Below are positions 1 to 44,244 of a stretch of DNA of 44,244 nucleotides, in pieces; within the stretch, counting starts at the first letter, position 1, and the number at the start of each line of letters is the position of its first letter. The notes beneath the pieces are model-generated. The model did not search any database. It worked only from the letters and a program-made list of their open reading frames with translations, and had not been told where the DNA came from. The translations under genes and the position numbers were made by a program. Source of the DNA: an uncultured Candidatus Saccharibacteria bacterium (GTDB lineage Bacteria > Patescibacteriota > Saccharimonadia > Saccharimonadales > Saccharimonadaceae); contig CAMYXA010000006.1 of the NCBI GenBank assembly GCA_947302975.1, forward strand, positions 1-44,244, written 5' to 3'.

Positions 1-2
1 TT

Positions 3-87
3 TGGTGCACCTGACTAGACTCGAACTAGCACACCCGAAGGCACTACCACCTCAAGGTAGCGTGTATACCAATTTCACCACAGGTGC
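3..87 (-). tRNA. tRNA-Leu (anticodon GAG)
   Basis: On the minus strand the sequence folds into a full cloverleaf: acceptor GCACCTG pairs with CAGGTGC, the anticodon stem CTACC/GGTAG encloses a loop with GAG, there is a long class II variable arm, and the T arm carries GTTCGAGTC. CCA is encoded at positions 5-3. The long variable arm with this anticodon fits leucine. An extended -10 lies 8 nt upstream of the 5' end. Confidence 0.95.
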
Positions 88-95
88 ATGGCTAT

Positions 96-104
96 ATTAT
101 AGCA
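96..104 (-). promoter_or_regulatory. Extended -10 promoter of tRNA-Leu
   Basis: Minus-strand TGCTATAAT, 8 nt before the mature tRNA 5' end, matches the extended -10 element repeated throughout the window. Confidence 0.7.
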
Positions 105-131
105 TATATTTTTAAAAATGTGCAATAAATC

Positions 132-1859
132 TTATGGTGTGAGATTTTTACTACTTTTCTTCGAGGCCCAGAAGTTGACATCGGTGAAACGATCTAGGGC
201 AGTGATAAGGCGGTTGTTGTCGGAGAAGGTTTGAATATTCTTATTGTAGAAATAGGAGATGTTTGGCTGATAGATGCCGATAGCTGGCACATCGCCGACC
301 CAGTAGGTGAGGAATGAGTGATATTTGGCGACACGGAGGCTTTGGTCCATGTTTTCGCGGGCGCCAAGGATGAGGTCGTCGATCAGGGTGTTCTTGTAGT
401 TTGAGAGGTTGAGGCCGGATTCTGAGGCCTGTGAGGAATGATAATAGGCAAAGATGTCTGGTTCGGCACCAAGCTCGATGTTATAGACGAGGATGTCGTA
501 ATTTCGCTTTGAGACGATGGAGCTGACGAACTCCTGATTCTCGTTATAGATGGAGACGTTTGCGTCGATACCGTAGGAGCGGAGCTCTTCGGCGATAGCA
601 TTTGAGACGGCCGGGAGGTAGCCGGAGTCGACAGTGACAATGTTAAGGGCAAAGCCATTTTCGGAGTTCACGAGTGGGTTGAACTTTGTCTCGGCTGCTT
701 CCCTGCTAAATGTGAGGGTGGCTGGATAGTCTTTGATTTTAATCTGGAGATCGGTCAGAGGATAGTCGAGAGGGGTTTGATTTGGGGCGGCTTCGCGTAT
801 CTTGTCGAGGTCGAGGGCTTGTTTGATTGCTCGGCGGAGGTCGCGGTCGCTAAGTTTTGATGTGTTCAAGAATGCATAAACACCAGAGCTGATGGCGGTT
901 TGTTTTTCACGGATGTTGCTTGAGGTGATGAGATTTATGTCGGATGGCGGAATTGAAGCGGTGGCGGAGATGGCGCCGGAGTTTAAGGCGTCAATCAAAG
1001 TGGCTTTGTCGCTATAGGTATGGACGGCGAAGCTACTGAGTCTTGGGGTGCCACGATAATACTTTTCGTTTGCGGAAAGATAAATGACTTTCTCGGAGCC
1101 GGAGTTTTGGATGGCGTTCAAGGTGAAGGCGCCAGAGGTGATTGGGTTGGTCGAGAATGAATGTTCGATGATGTTTTGTGGCGCAGTATCGCCGAAGACG
1201 TGTTTCGGAATGAGCGGGATGTTTAAGACAGAAGCGAAGTCAGCATAGGCGGTTGGGAGGCTGAACTGAATCTTGCCATCTTCGGTTTCGGAGACTTTGA
1301 CGCCGGATAGATTTGAGTCATATGAACTTGAAACGGCGGAATTTTTGATGAGGGATGTCGTGAAGAGAACGTCTTCGTTAGTGATTGGCTCGCCATCGGA
1401 CCACTTCAAACCTTGTTTTAGGGTCATGGTCCAGGTTCGACCTTTGTCGGCGGTCGTGATGGATTCGGCGAGGCCGTTTGCGACGTGGCCGGAATAGTCA
1501 ACGGTTGTGATAGTTGAGAATAGTAGGCGACTCAAGGTCTTTTCGCTTTCGGTCGTGGCAAAAAGTGGGTTAAGAGAGCTTACTTTTCCGATAGTTCCCT
1601 CGGTGTAGGTTCCACCTTCTGAGAAGGCGGAGCTGGAATAGGAATTACCTGACCAGATAGCCTGGGTAACACCAAGAAGAATTAGTGCAAGCATGAGGAG
1701 TCCCCATTCGAAAATCAAAAGACGAATGCTAGTGATATGGGAAAGGCGATCGAAAAAATTCTCTTTGATATGCTCTTTACTTTCGGCTTCGGCACGACGG
1801 CTGAAACGCGAAAAATTGCGAATAAACTTTTGCCCACGCTTTTTGAGAGTTTTTTTCAT
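132..1859 (-). CDS. Membrane-anchored ABC transporter substrate-binding protein, family 5 (peptide/OppA-like)
   Basis: 575 aa. A basic N-terminus of about 45 residues is followed by one hydrophobic segment (about residues 48-68) and then an extracellular solute-binding domain. Family-5 hallmarks are visible: SSLNPLFATTESE near the domain start, then WTMTLKQGLKWSDGEPIT and ALDLDKIREAA. There is no lipobox, so anchoring is by an uncleaved transmembrane helix and not by a lipid. The family binds oligopeptides or related solutes for import by Dpp/Opp permeases; no permease gene is in the window. The ATG follows the secG stop by 1 nt (TAATATG) with no Shine-Dalgarno, so translation is probably coupled to secG. 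Uptake of host-derived peptides would suit an auxotrophic episymbiont, but the ligand is inferred. Confidence 0.85.
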   Translation of the reverse strand: MKKTLKKRGQKFIRNFSRFSRRAEAESKEHIKENFFDRLSHITSIRLLIFEWGLLMLALILLGVTQAIWSGNSYSSSAFSEGGTYTEGTIGKVSSLNPLFATTESEKTLSRLLFSTITTVDYSGHVANGLAESITTADKGRTWTMTLKQGLKWSDGEPITNEDVLFTTSLIKNSAVSSSYDSNLSGVKVSETEDGKIQFSLPTAYADFASVLNIPLIPKHVFGDTAPQNIIEHSFSTNPITSGAFTLNAIQNSGSEKVIYLSANEKYYRGTPRLSSFAVHTYSDKATLIDALNSGAISATASIPPSDINLITSSNIREKQTAISSGVYAFLNTSKLSDRDLRRAIKQALDLDKIREAAPNQTPLDYPLTDLQIKIKDYPATLTFSREAAETKFNPLVNSENGFALNIVTVDSGYLPAVSNAIAEELRSYGIDANVSIYNENQEFVSSIVSKRNYDILVYNIELGAEPDIFAYYHSSQASESGLNLSNYKNTLIDDLILGARENMDQSLRVAKYHSFLTYWVGDVPAIGIYQPNISYFYNKNIQTFSDNNRLITALDRFTDVNFWASKKSSKNLTP

Positions 1860-1860
1860 A

Positions 1861-2082
1861 TTATGATGGAATTAATAGTAATCCTAGAATAGACAAAACG
1901 AAAACACAAACGAAAAAGATAGTAGCAATAAATAGTGATTTGTCGAGGCCACGACGAGTCGTATAGAGCTCACTCGAGCTGGCTGAGCCCGAGCCAAGAG
2001 TTGCACCACGTTGTTGGACGAGGATAAGCAAAATGGAAATGATGGCAGAGACGAGCGTAACAATTTCTAGGGTGTTTCCCAT
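1861..2082 (-). CDS. secG: Preprotein translocase subunit SecG
   Basis: 73 aa with two transmembrane helices (about residues 5-22 and 49-70) joined by a Gly/Ser-rich loop with GATLGSGSASS, the SecG pattern. SecG is the small accessory subunit of the SecYEG channel in the cytoplasmic membrane and aids SecA-driven export. The start is supported by AAGGAG about 8 nt upstream. A TATAAT box at 2104-2109 marks the promoter of the secG-SBP unit. Length and topology are normal for the family. Confidence 0.9.
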   Translation of the reverse strand: MGNTLEIVTLVSAIISILLILVQQRGATLGSGSASSSELYTTRRGLDKSLFIATIFFVCVFVLSILGLLLIPS

Positions 2083-2133
2083 ATATAACTCCTTAATGTT
2101 TCTATTATAGCTTTTGGTTAGCCAAATTTCAAG

Positions 2134-3402
2134 CTACTTTAGCATGTTTTTACGCTTTAAAAGCGAGTGATATGTGATTGCGAAACGGTGGGCTTCGTCG
2201 TCGATGCGGGCGATTAGTTTGACAAAATCCTCGTTGTGTGTTATAATAGAAGTATAGTTATGGTTTGTTTTGAAGATGATCCGGTGACTTCTCAAAAGCT
2301 TTGAGTGGTCGCCGGATTTTTCTTGGGCTAGAAATGGAATTTTGGCCTCTTCGAGGAGGTCCGCTACGGCCCTAATTTGGTTGTCGCCACCATCCAATAT
2401 GATGAGATCTGGCCTTCCCCAGTCCTCTAGATGCTTCAAGCGGCGAGTAATGACCTCGCGGAGATTTCCGGGGTCGTCATTTTTTTGGGTGTGAAGTTTG
2501 AATTTGCGATATTGGTCGCGAGCGGAGGCACCATTAATAAAAACCACCATTGAGCCGACTACATTCGTGCCGGATTGATGAGAAATGTCGTAACCTTCGA
2601 TGCGGCGTGGCGGTTCTTCGAGATTTAAAAGATTTTGGAGTTGCTTCAAAGCGTGATCTGATGAGATATCCAGGAATTCTTTATCTGAAAAGACGATCTT
2701 TTTCTTCAATTCTTTCAGGCCAAAGAGCTGCTTTTTGGCTTCGGCAGCAAGCTCAAATTCGTCTTTTGAGGCATAGTCATACATGGCCTTTTCAAGGTCT
2801 TTTAGGAGTTTTTCGCGGTCACCCTCGAGATAGCGGATGAGTTTCTTGAGGTTTCTTTTATAGTCTTTCGGTTCGCATTTCCCGATTTCTATGCCTGGAG
2901 TGAGGCCAAGATCGGTATTTAGGGATTTTTTACCGTCGTATGGTTTGTCGTAATATGGAAAAACGTGGCGGAGTATCCTAATGGCCTTCTCGACGGCCGA
3001 TTTGCCATAAAATGGGCCGACATAAGTCGCTTTGTCATCTTGTGGTGTTCGGGTGAAAGAAACGTATGGGACCTCATTATTCATATCGATTCGGACGTAG
3101 GATACAGTTTTGTCGTCACGAAGGAGGATATTCCATTTTGGCATATAACGCTTGATCATTTCAGATTCAAGGAAAAGTGCATCCATTTCAGTATCAACGA
3201 CGATCCAGTCCGTCATTTCGATTTCCCTAACTAGAGCCTGGGTTTTTGGATCTTTGACGGAGTTTTGGAAGTATTGGCGCACACGGTTTTTTAATACGGC
3301 AGCTTTGCCGACATAAATAATTTCGCCAGTTTCGTCTTTATGAAAATAAACGCCCGGTGCGGCTGGCAAAGTCTTTAGCTTCTCTTTTAGGCGTTCGTTC
3401 AT
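2134..3402 (-). CDS. uvrC: Excinuclease ABC subunit C, short form lacking the C-terminal HhH region
   Basis: 422 aa from the ATG at 3402, chosen because TATAAT at 3409-3414 lies 6 nt upstream, the leaderless geometry of this genome; an in-frame ATG at 3408 directly abuts the -10 and is unlikely. UvrC makes the dual incisions in nucleotide excision repair after UvrAB damage recognition. The GIY-YIG nuclease domain is N-terminal (GVYFHKDETGEIIYVGKA), with ESEMIK holding its catalytic Glu. A UVR/UvrB-contact region follows near residues 205-235, then the RNase H-like nuclease with catalytic residues in GYDISHQSG, ILDGGDNQI and DDEAHRFAI. The usual protein is about 600 aa and ends in tandem helix-hairpin-helix motifs. 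Here it stops just after the nuclease domain with no HhH sequence downstream. Confidence 0.93.
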   Translation of the reverse strand: MNERLKEKLKTLPAAPGVYFHKDETGEIIYVGKAAVLKNRVRQYFQNSVKDPKTQALVREIEMTDWIVVDTEMDALFLESEMIKRYMPKWNILLRDDKTVSYVRIDMNNEVPYVSFTRTPQDDKATYVGPFYGKSAVEKAIRILRHVFPYYDKPYDGKKSLNTDLGLTPGIEIGKCEPKDYKRNLKKLIRYLEGDREKLLKDLEKAMYDYASKDEFELAAEAKKQLFGLKELKKKIVFSDKEFLDISSDHALKQLQNLLNLEEPPRRIEGYDISHQSGTNVVGSMVVFINGASARDQYRKFKLHTQKNDDPGNLREVITRRLKHLEDWGRPDLIILDGGDNQIRAVADLLEEAKIPFLAQEKSGDHSKLLRSHRIIFKTNHNYTSIITHNEDFVKLIARIDDEAHRFAITYHSLLKRKNMLK

Positions 3403-3408
3403 AAGCAT

Positions 3409-3414
3409 ATTATA
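3409..3414 (-). promoter_or_regulatory. -10 box of leaderless uvrC
   Basis: TATAAT 6 nt before the ATG at 3402 leaves essentially no 5' UTR. It sits directly after the terminator of the upstream gene. Confidence 0.65.
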
Positions 3415-3419
3415 TAATA

Positions 3420-3451
3420 AAAAATAGCCTCCGTAAAGGAAGCTATTTTTG
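3420..3451 (-). terminator. Intrinsic terminator of the Asp-tail membrane protein gene
   Basis: On the minus strand the stem AATAGCTTCC/GGAGGCTATT has a 5-nt loop and is followed by a T-run, just 3' of the gene ending at 3465. Poly-A on the other side makes it potentially bidirectional. Confidence 0.8.
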
Positions 3452-3464
3452 TTAGACTCTCTTA

Positions 3465-4628
3465 TTAGAGATCGAGAAGGCTAGACAAATCGAAGTCTTC
3501 GTCGTCATAATCGAAGTCGAAGTCGAAATCGTAATCATCGTCATCGAAATCGAAATCATAGTCTGAGCCGTATGAGCTATCAATGATGCTGCTTAGATCA
3601 AAGCCCTTGGTTGACTTTGGGGAGGTTAGGTTTCCGAATACGGAAGAAAACTCTTTGTAGCTAGCTGGGGCGTTGATGTCGAGGCTGGCTGGATATTCGA
3701 TATCGATATCGACAGCACCGGCGGTTGCCAAGTCGAGATAGAGACGAGAGATTTTGCCGTCGCTAAATTCGATGTAGAGAGGCATAGTTGCGCTGGATTG
3801 ATTGATGGATGCTGAATCGAAGCAGCTTGAGTACTTGCCAAGGGTGGCATCTGCCTTGATGGCGTTGATAAGAGCAGTGAATTTGCTGCTGTCGAAGTTG
3901 ACGCGATAAACTTCGCCTTTTTTCTTAGCGATGTTGTTGTCGCCTGATTTCAAAGTAACAAATGGGTTAGCTTTGAAGAGCTCGCCTAGCTTGCTGAGGT
4001 TTCCATCGTTTTGGAAGACTTCGGTACAGGTTGAGCTGGTTGAAGAAACGGTGATCATTGAAGATGCACTGGATGAATCAAGGTGGTACCAGGTTCCATC
4101 GATTTCTTCGATGATGCTGCTAAGAGCTGACATGTTCCTCAGGCCACTCGTGCCACCACCAGGAATGAGTGCGAATAGGGCGATACCTTGAGAGAGGCCT
4201 TCAGTCTTGACGTAGGCTTCGTTATCTTTGATGATGAAGTCTGCGCCCATGTTCATGCCGGTTGCAGTCATTCTTGCGCCGACTTTGCCAGCTTTGCTTT
4301 TAGCGGAAGCTTCACCGTAGATGGTGGCGCTGATCTCGCTGGTTGGGAATTTGAATTGACCATTGATCTTGATATTTTCGATTTTGCCAGAGAGGATGTC
4401 GCTGATATTGTCAGCAAACATTTGTTCTGGGTTGGCTTTGTTGAAGAAAAGGAAATAGGCGGCTGCTGCACCTGCACCACAAAGGACCAAAATGGTCACC
4501 ACGATGCCGATGATGAGGCCAGTCTTCTTTTTCTTTGGAGCGGCAGGAGCTGCGGCTACTGGAGCTGCTGGGGCTGCTGGCGCTACTGGGGCTTGTGCCG
4601 GTGTTGCCGGCGTAGGTTGAGCTTCCAT
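3465..4628 (-). CDS. Single-pass membrane protein with Ala/Pro-rich N-terminus and Asp-rich C-terminal tail (hypothetical)
   Basis: 387 aa; I do not recognise a named family. Residues 1-32 are almost only Ala, Pro, Val, Gln and Thr, followed by KKKK and a transmembrane helix (about 37-62). The rest is probably extracellular and contains two cysteines (in SSTCTEVF and YSSCFDS) that could form a disulfide. The last roughly 37 residues are extremely acidic, alternating Asp with Phe/Tyr (DYDFDFDDDD and similar). Such a tail could bind Ca2+ or contact a basic surface; that is inference. The topology resembles other CPR cell-surface proteins. A GAGGA site about 10 nt upstream supports the start, and a TGCTATAAT promoter lies at 4666-4674. 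The gene is divergent from eno and ends at its own terminator. Confidence 0.8.
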   Translation of the reverse strand: MEAQPTPATPAQAPVAPAAPAAPVAAAPAAPKKKKTGLIIGIVVTILVLCGAGAAAAYFLFFNKANPEQMFADNISDILSGKIENIKINGQFKFPTSEISATIYGEASAKSKAGKVGARMTATGMNMGADFIIKDNEAYVKTEGLSQGIALFALIPGGGTSGLRNMSALSSIIEEIDGTWYHLDSSSASSMITVSSTSSTCTEVFQNDGNLSKLGELFKANPFVTLKSGDNNIAKKKGEVYRVNFDSSKFTALINAIKADATLGKYSSCFDSASINQSSATMPLYIEFSDGKISRLYLDLATAGAVDIDIEYPASLDINAPASYKEFSSVFGNLTSPKSTKGFDLSSIIDSSYGSDYDFDFDDDDYDFDFDFDYDDEDFDLSSLLDL

Positions 4629-4665
4629 TAAAAGAAATTCCTCGCTTTAATTTAATATTTGTTTC

Positions 4666-4674
4666 ATTATAGCA
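4666..4674 (-). promoter_or_regulatory. Extended -10 promoter of the Asp-tail protein gene
   Basis: Minus-strand TGCTATAAT about 37 nt before the ATG at 4628, giving a leader of about 30 nt that carries a GAGGA ribosome site. Confidence 0.6.
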
Positions 4675-4699
4675 CAAAAAATAAGCACGAGAATTTTAA

Positions 4700-6783
<2,084 letters not shown>

Positions 6784-6795
6784 ATTTTTTCCTTT

Positions 6796-7758
6796 TTAGA
6801 TTTTCTGAATTGGCATTGGGTGGAGTGGCTCGGTCCCCATGAGGGCGCCGGTGTATCCACCGAGTTTCGAAACGACTGAAATGGAATTGGCTGAAGCGTA
6901 GACGAGCGAAGTGCGGAATGATTTGCCGGAGGCTAGGTGGGCTAGGAGTCCAGAGTTGAAAGCGACTCCGGCACCGTTCAAATCTTTGATTTTGAGGCTT
7001 TCATAGAGCCCGAAACGGTAGGATTCTGTGCTGTTTGTGGCGATGCCACCCATTTGGCCATCGGTGATGATTACGTTCTTGATATAGTTGCCAAGATGAG
7101 ATAAGAGCTCGGATAAGACTGTTCCTGGGACGATCTGAGCAGCCTTTTTCTTATTCATCGCGATGATATCGACATATTTGAAAAGATCAATAAGCTTCTT
7201 TGGTGATTCGATTTCTTTTTCGCCTGGACAGAACATGATTTTAATACCAAGTTCTTTGGCTTTCTTCATGATTTTATTTAAGGTGAAGAAGTCGCCTGAG
7301 AGTGTGGTGATAAATAGCCAATCTGGAGCGATAGTTTCGAGATCATAGACATCGATGCTATTTGGGGATTTGGCGGCTCCGGCAGCGCTGAGAGAGGTGT
7401 AGTTGCCGGAATCTGAATCTAAGAGGATGATTTCGGTGCTGGTTGCGGTGCGAGGAACGAAGTTTAGATAGCTCGAATCGATGCCTTCGGCGTCGCAGGC
7501 GTTCATGACGGCGTTTCCAGCGGCATCTTTAGCGATGTTGCCGAGGAGAACTGCTTCATGGCCGTGGCGAGAGAACTCAACGGCAGCATCTAGGCCGCTA
7601 CCACCAACTTTATATGATAGTTTGTCGATTTCGGTGTGCGAGCCGACGAGGATTTTCCCGAGAATAGCTTCGCTTCCAATATTGGTTGGAGCGAGTTTTT
7701 GATTGTCGGATAGATAGATATCCTGTGAGGCTGGGCCGATAACTGCGATGCGTGCCAT
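6796..7758 (-). CDS. PfkB/ribokinase-family sugar kinase with altered catalytic motif
   Basis: 320 aa. The ribokinase fold is indicated by an N-terminal IAVIGPASQDIYL strand, the KVGGSGLDAAVEFSRHG substrate motif and the C-terminal anion-hole region DLNGAGVAFNSG. In active PfkB kinases that last motif is DTxGAGD, and its final Asp is the base that deprotonates the sugar hydroxyl; here it is Val265 (codon GTC, positions 6966-6964). The second signature is otherwise kept, so this may be a non-catalytic regulator or an enzyme with shifted chemistry. The ATG overlaps the preceding stop (TAATG), so it is translationally coupled to the epimerase-like gene. Adenosine, ribose or fructose-6-phosphate kinase roles are all possible for an intact relative; I cannot choose. 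Confidence 0.85.
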   Translation of the reverse strand: MARIAVIGPASQDIYLSDNQKLAPTNIGSEAILGKILVGSHTEIDKLSYKVGGSGLDAAVEFSRHGHEAVLLGNIAKDAAGNAVMNACDAEGIDSSYLNFVPRTATSTEIILLDSDSGNYTSLSAAGAAKSPNSIDVYDLETIAPDWLFITTLSGDFFTLNKIMKKAKELGIKIMFCPGEKEIESPKKLIDLFKYVDIIAMNKKKAAQIVPGTVLSELLSHLGNYIKNVIITDGQMGGIATNSTESYRFGLYESLKIKDLNGAGVAFNSGLLAHLASGKSFRTSLVYASANSISVVSKLGGYTGALMGTEPLHPMPIQKI

Positions 7759-8414
7759 TAGATTACTACTCCGTTTTTATCGATTTCAGCGACCAAGGTT
7801 TGATAAACTCCAGCTGGGTTCTCGGCTTTCGAGAGGGCGCTTCCAACATTGATAACATCAAGATCAGAGTGGGCGAGTGCACGAACGTTGTTTAGGTTTG
7901 CTCCGCCATCCCAACCGATTTCGATTTCTGGTTTCATGTTACGGATGAGGGAGATTTTTTCGGTTTGCATCATGTCGGCCGGGGAGCCTTGCTTACCAAT
8001 TTCGCCAGCAAAGACGAGGGCGTGGTCGGCAGCTTCGATATATTCTTTGACGCGGCCTGGATAGGTTTGCTTCATAAGGGCGACACCAACTTTGATATCG
8101 TGTTCTTTGAGTTTTGCGAAGATTGGCAATAGATCTTCTTCAGCTTCGGCGTGCAAGATGCAGAGAGATGGCTGGAGCTTCAGGATAGTGTCGAGATCAT
8201 TGGATGGTTTTGAAGCCATAAAGTGAAGGTCGGTTTCCCAAGTTTTTGGCCACCAGACATTTGTGATATCAAGGGTGGTTTGTGGGGCAAAAATGCCGTC
8301 GGTCACATCGATTTGAATGCGGCGAGTGAAGCTGTTGTATCTTTCGATTTGGTCACGAAAAGACTGTTTGTCTCCGGCCAAAATTGTTGGAACGATGGTT
8401 ACGGTTCTAAGCAT
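7758..8414 (-). CDS. Ribulose-phosphate 3-epimerase-like protein
   Basis: 218 aa TIM barrel of the Rpe family. Rpe interconverts ribulose-5-phosphate and xylulose-5-phosphate using a metal held by two His and two Asp. Recognisable blocks are IVPTILAGD at the N-terminus, QIDVTDGIFAP (canonical HxDVMDGxFVP), DLHFMASKP (canonical DVHLM) and IGWDGGANLNNV (canonical VDGGI). Asp36, His64 and Asp169 are kept, but the first metal His is Gln34, and the VNPGFGGQ phosphate loop has become VFAGEIGKQG. Substrate or activity may therefore differ. It overlaps rpiB by 8 nt and the PfkB-like gene by 1 nt, indicating a tightly coupled pentose-phosphate operon. Confidence 0.82.
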   Translation of the reverse strand: MLRTVTIVPTILAGDKQSFRDQIERYNSFTRRIQIDVTDGIFAPQTTLDITNVWWPKTWETDLHFMASKPSNDLDTILKLQPSLCILHAEAEEDLLPIFAKLKEHDIKVGVALMKQTYPGRVKEYIEAADHALVFAGEIGKQGSPADMMQTEKISLIRNMKPEIEIGWDGGANLNNVRALAHSDLDVINVGSALSKAENPAGVYQTLVAEIDKNGVVI

Positions 8415-8853
8415 AATCTTCCCTTTCGTCTATGCGTTTAATGCGTTTTACGCGGCGTTCAAGAGGTACAAACTTGGTGGTTAGGAATTTCATTACAATT
8501 TCGCGGGCTTTTGCATCTTCGAGGAGCTCAGCTGAGAGACATAGGACGTTTGCAGCGTCATGTTCGCGAGCTAGGACCGCGGATTCTGCGCTATCGCAGT
8601 GAGCAGCACGGATTCCTTTGAAGCGATTGGCCTGGATAGTGACGCCATGGGCTGATCCGCAGAGTAAGATGCCAGCGGCGCCTGGGTGAGCCTTGACGGC
8701 CTTGGCCACTGCGATGGCAGGATCATTAAAGTCATCACCTTCGACATATTCAAATGCGCCCATATCTTCAAATTGATAGTTTTTATACTTGAAGAAATCA
8801 ATCAAAAACTGCTTTTTCTTGAAGCCTCGGTAATCGGAGCCGATATAAATCAT
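8407..8853 (-). CDS. rpiB: Ribose-5-phosphate isomerase B (RpiB/LacA family)
   Basis: 148 aa, the usual length. It isomerises ribose-5-phosphate and ribulose-5-phosphate. MIYIGSDYRGFKKK is the phosphate-binding start, Cys65 in LLCGSAHG is the usual catalytic Cys, and NRFKGIRAAHCD with REHDAANVL matches the remaining signature (NDANVL is usual, with Asp for Asn here). The C-terminal tail is basic. Its ATG overlaps the gapA stop (ATGA), and its end overlaps the Rpe-like gene by 8 nt. Confidence 0.92.
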   Translation of the reverse strand: MIYIGSDYRGFKKKQFLIDFFKYKNYQFEDMGAFEYVEGDDFNDPAIAVAKAVKAHPGAAGILLCGSAHGVTIQANRFKGIRAAHCDSAESAVLAREHDAANVLCLSAELLEDAKAREIVMKFLTTKFVPLERRVKRIKRIDEREDYA

Positions 8854-9857
8854 TTAGTTTCCTTTCCGAAGTCGACTGATACTTCGACGAGGCGGTTTGA
8901 GTATCCCCATTCGTTATCGTACCAAGCAACGATTTTGATCATATTGCCGCAGACAACGTCTGTGAGCGGCAAGTCGACGATGCAGGAATGTGGGTCACCG
9001 ATGAAGTCGCTTGAGACGAGTTCTTCTTCGGTTACGCCGAGAATGCCTTCATAATATGGCTCTTTGGCGGCTTTCCTAAATAGTTTCTTCAATTCGTCGA
9101 CGGTTGTGTCTTCTTTGATGACGGCTGTGATATCAGCGAGGGAGACGACTGGGGTTGGGACGCGGACGGAGAGGCCGTTGAATTTGTCTTTGAGGCTTGG
9201 AATGGTAAGCGCGGTGGCTTTTGCGGCGCCGGTTGTGGTTGGAATAATATTCTCGGCGGCGGCGCGTGATTCACGAAGATCTTTGGCTGGGGCGTCCAAA
9301 ACTCTTTGGGAGGCGGTGTAAGAGTGGACTGTAGTCATCATAGCCTTTTCGATACCGAAGGTATCTTCCAAAATCTTCATGATTGGAGCGATACAGTTGG
9401 TAGTGCAGGAAGCGTTTGAAATGATTGTGTCGGTTCCTTCGACGATTTCTTCGTTGGCTCCGAGTACGACGGTCTTGATGTCGCCACCTTTGGCTGGAGC
9501 GGAAATAACGACTTTCTTGGCGCCAGCTTTGAGATGCTTGGCGGCATCTTCAGATTTAGTGAAGCGGCCAGTACACTCAATAACAACATCTACATCAAGC
9601 TTTTTCCATGGCAAAAGTTCTGGGTCTTTTTCAGCGAAAACTGGGAATTCGCGGGAATTTACGACAATAGAGTTTTCAGTCGCTGAAACCTTTTTGTCAT
9701 AAGTTCCGTAAGAGGTGTCGTGTTTCAAAAGGTGGGCCAAAACATCTGCAGTCGAAAGATCGTTGATTGCCACCACCTGCACATCTCTTCGTTCTAATAA
9801 TATTTTGAATGCATTGCGTCCAATGCGCCCAAAGCCGTTGATTGCGACTTTTACCAT
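8850..9857 (-). CDS. gapA: Glyceraldehyde-3-phosphate dehydrogenase, type I
   Basis: 335 aa. It oxidises glyceraldehyde-3-phosphate to 1,3-bisphosphoglycerate with NAD+. Visible motifs are INGFGRIGRNAFK for the Rossmann fold, AINDLS with the NAD-selecting Asp, the catalytic Cys in SNASCTTNC (about residue 150), the HSYTASQRVLD phosphate-binding stretch, and WYDNEWGYSNR. AGGAGG lies upstream of the ATG, and a TGCTATAAT promoter is at 9890-9898. It is the first gene of a five-gene unit. Its stop is TGA, overlapping the rpiB start. Confidence 0.98.
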   Translation of the reverse strand: MVKVAINGFGRIGRNAFKILLERRDVQVVAINDLSTADVLAHLLKHDTSYGTYDKKVSATENSIVVNSREFPVFAEKDPELLPWKKLDVDVVIECTGRFTKSEDAAKHLKAGAKKVVISAPAKGGDIKTVVLGANEEIVEGTDTIISNASCTTNCIAPIMKILEDTFGIEKAMMTTVHSYTASQRVLDAPAKDLRESRAAAENIIPTTTGAAKATALTIPSLKDKFNGLSVRVPTPVVSLADITAVIKEDTTVDELKKLFRKAAKEPYYEGILGVTEEELVSSDFIGDPHSCIVDLPLTDVVCGNMIKIVAWYDNEWGYSNRLVEVSVDFGKETK

Positions 9858-9889
9858 TTTGATTTTGCCTCCTAATATACTTATGATTA

Positions 9890-9898
9890 ATTATAGCA
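9890..9898 (-). promoter_or_regulatory. Extended -10 promoter of the gapA operon
   Basis: Minus-strand TGCTATAAT about 32 nt before the gapA ATG; the short leader holds AGGAGG. Confidence 0.65.
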
Positions 9899-9922
9899 CA
9901 TAATGCTTTAGGTTATGCAACA

Positions 9923-9951
9923 AAAAATACCCCTTTTGAAGGGGCATTTTT
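9923..9951 (-). terminator. Intrinsic terminator of rpsL-rpsG
   Basis: Stem ATGCCCCTT/AAGGGGTAT with a 3-nt loop and T-run on the minus strand, 3' of the rpsG stop at 9963. The complementary strand also has a T-run. Confidence 0.85.
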
Positions 9952-9962
9952 GATTTTCACTA

Positions 9963-10442
9963 TTAACCGCGAGCAAAGTGTGCGAAGGCACGGTTTGCTT
10001 CGGCCATACGGTGACAGTCTTCTTTCTTCTTGAAGGCTGCACCAGCTTCGTTGTAAGCATCAACGATTTCAGCTTCAAGACGCTTTTCGTATGGCATGCC
10101 GCTGCGTGCGCGAGCGGATTGAACTAGCCATGAGAAGGCGAAGTGAAGTTGGCGGTGACCAGAGATTGGGAATGGAATTTGGTAGTTAGCACCACCGACA
10201 CGGCGGGATTTAACTTCAAAATCTGGTGAAACGTTTGCGATAGCTTTTTCGAGAACTTCGACTGGGTTTTCGCTTTTGAGTTTCTTGGCAGCGCCTTCGA
10301 TTGCAGCGTAAACTGCACGTTCAGCAGCTTGTTTCTTGCCATCAAGCATAGATTTGTTGATAAGGCGTTGAACCAAGATGGATTGGTACTTGCGATCTGG
10401 TGAGACTTTGCGCTCGAGGGATTTAGTAGTCTTGCGTGGCAT
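9963..10442 (-). CDS. rpsG: 30S ribosomal protein S7
   Basis: 159 aa. S7 nucleates assembly of the 30S head by binding the 3' major domain of 16S rRNA. MPRKTTKSLERKVSPDRKYQS at the start, then VQRLINKSMLDGKKQAAERAVY, KSRRVGGANYQIPF and the C-terminal HRMAEANRAFAHF identify it. It follows rpsL by 2 nt. Unlike most str operons, neither fusA nor tuf follows; a terminator comes directly after. Confidence 0.97.
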   Translation of the reverse strand: MPRKTTKSLERKVSPDRKYQSILVQRLINKSMLDGKKQAAERAVYAAIEGAAKKLKSENPVEVLEKAIANVSPDFEVKSRRVGGANYQIPFPISGHRQLHFAFSWLVQSARARSGMPYEKRLEAEIVDAYNEAGAAFKKKEDCHRMAEANRAFAHFARG

Positions 10443-10444
10443 AA

Positions 10445-10858
10445 TTACTTATCCTCCTTTTTAGCACCGTATTTAGAACGGCCTTGTTTGCGGCCTTGGA
10501 CACCTTGAAGATCGAGGGTACCACGGACGATGTGATAACGGACACCTGGAAGATCTGGAACACGACCACCACGGACAAGCACGACTGCGTGCTCCTGGAG
10601 GTTGTGGCCTTCACCACCGATGTATGCCCAAACTTCCTGACCGTTGGTTAGGCGGACACGTGCAACTTTACGCATAGCTGAGTTTGGTTTCTTTGGAGTT
10701 TTGGTGGTTACTTTGATACAAACGCCACGTTTCAAAGGAGCAGCTTGATCATAGTAACGAGTCTTCAGCGTGTTGACGATTGAGCCAAGAGCTGGAGCTT
10801 TCGATTTTTTCGCAGCACTCTTGCGAGGTTTGCGAATCAATTGATTGATAGTTGGCAC
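10445..10858 (-). CDS. rpsL: 30S ribosomal protein S12 with insertion and K88P-type change
   Basis: 137 aa from a GTG start, with AGGA upstream. S12 lines the decoding centre. [11 protein letters not shown] (Lys57, equal to E. coli Lys43) and [11 protein letters not shown] are conserved. Two features stand out. About 13 extra residues lie between PALG and KRGVC relative to E. coli. The E. coli GRVKDLPG loop reads GRVPDLPG, so the position equal to Lys88 is Pro101 (codon CCA, 10558-10556). Changes at Lys88 are classic streptomycin-resistance sites, so natural reduced sensitivity is possible but inferred. Asp102, the RimO methylthiolation site in other bacteria, is kept. Confidence 0.97.
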
Positions 10859-10890
10859 AGTGAAAATATCCTGTTTAGTTAATAATTTGT

Positions 10891-10922
10891 CTCAGTTTTT
10901 TAATACAGCAATAAAAACTGAG
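10891..10922 (-). promoter_or_regulatory. Perfect 10-bp inverted repeat in the rpsL leader
   Basis: CTCAGTTTTT and AAAAACTGAG are separated by 12 nt, between the TATAAT at 10940-10945 and the GTG. No T-run follows in the rpsL direction, so it is not a terminator. A ribosomal-protein autoregulatory site is possible but unproven. Confidence 0.45.
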
Positions 10923-10939
10923 GTGAAACTCTTTCATAG

Positions 10940-10945
10940 ATTATA
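10940..10945 (-). promoter_or_regulatory. -10 box of the rpsL-rpsG operon
   Basis: Minus-strand TATAAT preceded by CGC, about 80 nt before the GTG start. Confidence 0.6.
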
Positions 10946-10970
10946 GCGCAAAACGCTTAATAATGCAAGA

Positions 10971-10996
10971 AAAAGAGCCCCGTTTGGGACTCTTTT
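10971..10996 (-). terminator. Intrinsic terminator of the orphan gene at 11014
   Basis: Stem AAAAGAGTCCC/GGGGCTCTTTT with a short loop, ending in T's on the minus strand. Confidence 0.8.
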
Positions 10997-11013
10997 AAAA
11001 TTCGGGACGTGAC

Positions 11014-11760
11014 TTAGGGTTTTTGGCTGTTCTTGAACTCTGCCAAGATCTTACAGATTAAAGGATTGGTTCTGAATTCATCATTCCAGATTTCGACCGT
11101 AATAAACCTTTGATTAGCTTCGTTTCGGTTGTTTTCTGCGATTGCAAGAACTTTTGCTACCAGAATCAGGTAGTTTTCTGGTAGAGTTTTAAACTCAAGG
11201 CTTGATCTTAATCCTTCCAACTTTAATTTGTAGTCCTTTGCCGAGCCACTTAAACTACTAAATTCCGGAATCATGATTTCTAATTCCTTAGTTACGAAGA
11301 TTGAGCATTTTAGCGAGGCGATATCGGAAGCAATTCTTCTTAGGATTACATCTCCTGTAATTTTTTTGCTGTCTTCGATAATTTTTTCAAGTCTTTCTGC
11401 ATCTTCTGGGCAAAGACTACATTTGTCGTCGAGGGTTATGTTTTTAATTTTGTTCGCTTCGTCAATGATAAGACTGGCGATTTCTCTATCCACATTATAA
11501 CTTAACTGAAAATCACGCAGCTGCTTATATCTCGAACCAAGATCGTAGAAATCCCACTTATTTTTTGTGGTTCTTTCTTTGAGAATATTCTCATTGTGCT
11601 TGATCTTGATATATTCAAGTGCTTTTTCCAATCTTTTTACACTGCCGGAGAGATCATTCATAAAGTCATCACTTAGAAGTGTTTTTTTCTTCTGTTTTGA
11701 ACCATCTTTAACCCTTCGTAGCCCCAAATTACTTATAAAAGTACTGTCTATTTTGGTCAT
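11014..11760 (-). CDS. Hypothetical protein, helical
   Basis: 248 aa from the ATG at 11760, chosen because AAGGAGGTGA sits 5-6 nt upstream; a longer in-frame reading from 11781 would place that site inside the gene. I do not recognise the family. The sequence is rich in Lys, Glu, Ile and Leu with long predicted helices. It has no signal peptide or transmembrane helix, and a pair of nearby cysteines (CSLCPED) that is too sparse for a zinc finger. It has its own promoter (TGTTATAAT at 11796-11804) and terminator. The near-perfect Shine-Dalgarno contrasts with the leaderless core genes and groups it with other orphan genes of the window. Confidence 0.75.
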   Translation of the reverse strand: MTKIDSTFISNLGLRRVKDGSKQKKKTLLSDDFMNDLSGSVKRLEKALEYIKIKHNENILKERTTKNKWDFYDLGSRYKQLRDFQLSYNVDREIASLIIDEANKIKNITLDDKCSLCPEDAERLEKIIEDSKKITGDVILRRIASDIASLKCSIFVTKELEIMIPEFSSLSGSAKDYKLKLEGLRSSLEFKTLPENYLILVAKVLAIAENNRNEANQRFITVEIWNDEFRTNPLICKILAEFKNSQKP

Positions 11761-11795
11761 AACCTCACCTCCTTGAACCAAAAAAGAATATTTAT

Positions 11796-11804
11796 ATTAT
11801 AACA
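11796..11804 (-). promoter_or_regulatory. Extended -10 promoter of the orphan gene at 11014
   Basis: Minus-strand TGTTATAAT, about 35 nt before the ATG at 11760, with AAGGAGGTGA in the leader. Confidence 0.6.
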
Positions 11805-11910
11805 TATCTACCACAGATTTTCAATTTTACTGAGGAGAATATTGAAAATTTAAGCATTTTGTGGTATAATAGGAAGGTTGAACTAAAAAAATAGAAATGG
11901 GGTGATGGTT

Positions 11911-12627
11911 TTGTTCAAAGCAGTTTTTAAACATGATTTCACAATGGTTCACACACAAGGGAGCGATGCGGAATATGATGTCGACTTCCAAAGGTTAGAC
12001 GAGAGTGGCGTAGCTGGGCAAGAGGAGCGACTCGGAAGAATCCTTCATGTTTGCAAGGAGAATTATCTTCCAATCGACAAGATTGCGACGGTTCGACCTA
12101 TGTCGGAATTTGAAGGGCGCTCCCTGATCAGAGTTGTTTGCGATGGCGACAGGGACGTTTTTTCTCCGGTGCCCTGCAGTGCAGTGCTCACGCTTAACCC
12201 AAAAGTAACTTTGATTGGGTTGGCATCGGATGAGTGTCTATTTGCGCTGGTTGGCAAGACTCCGGATTCAAAACACACCGTCGCACGCGTTCTTGGCTGC
12301 ATGCCGCCTGCTACGTCTGATATAGTTCTGCGTGCAGTTAATGAGCTGTGTAGTCTCGATATTTCGCCGTCCAATATGGAGCTACATATTGGCGCTGCGC
12401 TCGGAAAATGTCATTCTGAATATGATTATTCGAACAAGGTTTTCGAGATTGCGGCTCACGCTGGCGTGGGACACATCGATTATTTCTTCGAGTCCGACAG
12501 CCGCTGCACGTATTGTGCGAAATATGCTAACGGCAGCTATAAGTTCTTTTCTAAGGCTCGAGCCGCGAGTGAACCAGGAATCAGTATTCAGGGATGTAAT
12601 GCTTTTATTCTTGGCATTGAATCGTGA
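11911..12627 (+). CDS. Hypothetical protein with C-terminal Cys pair
   Basis: 238 aa if it starts at the TTG at 11911, which lies 6 nt after GGGGTG; in-frame GTG (11902) and ATG (11905) codons overlap that ribosome site and are less likely. Family not recognised. It is a soluble mixed alpha/beta sequence with ITVRPMSEFEGRSLIRVV-like strands in the middle (as IATVRPMSEFEGRSL) and a CTYC motif near residue 205. A TATAAT promoter is at 11865-11870. It ends with TGA just before a strong bidirectional terminator shared with tig. No neighbour suggests a role. Confidence 0.7.
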   Translation: MFKAVFKHDFTMVHTQGSDAEYDVDFQRLDESGVAGQEERLGRILHVCKENYLPIDKIATVRPMSEFEGRSLIRVVCDGDRDVFSPVPCSAVLTLNPKVTLIGLASDECLFALVGKTPDSKHTVARVLGCMPPATSDIVLRAVNELCSLDISPSNMELHIGAALGKCHSEYDYSNKVFEIAAHAGVGHIDYFFESDSRCTYCAKYANGSYKFFSKARAASEPGISIQGCNAFILGIES

Positions 12628-12634
12628 GTACAAC

Positions 12635-12666
12635 AAAAAGCCGCCCCTTTTCGGGCGGCTCTTTTT
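12635..12666. terminator. Bidirectional terminator between the 11911 gene and tig
   Basis: AGCCGCCC/GGGCGGCT stem flanked by A-run and T-run on both sides, located between two convergent genes; the tig stop overlaps its T-run. Confidence 0.9.
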
Positions 12667-13945
12667 ATTTCTTAGATTCCTTTACGATGAAATCGAGAGT
12701 CTTTTCGATTGTGAGACGGTTTTTGATATCCATCTTAACGTTTGGATCTTTAAGATTTTTGATGGCTTCTGGGGATTTCTTGTAGACTTCGCGGAGTTCG
12801 GCGATTTTTGCCTCGACAACTTCGTCTGAAGCGACAATCTTGTGTTCTCTAGCAACAAGTTGGAGAGCAAGAGAAGCTTTGACGCGCTTTTCGGCGACTT
12901 TGGCGGCTTCCTTTTCCCAATCTTCACGAGTTTGTTTGGTTTGCTTCAAATAATCATCAAAACTGAGACCCTGAGAAGCGGCATTTCTTGTGATGTCGTC
13001 TTCGATAAAGCGTATTTGATCCTTGATGAGGATTTCTGGAGCTGGAATCTTAGATTTTTCAACGAGAGCTTCGACGAGGTCATCTTTGTATTTTTCACCA
13101 GCGCGGTGAGCATTTTGCATTTCAAGGTTAGACTTGATGTCTTTCTTAAGTTCAGCGATGGTCTTGAATGGGCCACATTTCTTGGCGAGTTCGTCGTCGA
13201 GTTTGGCTGGAGTGACTTCGTTAACTTGTTTCAAGAGAACTTCGAAGACGGTCTTGGCGCCAGCAAGGTCGGCCATACCGTAATCTTTAGGGAAGGTGAG
13301 GTCGAGATTGAAACGGTCGCCAACTTCGTGGCCAACGATTCCCTCTTCAAAGCCAGGGATGAAAGAATGTGATCCGAGTGGAAGATGATAATCTTTGGCA
13401 GAGCCACCATTAAATGCAACACCGTCTTTCTTGCCGGTGAAGTCGATAATAACTTCGTCGCCTTCTTTGGCGGCACGTTTGACGACTTTTTTCTCAGCGT
13501 ATGATTTAGAGATGTTCTCAAGAACTTCGTTAACTTCGGCGTCAGTGACCTTAGTTTCGACTTCTTTGACCTTGAGAGATTTGATGTCGGCAAGTTTGAC
13601 GTCTGGAATGATGTCGGCAGTAGCAGAATATTCTACAACTTCGTTTGGAACATATTTGGTGACGTTAACTTGTGGGATGACAAGTGGGGATTTGTTGTTA
13701 TCTTCAAAAGCCTTGATGACCGTTGTGCGAACGGCGATATCAACAGCTTCGGCGTTGAGATCATTTTCTGGAATGAATTTTTCGGCGATGTCAGCTGGGA
13801 CTTTGCCTTTTCTGAAGCCTTCAACTTTAACTTCTTTTGCGAGGCGCTCAAGAGCAAGTTTTCTGGCTGGTTTAAGATCTTTGGCGTCAAGAACGACGTG
13901 CACTTCGATCTTAGTGTCGGATAATTTCTTTACTGTTGTCTTCAT
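12665..13945 (-). CDS. tig: Trigger factor (ribosome-associated chaperone and prolyl isomerase)
   Basis: 426 aa. It binds the ribosome exit site and shields nascent chains. The N-terminal ribosome-binding region contains GFRKGKVPADIAEKF, close to the GFRxGKxP signature. The FKBP-like isomerase domain lies at about 155-240 (GDEVIIDFTGKKDG through PGFEEGIVGHEVGD), followed by the helical C-terminal arms. Length is normal. The start is set by TGCTATAAT at 13953-13961, 7 nt before ATG, so it is leaderless. The -10 lies over the stop region of the preceding oxidase gene. Confidence 0.96.
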   Translation of the reverse strand: MKTTVKKLSDTKIEVHVVLDAKDLKPARKLALERLAKEVKVEGFRKGKVPADIAEKFIPENDLNAEAVDIAVRTTVIKAFEDNNKSPLVIPQVNVTKYVPNEVVEYSATADIIPDVKLADIKSLKVKEVETKVTDAEVNEVLENISKSYAEKKVVKRAAKEGDEVIIDFTGKKDGVAFNGGSAKDYHLPLGSHSFIPGFEEGIVGHEVGDRFNLDLTFPKDYGMADLAGAKTVFEVLLKQVNEVTPAKLDDELAKKCGPFKTIAELKKDIKSNLEMQNAHRAGEKYKDDLVEALVEKSKIPAPEILIKDQIRFIEDDITRNAASQGLSFDDYLKQTKQTREDWEKEAAKVAEKRVKASLALQLVAREHKIVASDEVVEAKIAELREVYKKSPEAIKNLKDPNVKMDIKNRLTIEKTLDFIVKESKK

Positions 13946-13952
13946 GGGGTGG

Positions 13953-13961
13953 ATTATAGCA
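13953..13961 (-). promoter_or_regulatory. Extended -10 of leaderless tig
   Basis: Minus-strand TGCTATAAT 7 nt before the ATG. Confidence 0.7.
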
Positions 13962-15540
13962 TAATCCGAGGGGTTTTGGTAGTTTTGAGGTGTTTTAGGG
14001 TGAATGTGTTGTCGGCGCCAAGTTTGACGTCTGGATTCATGATATTGTTCGGATCAAAGGCGGCTTTGATTTCTTTATAGAGGGCTTTTTCTTCTTGACT
14101 CATGAATTTATTAGTTACGAGGGCCTTGACGCGGCCCTCTGGAGTTCCGCCTGCGATTGACCCTTCTTGCCTCCTGATAATAATATCCATAGCCTGAAGG
14201 AAGGCAGCAAAGCGTTGCTCGAACTTTGGATCGGTGGTTTTGAATTTTGGACGGATGCTGTAATTCGAGGTGGCGAAGGAACCAAAGATTGGCAAGTCCA
14301 TGCGGAGTTTTGGCTCAAGTTCGGCGAGATCTTTCAAGAAATTCACGAGATTGTTGGCTGGGAGATAGAAGTTGGATGCGAGCGGAATACGTTCGCCGTC
14401 TGATGGAAGATTCAAATAGCTTTCGATGGAATTCTCGAATTCATCAATGATTGACTCGGTTTCGGCGGAGTCGATGATGTAGCTTGAAGTTGATGGAATA
14501 TATTTTACGCATTCGCGGATTTTTTTGTTGGAGCGAAGTGATTTCTCGTTGAAGCTCACAAAAACAGCGTAACCGGACTGGAGCTTCCTGGTAATTTTTG
14601 ATAGGTTCTTGCCGGATTCTTCGGCGGTTCTTAGGATTCTCAGGTCAATAACGTTTAGTTCGAGTGGTTTTTCTTTGACGACGTTGGAGAGGAAGTTGAT
14701 GGTAGACTTCAAACTACTGAAGGTTGCGACCATGCGCGCAGAGCGTGGCTGCAATACTTCGGCATGAATAATGACTTCGGAAATGATGCCGAGCGAGCCT
14801 TCGGATGAGAATAGGAGTGGCAATAGATCGATGGAATTTTTCTTTATAGCGTATGGAACTGATGAATAACCCGCAGCGCTGACGCTCTCGTTTTTAATCT
14901 TTTCGAGCAAGGTAGCGTTTTTGTCGGCAAGAGCGGATAGTCTTTGGTAGATTTTCCCCTCAAGGGTTTTCTCGCTAGCTTTTTTGGAGATAGCATGAGA
15001 ACCGAGGCGGCCGGTCTGGATACATTCTCCGTTTGCGAGAACAATTTCGGCGCGCTCAATGAAGCGCATGATGCCACCGTATTTTGCGGCGTAGTTATCT
15101 GTTGGACAGTTTGCGATGAGGCTGCCGATAGTTTCGTTGTCATTAGCTTTGACTGGCAGCGTCAAACCACTGACCTTCAGAGCGGTATTTAATTCCTTCA
15201 AAGTGATGCCAGCTTGTACGCGAACTAGACGCTCGCGGGTGTCGATTTCTTCTAGATGATTGAGCTTTTCGGTTGAAATAATAATACCAGTAGAGAGATC
15301 TGCACCTACCTCATCAAGACCGGATCCACGAGCAGTGACTGGGACACGAATATTTTTCTCGGATAATTGATGGAAAAACTTGGCGAGCTTTTGAATATCG
15401 GCCGTAGACTCTGGAAAAGCGACGAGCTTTGGGGTGATTTTGAGAGCAGATTGGTCGGTTGAATATTTCTCAAGAATTTCTGGAGCATCAAATACATTGC
15501 CAGTGATTAATTGGTTCAAATATTTGGTGATCTTGCTCAT
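13954..15540 (-). CDS. FAD-binding oxidoreductase, GlcD/D-lactate dehydrogenase-like
   Basis: 528 aa. The N-terminal FAD_binding_4 (PCMH) domain shows VTARGSGLDEVGADLSTGI and RVQAGITLKELN with TIGSLIANC. The C-terminal part is of the FAD-oxidase C type and ends with PNNIMNPDVKLG, close to the FDPxxILNPGK ending of glycolate/D-lactate dehydrogenases. Members oxidise 2-hydroxy acids, passing electrons to quinone or another acceptor; the substrate is not identifiable here. No transmembrane helix or Fe-S motif is visible. A TGCTATAAT box lies 9 nt upstream of ATG, so the leader is at most 2-3 nt. Confidence 0.88.
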   Translation of the reverse strand: MSKITKYLNQLITGNVFDAPEILEKYSTDQSALKITPKLVAFPESTADIQKLAKFFHQLSEKNIRVPVTARGSGLDEVGADLSTGIIISTEKLNHLEEIDTRERLVRVQAGITLKELNTALKVSGLTLPVKANDNETIGSLIANCPTDNYAAKYGGIMRFIERAEIVLANGECIQTGRLGSHAISKKASEKTLEGKIYQRLSALADKNATLLEKIKNESVSAAGYSSVPYAIKKNSIDLLPLLFSSEGSLGIISEVIIHAEVLQPRSARMVATFSSLKSTINFLSNVVKEKPLELNVIDLRILRTAEESGKNLSKITRKLQSGYAVFVSFNEKSLRSNKKIRECVKYIPSTSSYIIDSAETESIIDEFENSIESYLNLPSDGERIPLASNFYLPANNLVNFLKDLAELEPKLRMDLPIFGSFATSNYSIRPKFKTTDPKFEQRFAAFLQAMDIIIRRQEGSIAGGTPEGRVKALVTNKFMSQEEKALYKEIKAAFDPNNIMNPDVKLGADNTFTLKHLKTTKTPRIML

Positions 15541-15549
15541 ACTTAATTT

Positions 15550-15558
15550 ATTATAGCA
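15550..15558 (-). promoter_or_regulatory. Extended -10 of the FAD oxidase gene
   Basis: Minus-strand TGCTATAAT, 9 nt before ATG, so a near-leaderless transcript. Confidence 0.6.
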
Positions 15559-15566
15559 CGCGAAAA

Positions 15567-15594
15567 CAAAAAGGCCCCCAGAATTTGGAGGCCC
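15567..15594 (-). terminator. Intrinsic terminator of the GGDEF gene
   Basis: GGCCTCCA/TGGGGGCC stem (one mismatch) followed by a T-run on the minus strand, 3' of 15603. Confidence 0.8.
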
Positions 15595-15602
15595 ATTAAA
15601 GG

Positions 15603-16796
15603 CTATCTTTGATCAGTTTTGCTGTTGTATTTGCAAATACAGTTCCTATGCTTATCCTTGGCACGTTGGAGCGCTTGGTCGGCACTGTCTACGCAGCGGC
15701 GAACACGATCTTCGGCGGATTCATCCGGAAGTCTATCGCTCGATTCAAATACCGAATAGCCAACACTCACGGTCACAAATCTTTCGGCGTGACGATCCCG
15801 AGGAATAAATGACTCCGGGTGAGCTTCGATGAAATCGCCAGTCTTTTGGAACTCGATTTCGGCCTTCCTAATGGCTTTAACGCAGTCGTCCACGATTCCA
15901 GCTATGGTATTTCGAGCATAGAATCCGTTGACAATAAAACAGAATTCTTCACCGCCATAACGCACGAGCTCGACGTTATACTTCTTGAGTGCGGATGATA
16001 GAGCCTCCGCCACCCCTTGGATTGCCTCATCGCCTTTGGGATGACCATATTGAGTATTGAATTGTTTGAAGAAATCAATATCAAACATGGCCGCACCGAT
16101 ATCATCGCTAGAACCGAATGACTTATAAAGTTTTTCATTCAAATAGCGACGGTTACGGATTCCGGTTAGGCCGTCGATGAAACCTTTTTCTTGAAGCAAA
16201 AGATTGTAGCTGATGCTATCAATCTGACGTTTCAGTTTTTCTTGCCCAATAAAGATGCTCAGGCAAACGCAAACTGAAAGTTGGATTGAGTTTCTGAAAA
16301 TTGTTGCATCATCCACTCCGACAGCCGATTCGAGACAAACGAATGTCGTGAGCGCTACCACTAAAACCGGGACAACAGCGCACATCGGCATAATGAATAC
16401 TAGCGATGACATGGCAAGGAAGGTCGCAAAAATGGCAATTGAATCAGAATCTTTTAGAACAACTTTTTGGGTAATTATGAACGCGAATATGACGATAACT
16501 GATGCTGTAACCAGAATTGGTGCATACTTTCCTTCGTCTTTTCTCGCACGATATGCCGCGAACGACAAGAGAATAAATGTGAAGGTAAAGAATGCATAGT
16601 AGACTCTGGCTTTAGTATAAAACTCCAGGAACATTGAGAGGATCGTGAGTACAATCAAGACGAGGCTAAAAATCATGTCGACTCTAAGCAACATCTTAGA
16701 ATTGTATGCGTTGATCGTCTGTTTGTTCTCCAGGAAGAATTTGTCGTCTTTTCCGCCATAACACCAAGCTTTTATCGTTGTGAGCATTTTGGACAT
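15603..16796 (-). CDS. Membrane diguanylate cyclase (GGDEF domain)
   Basis: 397 aa from the ATG at 16796, which follows GGGGGTGA by 4-5 nt; an in-frame ATG at 16814 would overlap the site. About six transmembrane helices (roughly residues 40-195) precede a GGDEF domain with DGLTGIRNRRYL, FDIDFFKQFNTQYGH and RYGGEEF (about residue 279). The GGEEF form is compatible with making cyclic di-GMP from two GTP. The inhibitory RxxD site is absent (KYNV at that place). The N-terminal membrane part probably senses an unknown cue. The strong ribosome site, leader of tens of nucleotides and taxonomic oddity of c-di-GMP signalling in such a reduced genome suggest acquisition. No EAL, HD-GYP or PilZ partner is in the window. 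Confidence 0.9.
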   Translation of the reverse strand: MSKMLTTIKAWCYGGKDDKFFLENKQTINAYNSKMLLRVDMIFSLVLIVLTILSMFLEFYTKARVYYAFFTFTFILLSFAAYRARKDEGKYAPILVTASVIVIFAFIITQKVVLKDSDSIAIFATFLAMSSLVFIMPMCAVVPVLVVALTTFVCLESAVGVDDATIFRNSIQLSVCVCLSIFIGQEKLKRQIDSISYNLLLQEKGFIDGLTGIRNRRYLNEKLYKSFGSSDDIGAAMFDIDFFKQFNTQYGHPKGDEAIQGVAEALSSALKKYNVELVRYGGEEFCFIVNGFYARNTIAGIVDDCVKAIRKAEIEFQKTGDFIEAHPESFIPRDRHAERFVTVSVGYSVFESSDRLPDESAEDRVRRCVDSADQALQRAKDKHRNCICKYNSKTDQR

Positions 16797-16887
16797 GTTT
16801 TCACCCCCTTTCATGACCAAAAATAGCCTTCTTAATGTTCTATAATTACACCACCACTATTATCTTGAATTGATTGTAACACAGGTT

Positions 16888-16893
16888 TATAAT
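16888..16893 (+). promoter_or_regulatory. -10 box of the ABC exporter operon
   Basis: TATAAT 13 nt before the ATG at 16907, giving a leader of only about 6 nt. Confidence 0.55.
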
Positions 16894-16906
16894 AATTCCT
16901 TAGGTT

Positions 16907-18670
16907 ATGTTTAGATTGTTCAAATTTTTGTCTAAAAAAGATTATTTAAAGCTGTTTTTTGCGGTGGTTTTGATTGTCTTTCAGGTTTGGTTAGATCTTC
17001 GTATGCCGGATTATATGTCCGATATTACGGTTCTTGCACAAACTGAAGGCTCGGAGATGTCTGAGATTTTGAAAAACGGTGGGTTCATGCTCGCATGTGC
17101 TGGCGGTAGCCTCGTAGCTATGATTGCGGTGGGCTATCTTGCGGCCAGTATTTCGGCGAATTTTGCTGCAACGGTTAGTCGCGAACTATTTATGAAGGTT
17201 GAACGCTTAGGGCTTTCCGAGATCCAGAATTTCTCGACGAGCAGTCTTATTACTCGCACAACGAATGATGTTTCCCAAGTCCAGATGTTTATTGCGATGG
17301 GAACGCAACTTCTCATTAAGTCACCAATTACGGCAGTTTGGGCTATCACAAAAATCCTCGGCAAGAACTGGGAGTGGAGTTTAATGACGGCTGGCGCGGT
17401 GGGGATTTTGCTTGTAGCGATTATCTTGATTTTGATTTTCGTTTTGCCGAAGTTTAAGAAGGTTCAGAAGTTAACTGATAAATTAAACGGTATCACACGC
17501 GAGAATCTTTCCGGTATTCGTGTTGTGCGCGCGTTCAATGCGGAGAAATATCAAGAGAACAAGTTTGATCATGCCAACTCTAATCTTGCGAAGACTCAAC
17601 TTTTTACGCTCCGTGCGTTTGCCTTCTTGTCGCCACTCATGTACCTCGTAATTCATTTCTTAGTATTGTTTATATATGTAGTCGGTGCTTACCTAATTGA
17701 TGCTGCTAATATGCTCGACAAGATTTCGCTATTTGGCGACATGGTGGTTTTCTCGTCTTACGCAATGCAAGTAATCATGTCGTTCTTGATGCTTGCGATG
17801 GTCTTCATGATTATGCCTCGCGCGCAGGTCTCGGCGAGACGTATCAATGAGGTGCTCGAGACTAAGGAAGTTTTGAAAGATGGCACGAAGACTGCTGCGG
17901 ACGCCAAATCTCGTGGCTCGGTCGAATTTAAAAATGTGAGTTTTTCTTATAGTGGCGCAAAAGAGCCGGTTCTTAAAAATATTTCCTTCTCGGCTCAGAC
18001 TGGTGAAACCGTGGCATTTATTGGTGCGACTGGATCCGGAAAATCTACCCTAGTTAATTTAATCCCCCGTTTCTTTGATGCGACGAAGGGTAAGGTTCTT
18101 GTCGATGGAATTGATGTTCGCGAATATAAACAGTCTGAACTTCGTAATTTGATTGGTTATGTTTCGCAGAAGGCTGTTTTATTTGATGGCACCGTGAAAT
18201 CTAATATTAAATATGGTGATAACGGCAAGGCTGAGGCAAAAGATGAGAAGGTCCTCGAAGCGCTTGATGTAGCCCAGGCCAAAGACTTTATCATGAAGAT
18301 GCCTGACCAGCTCGATTCGCATGTGGCTGAAGGTGGTACGAACTATTCTGGCGGGCAGAAACAACGCCTTTCGATTGCACGTGCGATTGCTAGGGATCCT
18401 GAAATTTATATCTTTGATGATACTTTCTCGGCACTCGACTATAAGACCGATGCAGTACTTCGAAAAGAGCTTAAGAAACACACCAAGGATGCAACCGTTC
18501 TCATTGTTGCGCAGCGTATCGGTACAATCATGAATGCAGATAAGATTATCGTCCTGGAGGACGGCAAATGCGTTGGCATGGGCAAACATAAAGAGCTTTT
18601 GAAATCCTGCCCAGTCTATCGCCAGATTGCTGAGTCACAACTTTCGCCGGAGGAACTAAAAAATGCCTAG
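16907..18670 (+). CDS. ABC exporter subunit A (TMD-NBD fusion, degenerate ATP site)
   Basis: 587 aa. About six transmembrane helices are followed by a nucleotide-binding domain with Walker A GATGSGKST (about residue 373), signature SGGQKQRLSIARA (about 480) and Walker B IYIFDD. The catalytic Glu after Walker B is Asp (FDD), as in the degenerate subunit of heterodimeric exporters such as LmrCD, BmrCD and TM287/288. It overlaps the next gene by 8 nt, so the two half-transporters are made together. The likely function is export of drugs, lipids or peptides. The substrate is unknown. Confidence 0.92.
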   Translation: MFRLFKFLSKKDYLKLFFAVVLIVFQVWLDLRMPDYMSDITVLAQTEGSEMSEILKNGGFMLACAGGSLVAMIAVGYLAASISANFAATVSRELFMKVERLGLSEIQNFSTSSLITRTTNDVSQVQMFIAMGTQLLIKSPITAVWAITKILGKNWEWSLMTAGAVGILLVAIILILIFVLPKFKKVQKLTDKLNGITRENLSGIRVVRAFNAEKYQENKFDHANSNLAKTQLFTLRAFAFLSPLMYLVIHFLVLFIYVVGAYLIDAANMLDKISLFGDMVVFSSYAMQVIMSFLMLAMVFMIMPRAQVSARRINEVLETKEVLKDGTKTAADAKSRGSVEFKNVSFSYSGAKEPVLKNISFSAQTGETVAFIGATGSGKSTLVNLIPRFFDATKGKVLVDGIDVREYKQSELRNLIGYVSQKAVLFDGTVKSNIKYGDNGKAEAKDEKVLEALDVAQAKDFIMKMPDQLDSHVAEGGTNYSGGQKQRLSIARAIARDPEIYIFDDTFSALDYKTDAVLRKELKKHTKDATVLIVAQRIGTIMNADKIIVLEDGKCVGMGKHKELLKSCPVYRQIAESQLSPEELKNA

Positions 18671-20447
18671 TCCATTTAACGTAGAGAAACCACAAGGAAA
18701 AGATTCATTCTTCAAGAACATTAAGCGCTTCGTGAGCGAACTTAAGTCGTTTAACTTTGTGATTCTGTTTGCGCTCGTAATGGCGGCAAGTTCATCGATT
18801 CTTTCGATTATTGCGCCGGATCATTTATCTGAGCTCACTGACACAATTCTCGCTGGATTTTTCACCGGTGTTGATTTTAATAAGATTCGCGAGATTTTGA
18901 TCTTCCTTACCGTTGTTTATATTCTTAGCGCACTTCTCGATTTTCTAACGTCGTTCATTATGGCTGGCGTTTCGAATAGCTTCGTCAAGAAACTTCGCAC
19001 GCGCATTTCGAAAAAGATTAATCGTCTACCGCTTCGATATTTTGATGAACACCAGACTGGTGATATCCTCTCGAGAGTAGTGAACGATGTGGATATGATG
19101 GGTCAATCGACGCATCAGGCATTCTCCGTGTTGGTGTCTGCATTCACGCTGTTTATCGGCACACTTATTATGATGTTTATCACCAACTGGCAGATGGCTT
19201 TAACGGCGCTCGTTGCGTCACTGATTGGTTTTGGATTCGTTGGCTCAATTCTTTCGAAGTCGCAAAAATACTTCACAGCTCGTCAGAAAGAGCTCGGCCG
19301 CATGAATGCGCACATTGAAGAGATTTATTCTGGAATCAATGTCGTGAAGGCTTACAATGGCGAAATTGAGTCAAACAAGAAGTTTAATCGTTTGAATGAG
19401 CGCGTACGCAACGCGAACCTCAAGAGTCAGTTCCTCACCGGCATCATGATGCCGCTCATGGGCTTTATTGGTAACTTTGGGTATGTTGCAGTTTGTGTCG
19501 TCGGTGCAGTGTTAGCTCGCGAGGGTGTTATTTCCTTTGGCACGATTGTGGCTTTCATGGTTTATATTCGCATGTTCACCTCTCCACTCAATCAAATTGC
19601 ACAAGCGCTCAGTAGTCTCCAGGCTACCGCTGCTGCGACCGAACGCGTATTTGAATTCTTGGATGCCCCAGAAATGCCAGACGAGAAGGATTTGAGCGCT
19701 GAGGTTCACGCCGAAAAGATTGCCGGAAAAGTCGACTTCTCGCATGTCAAATTTGGCTACAAGAAAGATAAAGAGATTATTCATGATTTCAGTATTTCCG
19801 TGAAACCTGGCCAGAAAGTTGCTATCGTTGGCCCAACTGGCGCTGGAAAGACTACACTCGTGAATTTGCTCATGAAGTTTTACGATCTTGATGGCGGCGC
19901 AATCTTGATTGATGATGTGCCAATCTCGGAGATCAAGAGAAGTGATGTCCATTCATTATTTACGATGGTCCTTCAGGATACTTGGATGTTTGAGGGATCA
20001 CTCAAGGAAAATATCGTCTATAACCGCAAGAATGTATCAGATGAGAAGGTGATGGGAGTGCTCGATAAGGTTGGCTTGAAACATTTCGCCAATTCCCTCC
20101 CAAATGGAATTAATTCCGACATTTCCGAGAACGATTCTGTTTCGGCTGGCCAAAAGCAGCTTATTACGATTGCTCGCGGTTTGATTGAGGATGCGCCGCT
20201 TCTAATTCTTGATGAGGCGACCTCAAATGTTGATACTCGCACCGAAGAAAAAGTTCAGCGCGCGATGGATGAACTAATGAAAGGGCGCACCTCATTCGTA
20301 ATTGCGCACAGACTTTCGACGATTAAAAACGCTGACCTTATCTTGGTTCTAAAGAATGGTGATATTGTTGAAAGTGGCACACATAAGTCTTTGCTTAGGG
20401 CTAGTGGTGCGTATGCGGAACTCTATAACTCACAATTTAGTCAATAA
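18663..20447 (+). CDS. ABC exporter subunit B (TMD-NBD fusion, canonical Walker B)
   Basis: 594 aa with N-terminal transmembrane helices and a C-terminal nucleotide-binding domain. Walker A is GPTGAGKTT (about residue 389) and Walker B is LLILDEATSNVD with the catalytic Glu. The signature reads SAGQKQLITIARG in place of LSGGQ. The pairing of Asp in subunit A with a non-standard signature in subunit B is what forms the single degenerate site of heterodimeric exporters. GGAGG lies 8 nt before the ATG inside the upstream gene. A strong terminator follows. Confidence 0.93.
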   Translation: MPSPFNVEKPQGKDSFFKNIKRFVSELKSFNFVILFALVMAASSSILSIIAPDHLSELTDTILAGFFTGVDFNKIREILIFLTVVYILSALLDFLTSFIMAGVSNSFVKKLRTRISKKINRLPLRYFDEHQTGDILSRVVNDVDMMGQSTHQAFSVLVSAFTLFIGTLIMMFITNWQMALTALVASLIGFGFVGSILSKSQKYFTARQKELGRMNAHIEEIYSGINVVKAYNGEIESNKKFNRLNERVRNANLKSQFLTGIMMPLMGFIGNFGYVAVCVVGAVLAREGVISFGTIVAFMVYIRMFTSPLNQIAQALSSLQATAAATERVFEFLDAPEMPDEKDLSAEVHAEKIAGKVDFSHVKFGYKKDKEIIHDFSISVKPGQKVAIVGPTGAGKTTLVNLLMKFYDLDGGAILIDDVPISEIKRSDVHSLFTMVLQDTWMFEGSLKENIVYNRKNVSDEKVMGVLDKVGLKHFANSLPNGINSDISENDSVSAGQKQLITIARGLIEDAPLLILDEATSNVDTRTEEKVQRAMDELMKGRTSFVIAHRLSTIKNADLILVLKNGDIVESGTHKSLLRASGAYAELYNSQFSQ

Positions 20448-20480
20448 AAAAATAGCCCGGCAAAGCGCCGGGCATTTTTT
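20448..20480. terminator. Bidirectional terminator after the ABC exporter
   Basis: GCCCGGC/GCCGGGC stem between A-run and T-run; it also covers the stop of the convergent orphan gene ending at 20479. Confidence 0.9.
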
Positions 20481-21072
20481 AAGCATTCTGAAATTGCATC
20501 AGTGGCCTCTTGACTGCTTCATAAATGACAGAATAGCCATCATTGTGACCAGTACAGAGTATCGTATCTTCAAGACCTACCTCCATGTTGCGAACAAGGA
20601 AGTTACGAAGGGTACTCTTTATGGCGCCATGGTTGCAGGCAAACTGCGGATCGAAGGTATTGAAGCAACCCTGCGTTGGTCGAATGATGCCGACGTAGTC
20701 AGTTACGTCGGTTATCGTAGCTATGATGGAGCCGATAATATTCGGATGTTCTCCTGACGAATTTCGCAGCTCCATAATGGACTGTTTCTCAGGATTTAGG
20801 GATTCCTTTGGTATCTCGAAAGATATTGAAGCCTCTTTGGAGACTGCCCAATCCGGTTCCTCATCCTGGAGAATATTGATGCGGTAGAACTCTGGCAATT
20901 CGTTGCCAATAAGGCCGATAATGTGATCTTCGACTGCGTCATCTTTAATGTAGCCGATTATCAACCCTGACGGGTCATCAACTAGCATGAATCCAGTCAG
21001 ACTCCAACTCACCATTTTGCAACACGCATTAAAAATCCCAGAAAGCTTGATAATTTTACGTACTTCGCTCAT
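20479..21072 (-). CDS. Hypothetical protein, possible distant relative of the 26874 gene
   Basis: 197 aa with AAAGGAGG 7 nt before the ATG. Family not recognised. It is soluble, with no signal peptide. A segment near residues 28-75 (MLVDDPSGLIIGYIKDD, then DHIIGLIGNELPEFYRI) resembles by eye a segment of the gene at 26874 (IVVADDGGFRGYCDE, YIVGLL, FYKL). The C-terminal half contains SIIATITDVTDY and two cysteines. It has its own promoter (TATAAT at 21111-21116) and ends in a shared terminator, so it is a stand-alone unit. Confidence 0.72.
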   Translation of the reverse strand: MSEVRKIIKLSGIFNACCKMVSWSLTGFMLVDDPSGLIIGYIKDDAVEDHIIGLIGNELPEFYRINILQDEEPDWAVSKEASISFEIPKESLNPEKQSIMELRNSSGEHPNIIGSIIATITDVTDYVGIIRPTQGCFNTFDPQFACNHGAIKSTLRNFLVRNMEVGLEDTILCTGHNDGYSVIYEAVKRPLMQFQNA

Positions 21073-21110
21073 AAAGATCCCTCCTTTTTATTCTGTGAGC
21101 AACGCAGATG

Positions 21111-21116
21111 ATTATA
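21111..21116 (-). promoter_or_regulatory. -10 box of the orphan gene at 20479
   Basis: Minus-strand TATAAT preceded by TGG, about 38 nt before the ATG; the leader carries AAAGGAGG. Confidence 0.5.
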
Positions 21117-21144
21117 CCACATTTCCCTGTTTATTCCAACGAAA

Positions 21145-21170
21145 AATCCCCCAGACTATGCTGGGGGATT
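21145..21170 (-). terminator. Intrinsic terminator of the orphan gene at 21190
   Basis: AATCCCCCAG/CTGGGGGATT stem followed by T's on the minus strand. Confidence 0.85.
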
Positions 21171-21189
21171 CTCGTAAATTGGAGGTGTG

Positions 21190-21537
21190 TTAGGCTTTTA
21201 TGACCTTATATGAGGGTGATTTGCATTTTTCATATTCGACTATACCGGCGATAATGCCGAGATTGTCGTTGGCCATAACGAAGTTAGTTTTCAGACCGCC
21301 ATCGATCAAATGCGCGTATTCATTCCCTTCGGGATGAACACGATGAAAGCCGCAGGCGTTCAGATAAGATTCGATCGCACTGATTTCATCCTTGGTGAAA
21401 GGACTTTCCGGATCGTACCATACTTCTTCCGAATCTCCTACGACAATCTCTGCTGTTGCATCGATGATTCCCTTGAGGTTTTCTGATACTGTTTCGTACA
21501 TTGTTTCCGCGTCAGTAGTTTTCTGTTCTTTTCCCAT
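21190..21537 (-). CDS. Hypothetical protein, 115 aa
   Basis: 115 aa acidic soluble protein of unknown family, with AAGGAGG 5 nt before the ATG. The middle reads TKDEISAIESYLNACGFHRV, a helix typical of small regulatory or adaptor domains, but nothing more can be assigned. A TATAAT box is at 21583-21588. The roughly 45-nt leader shares a GTTAT-n4-CGCACTTTTTT stretch with the leader of the gene at 23431. It is a monocistronic unit with its own terminator. Confidence 0.7.
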   Translation of the reverse strand: MGKEQKTTDAETMYETVSENLKGIIDATAEIVVGDSEEVWYDPESPFTKDEISAIESYLNACGFHRVHPEGNEYAHLIDGGLKTNFVMANDNLGIIAGIVEYEKCKSPSYKVIKA

Positions 21538-21582
21538 TCCATTCCTCCTTAAAAAAAGTGCGACAATAACTGTCTATATATT

Positions 21583-21588
21583 ATTATA
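21583..21588 (-). promoter_or_regulatory. -10 box of the orphan gene at 21190
   Basis: Minus-strand TATAAT about 45 nt before the ATG; the leader contains GTTATTGTCGCACTTTTTT and AAGGAGG. Confidence 0.45.
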
Positions 21589-21635
21589 TAATCTCTTTTG
21601 GCTGATGTCAATATTGGGACATGTCGGGATACTGC

Positions 21636-21641
21636 TATAAT
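21636..21641 (+). promoter_or_regulatory. -10 box of a leaderless small membrane protein gene
   Basis: TGCTATAAT ends 6 nt before the ATG at 21648, which decides that start over an upstream in-frame ATG at 21621. Confidence 0.65.
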
Positions 21642-21647
21642 GAAGTT

Positions 21648-21905
21648 ATGGAAGAACTTAAGAATGAAATTTTAGCGATTAAAAAACGTAATAAACGTGT
21701 TGAACTCGACAAGAAATGGGAGACTTCGTGGACGCGCCGAATTTGCATTTGTGTTTTGACTTATATCGTCGTTGTCTGCTATTCACTTCTTATCGCAAAT
21801 AATACTAACATCTTTTTATCATCCCTCGTGCCGGTGATTGGTTTTACACTTTCGACTTTGTCGCTTAGTGGCGTGAGAAAAATTTGGGAAAAGAAACAGA
21901 AATAG
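21648..21905 (+). CDS. Small two-helix membrane protein (hypothetical)
   Basis: 85 aa from the ATG at 21648, set by TGCTATAAT 6 nt upstream. A charged N-terminal helix (EELKNEILAIKKRNKRVEL) precedes two transmembrane segments (about residues 27-48 and 53-72) and a short basic tail. No family is recognised; the layout resembles small DUF proteins common in CPR genomes. A terminator follows 15 nt after the stop. Confidence 0.7.
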   Translation: MEELKNEILAIKKRNKRVELDKKWETSWTRRICICVLTYIVVVCYSLLIANNTNIFLSSLVPVIGFTLSTLSLSGVRKIWEKKQK

Positions 21906-21919
21906 TATTTTCAATATAT

Positions 21920-21946
21920 AAAAAAGGCCCTTTATGGGTCTTTTTT
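21920..21946 (+). terminator. Intrinsic terminator of the small membrane protein gene
   Basis: AAAAAAGGCCC/GGGTCTTTTTT stem with a loop of about 5 nt. Confidence 0.8.
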
Positions 21947-21952
21947 AGAAAA

Positions 21953-21982
21953 TAAAAAAGTGAGAGCGTGCTCTCATTTTTT
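21953..21982 (-). terminator. Terminator downstream of tRNA-Tyr
   Basis: TGAGAGC/GCTCTCA palindromic stem followed by a T-run on the minus strand, beyond the repeated tRNA 3' end. Confidence 0.75.
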
Positions 21983-21984
21983 CT

Positions 21985-22005
21985 TGGTGCTGGAAGTAGG
22001 ACTCG
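21985..22005 (-). repeat. Direct repeat of the tRNA-Tyr 3' end
   Basis: A 21-bp exact copy of 22050-22070 (tRNA T-loop to CCA), 65 bp downstream of it in the tRNA direction. There is no 5' half, so it is not a second tRNA. In between, GGTGCT and AGGAC are complementary to parts of this copy and of the tRNA 3' end. Confidence 0.85.
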
Positions 22006-22049
22006 TTCGCGAAGCGCCGATGTCCTGATTTTTAAGCACCTTATCAAGG

Positions 22050-22134
22050 TGGTGCTGGAAGTAGGACTCGAACCTACGAAGGCCGAAGCCGAGAGATTTA
22101 CAGTCTCTTGTCATTGCCACTAGACGATTCCAGC
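22050..22134 (-). tRNA. tRNA-Tyr (anticodon GTA)
   Basis: On the minus strand the acceptor GCTGGAA pairs with TTCCAGC, the anticodon loop CTGTAAA carries GTA, a long variable arm CGGCTTCGGCC is present (class II, as in bacterial tRNA-Tyr), the T loop is GTTCGAGTC, and CCA is encoded. Promoter TGTTATAAT lies 8 nt upstream. Confidence 0.96.
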
Positions 22135-22142
22135 GTGAGTTT

Positions 22143-22151
22143 ATTATAACA
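22143..22151 (-). promoter_or_regulatory. Extended -10 promoter of tRNA-Tyr
   Basis: Minus-strand TGTTATAAT, 8 nt before the tRNA 5' end. Confidence 0.65.
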
Positions 22152-22206
22152 TAAAAAACTTAAAAATTGGAGATTTTATTAATATTCCCTATTTTTGAAT
22201 CCGTAT

Positions 22207-22212
22207 TATAAT
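22207..22212 (+). promoter_or_regulatory. -10 box of leaderless GH30 gene
   Basis: TATAAT ends 7 nt before the ATG at 22220; no Shine-Dalgarno. Confidence 0.6.
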
Positions 22213-22219
22213 AATACTA

Positions 22220-23419
22220 ATGATTAAAGTTTGTGCGGATAAAACGTTGGGGATTTGGCAGGGCTATGGTGGCGCATTCACGGAAGCTACAGCCTATAAT
22301 TTTGCAATGCTCTCAAACGAGAAACAAACTCGACTTCTCGATGCTTATTTTGGGAATGATGGTACTGGATATACTTGGGGTCGCGTTTCGATTGGTAGCA
22401 ATGATTTTTGTCTTGAGCCGTTTGAATATATTGATCCTGAAAATCCTGAAGAGTTTTCAATTGAGCATGATGAAAAATATGTAATTCCGATGATCTGGAA
22501 GGCCCAGGCCTATGCCGATTTGACGCTCGTAGCGAGCCCATGGTCTCCACCTAGTTTCATGAAAAATAATAGACGTCTTCAGGAAGGCGGCAAGCTTCTT
22601 AGGCGTTATTACCGCCTCTATGCTGAGTATTTGAACCGCTGGATCGACGAATATGCCCGGAACGAAATCAAGATCAATTATCTTACTCCCCAAAATGAAC
22701 CAATGGCGAAGCAACTTTGGGAGTCTTGTAGATTTTCATTCCGTGCGCAGAAGAAATTTGCATATAAATACCTTACGCGCGAGCTAGATGACACGAGGAT
22801 CCTCATGTGGGACCACAATAAGTCTAAGTTGTCTCAGGTCGCGAAGAAGCTATTAAAACATGCGCCAAAAGACGTGGCTGGTCTTGCATTCCATTGGTAT
22901 GATGGGACGTTTGAAGATGAGTTATATGAAGCTCGCAAGAAGTTCCCTAATTCTATCTTCATCAGTAGTGAAATGTGCTGTGGTTTTTCTGAATATGACA
23001 CTGAGGAATGGAAGAAAGACGCCGCACTCTATGCAAACGAGATCTTGAATGATATTAACTCTGGCGCTAATGCTTGGATTGATTGGAATATGCTCCTAGA
23101 TTATAATGGTGGCCCGACTTATTGCGACAACAACGTCAAAAGCCCAGTAATTTTGAATAAACGTGGAGATGACTTTATTCTTACGCCAATCTATAAGACA
23201 ATTCAGCAGATTACGCATGCAATTCCGGCTGGCAGTAAGATTATTCGACTCGAGAATGATTATAAAGATCTAGCTGCAGCGGCTAAGATTGATGGAAACG
23301 GCATCCAGGTTCTTGTTGCGAATGTTTCTTCCGAAGAAAAGGACTTCGTTATTGAATATAACGGTCGACACTTTGGTGGGACAATCAGAGGGTACGGATT
23401 TATAACTATCGACCTATAA
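22220..23419 (+). CDS. Glycoside hydrolase family 30 (glucosylceramidase-like beta-glycosidase)
   Basis: 399 aa. The GH30 barrel is clear: WQGYGGAFTEATAYN, GSNDFCLEPF and ASPWSPPSFMKNN, then TPQNEP with acid/base Glu160, FHWYDG, ISSEMC with nucleophile Glu251, and a C-terminal beta domain. Family members hydrolyse beta-glucosyl, beta-xylosyl or related linkages by a retaining mechanism. There is no signal peptide or membrane segment, and the leaderless ATG lies only 12 codons before the first barrel motif, so the enzyme appears cytoplasmic, whereas many GH30 enzymes are secreted. That implies imported small glycosides as substrates, which is inference. It is a stand-alone unit with no sugar transporter next to it. 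Confidence 0.9.
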   Translation: MIKVCADKTLGIWQGYGGAFTEATAYNFAMLSNEKQTRLLDAYFGNDGTGYTWGRVSIGSNDFCLEPFEYIDPENPEEFSIEHDEKYVIPMIWKAQAYADLTLVASPWSPPSFMKNNRRLQEGGKLLRRYYRLYAEYLNRWIDEYARNEIKINYLTPQNEPMAKQLWESCRFSFRAQKKFAYKYLTRELDDTRILMWDHNKSKLSQVAKKLLKHAPKDVAGLAFHWYDGTFEDELYEARKKFPNSIFISSEMCCGFSEYDTEEWKKDAALYANEILNDINSGANAWIDWNMLLDYNGGPTYCDNNVKSPVILNKRGDDFILTPIYKTIQQITHAIPAGSKIIRLENDYKDLAAAAKIDGNGIQVLVANVSSEEKDFVIEYNGRHFGGTIRGYGFITIDL

Positions 23420-23442
23420 AAAGCGCCCAATTACTGGGCGCT
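23417..23442 (-). terminator. Intrinsic terminator of the orphan gene at 23431
   Basis: AAGCGCCCA/TGGGCGCTT stem followed by TTTT on the minus strand. It overlaps the 3' end of that gene and abuts the GH30 stop. Confidence 0.8.
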
Positions 23443-23952
23443 TCGTCCTATTAGCCGAGCAAAGAAGCTGGGCTGGTTAGTGGTGCCGGTGCGATATTGT
23501 CTTGGAAAGGTAAATTTACACTCACCTCTACGGTATTTGATTATGTTTTCAATTGCGATGTCTTTCTGTTGATATTTTTCCGATTCAATACATGCATCTG
23601 CGTAATGCTCTACTTTGTAGGCGTCATCTTCAGCATTATAACTCTTAATGTATTTGTCGTGCTCCTTCTTGAGGTGTTTGCGAAGACGCTCCAGGTAATC
23701 GATTGACGCTTCGGCGTACTTGTCAAAATCAACAATCCAATCCTGTTTCATGAGCCATTCAACGCTTCTGGGGTCTTTAAAAACAAATCTGAATTTGAAG
23801 CAATCTCTAAGACTTCCCACCTTGAGGTGCCTTACTTCATCCTTGCCCACCACCTCCTGCATGACATATGTTGGAACATTGCAGTCTTCCTTAATCCAAT
23901 GGTAAACATCACATTTTTGCAGATAAACCTTGTCACCAATCTTTAGTTTCAA
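23431..23952 (-). CDS. Hypothetical protein (KxGDxVYL start)
   Basis: 173 aa from a TTG at 23952, 7 nt after AAGGAGG. An alternative ATG 54 nt upstream is in frame but would place the ribosome site inside the coding region. It starts with LKIGDKVYLQKCD, resembling a small beta-barrel opening (SH3/KOW-like by eye only), followed by helical Lys/Tyr/Glu-rich sequence. No family or partner recognised. A TATAAT box is at 24020-24025; its leader shares GTTAT-n4-CGCACTTTTTT with the gene at 21190. Confidence 0.65.
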   Translation of the reverse strand: MKLKIGDKVYLQKCDVYHWIKEDCNVPTYVMQEVVGKDEVRHLKVGSLRDCFKFRFVFKDPRSVEWLMKQDWIVDFDKYAEASIDYLERLRKHLKKEHDKYIKSYNAEDDAYKVEHYADACIESEKYQQKDIAIENIIKYRRGECKFTFPRQYRTGTTNQPSFFARLIGRSAQ

Positions 23953-24019
23953 ATCTAAACCCTCCTTTAGTATAGTGATAACCGGCAATAAAAAAGTGCG
24001 TAGCATAACTATTTTTATA

Positions 24020-24025
24020 ATTATA
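24020..24025 (-). promoter_or_regulatory. -10 box of the orphan gene at 23431
   Basis: Minus-strand TATAAT about 67 nt before the TTG at 23952. Confidence 0.4.
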
Positions 24026-24092
24026 TCATATTTTCGAGGCCTTCGCAAAGTAAAGCTGCGCTAGATATGTAGGGTTTCGGCGTTAATAATGT

Positions 24093-24098
24093 TATAAT
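24093..24098 (+). promoter_or_regulatory. -10 box of the S51 peptidase gene
   Basis: TGTTATAAT 18 nt before the ATG, with AAAGGAGA between. Confidence 0.6.
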
Positions 24099-24116
24099 TT
24101 AATCAAAGGAGAATAG

Positions 24117-24767
24117 ATGAGATTATACTTAGCGAGTCACAATTTAGGACCATATACAGACGAATTACTTAAGCTCGTCGGCGAAGGCAGGAAGGCTCTT
24201 TTTATCGAAAATGCACGAGATTATTACCCTGAAGAGAAACGTGCAAATGATTTAAAAGAAAAACTAGCGATGATCTCCGAGCTAGGGTTTGAAGTCGAAG
24301 AGCTTAATCTTCGAAACTATTTTGGAAAGCCAGCCGATCTTAGAGGATTTATTGACTCGTATAAGCCAGATCTCGTGTATGTGAGTGGTGGGAATGTCTT
24401 TTTGCTCGCAACGGCATTCCGTTTGAGTGGTTTTGATAAGATTTTAAGAAAAGATCTTGCGAGCGATAAGTATGTATATGGCGGCTTTAGCGCCGGGACA
24501 ATGGTTATCTGCAAGACACTGAAGTTCTATGGTCATGGCCACCTCGTGCCGGAATATGTTCCTGAGATTTATGGCGTTGAACCGGTTTTCGACGGCGTTG
24601 GCTTGGTTGACTACCAACTCATTCCTCATGCTGATACGGAAAAACACCGTGAGGCGACGACTGAATACATTCATCGTATCGAAAGTGCTGGGCTAAAGGC
24701 CGTACCACTAAACCAGGAAGCCGTCATTGTTATCGATAATAACGGCCAGCGAGTTCTTGGGCAGTAA
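24117..24767 (+). CDS. Peptidase family S51 protein (dipeptidase E-like)
   Basis: 216 aa, normal length. S51 peptidases such as PepE cleave Asp-X dipeptides; related members are cyanophycinases. VYVSGGNVFLLATAFR is the family glycine-rich block, the nucleophile is Ser125 in GGFSAGTMV, and His171 in LIPHADTEKH fits the catalytic His. There is no signal peptide, so it acts in the cytoplasm. AAAGGAG lies 7-8 nt before ATG. It would complement peptide import in an auxotroph. Confidence 0.88.
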   Translation: MRLYLASHNLGPYTDELLKLVGEGRKALFIENARDYYPEEKRANDLKEKLAMISELGFEVEELNLRNYFGKPADLRGFIDSYKPDLVYVSGGNVFLLATAFRLSGFDKILRKDLASDKYVYGGFSAGTMVICKTLKFYGHGHLVPEYVPEIYGVEPVFDGVGLVDYQLIPHADTEKHREATTEYIHRIESAGLKAVPLNQEAVIVIDNNGQRVLGQ

Positions 24768-24773
24768 TATCTT

Positions 24774-25844
24774 TTATAAAGGTTTTACAAAGGAGTCTAC
24801 CGCTTCTTTATCTAATTCGTAAAGCTCTTCTTTCTCGCGGTAATCTTTTATGTGTGCGAAGCCTAGGTCGTTTAATAGTGTCTTCTCAAAGTCTGATACG
24901 CCTACCGAAATTGCGCCGTAGATGCGGTAACCTTGTTTGCATTTATTTCGAAATTCGGTTCGAAGCTTCTTAGCAATAAATTCAATCATCTTCTTCGATT
25001 CATAGTTTTTCCTCAGCGCCACACTTTCGATGAGGACGTAGTTTTTATGACGCTTCTTAAGATGAGTAACCTCAGCGTTACCTAAACCATAGTAAAAAGT
25101 GTGCGCACGCTTGAGGCGGTCATATTCTTCTGGAGTGATGACGATGTAGCTGATGTATCCGATAATTTTCTTCTTGTCACGGAGGAACATGATGATGTTT
25201 GAATTACTGTCGAAGACGTTTTTGTGTTGGTCGAAGGTCCAGAGATACTCATCAGAAAAGACTTCACGATCGAGCGCAACGATGTTGTTGTAGATGCGGC
25301 GACTAAGGTAGCGGCAGCGAACGATGTGTAGCTTCTTGATATGAAGAATATAGCTGTAGCCGAGCATGAGTGCAAAAATGTTGGAAAGGATAAGGATTGA
25401 GTCTGTGGCGGCAGCTGAGTAGGCGAGGATGACAACATCGTAGATAACCCACAAAAAACTCGATACGATACTGCCGACCGTGGCGATGGTTTTATTACGT
25501 GTTAATACGAAACCATCTATGACGCTACCGATTACTGGAAGTAGGGCAATTAGTCCTTCGTCTTTACATGAGAACCAGGCGATAATGCAGTAGATTGGCA
25601 GCGAGATTAGGAAGATTAGCCCGTCTTTGTCGGTTTTGTAATATAAGATTACTTTCACTAGTTCAAAACCACAGATCAGGAGACCGGCGTCCGCGCCGAG
25701 CAACGCGTAGCTGGCGGTATCAAAAATTGCGGCGATAATTTGAACGAAGAGAAGTTTCTGAATGTCTTCTTTGTAGTAGCTATAGAGAAGAAACAGCCAA
25801 CCAAGAATCGCAAATACTTGCGCCAAAATAAAAGTAATATCCAT
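24774..25844 (-). CDS. YgjV-like membrane domain fused to a GNAT-like acyltransferase domain
   Basis: 356 aa. The first about 170 residues hold five to seven hydrophobic segments and resemble the YgjV-type inner-membrane family (ILGWLFLLYSYYKEDIQKLL at the start). Residues of about 185-345 look soluble with a GNAT-type pattern: a DREVFSDEYL substrate helix, KKIIGYISYIVI strand, YVLIESVALRKNYESKKMIEFIAKKL as the acetyl-CoA segment, and LNDLGFAHIKDY near the end. The fusion suggests a membrane-tethered acetyltransferase; acceptor unknown. A TATAAT box lies 9 nt before the ATG. It is convergent with the S51 gene, 6 nt apart. Confidence 0.75.
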   Translation of the reverse strand: MDITFILAQVFAILGWLFLLYSYYKEDIQKLLFVQIIAAIFDTASYALLGADAGLLICGFELVKVILYYKTDKDGLIFLISLPIYCIIAWFSCKDEGLIALLPVIGSVIDGFVLTRNKTIATVGSIVSSFLWVIYDVVILAYSAAATDSILILSNIFALMLGYSYILHIKKLHIVRCRYLSRRIYNNIVALDREVFSDEYLWTFDQHKNVFDSNSNIIMFLRDKKKIIGYISYIVITPEEYDRLKRAHTFYYGLGNAEVTHLKKRHKNYVLIESVALRKNYESKKMIEFIAKKLRTEFRNKCKQGYRIYGAISVGVSDFEKTLLNDLGFAHIKDYREKEELYELDKEAVDSFVKPL

Positions 25845-25853
25845 ATGCTAATT

Positions 25854-25859
25854 ATTATA
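25854..25859 (-). promoter_or_regulatory. -10 box of the YgjV-GNAT gene
   Basis: Minus-strand TATAAT 9 nt before the ATG at 25844. Confidence 0.55.
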
Positions 25860-25862
25860 CAC

Positions 25863-26777
25863 CTAGAGCAAGGACGCTTCCCTAGCTTTTTTCATGATTT
25901 GCTTGCGGAGCAAGAATTCATCGAGTACCAATAGATCATCGGCATCGCTTTGCTTATTAAATAGAGTTTCCAATCTCTGGCGCACGCCCTCTCCGCCGAA
26001 GTATAGATAACTTTTGCCATCTTCTAGACATATTACATTCATTAACCATTCCGGGTATTCTTCGAAGACTTTCTTCATTTCTTCCGTGTCGAATTTGTCT
26101 ATATTTAGGACGATCATTTGGCCGATCACCTCCGGCAAGACACCGACTTTTTCAATCTTGATATCATCTTTGATGGCCTTTGCAAAATCTTTCATTATTT
26201 CCGATTCACAGGCAGAAAAGTATTCGGCGTAAAAATCTTTCGGAATGTTGCCGATCTCCATCAATTTTTCGTAGGCAACGCGGTCGCGATCTGTGGTGAT
26301 GCTGGATTTTAGGTTCAAGGTATTATCCAAAATACCAGCAACTAATAATTTACAGAGGTCTGTGTCTAATATTTCGACGTGGCCAGACGCAAGAATTCTT
26401 TCATAGATTATGGTGCAGACTGAGCCTATGAATTCGATATCGGTTTTAATATTTGGATAGTTTCTCCAGTAGTCTTCAAAGCCCGTGTGATGGTCTATTA
26501 CTTCTATAAGATTATCGTTCGTGACCCTTTCGTCGAAAAAGTCCGGATTAGACGTGTCAAGGACGATATATTTCGCATCTTTTTGCGTGTCCGTCGGATC
26601 AAGATGATAGTTTAGACCTAGGATAAATTCAGGAATGCTTTGATTGAGCGTAGACAAGCTGGAGGCCGTTACCCTATAGCCCCGCTTTCTCAATAGCTCA
26701 CGGTAGGCAATGATGCTGGCATAGGCATCGATATCGATATACTTGCGGCCAGAAGTGACAACTAGTTCTGTTTCCAT
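25863..26777 (-). CDS. DHH-family phosphoesterase, pyrophosphatase-II-like
   Basis: 304 aa. DHH motifs are visible: IDIDAYASI (Asp15, Asp17) for motif I, VLDTSNPDF (Asp74) for motif II, and IDHHTGF (Asp95, His96, His97) for motif III, with a C-terminal DHHA2-like domain. The overall layout matches Mn-dependent inorganic pyrophosphatases (PpaC). Motif I of PpaC starts GHxNPDTDS, whereas here it is GRKYIDIDA, so its metal-binding His is Arg11. Substrate could be pyrophosphate or a small nucleotide. It is leaderless (TGTTATAAT 6 nt before ATG). Confidence 0.82.
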   Translation of the reverse strand: METELVVTSGRKYIDIDAYASIIAYRELLRKRGYRVTASSLSTLNQSIPEFILGLNYHLDPTDTQKDAKYIVLDTSNPDFFDERVTNDNLIEVIDHHTGFEDYWRNYPNIKTDIEFIGSVCTIIYERILASGHVEILDTDLCKLLVAGILDNTLNLKSSITTDRDRVAYEKLMEIGNIPKDFYAEYFSACESEIMKDFAKAIKDDIKIEKVGVLPEVIGQMIVLNIDKFDTEEMKKVFEEYPEWLMNVICLEDGKSYLYFGGEGVRQRLETLFNKQSDADDLLVLDEFLLRKQIMKKAREASLL

Positions 26778-26783
26778 ATTTCT

Positions 26784-26792
26784 ATTATAACA
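26784..26792 (-). promoter_or_regulatory. Extended -10 of leaderless DHH gene
   Basis: Minus-strand TGTTATAAT, 6 nt before the ATG. Confidence 0.7.
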
Positions 26793-26873
26793 TACAGAGA
26801 TGGCCCTATTCCCATCGTAGACAAGTCATGTTATAGTATCAAAAGTATACTCACTCTAGAGGAGGTGATGAAT

Positions 26874-27359
26874 GTGAGTCGTATTTTTAGTATTTCGGGG
26901 AACTTCATGCAGAATGGAAAATGGTCCGTGCCCAATCCGTCATTCAAGGGAAAAATCGTCGTAGCCGACGATGGTGGATTCCGCGGGTATTGTGATGAGC
27001 TTTACGAAAGCAATATGTCAGACATCAACAAGACTCGCTATATCGTCGGATTGCTCACTACCAATCGCAGAAGAGATGCGGACGGCATCATGTTCTATAA
27101 ATTATCAAATGATCCCGTGCAGGCTCCACTTTTGTACATTATGCAGGACTTATCTGAACTCAACTCTGGGTCTTGGTCCGCACCTGGACAAATCGGGCTC
27201 TTCGTTAGAAAGGGGGTAGCAAATATAACCCTTGATGCAGAGGATTATTCAGAAGAAGAGGAGGATCGCATTCATGCAAAGTTCGCCGAGCTCGATAAGG
27301 ACCTAAATGGAAATGGTATGGTTATCTCCATTTGCCAAAATCTTATCGGCGAAATGTAA
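26874..27359 (+). CDS. Hypothetical protein with strong ribosome site
   Basis: 161 aa if started at the GTG at 26874, 8 nt after GGAGG; an in-frame ATG at 26868 is only 2 nt from that site. Family not recognised. Soluble, with IVVADDGGFRGYCDE, YIVGLL, GIMFYKL and PLLYIMQDLSE strands and an acidic EEEED stretch near the C-terminus. By eye the middle resembles the gene at 20479. A weak TGTTATAGT lies about 40 nt upstream. A strong terminator follows. Confidence 0.68.
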   Translation: MSRIFSISGNFMQNGKWSVPNPSFKGKIVVADDGGFRGYCDELYESNMSDINKTRYIVGLLTTNRRRDADGIMFYKLSNDPVQAPLLYIMQDLSELNSGSWSAPGQIGLFVRKGVANITLDAEDYSEEEEDRIHAKFAELDKDLNGNGMVISICQNLIGEM

Positions 27360-27372
27360 TATATCTACAAAA

Positions 27373-27400
27373 ATGGCCCCGAGATCGGGGCCATGTTTTT
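27373..27400. terminator. Bidirectional terminator between the 26874 gene and pyrF
   Basis: ATGGCCCCGA/TCGGGGCCAT stem with A-run and T-run on both strands, between convergent genes. Confidence 0.9.
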
Positions 27401-27414
27401 CTACGCTACCTCCT

Positions 27415-28194
27415 TTAAGCGCCATCTTCACCGCGTATATTATCGCGTATGCGACTATAATTCCTGCGAACTCTTACGACAATATCAACTTCATCACCTT
27501 CGGTCAGGTTGCGGCCTATAACGAGCCTGTCGGCTCCAACATCCAATGCATTATGCGGAGTCATTACTCTCTGCTGATCATCCTTAGACGTGTTAGGCAA
27601 TCTTACGCCGGGCGTATTGATGCAAAGGTTGTCATATTTGCTATTCGCCCTGATCACCTCGGCTTCCTTAGGTGAGCAAACAATATCCGTAAGACCGCAT
27701 TCAGTCATAAGATCGACATACATTAGTACCTGCGTCTCGGGATCGCAATTGAATTCCCTGTGGCACATTTCTGCAGTTTTACTTGTGAGCACCGTCACTG
27801 CACAGCTCTTTGTTTCTACAGCAGCACACTTATCCGCGAAACGCTTCAAGGCGTCGACCTGTTTAGGGTTGTCCGCCGCAGTTTTGCCTGTGCTACAGAT
27901 ATCGGCCATAACGTTAAGCATCCAGGGCTTATGCTCAAGATAAAGCTCAGCGATCAGGTCGACCTTGTCGGGGATCTCGGCTATCTTTGCATCAGCAAAT
28001 ACGTGATATCCGTGCTCCTGAATGTACTGTATGATCGATTTCGGATTTTTCTCAAGGAAATATCGGTCAAGCTTGATTACGGTCCCCTCCTGCAAAGAAT
28101 GGCTGTCTACAACCTCCTTAAGAATAGGCCATTCAAGGTCTGCGCTCCATATTATCTGCTCTGTCATGAATTCCGGATAAAATTTTCTGCCCAT
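27415..28194 (-). CDS. pyrF: Orotidine 5'-phosphate decarboxylase, with altered catalytic tetrad
   Basis: 259 aa. It decarboxylates OMP to UMP, the last step of de novo UMP synthesis. OMPDC blocks are IWSADLEWPI (Asp19), VIKLD (Lys41), FADAKIAEIPDKV (Asp68, Lys70), AVTVLTS, CSPKEAEVIR, and the phosphate-binding NTPGVRL with GADRLVIGRNL. In known enzymes the second motif is DxKxxD; the last Asp is Glu73 here (GAG). Other members of the superfamily, such as KGPDC, are less likely given the pyrE neighbour and the PGVR/GADRLVIGR end. The ATG follows the pyrE stop by 3 nt, with AAGGAGG inside the pyrE end. Other pyr genes are not in the window. Confidence 0.87.
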   Translation of the reverse strand: MGRKFYPEFMTEQIIWSADLEWPILKEVVDSHSLQEGTVIKLDRYFLEKNPKSIIQYIQEHGYHVFADAKIAEIPDKVDLIAELYLEHKPWMLNVMADICSTGKTAADNPKQVDALKRFADKCAAVETKSCAVTVLTSKTAEMCHREFNCDPETQVLMYVDLMTECGLTDIVCSPKEAEVIRANSKYDNLCINTPGVRLPNTSKDDQQRVMTPHNALDVGADRLVIGRNLTEGDEVDIVVRVRRNYSRIRDNIRGEDGA

Positions 28195-28197
28195 ACA

Positions 28198-28869
28198 TTA
28201 TTCCTCCTTAGGTCCATACTGTTCATAGTAAGCATTGATGGCTGCGAGCTGTTCGTCGGGCATCCTATGCGTTTTCCTCAGGTATTCCACTGTGTCCGGC
28301 ATCGAAACGATCGCTGCAGTAGGAAAACCATACGTTTCCGATACTTCTTTTAAGGCAGTCTTTTTGCCACCCTGGCCATACTCATGACGGTCCAAAGATA
28401 CCATCAATCCGACGATTTTCACATCGGCCTGCGCACGTACAATCGGCACTGTTTCTTCCATAGATTTGCCGGAAGTCGTTACATCTTCGATCATGATTAC
28501 GCGGTCTCCATCTTTCAACTTGGAGCCGAGCAAGATTCCCGAATCTCCATGATCCTTTATTTCCTTACGATTTGAACAATAGCGGACGCTATGCATGTCG
28601 TATTCGAAACTGAGGATCATAGCCGTAGCCACTGCGAGCGGAATGCCCTTATAGGCAGGGCCAAATAATACATCGAATTCATCCCCATATTTCTCGTGGA
28701 TTGCCGAGGCATAAAAATGTGCCAAATTGCACAGATTTGAGCCGGTGTTGAAATCTCCCAGGTTCACAAAAAATGGTGACTTCCTTCCTGATTTTAAAGT
28801 GAAATCTCCAAATTTTAGCGCCCCAGTTTCACACAAAAATTCTACAAACTTCTCCTGGAACTCCTTCAT
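28198..28869 (-). CDS. pyrE: Orotate phosphoribosyltransferase
   Basis: 223 aa. It makes OMP from orotate and PRPP. The PRPP-binding signature VIMIEDVTTSGKS (about residues 123-135) and the LKSGRKSPFFVNLG orotate loop identify it. AAAGGAGGTAAGTAA precedes the ATG, and the ATG overlaps the TGA of a 21-codon leader ORF. The promoter is TGTTATAAT at 28939-28947, with a terminator-like hairpin directly after the start site. Ribosome site, leader and base usage differ from the leaderless core genes, so pyrEF may have been acquired. The pair would let the cell salvage orotate to UMP. Confidence 0.95.
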   Translation of the reverse strand: MKEFQEKFVEFLCETGALKFGDFTLKSGRKSPFFVNLGDFNTGSNLCNLAHFYASAIHEKYGDEFDVLFGPAYKGIPLAVATAMILSFEYDMHSVRYCSNRKEIKDHGDSGILLGSKLKDGDRVIMIEDVTTSGKSMEETVPIVRAQADVKIVGLMVSLDRHEYGQGGKKTALKEVSETYGFPTAAIVSMPDTVEYLRKTHRMPDEQLAAINAYYEQYGPKEE

Positions 28870-28931
28870 TTACTTACCTCCTTTTCGTAGCGTAGAATTG
28901 TAAAGTTACAAAAAGGCTCCCATGAGCCCAT
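28866..28931 (-). CDS. Putative leaderless leader peptide of pyrE
   Basis: A 21-codon ORF plus TGA. Its ATG at 28931-28929 lies 7 nt after TATAAT (28944-28939), the spacing of leaderless genes in this window. It begins MGSWEPFCNF and ends EVSK; its TGA overlaps the pyrE ATG as ATGA. Codons 2-7 form the hairpin and U-run of a terminator. A ribosome that starts on the 5' end would block the hairpin and, by reaching the stop, couple to pyrE. Translation is inferred from geometry only; it could also be chance. Confidence 0.5.
   Translation of the reverse strand: MGSWEPFCNFTILRYEKEVSK
28910..28930 (-). terminator. Terminator-like hairpin in the pyrE leader (candidate attenuator)
   Basis: GGCTC/GAGCC stem with a 4-nt loop followed by TTTTT, only a few bases from the predicted pyrE transcription start. 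It is also the first terminator reached from the upstream MBL gene. Confidence 0.65.
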
Positions 28932-28938
28932 CTACGTA

Positions 28939-28947
28939 ATTATAACA
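28939..28947 (-). promoter_or_regulatory. Extended -10 promoter of pyrE-pyrF
   Basis: Minus-strand TGTTATAAT, 7 nt before the leader-peptide ATG and about 70 nt before pyrE. Confidence 0.7.
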
Positions 28948-29008
28948 TAATTTTATAAATCGTCAAAATGCGATTAGCTGTGAGGTCTTGGGAGCTTATC
29001 TTGTGAGT

Positions 29009-29737
29009 CTAGATTTCGAATACATCACCATCAACAGGGGCCACGAGGTTAGAAATATCCTTACGGATTACCATTCTTGACTCGTCGTACATGTGAGTTG
29101 TGATTATTTTCTTGTTTGGATATTCGGTGCAGAATCTATAAATGTCGTCCAGACCCATATGTAGAGCATTTCCAGCTTGAGGACATGAGGCGTCTAAGAT
29201 TACCCAATCGGAGCTTTGGACGATTTTCACAACGCCATCACACATGGTGCTGTCGCCAGAAAAGCCAATCTTTTTGCCGTCTTTTTCGATAATGAATCCG
29301 CTGGCTTTGATGCCACCATGTTCGACTTTGATTGGTTCAACTTGGAGTCCGTCTACTAAAAATACATTGTCGTTCTGATACTCAATTAGCTGCACATTTT
29401 GTGGCATCCAATTTGTTGCCGTATTTTCCGGATCCCATAGATACTTGGCGATATCATAAACGGCCTTGATGCCACCTTCTGGCAGATATATGGTGAGCTT
29501 TTGACCGTTAGCGGCATTTTTGCTCGCCGCGTACATCATGAATGGCAGGTCAGTGAAATGGTCCGAATGTAAATGCGTGATTAAGATCGTATCGATTTCG
29601 TCGATGTTGCAGTTCAATCTAAAGAGCTGTTTGAAGGTCCCCGCACCACAATCGACCAAAATTTTGTCATCAATAAGAGTGGCTGCGCTTGCATATTTAG
29701 TAAAAATAGCCCCGCTTCCGATAATTTGTAATTTCAT
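29009..29737 (-). CDS. MBL-fold metal-dependent hydrolase (RNase Z-like subgroup)
   Basis: 242 aa. The metallo-beta-lactamase signature is THLHSDH (His55, His57, Asp59, His60); further ligands are in KVEHGG, GFSGDST and ITTHMYDESR. The layout is that of RNase Z/ElaC and related phosphodiesterases, but the RNase Z exosite arm is not evident, so a small-molecule esterase is also possible. Start set by TGCTATAAT at 29745-29753, 7 nt upstream (leaderless). No dedicated terminator is seen before the pyrE promoter. Confidence 0.88.
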   Translation of the reverse strand: MKLQIIGSGAIFTKYASAATLIDDKILVDCGAGTFKQLFRLNCNIDEIDTILITHLHSDHFTDLPFMMYAASKNAANGQKLTIYLPEGGIKAVYDIAKYLWDPENTATNWMPQNVQLIEYQNDNVFLVDGLQVEPIKVEHGGIKASGFIIEKDGKKIGFSGDSTMCDGVVKIVQSSDWVILDASCPQAGNALHMGLDDIYRFCTEYPNKKIITTHMYDESRMVIRKDISNLVAPVDGDVFEI

Positions 29738-29744
29738 AATTGAT

Positions 29745-29753
29745 ATTATAGCA
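29745..29753 (-). promoter_or_regulatory. Extended -10 of leaderless MBL gene
   Basis: Minus-strand TGCTATAAT, 7 nt before the ATG at 29737. Confidence 0.7.
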
Positions 29754-29786
29754 CGCCAGAATCACGGCTGACCCCCCCAGAGCTAA

Positions 29787-29815
29787 TTGCATAATTCCTT
29801 ATCTTATGTTATAAT
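29787..29815 (+). promoter_or_regulatory. Promoter of the membrane pyrophosphatase gene
   Basis: TTGCAT, a 17-nt spacer and TATAAT (with TGT before it) form a full -35/-10 promoter; the predicted start is near 29822. Confidence 0.75.
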
Positions 29816-29819
29816 GCGC

Positions 29820-29906
29820 TTAATACGTATTCGGGAGATATGTATTAAAACAATTGTCGTGGGCCTTGCCCCACATTTTTTACTAGTTGCGCCCTCAATT
29901 AGTAAA
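29820..29906 (+). promoter_or_regulatory. Structured leader of the pyrophosphatase gene
   Basis: Three hairpins in a row: an 11-bp stem at 29820-29830/29838-29848 around TCGGGAG; a GC-rich GTGGG/CCCAC stem at 29859-29874 followed by ATTTTTT, terminator-like; and a 10-bp stem at 29879-29888/29897-29906. The leader is about 115 nt. I do not recognise a known riboswitch class. Confidence 0.6.
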
Positions 29907-29938
29907 GCACATTTACAATTTAGAAAGGAGAGTGCCTT

Positions 29939-32071
29939 ATGGTAATAGACTTGCATGGCGTTTATTATGTAACATTCGGTGTCATAATGGTGCTCGGTCT
30001 CTACATGATGTCACAGTATATCGGCGTAAAGAGACTGAGTGAAGGTACCAAGGCTATGAGCGAACTCGCAGCAAGCATTCGTTCAGGCTCAATGGTATTC
30101 ACAAAAGGGACGTTCCGTGTCATTCTGATCGTAGCAGCTGTCCTGGCTGCCATTATTTCATTTGCAATAGAGCTTGGCGCTGGAGCAGCATTCCTCTTGG
30201 GTCTTACTATGACGACTATCTCTGTCATAGTGGGAATGAGCGTTGCTACCTACGCTAACGTTCGTGCATGTGCGACAGCAAAAAAAGGCGTCGAAGACAA
30301 TTTAAAGGATTCTCAGATTTGTGCTCGCACGGTTAACGTAACTATCAAAGCATCACAGATTTGCGGGATCATCGTTCAATCGACATCCTTACTCGGATTG
30401 ACTATTACTACCATGCTGAGCCAGGATTCACCACTTATTCCGAACGCGCACGGCATCATTCCGCTCGTTGCGAGATTGACTGCATATTCAATCGGTTGGA
30501 GTATTGTTGCGATGTTCTGCCGTGTTGCTGGTGGAATTTTCACCAAAGCAGCAGATATTGGCGCAGATCTTATCGGAAAGGTATTCATGCACTTCGCTGA
30601 AGATGATCCGAGAAACCCTGCCGTTAAAGCTGATTTTGTCGGTGACAATGTTAACGATGTTGCTGCCAACCAGGCCGATCTCGGCGAGTCCTTTACAGCA
30701 ACTCCGGTCACAACCATCATTACTGCTATCACCCTTTATGGTAATGATAATCCCGCAATGCTGGTTGCAGCAATTTCCTATCCGTTCATGCTTGCACTTA
30801 GCGGATTAATCTCTGCTGCTATCGGTCTCTTCTATGCATCTCATGCAAAAGAGAGCGATAAGCCTGAGAAGCAGATCAATGCCTCGATGTATATTGCTGC
30901 TGCAGGCACTCTGATCGCGAGCCTTGCGATTTCGTATTTTGTCTTTAGAAAGATCGGAACTCCTGCTGATTTTAGATTCGGCTGGCTTTCAACCTTCCTA
31001 AGTACCCTTTGCGGTGTTATCTCGGGCGTATCGGTCGGATTAATTGCAGAGCATTTTACAAGTCTTGAAGGCAAATGGGCCGTAAGTGTTTCTGAAATGG
31101 CAAAAAGAGGCTCAGCCCTCTGTGCTTCCCAGTCTCAGGCGGCCGGATGGATCTCATGTTTGCCGGAAATGCTTGTAGTAGGTATTTTCTCTTATGCATC
31201 ATCTATCATCGCTGGCCCTTATGGACGTTCCGTAATGGCGCTTGGTATGTTGGCATTCGTTGCTCAGGCAATCGGCGTAGATGCATTCGGTCCGATCTCA
31301 GATAATGCCGGCGGTATCGCCGAGAGCTGTCATCTTGATCCCAGAGTTAGAGTAATAACCGACAAAAACGACTCGGCAGGAAATATGACGGCTGCTATCG
31401 GAAAGGGCTTTGCTATAAGCTCCGCTTTTGCGGTTGTAGTATCACAGACGCAGACATATGTTAGGGCATATGGCGGAGACTCACTTAACTTCATGGACGA
31501 CAAGGTCTCAATTGGTCTCACCATAGGTGTTGGTCTTTGCGCGCTGTTCTGTGGCCTGCTTGCACTCTATACGCTTATTGCAGCTGACGAAATGGCAGCA
31601 GAATGTAGAAGGCAGTTTAAAGATCCTGATGTCGTATCTGGTAAAAAACTCCCTGACTCGAACAAATGCATCAACATCGCAAGAGTAAACGGCATGAAGA
31701 AAATGATTTGGCCAGTATCTATCGCCGTCGGATCTACTCTTGCCGTTGGCTTCGGTCTTGGACCTGAGTCGATGGGAGGCATGTTGGTAGGTGCGACATA
31801 TATTGGCGTACCTCTGGCAATTTTCTTCAGCAACGCTGGCGGTCTGGCGGATAACGCCAAGAAGCGCTTTGAAGCAAATCTCGTGGCAGGTCTTACAAAA
31901 GACATGCCGGAATACATTTCTGCGCATGACGCCGCCGTGGTGGGCGACACGATGGGCGACTGGATGAAAGACGTCGTTGCAGTGTCCATAGATATCTTCA
32001 TAAAGATTATGGGTACACTTGCTCTGATGCTTGCTCCTATGTTTGCGCAGTATCAGCTTCTCCCGTTCTAG
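29939..32071 (+). CDS. hppA: Membrane-bound pyrophosphatase (cation-pumping), divergent
   Basis: 710 aa with about 16 transmembrane helices. It couples PPi hydrolysis to H+ or Na+ export across the cytoplasmic membrane. The hydrolytic site is recognisable: GADLIGKV (about residue 205), EDDPRNPAV (221), GDNVNDVAANQADL (234), and near the C-terminus FFSNAGGLADNAKK and VVGDTMGDWMKD. GNMTAAIGKG has Ala where K+-independent enzymes have Lys, suggesting K+ dependence. Several usually fixed residues differ (GKVF for GKVE, GDNVNDVAAN for GDNVGDVAGM), so it is a divergent branch. AAAGGAGAG precedes ATG; start and length are well supported. A strong terminator follows. Confidence 0.92.
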   Translation: MVIDLHGVYYVTFGVIMVLGLYMMSQYIGVKRLSEGTKAMSELAASIRSGSMVFTKGTFRVILIVAAVLAAIISFAIELGAGAAFLLGLTMTTISVIVGMSVATYANVRACATAKKGVEDNLKDSQICARTVNVTIKASQICGIIVQSTSLLGLTITTMLSQDSPLIPNAHGIIPLVARLTAYSIGWSIVAMFCRVAGGIFTKAADIGADLIGKVFMHFAEDDPRNPAVKADFVGDNVNDVAANQADLGESFTATPVTTIITAITLYGNDNPAMLVAAISYPFMLALSGLISAAIGLFYASHAKESDKPEKQINASMYIAAAGTLIASLAISYFVFRKIGTPADFRFGWLSTFLSTLCGVISGVSVGLIAEHFTSLEGKWAVSVSEMAKRGSALCASQSQAAGWISCLPEMLVVGIFSYASSIIAGPYGRSVMALGMLAFVAQAIGVDAFGPISDNAGGIAESCHLDPRVRVITDKNDSAGNMTAAIGKGFAISSAFAVVVSQTQTYVRAYGGDSLNFMDDKVSIGLTIGVGLCALFCGLLALYTLIAADEMAAECRRQFKDPDVVSGKKLPDSNKCINIARVNGMKKMIWPVSIAVGSTLAVGFGLGPESMGGMLVGATYIGVPLAIFFSNAGGLADNAKKRFEANLVAGLTKDMPEYISAHDAAVVGDTMGDWMKDVVAVSIDIFIKIMGTLALMLAPMFAQYQLLPF

Positions 32072-32081
32072 TTCCTTATTT

Positions 32082-32108
32082 GACCCCGGTTCGTCCGGGG
32101 TCTTTTTT
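32082..32108 (+). terminator. Intrinsic terminator of hppA
   Basis: GACCCCGG/CCGGGGTC stem with a 5-nt loop followed by TTTTTT. Confidence 0.9.
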
Positions 32109-32118
32109 ATTAATTATC

Positions 32119-32155
32119 CCACCATAAAAAATAAACCCCAGTTTAAAGGGTTTTA
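32119..32155 (-). terminator. Trailer hairpin and terminator of tRNA-Val
   Basis: On the minus strand AAACCC/GGGTTT plus ATTTTTT follows the tRNA. An outer segment TTTTATGGTGG is also complementary to the CCACCATAAAA that spans the tRNA CCA end. Confidence 0.7.
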
Positions 32156-32232
32156 TGGTGGATCTTACAGGGCTCGAACCTGTGACCTTACGAATGTGAA
32201 TCGTACGCTCTAGCCAACTGAGCTAAAGATCC
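32156..32232 (-). tRNA. tRNA-Val (anticodon CAC)
   Basis: On the minus strand the acceptor GGATCTT pairs with AAGATCC, the anticodon stem TACGA/TCGTA encloses TTCACAT with CAC, the T loop is GTTCGAGCC, and CCA is encoded. A TATAAT lies 9 nt upstream of the 5' end. Confidence 0.96.
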
Positions 32233-32241
32233 GCTTTCTCA

Positions 32242-32247
32242 ATTATA
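32242..32247 (-). promoter_or_regulatory. -10 promoter of tRNA-Val
   Basis: Minus-strand TATAAT 9 nt before the tRNA 5' end, almost back-to-back with the kinase -10 on the other strand. Confidence 0.6.
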
Positions 32248-32258
32248 CCACATTGGGG

Positions 32259-32264
32259 TATAAT
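32259..32264 (+). promoter_or_regulatory. -10 box of leaderless P-loop kinase gene
   Basis: TATAAT ends 6 nt before the ATG at 32271; an in-frame upstream start at 32253 would precede the -10. Confidence 0.65.
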
Positions 32265-32270
32265 ATAAGT

Positions 32271-32759
32271 ATGCCGAAAATGTATCTAATGTCCGGACCA
32301 AGCGGCGCTGGCAAAAGCACCCTTGCATATGAAATCTCGAGAGAGAGAAATGTCCGATTCTTATCTATTGAAAATTTTTACAAGGCTTTCTTTGGCACTG
32401 AGCTAATTCATGAACATCGCGATGAAGTTTGGGAATCTTTTGCTGAGGCGATTCGCATTGCCGCAAAAGATGGAGTCGACGTTCTTATTGACACTAATTC
32501 ACCATCTCGCGCAGACCGCGAATGGTTTGTCGAGAGATTTCCTGGTTTCGAAATCCATCTTGTCGTTCTCAACGCCCCAAAAGAACTTTGCATGAAGAAT
32601 AATAAGATTCGTGACCGCGTGATCCCGGACGAAGAAATGGAAAAGATCTTCACTAGACTCGAGCCAGTGACGGAAGATGAACTCAAAAACTACGCCGAAG
32701 TCGAAGTCTATGAAAATCTAGACAATACAGAGATAAGATTTGTAAAAAGCTTAAAATAG
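32271..32759 (+). CDS. Small P-loop kinase (AAA_33/polynucleotide-kinase-like)
   Basis: 162 aa from the leaderless ATG at 32271. Walker A is GPSGAGKST (residues 9-17), and VLIDTNSPSRADREWFVERF gives the Walker B-like strand followed by a helix, as in T4 PNK and zeta-type kinases. C-terminal IRDRVIPDEEMEKIFTRLEP is the lid region typical of this group. Substrate unknown: nucleic-acid 5'-OH, sugar nucleotide or a small metabolite are options. It is followed 15 nt later by prfA with its own -10, so it is not necessarily an operon. Confidence 0.82.
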   Translation: MPKMYLMSGPSGAGKSTLAYEISRERNVRFLSIENFYKAFFGTELIHEHRDEVWESFAEAIRIAAKDGVDVLIDTNSPSRADREWFVERFPGFEIHLVVLNAPKELCMKNNKIRDRVIPDEEMEKIFTRLEPVTEDELKNYAEVEVYENLDNTEIRFVKSLK

Positions 32760-32761
32760 TA

Positions 32762-32767
32762 TATAAT
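32762..32767 (+). promoter_or_regulatory. -10 box of leaderless prfA
   Basis: TATAAT ends 7 nt before the prfA ATG, in the 15-nt gap after the kinase gene. Confidence 0.6.
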
Positions 32768-32774
32768 ATATAGT

Positions 32775-33821
32775 ATGGATTTTGAAAAATTTAGAGCAGA
32801 GCTAAACGAACTTGAAGATTTTTTGGCAAGGCCAGATGCATTTTCTGACCCAGCTTTTGCAACTAAAAGCCGTCGTGCCGCTGAAGTTCGTGAGATTATT
32901 GATTTAGCTAAAAAAATTGAAACGAACAAAGCAAATCTCGAAGAAGCCAAGGGTCTTGTTAATGATCCAGAACTTGGCGAGCTCGCTAAAGCCGATATTG
33001 AGAATTTGACTACAGAAATCACTAACGACGAAGCCACGCTTGATGAGATGCTTCTTCCACGCGATCCAGAAGACGACAAACCAGCTATTCTTGAAATCCG
33101 TGCTGGTGCTGGTGGCGACGAGGCTTCGCTCTTTGCCGGCGAGCTATATCGCATGTACCTAAAATACGCCGAAAGACACGGCCTCAAATCTGAACTAATT
33201 TCTCAAAATGAAAACGAAGCCGGAGGCATGAAGGAAGTAATCTTTAAGGTTTCTGGCGACCGCCCTTATGGCCAGCTTAAGTTTGAAGGTGGTGTACACC
33301 GTGTGCAGCGCGTCCCGGTCACAGAGTCTCAGGGACGCATTCACACCTCAACCGCAACTGTCGCCGTGCTTCCTGAAGCTTCTGAGCAAGATCTGGAGAT
33401 CAAACCAGAAGATCTTCGTATCGATATCTATCGTTCTGGCGGCCATGGTGGCCAAGGCGTCAACACAACCGACTCTGCCGTTCGCATCACTCACCTTCCA
33501 ACCGGACTTGTTGTTGCTATGCAGGATGAACGTTCGCAGCAGCAAAACCGCGTTAAGGCTATGAATATTCTTCGCTCAAGGCTTTTGGAGCGCAAGAAAG
33601 AAGAAGATATGAAAAACGCGTCTGCCGCAAGAAAGTCCCTTATTGGCACTGGTGACCGCTCCGAAAAGATTCGTACATACAATTTCCCACAAGACCGTAT
33701 CACTGATCACCGCATTCATTACTCTCGTTCGAATGTTCCTGCCGCGATGGATGGCGACATTGAAGATATTATTGAAGAATTAATCAAGAACGAACGCTCC
33801 CTTCAATCTGAAGAGGCTTAA
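32775..33821 (+). CDS. prfA: Peptide chain release factor 1
   Basis: 348 aa. It terminates translation at UAA and UAG. The GGQ loop is in [17 protein letters not shown] (about residue 225), and the stop-recognition region reads [14 protein letters not shown], i.e. PVT at the RF1 tripeptide position, while RF2 has SPF. Length is near normal. Since several genes here end in TGA, an RF2 gene should exist elsewhere. The prmC gene follows after 1 nt, the usual partner. Confidence 0.96.
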
Positions 33822-33822
33822 G

Positions 33823-34614
33823 ATGAAAATCAAAGATTGGCTTTTTGACCATAAGAATACTCTTGATGCCGACATTATTTTGGCAGAGGTTTTGGGCAAA
33901 GACCGTACTTTTTTAGTTACGCATGAAGACCAGGAGTTAGAGGGGGATGAACTTGAGTGCGCAAATCGTATGGCTGCAGAGCGAGAAAGTGGCATGCCGC
34001 TTGCGTATGTTTTAGGATACACATATTTTTATGGACGAAAGTTTTTTGTTGAGCCTTCCCTAGTCCTGATTCCCCGTCCAGAAACTGAAGACGTGATTGA
34101 TTTAATTAAGGAACTTAGACCAAAGAGCATACTCGATGTTGGCACGGGCTCAGGATGCATTGGAGTTACACTGGCTTTCGAGTTGCCTGGCAGTAATATC
34201 CTTGTTTCAGATATTCATGAACAGAACTTTGAGCTGGTTTCAAAAAATATTAATGAGATCGCTAAAAATGAAAGACTAGAGAGCAAGCTATCTTTTGTTA
34301 AATCTGATCTGCTTAGAGATATTAACGAGAAGTTCGATGTTATCGTGGCGAATTTGCCATATGTCGACGAGAAGTGGAATTGGCTCGACAAAGACGCTTT
34401 GTCTCATGAGCCTAGCGATGCGCTATATGCCGAGGATGGCGGTCTCAAGCTCATCAAGGAGCTTATTGATCAGGCGGAAGAAAAACAGGCCGCAAAACAC
34501 CTAGTTCTTGAAGCTGACCCATGTCAGCATAAAGATATTGTTAGCTACGCAGAAAACCATGGCTTTAAGCATACTAAGACCAAAGGGTTTATTGTTGTTT
34601 TTGAATTAGTTTAG
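33823..34614 (+). CDS. prmC: Release-factor glutamine methyltransferase
   Basis: 263 aa. PrmC/HemK methylates the Gln of the GGQ motif in release factors. The SAM-binding ILDVGTGSGCIGVTLA and the N-terminal FYGRKFFVEPSLVLIPRPETE are family hallmarks. The catalytic NPPY motif reads NLPY (about residues 177-180), keeping Asn and Tyr but losing one Pro; this change also occurs in some HemK-like enzymes. It follows prfA by 1 nt and probably depends on its promoter. The stop overlaps the convergent membrane protein gene by 4 nt. Confidence 0.94.
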   Translation: MKIKDWLFDHKNTLDADIILAEVLGKDRTFLVTHEDQELEGDELECANRMAAERESGMPLAYVLGYTYFYGRKFFVEPSLVLIPRPETEDVIDLIKELRPKSILDVGTGSGCIGVTLAFELPGSNILVSDIHEQNFELVSKNINEIAKNERLESKLSFVKSDLLRDINEKFDVIVANLPYVDEKWNWLDKDALSHEPSDALYAEDGGLKLIKELIDQAEEKQAAKHLVLEADPCQHKDIVSYAENHGFKHTKTKGFIVVFELV

Positions 34615-35393
34615 ATATCAAAGATTGGATTACTGAACCAGAAGACAATCGCAATAACGACGATGGCGCTGAAGCAAATTGGGGCCAAAACATCTGACAT
34701 TTTGACCTTGCCGTCGTTTACGATCACAGACTCGCGGATGATGTAATATAGGAAAGTCAGGATTGTGAGCAAGATAGCAATCTGCGGGAAGCGGATTCCG
34801 GAATCACCAAAAGTATAGACAATCATCCAAGAATTACTAATCCATGCGGCTTCGCTAAAGATAAGACCAAAGACCATAGTGGCGAGGCCGTAGTTTTTGT
34901 CGTTAGCGCGGAACAAGATGTGGCGGCTAACGCTGAAACCGATAATAAAGGCGAGAAGCACAATTACGATTGGGTCGCTGCCGGCAGCAAGCTGGGAGGC
35001 GGCAGTGAGGCCGAGGAATGAACAGATTAGGGCCTGAATGAGGACTCCTTTCTCGCTCGTCATTGGCTTAATCCAGATGAGCCACAAACAATAGAATAGA
35101 GCGAGGATACCGTGTGCCCAGGTGAGTTCCTGGCCGGTATAATAGGTGATTAGGACGATACTTGAGCCGATGATAATATCAAGAAGGCTAGATTTGAAGT
35201 TTGCCCAAATATAGCGCGGACGAACAAAGAAAACGCGCCATTTTGAGATTAAGACGAGTAATAAACCGAAAAGTGGAGCGCCGGTAAAAACGGTGATCAT
35301 AATCGACCCAATACCAAAAAGTATATTGAGAAGCATATGAACGGCGGCGCTTGCCGCGTTGCGGGTTTTTCTAGCTAGAATGAATTCAGCCAT
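34611..35393 (-). CDS. Multi-pass membrane protein (hypothetical)
   Basis: 260 aa with about seven transmembrane helices and short loops. No diagnostic motif was recognised. The N-terminus (AEFILARKTRNAASAAVHML) is a short amphipathic cytoplasmic helix followed by paired hydrophobic segments. The pattern resembles small CPR membrane proteins without assigned function. Leaderless: TATAAT lies 6 nt before the ATG. It is divergent from lepB and its TAA overlaps the prmC TAG. Confidence 0.78.
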   Translation of the reverse strand: MAEFILARKTRNAASAAVHMLLNILFGIGSIMITVFTGAPLFGLLLVLISKWRVFFVRPRYIWANFKSSLLDIIIGSSIVLITYYTGQELTWAHGILALFYCLWLIWIKPMTSEKGVLIQALICSFLGLTAASQLAAGSDPIVIVLLAFIIGFSVSRHILFRANDKNYGLATMVFGLIFSEAAWISNSWMIVYTFGDSGIRFPQIAILLTILTFLYYIIRESVIVNDGKVKMSDVLAPICFSAIVVIAIVFWFSNPIFDI

Positions 35394-35399
35394 AGAGTT

Positions 35400-35405
35400 A
35401 TTATA
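35400..35405 (-). promoter_or_regulatory. -10 box of leaderless membrane protein gene
   Basis: Minus-strand TATAAT 6 nt before the ATG at 35393. Confidence 0.6.
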
Positions 35406-35427
35406 CCAAAATTTATAACGCCCGTGC

Positions 35428-35436
35428 TATAATTGA
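35428..35436 (+). promoter_or_regulatory. -10 region of leaderless lepB
   Basis: TGCTATAAT, with TATAAT at 35428-35433, ends 7 nt before the ATG at 35441. Confidence 0.65.
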
Positions 35437-35440
35437 ATCC

Positions 35441-36076
35441 ATGGAACCGGGATTTTTTACGAAACATCCAATTTTGAAGGACATTATTAGTCTTGTTTCT
35501 TTCGTTGCCCTCGTAATTCTCGGCACAATGTTTCTAAATACTTATATTTATCGCTCATACAACGTGGTTGGGCCGAGTATGATGAATACACTTATCGATT
35601 CTGATCGTGTCATCGTTAACCGTCTCGCTGTTTCTTTGGCGCATTTTAACGGACAAGAATACGTCCCAGAACGTGGTCAAATTATCGTTTTTGCCAATGG
35701 CGACGCCCATGGTCCTTTGACTTGCGAGGCCCCGAATGACCGCACCGATCAATACATCATTAAACGCGTTATTGCCTTCCCAGGCGAGCGTGTGACCGTC
35801 AAAGACGGTGTCATGACCGTTTATAACGACGAATACCCAGAAGGCCACAATTACGACGAAGAATGGCGTAAAAGCGACACCGAGGGCCCAAAGAAATATA
35901 CTTCTGGCGAAGTTGATACTATAGTTCCGGAAGGCGAAATCTTTGTTTCTGGCGACAACCGCGAAGGTAGCAATTCTTATGATTCACGTTCTGGGCTTGG
36001 CACTATTCCATACTGCCGAATTATCGGTCCAGTTATCTTTAGATTATTCCCACTCGATAAAATGCAGGCGTTCTAG
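35441..36076 (+). CDS. lepB: Signal peptidase I
   Basis: 211 aa. It cleaves signal peptides of exported proteins at the outer face of the membrane. One N-terminal transmembrane helix (about residues 13-33) precedes the catalytic Ser46 in VVGPSMMNTL, the Lys108 base in YIIKRVIAFPGE, and the SGDNREGSNSYDSRSGLG box. Leaderless start (TGCTATAAT 7 nt upstream). The TAG stop overlaps the convergent rmuC TAG as CTAG at 36073-36076. Confidence 0.95.
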   Translation: MEPGFFTKHPILKDIISLVSFVALVILGTMFLNTYIYRSYNVVGPSMMNTLIDSDRVIVNRLAVSLAHFNGQEYVPERGQIIVFANGDAHGPLTCEAPNDRTDQYIIKRVIAFPGERVTVKDGVMTVYNDEYPEGHNYDEEWRKSDTEGPKKYTSGEVDTIVPEGEIFVSGDNREGSNSYDSRSGLGTIPYCRIIGPVIFRLFPLDKMQAF

Positions 36077-37188
36077 ATTTCGCCAATCATTTTAACCGAT
36101 TCTGGTTCTGGCAATTCTTCTACGTCTTTTAGTTTTCGTTCGATTTGACGAGAGGTAACTTTTGCGGATTCGATCTTATTAGCAGACTCAGTAAGCTTCT
36201 TTTGGACACCCTCGAGAAGGTCACCAAACTTACCGAATTGAGATTTGACGGCACCCAGGATTTGCCAGACTTCAGCGGAGCGTTTCTCGATAGCAACGGT
36301 CCTGAAGCCCATGAGAAGACCCGAGAGCATCACTGGAAGCGTTGATGGGGATGAGATAGTAATGTTGTATTTTTTACGCACTTCATCAGAGAGGCCAGGA
36401 ATGCGCAAAATCTCGGCATAGAGACTTTCGGTAGGCACGAACATGACCCCAAAATCGGTAGTTTTTGGTGGATCAATATATTTGGTAGAAATCTTCTTCG
36501 CTTGTTCTTTGACGTCGGTCGCTAGAGCCTTTTGATATTCGCTAATCTTTGCGGTTTCGCCAGCGTCATAGGCTGCGATGAGGCGTGAATAGTTTTCGAC
36601 TGGGAATTTGGAGTCGATTGGGAGGAAGACGTTTTCTTCTTTTCCTGGCATTTTAACGGCAAATTCGACACGATCACTTGAGCCGGCTTTGGTAATGATG
36701 TTTTGTTCGTATTGCTTCTTGGTTAGCATGTCTTCAATGATAGCGCCGAGTTGAACCTCGCCATAAATACCGCGGGTCTTTACACCTTCCATGACTTTTT
36801 TAAGGTCGCCAACGCCGGTTGCGAGAGTCTTCATCTCGCCAAGGCCTTGGTAGACCTGAGTAAGCTGATTTGAGATGGTTTTAAAGCTTTCATTGAAACG
36901 TTTCTCAACGGAGGCACGGAGTTTTTCGTCGACAGTCTCGCGCATCTCTTCGAGCTTCTTCTCGTTACCGTCTTGGATGTTCTTCAAATTCTCGGAAATC
37001 TCTTTGCGGTTTTCGCGGAAGTTGCGATCGATTTCAGGATTGATCTTGTTAACTTCACCTTCGATGCGAATTAGGCGTTCGTTCAAGGAATTAAAATCTT
37101 TGCTCGAATCGGTTCCCTGTTTTTTCGTAATCAAAAAGACCAAAAGAGCAGCATTAATAACCCCAATAATTACAATAAAAATATCCAT
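36073..37188 (-). CDS. rmuC: RmuC-family DNA recombination protein
   Basis: 371 aa. It has an N-terminal transmembrane helix (residues 3-19) and a long coiled coil (about 30-110). The RmuC domain follows with TRGIYGEVQLGAIIEDML, LPIDSKFPVENYSRL, FVPTESLYAEILR and SPSTLPVMLSGLLMGFRT. RmuC limits inversions between short repeats; a nuclease activity is proposed for the fold but not firmly shown. Length is slightly below the usual about 450 aa. Leaderless with TGTTATAAT 6 nt before the ATG. It may be co-transcribed with the TPR gene only by read-through. Confidence 0.93.
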   Translation of the reverse strand: MDIFIVIIGVINAALLVFLITKKQGTDSSKDFNSLNERLIRIEGEVNKINPEIDRNFRENRKEISENLKNIQDGNEKKLEEMRETVDEKLRASVEKRFNESFKTISNQLTQVYQGLGEMKTLATGVGDLKKVMEGVKTRGIYGEVQLGAIIEDMLTKKQYEQNIITKAGSSDRVEFAVKMPGKEENVFLPIDSKFPVENYSRLIAAYDAGETAKISEYQKALATDVKEQAKKISTKYIDPPKTTDFGVMFVPTESLYAEILRIPGLSDEVRKKYNITISSPSTLPVMLSGLLMGFRTVAIEKRSAEVWQILGAVKSQFGKFGDLLEGVQKKLTESANKIESAKVTSRQIERKLKDVEELPEPESVKMIGEI

Positions 37189-37194
37189 AAGGAT

Positions 37195-37203
37195 ATTATA
37201 ACA
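37195..37203 (-). promoter_or_regulatory. Extended -10 of leaderless rmuC
   Basis: Minus-strand TGTTATAAT, 6 nt before the ATG at 37188. Confidence 0.65.
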
Positions 37204-37929
37204 CTAGATTCTCTTGAGATGAGATGGTTTGATAATTTTTGGATCTTTTTTGATTGTTTTTGGCGCGACTTGTGGACGGCGAAGTTTCTTAATCGGGGCA
37301 GCCTTTTTCTTGGCGTCTTCAGCAGTTTGCTCTTCGATGCGAGCTACGATCTCTGCCTCACCCTCTTTGTCATCCATGAGCTCATAGAGCGCCAACATTT
37401 GGCGAAGTGTAGAGACTTTAGTGTCAAGTGCGTAGGCTTCTTCGAGTGCGGAAATAGCCTTCTTGTAGTTGCCGAGTTTTTCTTCAGCCTTAGCTAGGGC
37501 AATGAAACGAGCCGGAACGTCACCCTCAAGAGCGATAGCTTGCTCAAAGGCGATAGCAGCTTTTTCATATTCTCCAGTTTCCAAATAAATTAGGCCGGCG
37601 TTATGGATTGAGGATGGGTTATTGTCGAGAGATTGTGCAATTTCGAAACATTCAACGGCTTCGTCGTATTTTTGAGATTTTGCATAAAGGATACCAAGGC
37701 GGTTGTAGGCCGCAGCATTCTTTTCGTCGAATTTCAAAATCGTAAGAAGTGCCTTCTCGGCCCTCAAAGGTTTTCTTTCTTTCATTGAAGTTTGTGCAAC
37801 TTGCCAGAGTTTCTTCATCTGAGCCGTATACTTTGGCGACTTCGGTTCTTCCTTTTTACGCTTGAATTCTAGCGGATAGAAAAAGATAAGGAAGAAAGTA
37901 AAAATAATCATGACAATGATTGCAGTCAT
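37204..37929 (-). CDS. Membrane-anchored TPR protein
   Basis: 241 aa from the ATG at 37929, fixed by TGCTATAAT 6 nt upstream; a longer frame would start upstream of its own promoter. One N-terminal transmembrane helix (about residues 2-20) is followed by tetratricopeptide repeats in tandem: NAAAYNRLGILYAKSQKYDE, NPSSIHNAGLIYLETGEYEK and PARFIALAKAEEKLGNYKKA, then a basic tail with poly-Lys and KKLRRPQVAP. TPRs mediate protein contacts; the basic tail could touch nucleic acid. A membrane-linked scaffold is the simplest reading. Confidence 0.85.
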   Translation of the reverse strand: MTAIIVMIIFTFFLIFFYPLEFKRKKEEPKSPKYTAQMKKLWQVAQTSMKERKPLRAEKALLTILKFDEKNAAAYNRLGILYAKSQKYDEAVECFEIAQSLDNNPSSIHNAGLIYLETGEYEKAAIAFEQAIALEGDVPARFIALAKAEEKLGNYKKAISALEEAYALDTKVSTLRQMLALYELMDDKEGEAEIVARIEEQTAEDAKKKAAPIKKLRRPQVAPKTIKKDPKIIKPSHLKRI

Positions 37930-37935
37930 AGAAAT

Positions 37936-37944
37936 ATTATAGCA
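37936..37944 (-). promoter_or_regulatory. Extended -10 of leaderless TPR gene
   Basis: Minus-strand TGCTATAAT, 6 nt before the ATG at 37929, just outside the stop of the holB-like gene. Confidence 0.65.
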
Positions 37945-38602
37945 TATCCGCAACAAGATGAAGCTTGATGTGGCCATTTGCGGTAATACTATCGTAGGTC
38001 TTCAGGAGTTTCGGGAGCTTCTTTAGAAATTGCTGATTTTTGGTCTTGAAATAGGACTTGTAACACATTTCGATTGCGATGCCTAGAATATTTAGTGTAT
38101 ATTCCCTGGCGCCATCTTTCTTTTTGGAGATTGCTTCGGCTAGTTCAACATAGTCCTTGCCTTGCGAAATAATCATTTTCTTTGCGAGTTCTTTTATTTC
38201 CGGAGCTACATCAATGGCGGAATTTAGAGGATCATTCTCTCTCAAAATATAGAGATTTGCACGACTAAGGATGGTCGGGAGAATATTATACGGTGTTTCG
38301 GTTTGCAAAACAAAATGATAGTTTTCTTTTGGCTCTTCGAGATTTTTTAAGAAGGCGTTGCTGGCTTGTTCGGTCATGCGTTCCGCTTCTTTGATGAGAA
38401 TAAATTGATCGGTCTTCTGTTTTCCAGAAACATATCCAATAGCTTCGCGGATTTGCTCAATGCTGATAGAGGTCTTGTTTTTCGCATGTTCAACAATGAT
38501 GGCGTTTTTTAGCGGAAGCTCGGCGTTATTTGGTACGGCAAAAATCGTGCAGCCGGAATTTTTGGATAGCCCGAGAGCATCACCAAGATTATCGAAGAAC
38601 AT
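37937..38602 (-). CDS. holB: DNA polymerase III delta'-like clamp-loader subunit (HolB)
   Basis: 221 aa from the ATG at 38602, preceded by AAGGAG about 8 nt upstream inside the rluA-like gene. The clamp-loader block SNAFLKNLEEPKENYHFVL followed by LPTILSRANLY is the HolB/DnaX core motif. Walker A is not present (SGCTIFAVPNNAELPL replaces it), which is known for delta' as the ATP-independent subunit. It is shorter than E. coli HolB (334 aa), with a reduced C-terminal collar domain. The gene overlaps the pseudouridine synthase by 14 nt, giving a trpS-rluA-holB operon. Confidence 0.82.
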   Translation of the reverse strand: MFFDNLGDALGLSKNSGCTIFAVPNNAELPLKNAIIVEHAKNKTSISIEQIREAIGYVSGKQKTDQFILIKEAERMTEQASNAFLKNLEEPKENYHFVLQTETPYNILPTILSRANLYILRENDPLNSAIDVAPEIKELAKKMIISQGKDYVELAEAISKKKDGAREYTLNILGIAIEMCYKSYFKTKNQQFLKKLPKLLKTYDSITANGHIKLHLVADML

Positions 38603-39473
38603 CTGTAAACTCCTTTGGGAGCTCAGCAGTGAAGGTTTTTCTTTCGCCACCCGGGAGGGTGATTTCGAGAGATTTTGCGTGCAAGAATAGGCGAGGACTT
38701 TTATCGCCTTCACCATAGACGACATCACCAAGGATTGGAGTGCCTAGATATTTCATATGGACACGAAGTTGGTGAGTGCGGCCAGTTTTTGGCTTCAGCT
38801 CAACAAGTGAGAGATTTTCGTTTCTATCGATAACTTTATAGTAAGTTTCTGATGGGCGACCGTTAGCGTCGACGCGGAACTTAGTTTTATGTTTCAAATC
38901 GCGAGCAATTGGAAGGTCGATATTGGCCTCATCAAGTTTCGGGTGACCGTGGACGACCGCGTAATAAGTCTTATGAGTTTTGCGATCTTGGAATTGCTTC
39001 CTCAGGAAGGTTTGCACTTCTGGGTTCTTCGCCAGAATAACTACTCCTGACGTGTCGCGGTCCAAACGATGGACAAGAAGACCGTAATCTTCGAGAGTTT
39101 TTTCTGGACAATATTCACCTTTAGCCATAGAAAGGAGGCCGGCAGGCTTATTCAAAACTAAGACATTATCGTCTTCGTAGATCGTGTCTGGGACGAGGTC
39201 GGCATTCTTCTGTTCTTCTGGGACATTTAACTCCAGTTTTACGTCTTCCTCGAATTTGGCGTTAGATTTCGTAACGACATTATCGTCAACTTTCACAAAC
39301 CCGGCTTCAATAAACTTCTGAAGAGTAGCGCGATTGTAGGACTTATATTTATTAACTAGCAAAATATCGAGGCGAATTTTCGGAGTTTGCTCCGGCGCTT
39401 CATTCAAAATCACATCCCCATTTTTTACACGGGACATTTCTGGTTTTGAGAACTTTTTGCCGGTTATAATCAT
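38589..39473 (-). CDS. RluA-family pseudouridine synthase with S4 domain
   Basis: 294 aa. An N-terminal S4 RNA-binding domain (RLDILLVNKYKSYNRATLQ through GFVKVDD) is followed by the RluA catalytic domain with HRLDRDTSGVVILAKN, where the Asp is the catalytic nucleophile. It converts specific uridines of rRNA or tRNA to pseudouridine; RluD-type (23S) is most similar in layout, but the target is not determined. GAGGT lies just before the ATG, which follows the trpS stop by 2 nt. Confidence 0.92.
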   Translation of the reverse strand: MIITGKKFSKPEMSRVKNGDVILNEAPEQTPKIRLDILLVNKYKSYNRATLQKFIEAGFVKVDDNVVTKSNAKFEEDVKLELNVPEEQKNADLVPDTIYEDDNVLVLNKPAGLLSMAKGEYCPEKTLEDYGLLVHRLDRDTSGVVILAKNPEVQTFLRKQFQDRKTHKTYYAVVHGHPKLDEANIDLPIARDLKHKTKFRVDANGRPSETYYKVIDRNENLSLVELKPKTGRTHQLRVHMKYLGTPILGDVVYGEGDKSPRLFLHAKSLEITLPGGERKTFTAELPKEFTDVLR

Positions 39474-39475
39474 GA

Positions 39476-40489
39476 TTACCTCAAGCCAACTGCTTTTTGA
39501 ACTTCGGCAAGTTTCCTTCCGGCAACTTCGTTTGCATAAGTTTCGCCGGCTTCAAGAAGACGCAAAACTTCTTCATCTGGAATGTTTGCTAAGCGGTTTT
39601 GGAATTCTTCTAGGAAGACTTTGACGTCGGCAGCAACCTTTGCTTTAAGATCACCATAGTGAGTTTCGCCAGACCAGGTTGAAATAACATCCTGGAGTGG
39701 AGAATCCGTAACGAGGGCGTCGATTTGCATGAGGTTTGAGATGCCAGGTTGATTAAACATGTCGAATTTGATTTTGCCGAGAGAGTCGGTCGTGGCGGAC
39801 ATGATTTTCTTGGCGGCACGCTCTGGAGCATCGCTTAGCATAATTTTAGAATTTTCGGCAGCAGTCGACTTAGACATTTTCTTTTCTGGATTCAAGAGAT
39901 CGCGAATTCTAATGCCATTTTCGACATTCATAAACTTGACTTGGTCGGAAGTTTTGACCGGAAGGACAAAGGTTTCGCCAAATTTATTATTGAAGCGCAT
40001 TGCGATGTTGCGAGTAAGTTCGAGATGCTGGAATTGATCTTCGCCGACTGGCACGTATTTGGCACTATAGAGCAAGATATCTGCGGCCATCAGGACTGGA
40101 TAGTTAAAGATGCCGACGTTTACGGATTCTTTGCCTTCGCTTTTCTCTTTGTACTGAGTCATGCGGTTTAGTTCGCCCATTGAAGCGGTGCAGTCGAGAA
40201 TCCAGCAAAGCTCAGAATGAGCCGGAACGCGAGATTGGCGATAGATGTGAATATTCTCGTTCAGTTCGAGGCCAGCAGCTAGATAATATTTGAGTGAGCG
40301 AATGGTGTTTGAAGGGATGTCACCATCGACGTCCGAAATAATAGTATGGAGATCAGGGACAAAAATGTTAACATTATAATCCTTTGAATATTTGTTAGCG
40401 AGGCGCACCATCGGCACAAGTGCACCCAAAAAGTTGCCGAGCGTCAGCTCACTATTGACGCGAATTCCTGTTAGGATTGTCTCTTTCAT
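39476..40489 (-). CDS. trpS: Tryptophanyl-tRNA synthetase
   Basis: 337 aa class I synthetase that charges tRNA-Trp. The first signature, variant of HIGH, is in GIRVNSELTLGNFLGAL; the KMSKS motif is in EKKMSKSTAAENS (about residue 200). DLHTIISD, PAHSELCWILDCT and GEDQFQHLELTR are typical of TrpRS. Length is normal. AAGGGA is upstream and a TATAAT box is at 40510-40515. It leads the operon with the pseudouridine synthase and the holB-like gene. Confidence 0.96.
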   Translation of the reverse strand: MKETILTGIRVNSELTLGNFLGALVPMVRLANKYSKDYNVNIFVPDLHTIISDVDGDIPSNTIRSLKYYLAAGLELNENIHIYRQSRVPAHSELCWILDCTASMGELNRMTQYKEKSEGKESVNVGIFNYPVLMAADILLYSAKYVPVGEDQFQHLELTRNIAMRFNNKFGETFVLPVKTSDQVKFMNVENGIRIRDLLNPEKKMSKSTAAENSKIMLSDAPERAAKKIMSATTDSLGKIKFDMFNQPGISNLMQIDALVTDSPLQDVISTWSGETHYGDLKAKVAADVKVFLEEFQNRLANIPDEEVLRLLEAGETYANEVAGRKLAEVQKAVGLR

Positions 40490-40509
40490 AATGTCCCTTC
40501 TTTTCCATT

Positions 40510-40515
40510 ATTATA
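40510..40515 (-). promoter_or_regulatory. -10 box of the trpS operon
   Basis: Minus-strand TATAAT about 20 nt before the trpS ATG, with AAGGGA in the leader. Confidence 0.5.
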
Positions 40516-40518
40516 TCA

Positions 40519-41832
40519 TTATTCGTAGCGCAAAGAATCAATTGGGTTCTTGTGGGCAGCCTGGCGAGCTGGGAGTGTACCAGCTAGGAAGGCAATCGTC
40601 ATGACAACGAGCACGATTGGGATAATGTTTGCTGGAGTAAACTCAACTACGTGGAAGGTTGGGAAAGACTCTAAAATATTTCCATCGGCATGAAGGATTG
40701 TATCTACGACCGTTCCTAACACGACCGACAAGATAATACCGAAAGCTGAACCCCAGAAGCCAAGCATAACAGCCTCGAGAGAGAAGCTTAGAAATACCTT
40801 TGATGATGACATACCGAGAGCTTTATCGAGACCGATTTCGCGAGTTCGTTCCTGGACGGACATAAACAAGGTATTAATGATGCCTATTGCAGCAGCAAGA
40901 AGCGCAATACCTCCAAAGACGTCCAAGACGGCAACCATAACATCGAGGAAGCTCTTAAACATACCAACTTCATCAGCAACAGTCATGGCGGAGATATCGA
41001 TTTCTTCGAGGGCCTTTTTGATTTCTTCGGCAGAATAATTCTTGTAATCAAAATCTGCGCAACCAGTAAATTTGGCGTTCTTTTGCGACTCTGGAAGATA
41101 TTTAACATTTTCTGCTGTGATTGCATCGATAAGAGCCAAGTTAGCGCGAACAGGTGCCATGCTAGACATAAGACCATTAGCCATCACACCGGTAACGCGA
41201 GCTTCGATCTCGACATACTTCATCTTGAATTGATCAAGGATACCGAAACGAATTTTTTGATTTATTGCATCATTATAATTTGAGAAACCTAGGGCTTTTG
41301 CGTAGTCGATATTAATTTCGATTTGATTCTCTTTTGCGAATGGTTGATTCCCATCGCCAACGACACGCTGAAAATTTAATGACTCAGACGGAGTAGCGCC
41401 GATACTAGTAACAATGAAGCGTTTATCGGTTTTATCGCTCGTCACATAATCAACACTTGGAGTTGCACCAAAGAGAGTGACAGTTTCAGCCTTAATTCCA
41501 GGAATATTTTTAAGTTTTTCAACTTGTTCGTCAGAAATCGCGAGTGCGGTTGTCGAGTTTCGCTCTGGGTTGTATTCTTGGATTTCGCCAGACATTGATG
41601 CCATGTATGACGACATGGTGTCGTAGGTAGATTTAGACATAAATTCAATATAGCCTTCGCCACCAATAGCATTGATTTGGTCATCAACATAAGAGTTGAC
41701 GCCGGTCGCGATTGCATTTGCAATGATAATCACGAAGCTACCAATGAAGATAGCAAGAATCGTAAGGAAGGTGCGACCCTTATTGCGGAGTAAATTGCGG
41801 TTTGATTCTTTCAAAATATCTAAAAATTTCAT
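40519..41832 (-). CDS. MacB/FtsX-family ABC transporter permease
   Basis: 437 aa from the ATG at 41832, which overlaps the ATPase TGA as ATGA. The start FLDILKESNRNLLRNKGRTFLTIL is the MacB N-terminal pattern; a transmembrane helix, a large extracellular MacB-PCD-type domain (about residues 45-290) and three C-terminal helices follow, with the FtsX motif QERTREIGLDKALGMS. These proteins drive export of peptides or lipoproteins, or act mechanically on envelope proteins, using the partner ATPase. No periplasmic adaptor gene is seen, as expected for a cell with one membrane. Confidence 0.92.
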   Translation of the reverse strand: MKFLDILKESNRNLLRNKGRTFLTILAIFIGSFVIIIANAIATGVNSYVDDQINAIGGEGYIEFMSKSTYDTMSSYMASMSGEIQEYNPERNSTTALAISDEQVEKLKNIPGIKAETVTLFGATPSVDYVTSDKTDKRFIVTSIGATPSESLNFQRVVGDGNQPFAKENQIEINIDYAKALGFSNYNDAINQKIRFGILDQFKMKYVEIEARVTGVMANGLMSSMAPVRANLALIDAITAENVKYLPESQKNAKFTGCADFDYKNYSAEEIKKALEEIDISAMTVADEVGMFKSFLDVMVAVLDVFGGIALLAAAIGIINTLFMSVQERTREIGLDKALGMSSSKVFLSFSLEAVMLGFWGSAFGIILSVVLGTVVDTILHADGNILESFPTFHVVEFTPANIIPIVLVVMTIAFLAGTLPARQAAHKNPIDSLRYE

Positions 41833-42497
41833 TTCATTTCTCCATCTGCGATATGAATTTGACGCTGGCATTTTTTAGCAAGATCCTCATCGTGGGTCAC
41901 AATGATAAGTGTGACACCTTTTTTGTTGAGGTCGAAGAGTAGCTTCTCGACCTTGGCACCGGTTGCGGAGTCGAGGTTGCCTGTTGGCTCATCGGCAAAG
42001 ATTACTTTTGGATTATTGACGATGGCGCGAGCAATACAAACGCGCTGTTTTTGACCACCGGAAAGGTTATTGGCCTTATTCATAGCTTTTTCTTCAAGCC
42101 CAACAACTTTCAAGGCTTCCATAGCAAGCTTTTTGCGAGCGCGACGACGAGTGCCAGAAATCTTGAGCGGTAAAAGCACATTGTTTAGGACGGTATCGTT
42201 CGCGTTCATAAAGAACTGCTGGAACACGAAGCCAAAATAACGGTTCCTCATCTTATTGAGTTGGCGAGGCTTCAATTTGGTCGAGTTGACACCATTGATA
42301 TAGATGGAGCCGCTGGTTGGCTTATCGAGAAGCGCCAACAGGTGCATTAAGGTTGATTTTCCTGACCCGGATTTCCCAACAATGGCAACCGATTCGCCCT
42401 CGAATATTTCCAGGTCGATGTCTTTTAGAGCACGAAAGGCTGCGCTTTTCTTGCCGTAGGTCTTCGACAAGTTTTTGGTTGTGATAATTGATTTCAT
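41829..42497 (-). CDS. MacB/LolD-type ABC transporter ATP-binding protein
   Basis: 222 aa. Walker A is GKSGSGKST, the signature NNLSGGQKQRVCIARA, Walker B VIFADEPTGNLDS and the H-loop IIVTHDEDLA; the LDKPTSGSIYINGVN stretch is typical of the LolD/MacB branch. It powers the permease encoded directly downstream (4-nt overlap). Start placed by TACAAT 6 nt upstream, again leaderless. The stop is TGA. Confidence 0.94.
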   Translation of the reverse strand: MKSIITTKNLSKTYGKKSAAFRALKDIDLEIFEGESVAIVGKSGSGKSTLMHLLALLDKPTSGSIYINGVNSTKLKPRQLNKMRNRYFGFVFQQFFMNANDTVLNNVLLPLKISGTRRRARKKLAMEALKVVGLEEKAMNKANNLSGGQKQRVCIARAIVNNPKVIFADEPTGNLDSATGAKVEKLLFDLNKKGVTLIIVTHDEDLAKKCQRQIHIADGEMK

Positions 42498-42503
42498 TAG
42501 AAT

Positions 42504-42509
42504 ATTGTA
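42504..42509 (-). promoter_or_regulatory. -10 box of leaderless ABC ATPase gene
   Basis: Minus-strand TACAAT, one base from consensus and preceded by TGC, 6 nt before the ATG. Confidence 0.55.
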
Positions 42510-42530
42510 GCATTTTTAAGCTCTTTATGC

Positions 42531-42536
42531 TATAAT
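42531..42536 (+). promoter_or_regulatory. -10 promoter of tRNA-Ala
   Basis: TGCTATAAT ends 9 nt before the tRNA 5' end. Confidence 0.65.
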
Positions 42537-42545
42537 TATGGAGCT

Positions 42546-42621
42546 GGGGCATTAGCTCATTTGGTAGAGCGCTTCCATGGCATGGAAGAGGTGAGGAGTT
42601 CGAATCTCCTATGCTCCACCA
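42546..42621 (+). tRNA. tRNA-Ala (anticodon GGC)
   Basis: 76 nt with encoded CCA. Acceptor GGGGCAT pairs with ATGCTCC, including the G3-U70 wobble that specifies alanine; the anticodon stem CTTCC/GGAAG encloses ATGGCAT with GGC; the T loop is GTTCGAATC. Confidence 0.97.
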
Positions 42622-42653
42622 TTTTTTTATGCAATAAGAAAGTCAAAAACTAC

Positions 42654-42713
42654 AAAAAGTGGAGCTCGGATTTCGCCTCGATCAGTGCGAACCTCCTATG
42701 CTCCACTATTTTT
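42654..42713. terminator. Bidirectional hairpin holding a degenerate copy of the tRNA-Ala 3' end
   Basis: AGTGGAGC (42658-42665) pairs with GCTCCACT (42700-42707), flanked by A's and T's on both sides, so it can terminate both tRNA-Ala and the convergent surface-protein gene. The loop is long (34 nt), unusual for an intrinsic terminator. Confidence 0.55.
42684..42709 (+). repeat. Degenerate repeat of the tRNA-Ala 3' end
   Basis: 22 of 26 bases match 42596-42621 (T loop to CCA), 88 bp further on. There is no 5' half of a tRNA in front of it. Confidence 0.75.
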
Positions 42714-42714
42714 C

Positions 42715-44244
42715 TTATCTTGCTACACAGCGGACGGTTCCAGTGTTGAGAATACTGCCATTACTAGGACTGTAGGGATAAACAGCCCCGTCATTCATTC
42801 GGCTTACCCTCGCGGCGGCATTATAGTTATTCCAATGGCTATAGTCCCCCATATAATTCGACCAATAAGTCGCATAAAGCATATCATAGTAAAGCCAAGG
42901 GTCGTAAGGCTGAAAATAACCATTAAATACAACCTTGAAGATTCTTGAATTTATAAATGCAATATATTCTTGTTGTGTTCTATTCGGAGAGTAGGCATCA
43001 AGAAGGGCACCGAAGGATTTTGGAGCCGCTGAAAGAACAGTGTTATTGTCACCCAATACATATTCGCCTTCCGGCAGAGACCATCCCTTCGGACAAATCG
43101 AATTGTAAAGGTGAACATTGTAGCCGCCGCTGTCGTAAGCATAATCACCAGTTGAAGCGGCCCTGAACATATATGCAATACCAGGATCTTCCCACAGATA
43201 TTCATCTGTTGTGTCAGTTGGAGCAAGCGCCCCTCCGTCGCCATTTAGATAATACCGTCTGACCCCAGTCGTAGTGGTGTGATAGAAGGAAAGATCCATA
43301 TTGCCAGTTTGTTGTCGTGTTCCGTATGGACTACTATAAATATTCATGTTTTCTGTATTACGATTAGGAGTCCAAGAATCCTTGGTGTTCAAATCTGTAT
43401 CGGCACTAGTCAAAGTTTCGCTGGTTGAAAGCTTGAGTGCTAAGTTTTGCGTCATCCAACATTCACCATCTGCAAGTTTTGCAACAAGGTATTTTGTATT
43501 ATCGCGACTATCAAGCAAAACCTTTCTTGGAATATAATTACTGTCTCCATAATGCGAGCCGTCCCAGTCGTCATTCCCTGCCGTCGCGAGACTGCCAATT
43601 GGCGTAGTAGTATTAGTACAGATTTGTGGAGTCATTTCTTGCATGTAGGTAATAGTATGCAGAGATGGCAAAAGGGCATTCACTGTACAGGTTGTATTAT
43701 CCGTAACGTTATTAACTGTTACGGTACCATTCGAAATTGAAGCAGTTTGGCCATTTGTGCAACTAACATTTGGAATGAATACGTATTGGTCGTCGGCTAC
43801 AAGATTTTCGAAAGTAGCATTTGTCCCCTTATTTACCGTGACTGTGCCGCTTCCGGAGCCGCGATTTACGACAAGTTCGACATCGTAGGTAATCGGAGCC
43901 GTAGTGATAGTACAGACTGCATTAGAGGTAATATTGTTTACTTCATAAGAATTATTTGTCGTAATAATTTGCTGTCCATTCGTACAAGAACCACCAGTGA
44001 TCTTAAACATATCGGTGTGGAAATCAAATGATGGATATGCGCCCGCAGTTCCTTCGTCCACAGTCCGACGGTCAATTTCGGTCCCATTTTGGTCGTTTAC
44101 GATAATCTCATGCTGATAATTAGCGGTAAATGATAGGTCAGAATAAACCTGAGAAGGATCGACTGTTACGTTTTCTTCACAGCCATATATGTCGGTGCCA
44201 GTCCAACACTTGAAGTAAGCAGTGTCCTTTGTTGGCTTATTCAA
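42715..44244 (-). CDS. Surface protein with Cys-bearing repeats and FISUMP-like C-terminal domain (5' end outside window)
   Basis: At least 509 aa; the frame is open to the window edge, so the N-terminus is missing. Two repeats of about 80 residues with paired cysteines are visible (GGSCTNGQ with NAVCTIT, and NVSCTNGQ with TTCTVN), preceded by an InlB-B-repeat-like segment. The last about 290 residues resemble the Fibrobacter paralogous domain (FISUMP): KYLVAKLADGECWMTQNL, YNSICPKGWSLP, YWSNY and a closing RCVA. It has high Thr/Asn/Ser and few Lys, typical of secreted CPR proteins. It could act in attachment to the host cell, which is inference. The stop lies directly beside the tRNA-Ala repeat hairpin. 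Confidence 0.8.
   Translation of the reverse strand: MNKPTKDTAYFKCWTGTDIYGCEENVTVDPSQVYSDLSFTANYQHEIIVNDQNGTEIDRRTVDEGTAGAYPSFDFHTDMFKITGGSCTNGQQIITTNNSYEVNNITSNAVCTITTAPITYDVELVVNRGSGSGTVTVNKGTNATFENLVADDQYVFIPNVSCTNGQTASISNGTVTVNNVTDNTTCTVNALLPSLHTITYMQEMTPQICTNTTTPIGSLATAGNDDWDGSHYGDSNYIPRKVLLDSRDNTKYLVAKLADGECWMTQNLALKLSTSETLTSADTDLNTKDSWTPNRNTENMNIYSSPYGTRQQTGNMDLSFYHTTTTGVRRYYLNGDGGALAPTDTTDEYLWEDPGIAYMFRAASTGDYAYDSGGYNVHLYNSICPKGWSLPEGEYVLGDNNTVLSAAPKSFGALLDAYSPNRTQQEYIAFINSRIFKVVFNGYFQPYDPWLYYDMLYATYWSNYMGDYSHWNNYNAAARVSRMNDGAVYPYSPSNGSILNTGTVRCVAR

Follow-up and report, generated by a model that had tools for sequence, protein, structure and literature searches.

A putative start-proximal transcription attenuator, working without a leader peptide, in front of pyrE-pyrF in a Saccharibacteria genome

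The pyrE-pyrF operon on the minus strand of the window (the whole 44,244-nt stretch of DNA analysed here, from an uncultured Candidatus Saccharibacteria bacterium) is preceded by a short hairpin and U-run which, judging from the sequence, may form a start-proximal transcription attenuator that works without a leader peptide; we give this reading about an even chance. Transcription would start at approximately 28932/28931, and the first ~19 nt of the RNA would fold into a stem-loop with a G-run at its start and five U's behind it. The hairpin would form while the U-run is being made, a share of the RNA polymerases would release at about +24, and the remaining polymerases would read on into the SD-led pyrE gene, giving the pyrEF mRNA. 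A 21-codon open reading frame at the 5′ end would be incidental. Termination at the hairpin in the cell is predicted from the sequence, and termination at +24 is close to the shortest workable length. The features of the region are listed in Table 1.

Table 1. Positions of the predicted regulatory elements and genes of the pyrE-pyrF region (window coordinates; (-), minus strand).
Feature	Position	Strand	Remarks
-35 element, TTGACG	28966-28961	(-)	5/6 matches to consensus
-10 element, TATAAT, TG-extended, TGTTATAAT	28944-28939	(-)	
Predicted transcription start, G28932 or A28931	28931-28932	(-)	inferred from the -10 spacing of 7 and the leaderless peak of the genome at 6-7 nt
21-codon ORF at leaderless position, MGSWEPFCNFTILRYEKEVSK	28931-28866	(-)	probably incidental
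Start-proximal stem-loop GGGCTC-ATGG-GAGCCT, including the early GGG	28929-28914	(-)	type recurs in relatives
U-run T5 (TTTTTG context)	28914-28910	(-)	terminator-like element ends at about +23 to +25
SD of pyrE, strong, AAAAGGAGG	28885-28877	(-)	
pyrE, orotate phosphoribosyltransferase, 223 aa	28869-28198	(-)	TIGR00336, E = 7.7e-47, over cut-off
pyrF, orotidine-5′-phosphate decarboxylase, 259 aa	28194-27415	(-)	PF00215 over cut-off; NF001273, E = 9.8e-33
Upstream co-directional metallo-hydrolase gene	29737-29009	(-)	

The genome containing the window consists of 673 kb in 18 contigs. Within the genus, a pyrE search at an E-value of 0.001 matched 13 of 174 genomes (approximately 7%). Twelve of these matches, the window's genome included, are real relatives, and the remaining one (L013) matches only in part and weakly. 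The 13 leaders analysed are the 12 from the genus, with the window's own as L001, and a further one, in front of a close relative, from a different genus of the family. None of the thirteen pyrE genomes has a DHO dehydrogenase that passes the cut-off, therefore the pyrE-pyrF operon (orotate to UMP) is likely an orotate-salvage operon. The nearest relatives of PyrE outside the genus are found in Lachnospiraceae (60–64% identity); the sequence comparison suggests a horizontal gain of pyrE from Firmicutes. Inheritance from a Lachnospiraceae donor was also considered and set aside, as terminators of this kind are scarce in the pyrE upstream regions of this family (a score of at least 15 in 3 of 56).

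The pyrE promoter has the form TTGACG-N16-TATAAT, with a spacer of 16 and 11 of 12 matches. Seven nucleotides (TACGTAG) separate the -10 element from the ATG at 28931. The stem core of the hairpin pairs GGCTC (28928–28924) with GAGCC (28919–28915) around an ATGG loop. The promoter, the GGCTC/GAGCC hairpin and the T5 run had been described in an earlier note on this DNA, and these sequence facts are confirmed. The pyrE leader thus shows a promoter and then a terminator-like hairpin within ~45 nt, as a start-proximal attenuator should. The 27-nt 5′ piece of the leader folds with -9.1 kcal/mol (z = -2.25), and the longer piece that runs from the start into pyrE folds, taken as a whole, in no unusual way (z = -0.2). 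The latter value, no better than shuffles, would agree with chance, i.e. an unremarkable promoter whose short 5′ UTR contains by accident a small hairpin and a brief reading frame. The micro-ORF, taken alone, is also at chance level, and the genomes searched hold no close relative of the window's exact leader that would allow a base-by-base comparison. However, the hairpin of the window's leader alone outscores 99.7% of dinucleotide shuffles in terminator score (p = 0.003), and terminators are enriched across the pyrE leaders (below), so that chance is a rather unlikely explanation.

Two other pairings were considered in the leader. The earlier note had proposed an alternative fold between CGTAGA and TCTACG, which is rejected because CGTAGA lies largely ahead of the predicted start at G28932/A28931, outside the predicted RNA. 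An anti-SD switch, in which CCUUUUUG would pair with the SD (CGAAAAGG), is possible on paper in the window's leader, but the fold does not favour it and it is not seen in L003 or L011.

In nearly all pyrE leaders the promoter is directly followed by one or more of three features, a G-run, a stem-loop and a U-run, e.g. GGGCATC/GATGCCC-TTTT in L014, GGGTTA/TAACCC-TTTTTT in L005 and AAGCAT/ATGCTT-TTTT in L002. The summed terminator score of the 13 leaders is 158 vs 65 ± 18 in dinucleotide shuffles, and strong terminator matches number 4 against 0.37 expected. The proposal that hairpin and U-run act as an attenuator is thus probable, since the architecture recurs before pyrE in relatives. Counting against it, roughly half of the pyrE leaders lack a canonical terminator, and U-runs are common in other SD-led leaders too. 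In L003, L004 and L008 the U-run is folded into the stem of the 5′ hairpin; these hairpins are not terminators. The hairpin is weak or absent in L007, L009 and L012, and in L006 part of the L005 stem is broken without compensation.

As a separate observation, many SD-led leaders of these genomes have a GYACAT(T)- or TCTACAC-like string 10–25 nt ahead of the SD, among them the pyrE leaders L003, L004, L007, L008 and L014 and the other leaders L107, L122 and L114.

The chief rival to the attenuator is a 5′-terminal stem-loop that shields the pyrEF mRNA from 5′-end-dependent decay, with the U-run merely an unstructured part of the leader. Structure at the 5′ end is the more general property: 12 of the 13 pyrE leaders have z ≤ 0 (mean approximately -1.1 vs shuffles), and the low folding energies include those of L003, L004 and L008, the hairpins of which are no terminators. 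A U-run directly behind the stem, as in L001, L002, L005 and L014, is however superfluous for protection, and such a 5′ hairpin is missing from the majority of SD-led leaders of these genomes. Protection of the mRNA is considered possible, though unlikely.

A further explanation takes the hairpin as the terminator of the upstream metallo-hydrolase gene, which the pyrE promoter merely happens to precede. This gene is co-directional, and no other terminator-like site is found between its end and pyrE on that strand. But a terminator at this position would equally halt polymerases coming from the pyrE promoter, which lies 14–30 nt upstream of the hairpin, and the genes neighbouring pyrE differ among relatives. 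In L014 the upstream gene has a separate terminator before the pyrE promoter and the leader hairpin is still present, so that, in this leader at least, termination of the upstream gene does not by itself account for the hairpin. We regard this explanation as highly improbable.

The pyrE leaders were compared with 37 other SD-led leaders with a promoter, taken from four genomes. A terminator score of at least 14 is reached by 6 of 13 pyrE leaders vs 2 of 37 others (Fisher p = 0.002). GGG within +1 to +12 is present in 10/13 pyrE leaders vs 2/37 others (p = 1.6e-6), in 14/18 when the pyrC leaders are included (again vs 2/37, p = 7e-8), and within +16, with one leader per close cluster, in 10/13 vs 4/37 (p = 2e-5); this G-run test was framed after viewing the data. 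In all these comparisons the pyr promoters were picked by eye, and the leaders are partly related. T5 at +7 to +38 is found in 13/18 pyrE and pyrC leaders vs 8/37 others (p = 0.0008). A general 5′-hairpin rule for all SD-led genes was not upheld. A general U-run rule was upheld in part, with 8/15 leaders vs 3.7 expected in one set and 8/37 in a later one.

The early GGG of the pyr leaders sits 8–18 nt past the -10 element (starts predicted from sequence), and in 8 of the 10 G-runs of pyrE leaders the next base downstream is a pyrimidine. The latter is consistent with a sensing of UTP or CTP at the G-run/U-run. Within the attenuator reading, read-through might be set by nucleotide supply, through the polymerase at the early G-run/U-run and not through a protein, which we put forward tentatively as an unlikely possibility. 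It is doubtful that the pyrE and pyrC leaders are protein-free sensors in the full sense, in which the G-run/U-run of the first ~25 nt would let the polymerase either release at +24 or read through, depending on pyrimidine nucleotide supply, with neither a leader peptide nor PyrR involved. If low UTP merely slowed the polymerase in the U-run, the effect would go in the wrong direction. The pyrC leaders of five genomes (L134–L138) have GTGGG(G) in common, just past the predicted start.

Start-proximal terminators are also found outside pyrE. An unbiased scan of 161 intergenic promoter-like sites (31 stretches, four genomes) showed 8 such terminators vs 1.4 expected. Matches in gene leaders are those of pyrE, dihydroorotase (pyrC), SAICAR synthetase (purC), nusA and one further gene, which encodes a 399-aa protein; the names pyrC, purC and nusA were read from the sequence, without a profile search. 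The nusA leaders of the genus (L144–L173, with L155 from the window's own genome, G000:C10) carry a start-proximal terminator-like hairpin in 23 of 24 cases, where 2.2 are expected. The hairpin begins about 10 nt past the predicted start, is of the ACCGACC..GGCCGGT type and is followed by T4-6. RNAalifold yielded no consensus structure, as MAFFT misaligned the loops, and each sequence was scored separately instead. The hairpin varies in sequence; the nusA leaders display a conserved ATAC at the 5′ end but no start codon there, and the one leader scanned against Rfam gave no match. By analogy with the proposal made for S. agalactiae, the nusA hairpin probably serves NusA autoregulation.

Several further elements were noted beside these. 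In G379, purC is directly upstream of pyrE (L129:13315-14266 and L014), and the two genes have a separate promoter each, each with a start-proximal hairpin. The second start-proximal terminator in the window's genome, ATGCGCC/GGCGCAT with T5 (L110:16077-16169), precedes the 399-aa protein, which has no Pfam match over cut-off; TCTAGAACA is present in the loop of this hairpin and again just before the SD. In the window itself, positions 29810–29938 of the plus strand form the long leader of a 710-aa membrane protein, by appearance a putative proton-pumping pyrophosphatase. This leader shows a AATACGTAT/ATATGTATT hairpin at its 5′ end, ahead of a terminator-like GTGGG/CCCAC with ATTTTTT at 29859–29881.

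The earlier note had assigned the control of pyrE to a leader peptide: a ribosome would load directly at the bare 5′ AUG, translate the 21-codon ORF and block termination according to pyrimidine supply. The sequence features behind this proposal hold. The ATG is found 7 nt past the -10 element, exactly at leaderless spacing, 21 codons are open, and the stop TGA (28868–28866) overlaps the pyrE ATG (28869–28867). The spacing of 6–7 nt is a genuine genome-wide signal, with 93 occurrences of TATAAT-N6-ATG in the whole genome vs 3 in reversed controls; in a 244-kb sample, spacing 6 has 31 cases, spacing 7 has 22 and other spacings about 4 each. Leaderless starts are thus common in the window's genome, and a spacing of 7 is credible. 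A smaller peak in the TATAAT-ATG distances of this genome (G000) is also seen at spacing 9.

However, of the 53 TATAAT-N6/7-ATG sites in the 244 kb only 6 open an ORF of fewer than 60 codons, and about 8 ATGs are expected there by chance, judging from the other spacings, therefore leaderless micro-ORFs form no recognisable class. The 21-codon ORF needs nothing beyond chance to explain it. Among the 13 pyrE leaders, an ATG-started ORF that reaches the pyrE start is found in L001 only. Two others have an ATG at spacing 6–7, which in L008 opens 13 codons and in L009 is followed by TAG after one codon; the remaining leaders have no such ORF, or a TTG out of frame. A comparable ORF is thus present in none of the 12 relatives. 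The alignment of pyrE upstream regions, which the earlier note had called for, gave a divided result, the ORF being lost in relatives and the hairpin kept in part. The nusA leaders are without an ORF as well, and pyrE has its own strong SD and therefore needs no coupling to an upstream ORF.

The geometry of the leader also argues against control by a ribosome at the 5′ end. RNA polymerase hides ~14 nt of RNA, and a ribosome placed at +2 covers ~15 nt downstream. With the ATG at +1/+2 and the end of the terminator near +24, only ~10 nt of RNA has emerged from the polymerase at +24, which makes control by a ribosome unlikely; release would come before any ribosome could load, and no ribosome could trail the polymerase ahead of the terminator. 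The leader-peptide explanation is considered very unlikely. The attenuator part of the earlier proposal is plausible from the sequence when taken more broadly, as a start-proximal attenuator that needs no peptide.

If termination occurs as predicted, the pyrE element would be among the shortest attenuators. Genomes of ~0.7 Mb without PyrR could then still tune their pyrimidine-salvage genes, and start-proximal terminators (nusA, pyrE, pyrC, purC) may be in wider use in a lineage where many genes are leaderless.

A literature search found no paper on Saccharibacteria start sites or on pyrE leaders of this kind, and comparison is made with attenuators of other bacteria. The PyrR-dependent attenuators share with the present case pyr genes under transcription attenuation, control through PyrR is common among the pyr operons of Gram-positive bacteria, and the window's PyrE resembles Lachnospiraceae proteins. 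However, none of the 10 pyrE genomes searched with the PyrR profile NF003549 gave a match above the cut-off (completeness of the window's genome, 91%), an Rfam scan of the leader region (28600–29100) up to an E-value of 10 showed nothing, PyrR elements included, and the space ahead of the terminator is too short for an antiterminator. Attenuation of the PyrR type is largely excluded by the absence of PyrR, and we consider protein-dependent control of this kind extremely improbable.

In E. coli pyrBI and pyrE, UTP-sensitive pausing acts together with an ORF that is translated up to or over the terminator, the ribosome following behind RNA polymerase. The window's leader resembles these in its pyrimidine gene, intrinsic terminator and U-run, but leaders of its type have no conserved ORF and no room for a ribosome. 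The pyrG leader, in turn, carries a G-run at +1 to +3. In B. subtilis this attenuator works by CTP-sensitive reiterative addition of G, as reported in PMC4448216 with reference to Meng, Turnbough and Switzer 2004. In both cases a pyrimidine-nucleotide gene is preceded by an early G-run with a terminator behind it, and no protein is required; the G-run of the pyrE leaders, however, begins at approximately +4 to +12 and not at +1, so classical pyrG slippage at initiation fits poorly and is not established here. The rimP-nusA-infB leader of S. agalactiae likewise has an intrinsic terminator a few tens of bases past the start, without a reported peptide, and the nusA leaders of the present genus carry an element of this type; but NusA feedback is proposed there and the gene here is pyrE. 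Termination in that leader is reported at +31 (PMC4448216), therefore a decision so early in transcription is workable.

Follow-up and report, generated by a model that had tools for sequence, protein, structure and literature searches.

The sequence behind the tRNA-Ala gene near the end of the window analysed here, a 44,244-nt stretch of DNA from an uncultured Candidatus Saccharibacteria bacterium, is one unit of a tRNA-bound, structured repeat family (type A) whose units of approximately 75 nt occur singly or in tandem. In each unit, a short hairpin located after the CCA end of the tRNA is followed by an A-run and by an enlarged T-arm, the 3' side of which is a copy of the unit's own tRNA with a fixed boundary at C56 and running to A76, and the 5' arm of which changes in step with, and pairs with, this copy. 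The family is real and structured, and represents a new and much enlarged variant of the kind of repeat found at tyrT of Escherichia coli. As to its origin, our leading account, put forward tentatively and with a little less than even confidence, is that of a non-autonomous repeat spreading along the 3' ends of tRNA genes within a single gut and rumen genus of Saccharibacteria.

The tRNA-Ala gene (GGC anticodon, CCA encoded; positions 42546-42621, forward strand, as are all parts of this element) is recognised by ARAGORN and RF00005 (61.3 bits), and its 5' acceptor strand reads GGGGCAT. Directly 3' of the CCA, the unit folds into an A/T hairpin formed by a T-run and its complement (hp1, 42622-42642) and then into the type-A core hairpin (hp2, 42653-42697), which comprises an A-run, the 5' arm, an inner hairpin and the start of the copy. 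This core is matched at E=1.9e-9 by R1, a covariance model built from 20 aligned core hairpins from which the Ala and Tyr elements of this genome were excluded. The copy of tRNA-Ala C56-A76 that provides the 3' arm (42688-42708) is identical to the gene (42601-42621) at 19 of 21 positions and lies within a 30-nt direct repeat (42597-42626 and 42684-42713; 90% identity) that includes, behind the copy, a T-run (42709-42713) like that found behind tRNA-Ala itself. The original prediction was that 22 of 26 bases of the T-arm and acceptor end recur at 42684-42709; they do recur, and our recount brings the figure to 23 of 26. Also as predicted, AGTGGAGC (42658-42665), the 5' arm of the long stem, is by sequence the exact complement of GCTCCACT (42700-42707) in the 3' arm, with which it pairs in the fold. 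The further proposal that AGTGGAGC matches the acceptor end of the tRNA has to be reversed, the octamer being complementary (7/8) to the 3' acceptor strand of tRNA-Ala. Positions 42653-42713 fold better than each of 200 shuffled sequences, both as RNA (z -4.52) and as DNA (z -4.66). The copy is not recognised as a tRNA, ARAGORN and RF00005 detecting the upstream gene alone in this stretch. No terminator-like site was found within 42400-42900, and the sole promoter-like site of this interval falls past the Ala unit. The sequence 3' of the element (42715-44244, reverse strand) carries an open reading frame of 509 amino acids devoid of Pfam match.

The same pattern was said to occur at a second tRNA, probably tRNA-Tyr, and such is the case: tRNA-Tyr (GTA; 22050-22134, reverse strand) is followed on its own strand by a type-A core (21996-22034; R1 match at E=0.0027, outside the training set) and by an exact 21-nt copy of its C56-A76 block, present as a direct repeat at 21985-22005. 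A gene encoding a glycosyl hydrolase family 30 protein (22220-23419, forward strand) adjoins tRNA-Tyr. Forty-three distinct tRNAs were called by ARAGORN in the stretches fetched from this genome, and the last 26 bases of the 42 with enough downstream sequence were scored against their own 250 downstream bases, with swapped tRNA-downstream pairs serving as the control. Scores of at least 17 were obtained for eight of the 42 (Ala-GGC, Arg-TCG, Asn, Lys-TTT, Ser-GCT, Ser-TGA, Tyr and Val-TAC) compared to one of 1716 swapped pairs, that one being a genuine Ala-TGC/Ile-GAT tandem; at a weaker threshold of 9, the corresponding numbers were 14/42 and 62/1716. The excess at the higher threshold excludes chance, as the original prediction had argued from two cases, and the search for further tRNAs followed by partial 3' copies, on which that prediction was to stand or fall, thus returned several. 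A second kind of unit is seen in the same genome (L010, L029, L023, L035 and L031), where the copied T-arm holds a longer insert in its loop and a recurring AGCGAGC-type sequence looks like the type-A core in reverse complement. By eye, many of the units of this genome that fall outside type A (Val, Glu-CTC, Gly-TCC, Asn and Gln) resemble a T-arm with an interrupted loop. Elsewhere in the window, a gene for an H+-translocating pyrophosphatase (29939-32071, forward strand) adjoins a tRNA-Val that has no 3' copy. The neighbourhood of tRNA-Arg(TCG) showed no conservation across the related MAGs drawn from a pyrG scan.

The family was first traced by using the Ser-GCT unit as a query against 60 genomes of the genus, which revealed the same layout behind many tRNAs. 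A covariance model of these elements, the other means of verification proposed at the outset, does detect homologues: R1 matches occur in 30 of the 60 genomes, at different tRNAs in different genomes, and, with the proviso that searches of more than 40 genomes used stricter filters which weak members can escape, in 3 of 121 genomes of a family sample (all of this genus, one of 61 genera) and 2 of 286 genomes of a phylum sample (both of this genus, one of 247 genera). Among the 87 matches from fetched loci for which positions were tabulated, some listed matches being omitted from the table, 74 have a same-strand tRNA no more than 250 nt upstream and three lie further off; the ten others have no called tRNA in their locus, in some instances due to contig ends or to a run of N. 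Of the 18 tRNA species that carry R1 matches, 16 have a best copy agreeing with the tRNA at 19 or more of 21 positions; the copies at Thr-TGT and Val-TAC do not match the adjacent tRNA. In the 77 matches with a tRNA, the copy is identical to its host at 21/21 positions in 49, at 18 or more in 62 and at 15 or fewer in 15. As at integrase sites, the C56-A76 direct repeat extends from the T-loop to the end of the tRNA, and it is exact in these 49 copies. In first units, the model mostly starts 17-22 nt from the tRNA, and 47 of the 58 intervening spacers contain a perfect inverted repeat of 5 bp or more, compared to 13% of shuffled spacers. Where a host tRNA has a variant of its own, the copy follows it (L052, CTCCCTCCC; L130; L134). 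Species both with and without the unit are seen, and unit-free sites at the same tRNA (L056, L058) retain the T-run that flanks the unit in L048.

Both the outer and the inner parts of the hairpin covary. Once 88 matches are aligned to the model, pairing is seen in 95% of the cells, two-sided changes are found in 11 of 13 pairs, and 183 cells show a double change compared to at most 26 in slid controls; this alignment leans towards the model, but the picture does not change for 20 sequences aligned independently of it (8/13 pairs). The outer pairs follow the host tRNA; the inner pairs, which are not dictated by it, covary nevertheless. Between the 5' arm and positions 59-64, Watson-Crick pairs average 4.30 of 6 for own copies and 3.22 of 6 for foreign copies, a difference reached in none of 2000 shuffles, and the same holds when one match per tRNA species is retained (n=18; 4.36 versus 3.07; 0/2000). 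A lenient score allowing bulges and G.U pairs scarcely separates own from foreign copies (8.5/10 versus 8.0/10). Unpaired inner positions are also conserved, with a G.G opposition in 50 of 71 cells and a T and a C in the internal loop. In the inner stem, G.U is found in 12 cells and A.C in two, which favours the tRNA-sense strand; all stems together, the two are about equally frequent (35 and 29 cells). The original description of a hairpin-built element holding T-arm and acceptor sequence is borne out, the type-A hairpin being an enlarged T-arm. Its characterisation as a minimal tRNA-like stem plus T-arm suits the Ala unit and some rod-like units and fails for most of the family, since type-A units lack the acceptor 5' strand and leave the copied acceptor 3' strand largely unpaired.

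Tandem copies and the relatedness of the inner cores bear on how the family is propagated. In a non-random set of 239 tRNA contexts, 15 contain at least two perfect 16-nt own copies, spaced for the most part by 62-88 nt, and steps near 75 nt recur, as in the identical Val units of L263. Seven of 59 pairs of units at different tRNAs of one genome share inner cores at least 94% identical, a number reached in none of 2000 label shuffles, although some of these pairs are counted twice owing to tandem copies. The Gln and Ser units of G012 have a common hp1 and inner core and copied tails proper to their respective tRNAs. These near-identical cores speak for exchange between tRNA loci. Against such exchange, cores at the same tRNA of different genomes are somewhat more alike than cores at different tRNAs (0.624 versus 0.576; 0/1000 shuffles, nine matches without a called tRNA being labelled by their copy), indicating that part of the distribution is vertical, with units inherited in place. 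Mean core similarity within genomes is not raised (311/1000 shuffles). No exact match to three core patterns was found in viral contigs.

The closest known relatives in terms of anatomy are the E. coli tyrT/tyrV repeats (RtT, RF00391), which, like type A, form tandem arrays downstream of a tRNA, every unit closing with the 3' end of that tRNA. In E. coli K-12, the terminal 19 nt of tRNA-Tyr, CCA included, recur exactly at +160, +338 and +516 behind tyrV, where rttR and tpr are annotated, and the sequence preceding the copy re-forms the T-stem around an enlarged loop, the same anatomy as in type A. The tyrT repeats differ in advancing by 178-nt steps, in being restricted to one tRNA and in having a copy that begins some bases later, whereas in type A the core is shared and covaries across 18 tRNA species, and a short hairpin follows the CCA. 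RF00391, which gave four matches in the E. coli control (L337), had none up to E=0.1 in L040, L004, L129, L224, L285 and L277 (four loci from this genus, two from another), nor any up to E=10 within 42500-42800 of the window. To our knowledge, the E. coli repeats have so far been an isolated oddity; the literature covered, which was partial and judged largely from listings, contained no account that we recognised of repeats of this type, whether from Saccharibacteria or Patescibacteria or, more broadly, at the ends of tRNA genes. REP/BIME sequences are short extragenic hairpins, single or in tandem, dispersed in one genome, from which type A differs by being bound to tRNA 3' ends and by carrying host-tRNA sequence. 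Integron attC sites are folded imperfect palindromes located 3' of short cassettes in head-to-tail arrays; type-A units are likewise folded, imperfectly palindromic and arranged head to tail, and two of their arrays contain an open reading frame (L224, L169), but the attC core sequence was not seen by eye, most units are empty, and no IntI-type integrase came to light with PF00589, which covers tyrosine recombinases generally. Finally, attachment sites targeting tRNAs, such as that of mycobacteriophage Ms6, whose 26-bp core spans the T-loop to the acceptor end (PMC1762012), resemble type A in that a direct repeat spans the T-loop through the 3' end of the gene, leaving an intact tRNA upstream. 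Type A differs from them in its insert of about 55 nt without integrase, its inverted copy of the T-arm side and the many tRNAs occupied per genome.

Genuine islands do occur next to some units. In L221, an island (14024-19956) encoding a serine recombinase, a DpnII endonuclease, D12 and N6 methyltransferases and a DUF2726 protein separates tRNA-Leu(GAG) from a type-A unit, the recombinase reading frame ending within the antisense of the tRNA 3' end, and a similar layout is found at tRNA-Gln(CTG) in L222. In L219, a 20-kb fetched stretch without tRNA, two adjacent large serine recombinases accompany a Ser-type unit, and the region (298-12255), which further encodes a Replic_Relax protein, a T4SS coupling-type ATPase, an amidoligase and MT-A70 proteins, is likely a conjugative or mobilisable island. 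Recombinase-free arrays with an open reading frame encode 101 amino acids in L224 and 258 in L169 and L223; neither the L224 nor the L223 product has a Pfam match, and the former was detected in no genome but its own (1/118). Beyond this genus, own copies scoring at least 14 follow 6 of 36 tRNAs in G073, a single contig from another genus (0/1258 swapped pairs, with neighbouring tRNAs masked), and 2 of 32 in G068, from a third genus (0/992). These units are larger than those of type A. At Val and Lys of G073, the copy also begins at C56, behind hairpins that by eye differ by paired changes; behind tRNA-Phe of the same contig (L285), both acceptor strands and an intact T-arm are copied without D or anticodon arm, making this copy a minihelix in sequence.

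Under the account we favour, the unit would be gained at tRNA after tRNA, each arrival duplicating the C56-A76 block of the new host, and would then grow and shrink in tandem by way of this 21-nt direct repeat, in a manner resembling the tyrT repeats of E. coli. The spread between tRNA genes, the duplication of the target block on arrival, a requirement for folding and joint transcription of unit and tRNA are all suggested rather than witnessed, and the absence of a recombinase tracking the family argues against spread: the genome under study encodes one tyrosine recombinase (PF00589), of a kind near-universal in the genus, and no large serine recombinase (PF07508; 0), as do several unit-rich genomes. 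With recombinase counts, compared by eye to R1 matches, out of step with units, no integrase can be assigned to the family, and the cognate recombinase expected of an attachment site was not found. Moreover, simple insertion with target duplication leaves the match of the 5' arm to each tRNA unexplained by itself. One arrangement that includes this match is a tRNA-anchored, integron-like platform in which the hairpin is the recombination site, the 5' arm is matched to the target T-arm and helps choose it, and any tRNA gene is a point of insertion, most cassettes being empty and some gene-bearing; we regard it as improbable. An unlikely alternative is a neutral DNA process, in which the tRNA 3' end undergoes partial tandem duplication, slippage keeps the copies identical and quasipalindrome template switching improves the hairpins. 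The tandem steps of about 75 nt agree with it, as does the observation by eye that the inner cores of some other units of the same genome, when read in reverse complement, correspond to type-A cores, the outcome expected of loop inversion, and template switching is reported to create and maintain hairpins (PMC8794818). Such switching should, however, repair the mismatches that type A conserves at fixed places, and a core shared by 16-18 tRNA species, together with near-identical cores at different tRNAs of one genome, needs transfer beyond local duplication.

Selection for an RNA, which we consider slightly less unlikely, would have the units co-transcribed with their tRNA and cut at successive CCA ends into hairpin RNAs of about 75 nt, similar to RtT. 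The strong covariation, the conservation of unpaired inner positions and the inner-stem bias towards the tRNA-sense strand all favour this possibility, and the anatomically similar tyrT repeats contain the annotated small RNA RttR. On the other hand, R1 is found in just half of the genomes of the genus and at differing tRNAs, the copied acceptor strand is exact despite being largely unpaired, an exactness the fold does not need, and G.U and A.C are about equal over all stems. The copies might instead be attR scars, the right ends of islands whose insides were deleted, in a genus where large-serine-recombinase islands use tRNA 3' ends (L221, L222 and, likely, L219), and the Ms6 core from T-loop to acceptor end (PMC1762012) offers a precedent. 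This reading is very improbable for the family as a whole: the L221 and L222 islands sit between the tRNA and the type-A unit and have their own shorter or degraded copy, type-A units are present in genomes devoid of any serine recombinase, and a shared covarying hairpin is unexpected of scars. It may nonetheless apply to some short, decayed copies, such as that of Ser-GGA in the genome under study. Chance similarity could account for nothing past short, weak matches of 8-9 bases and, refuted by the swapped-pair control, the covariance model matches and the fold z-scores, is given practically no weight. A retroviral-type primer site, a casposon-like target duplication and IS200/IS605 ends were likewise considered and provisionally set aside, there being no protein or end sequence in their favour among the data at hand.

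That we are dealing with a non-autonomous repeat remains the tentative preference. The presence of a tRNA 3' copy in these genomes is, alone, no sign of an integrated island. Up to 18 tRNA species of one genus are followed by repeats with an anatomy of the tyrT kind, and own 3' copies occur in two further genera of the family, a set of replicas large enough for asking how these repeats originate and whether their folded form serves as DNA or as RNA.
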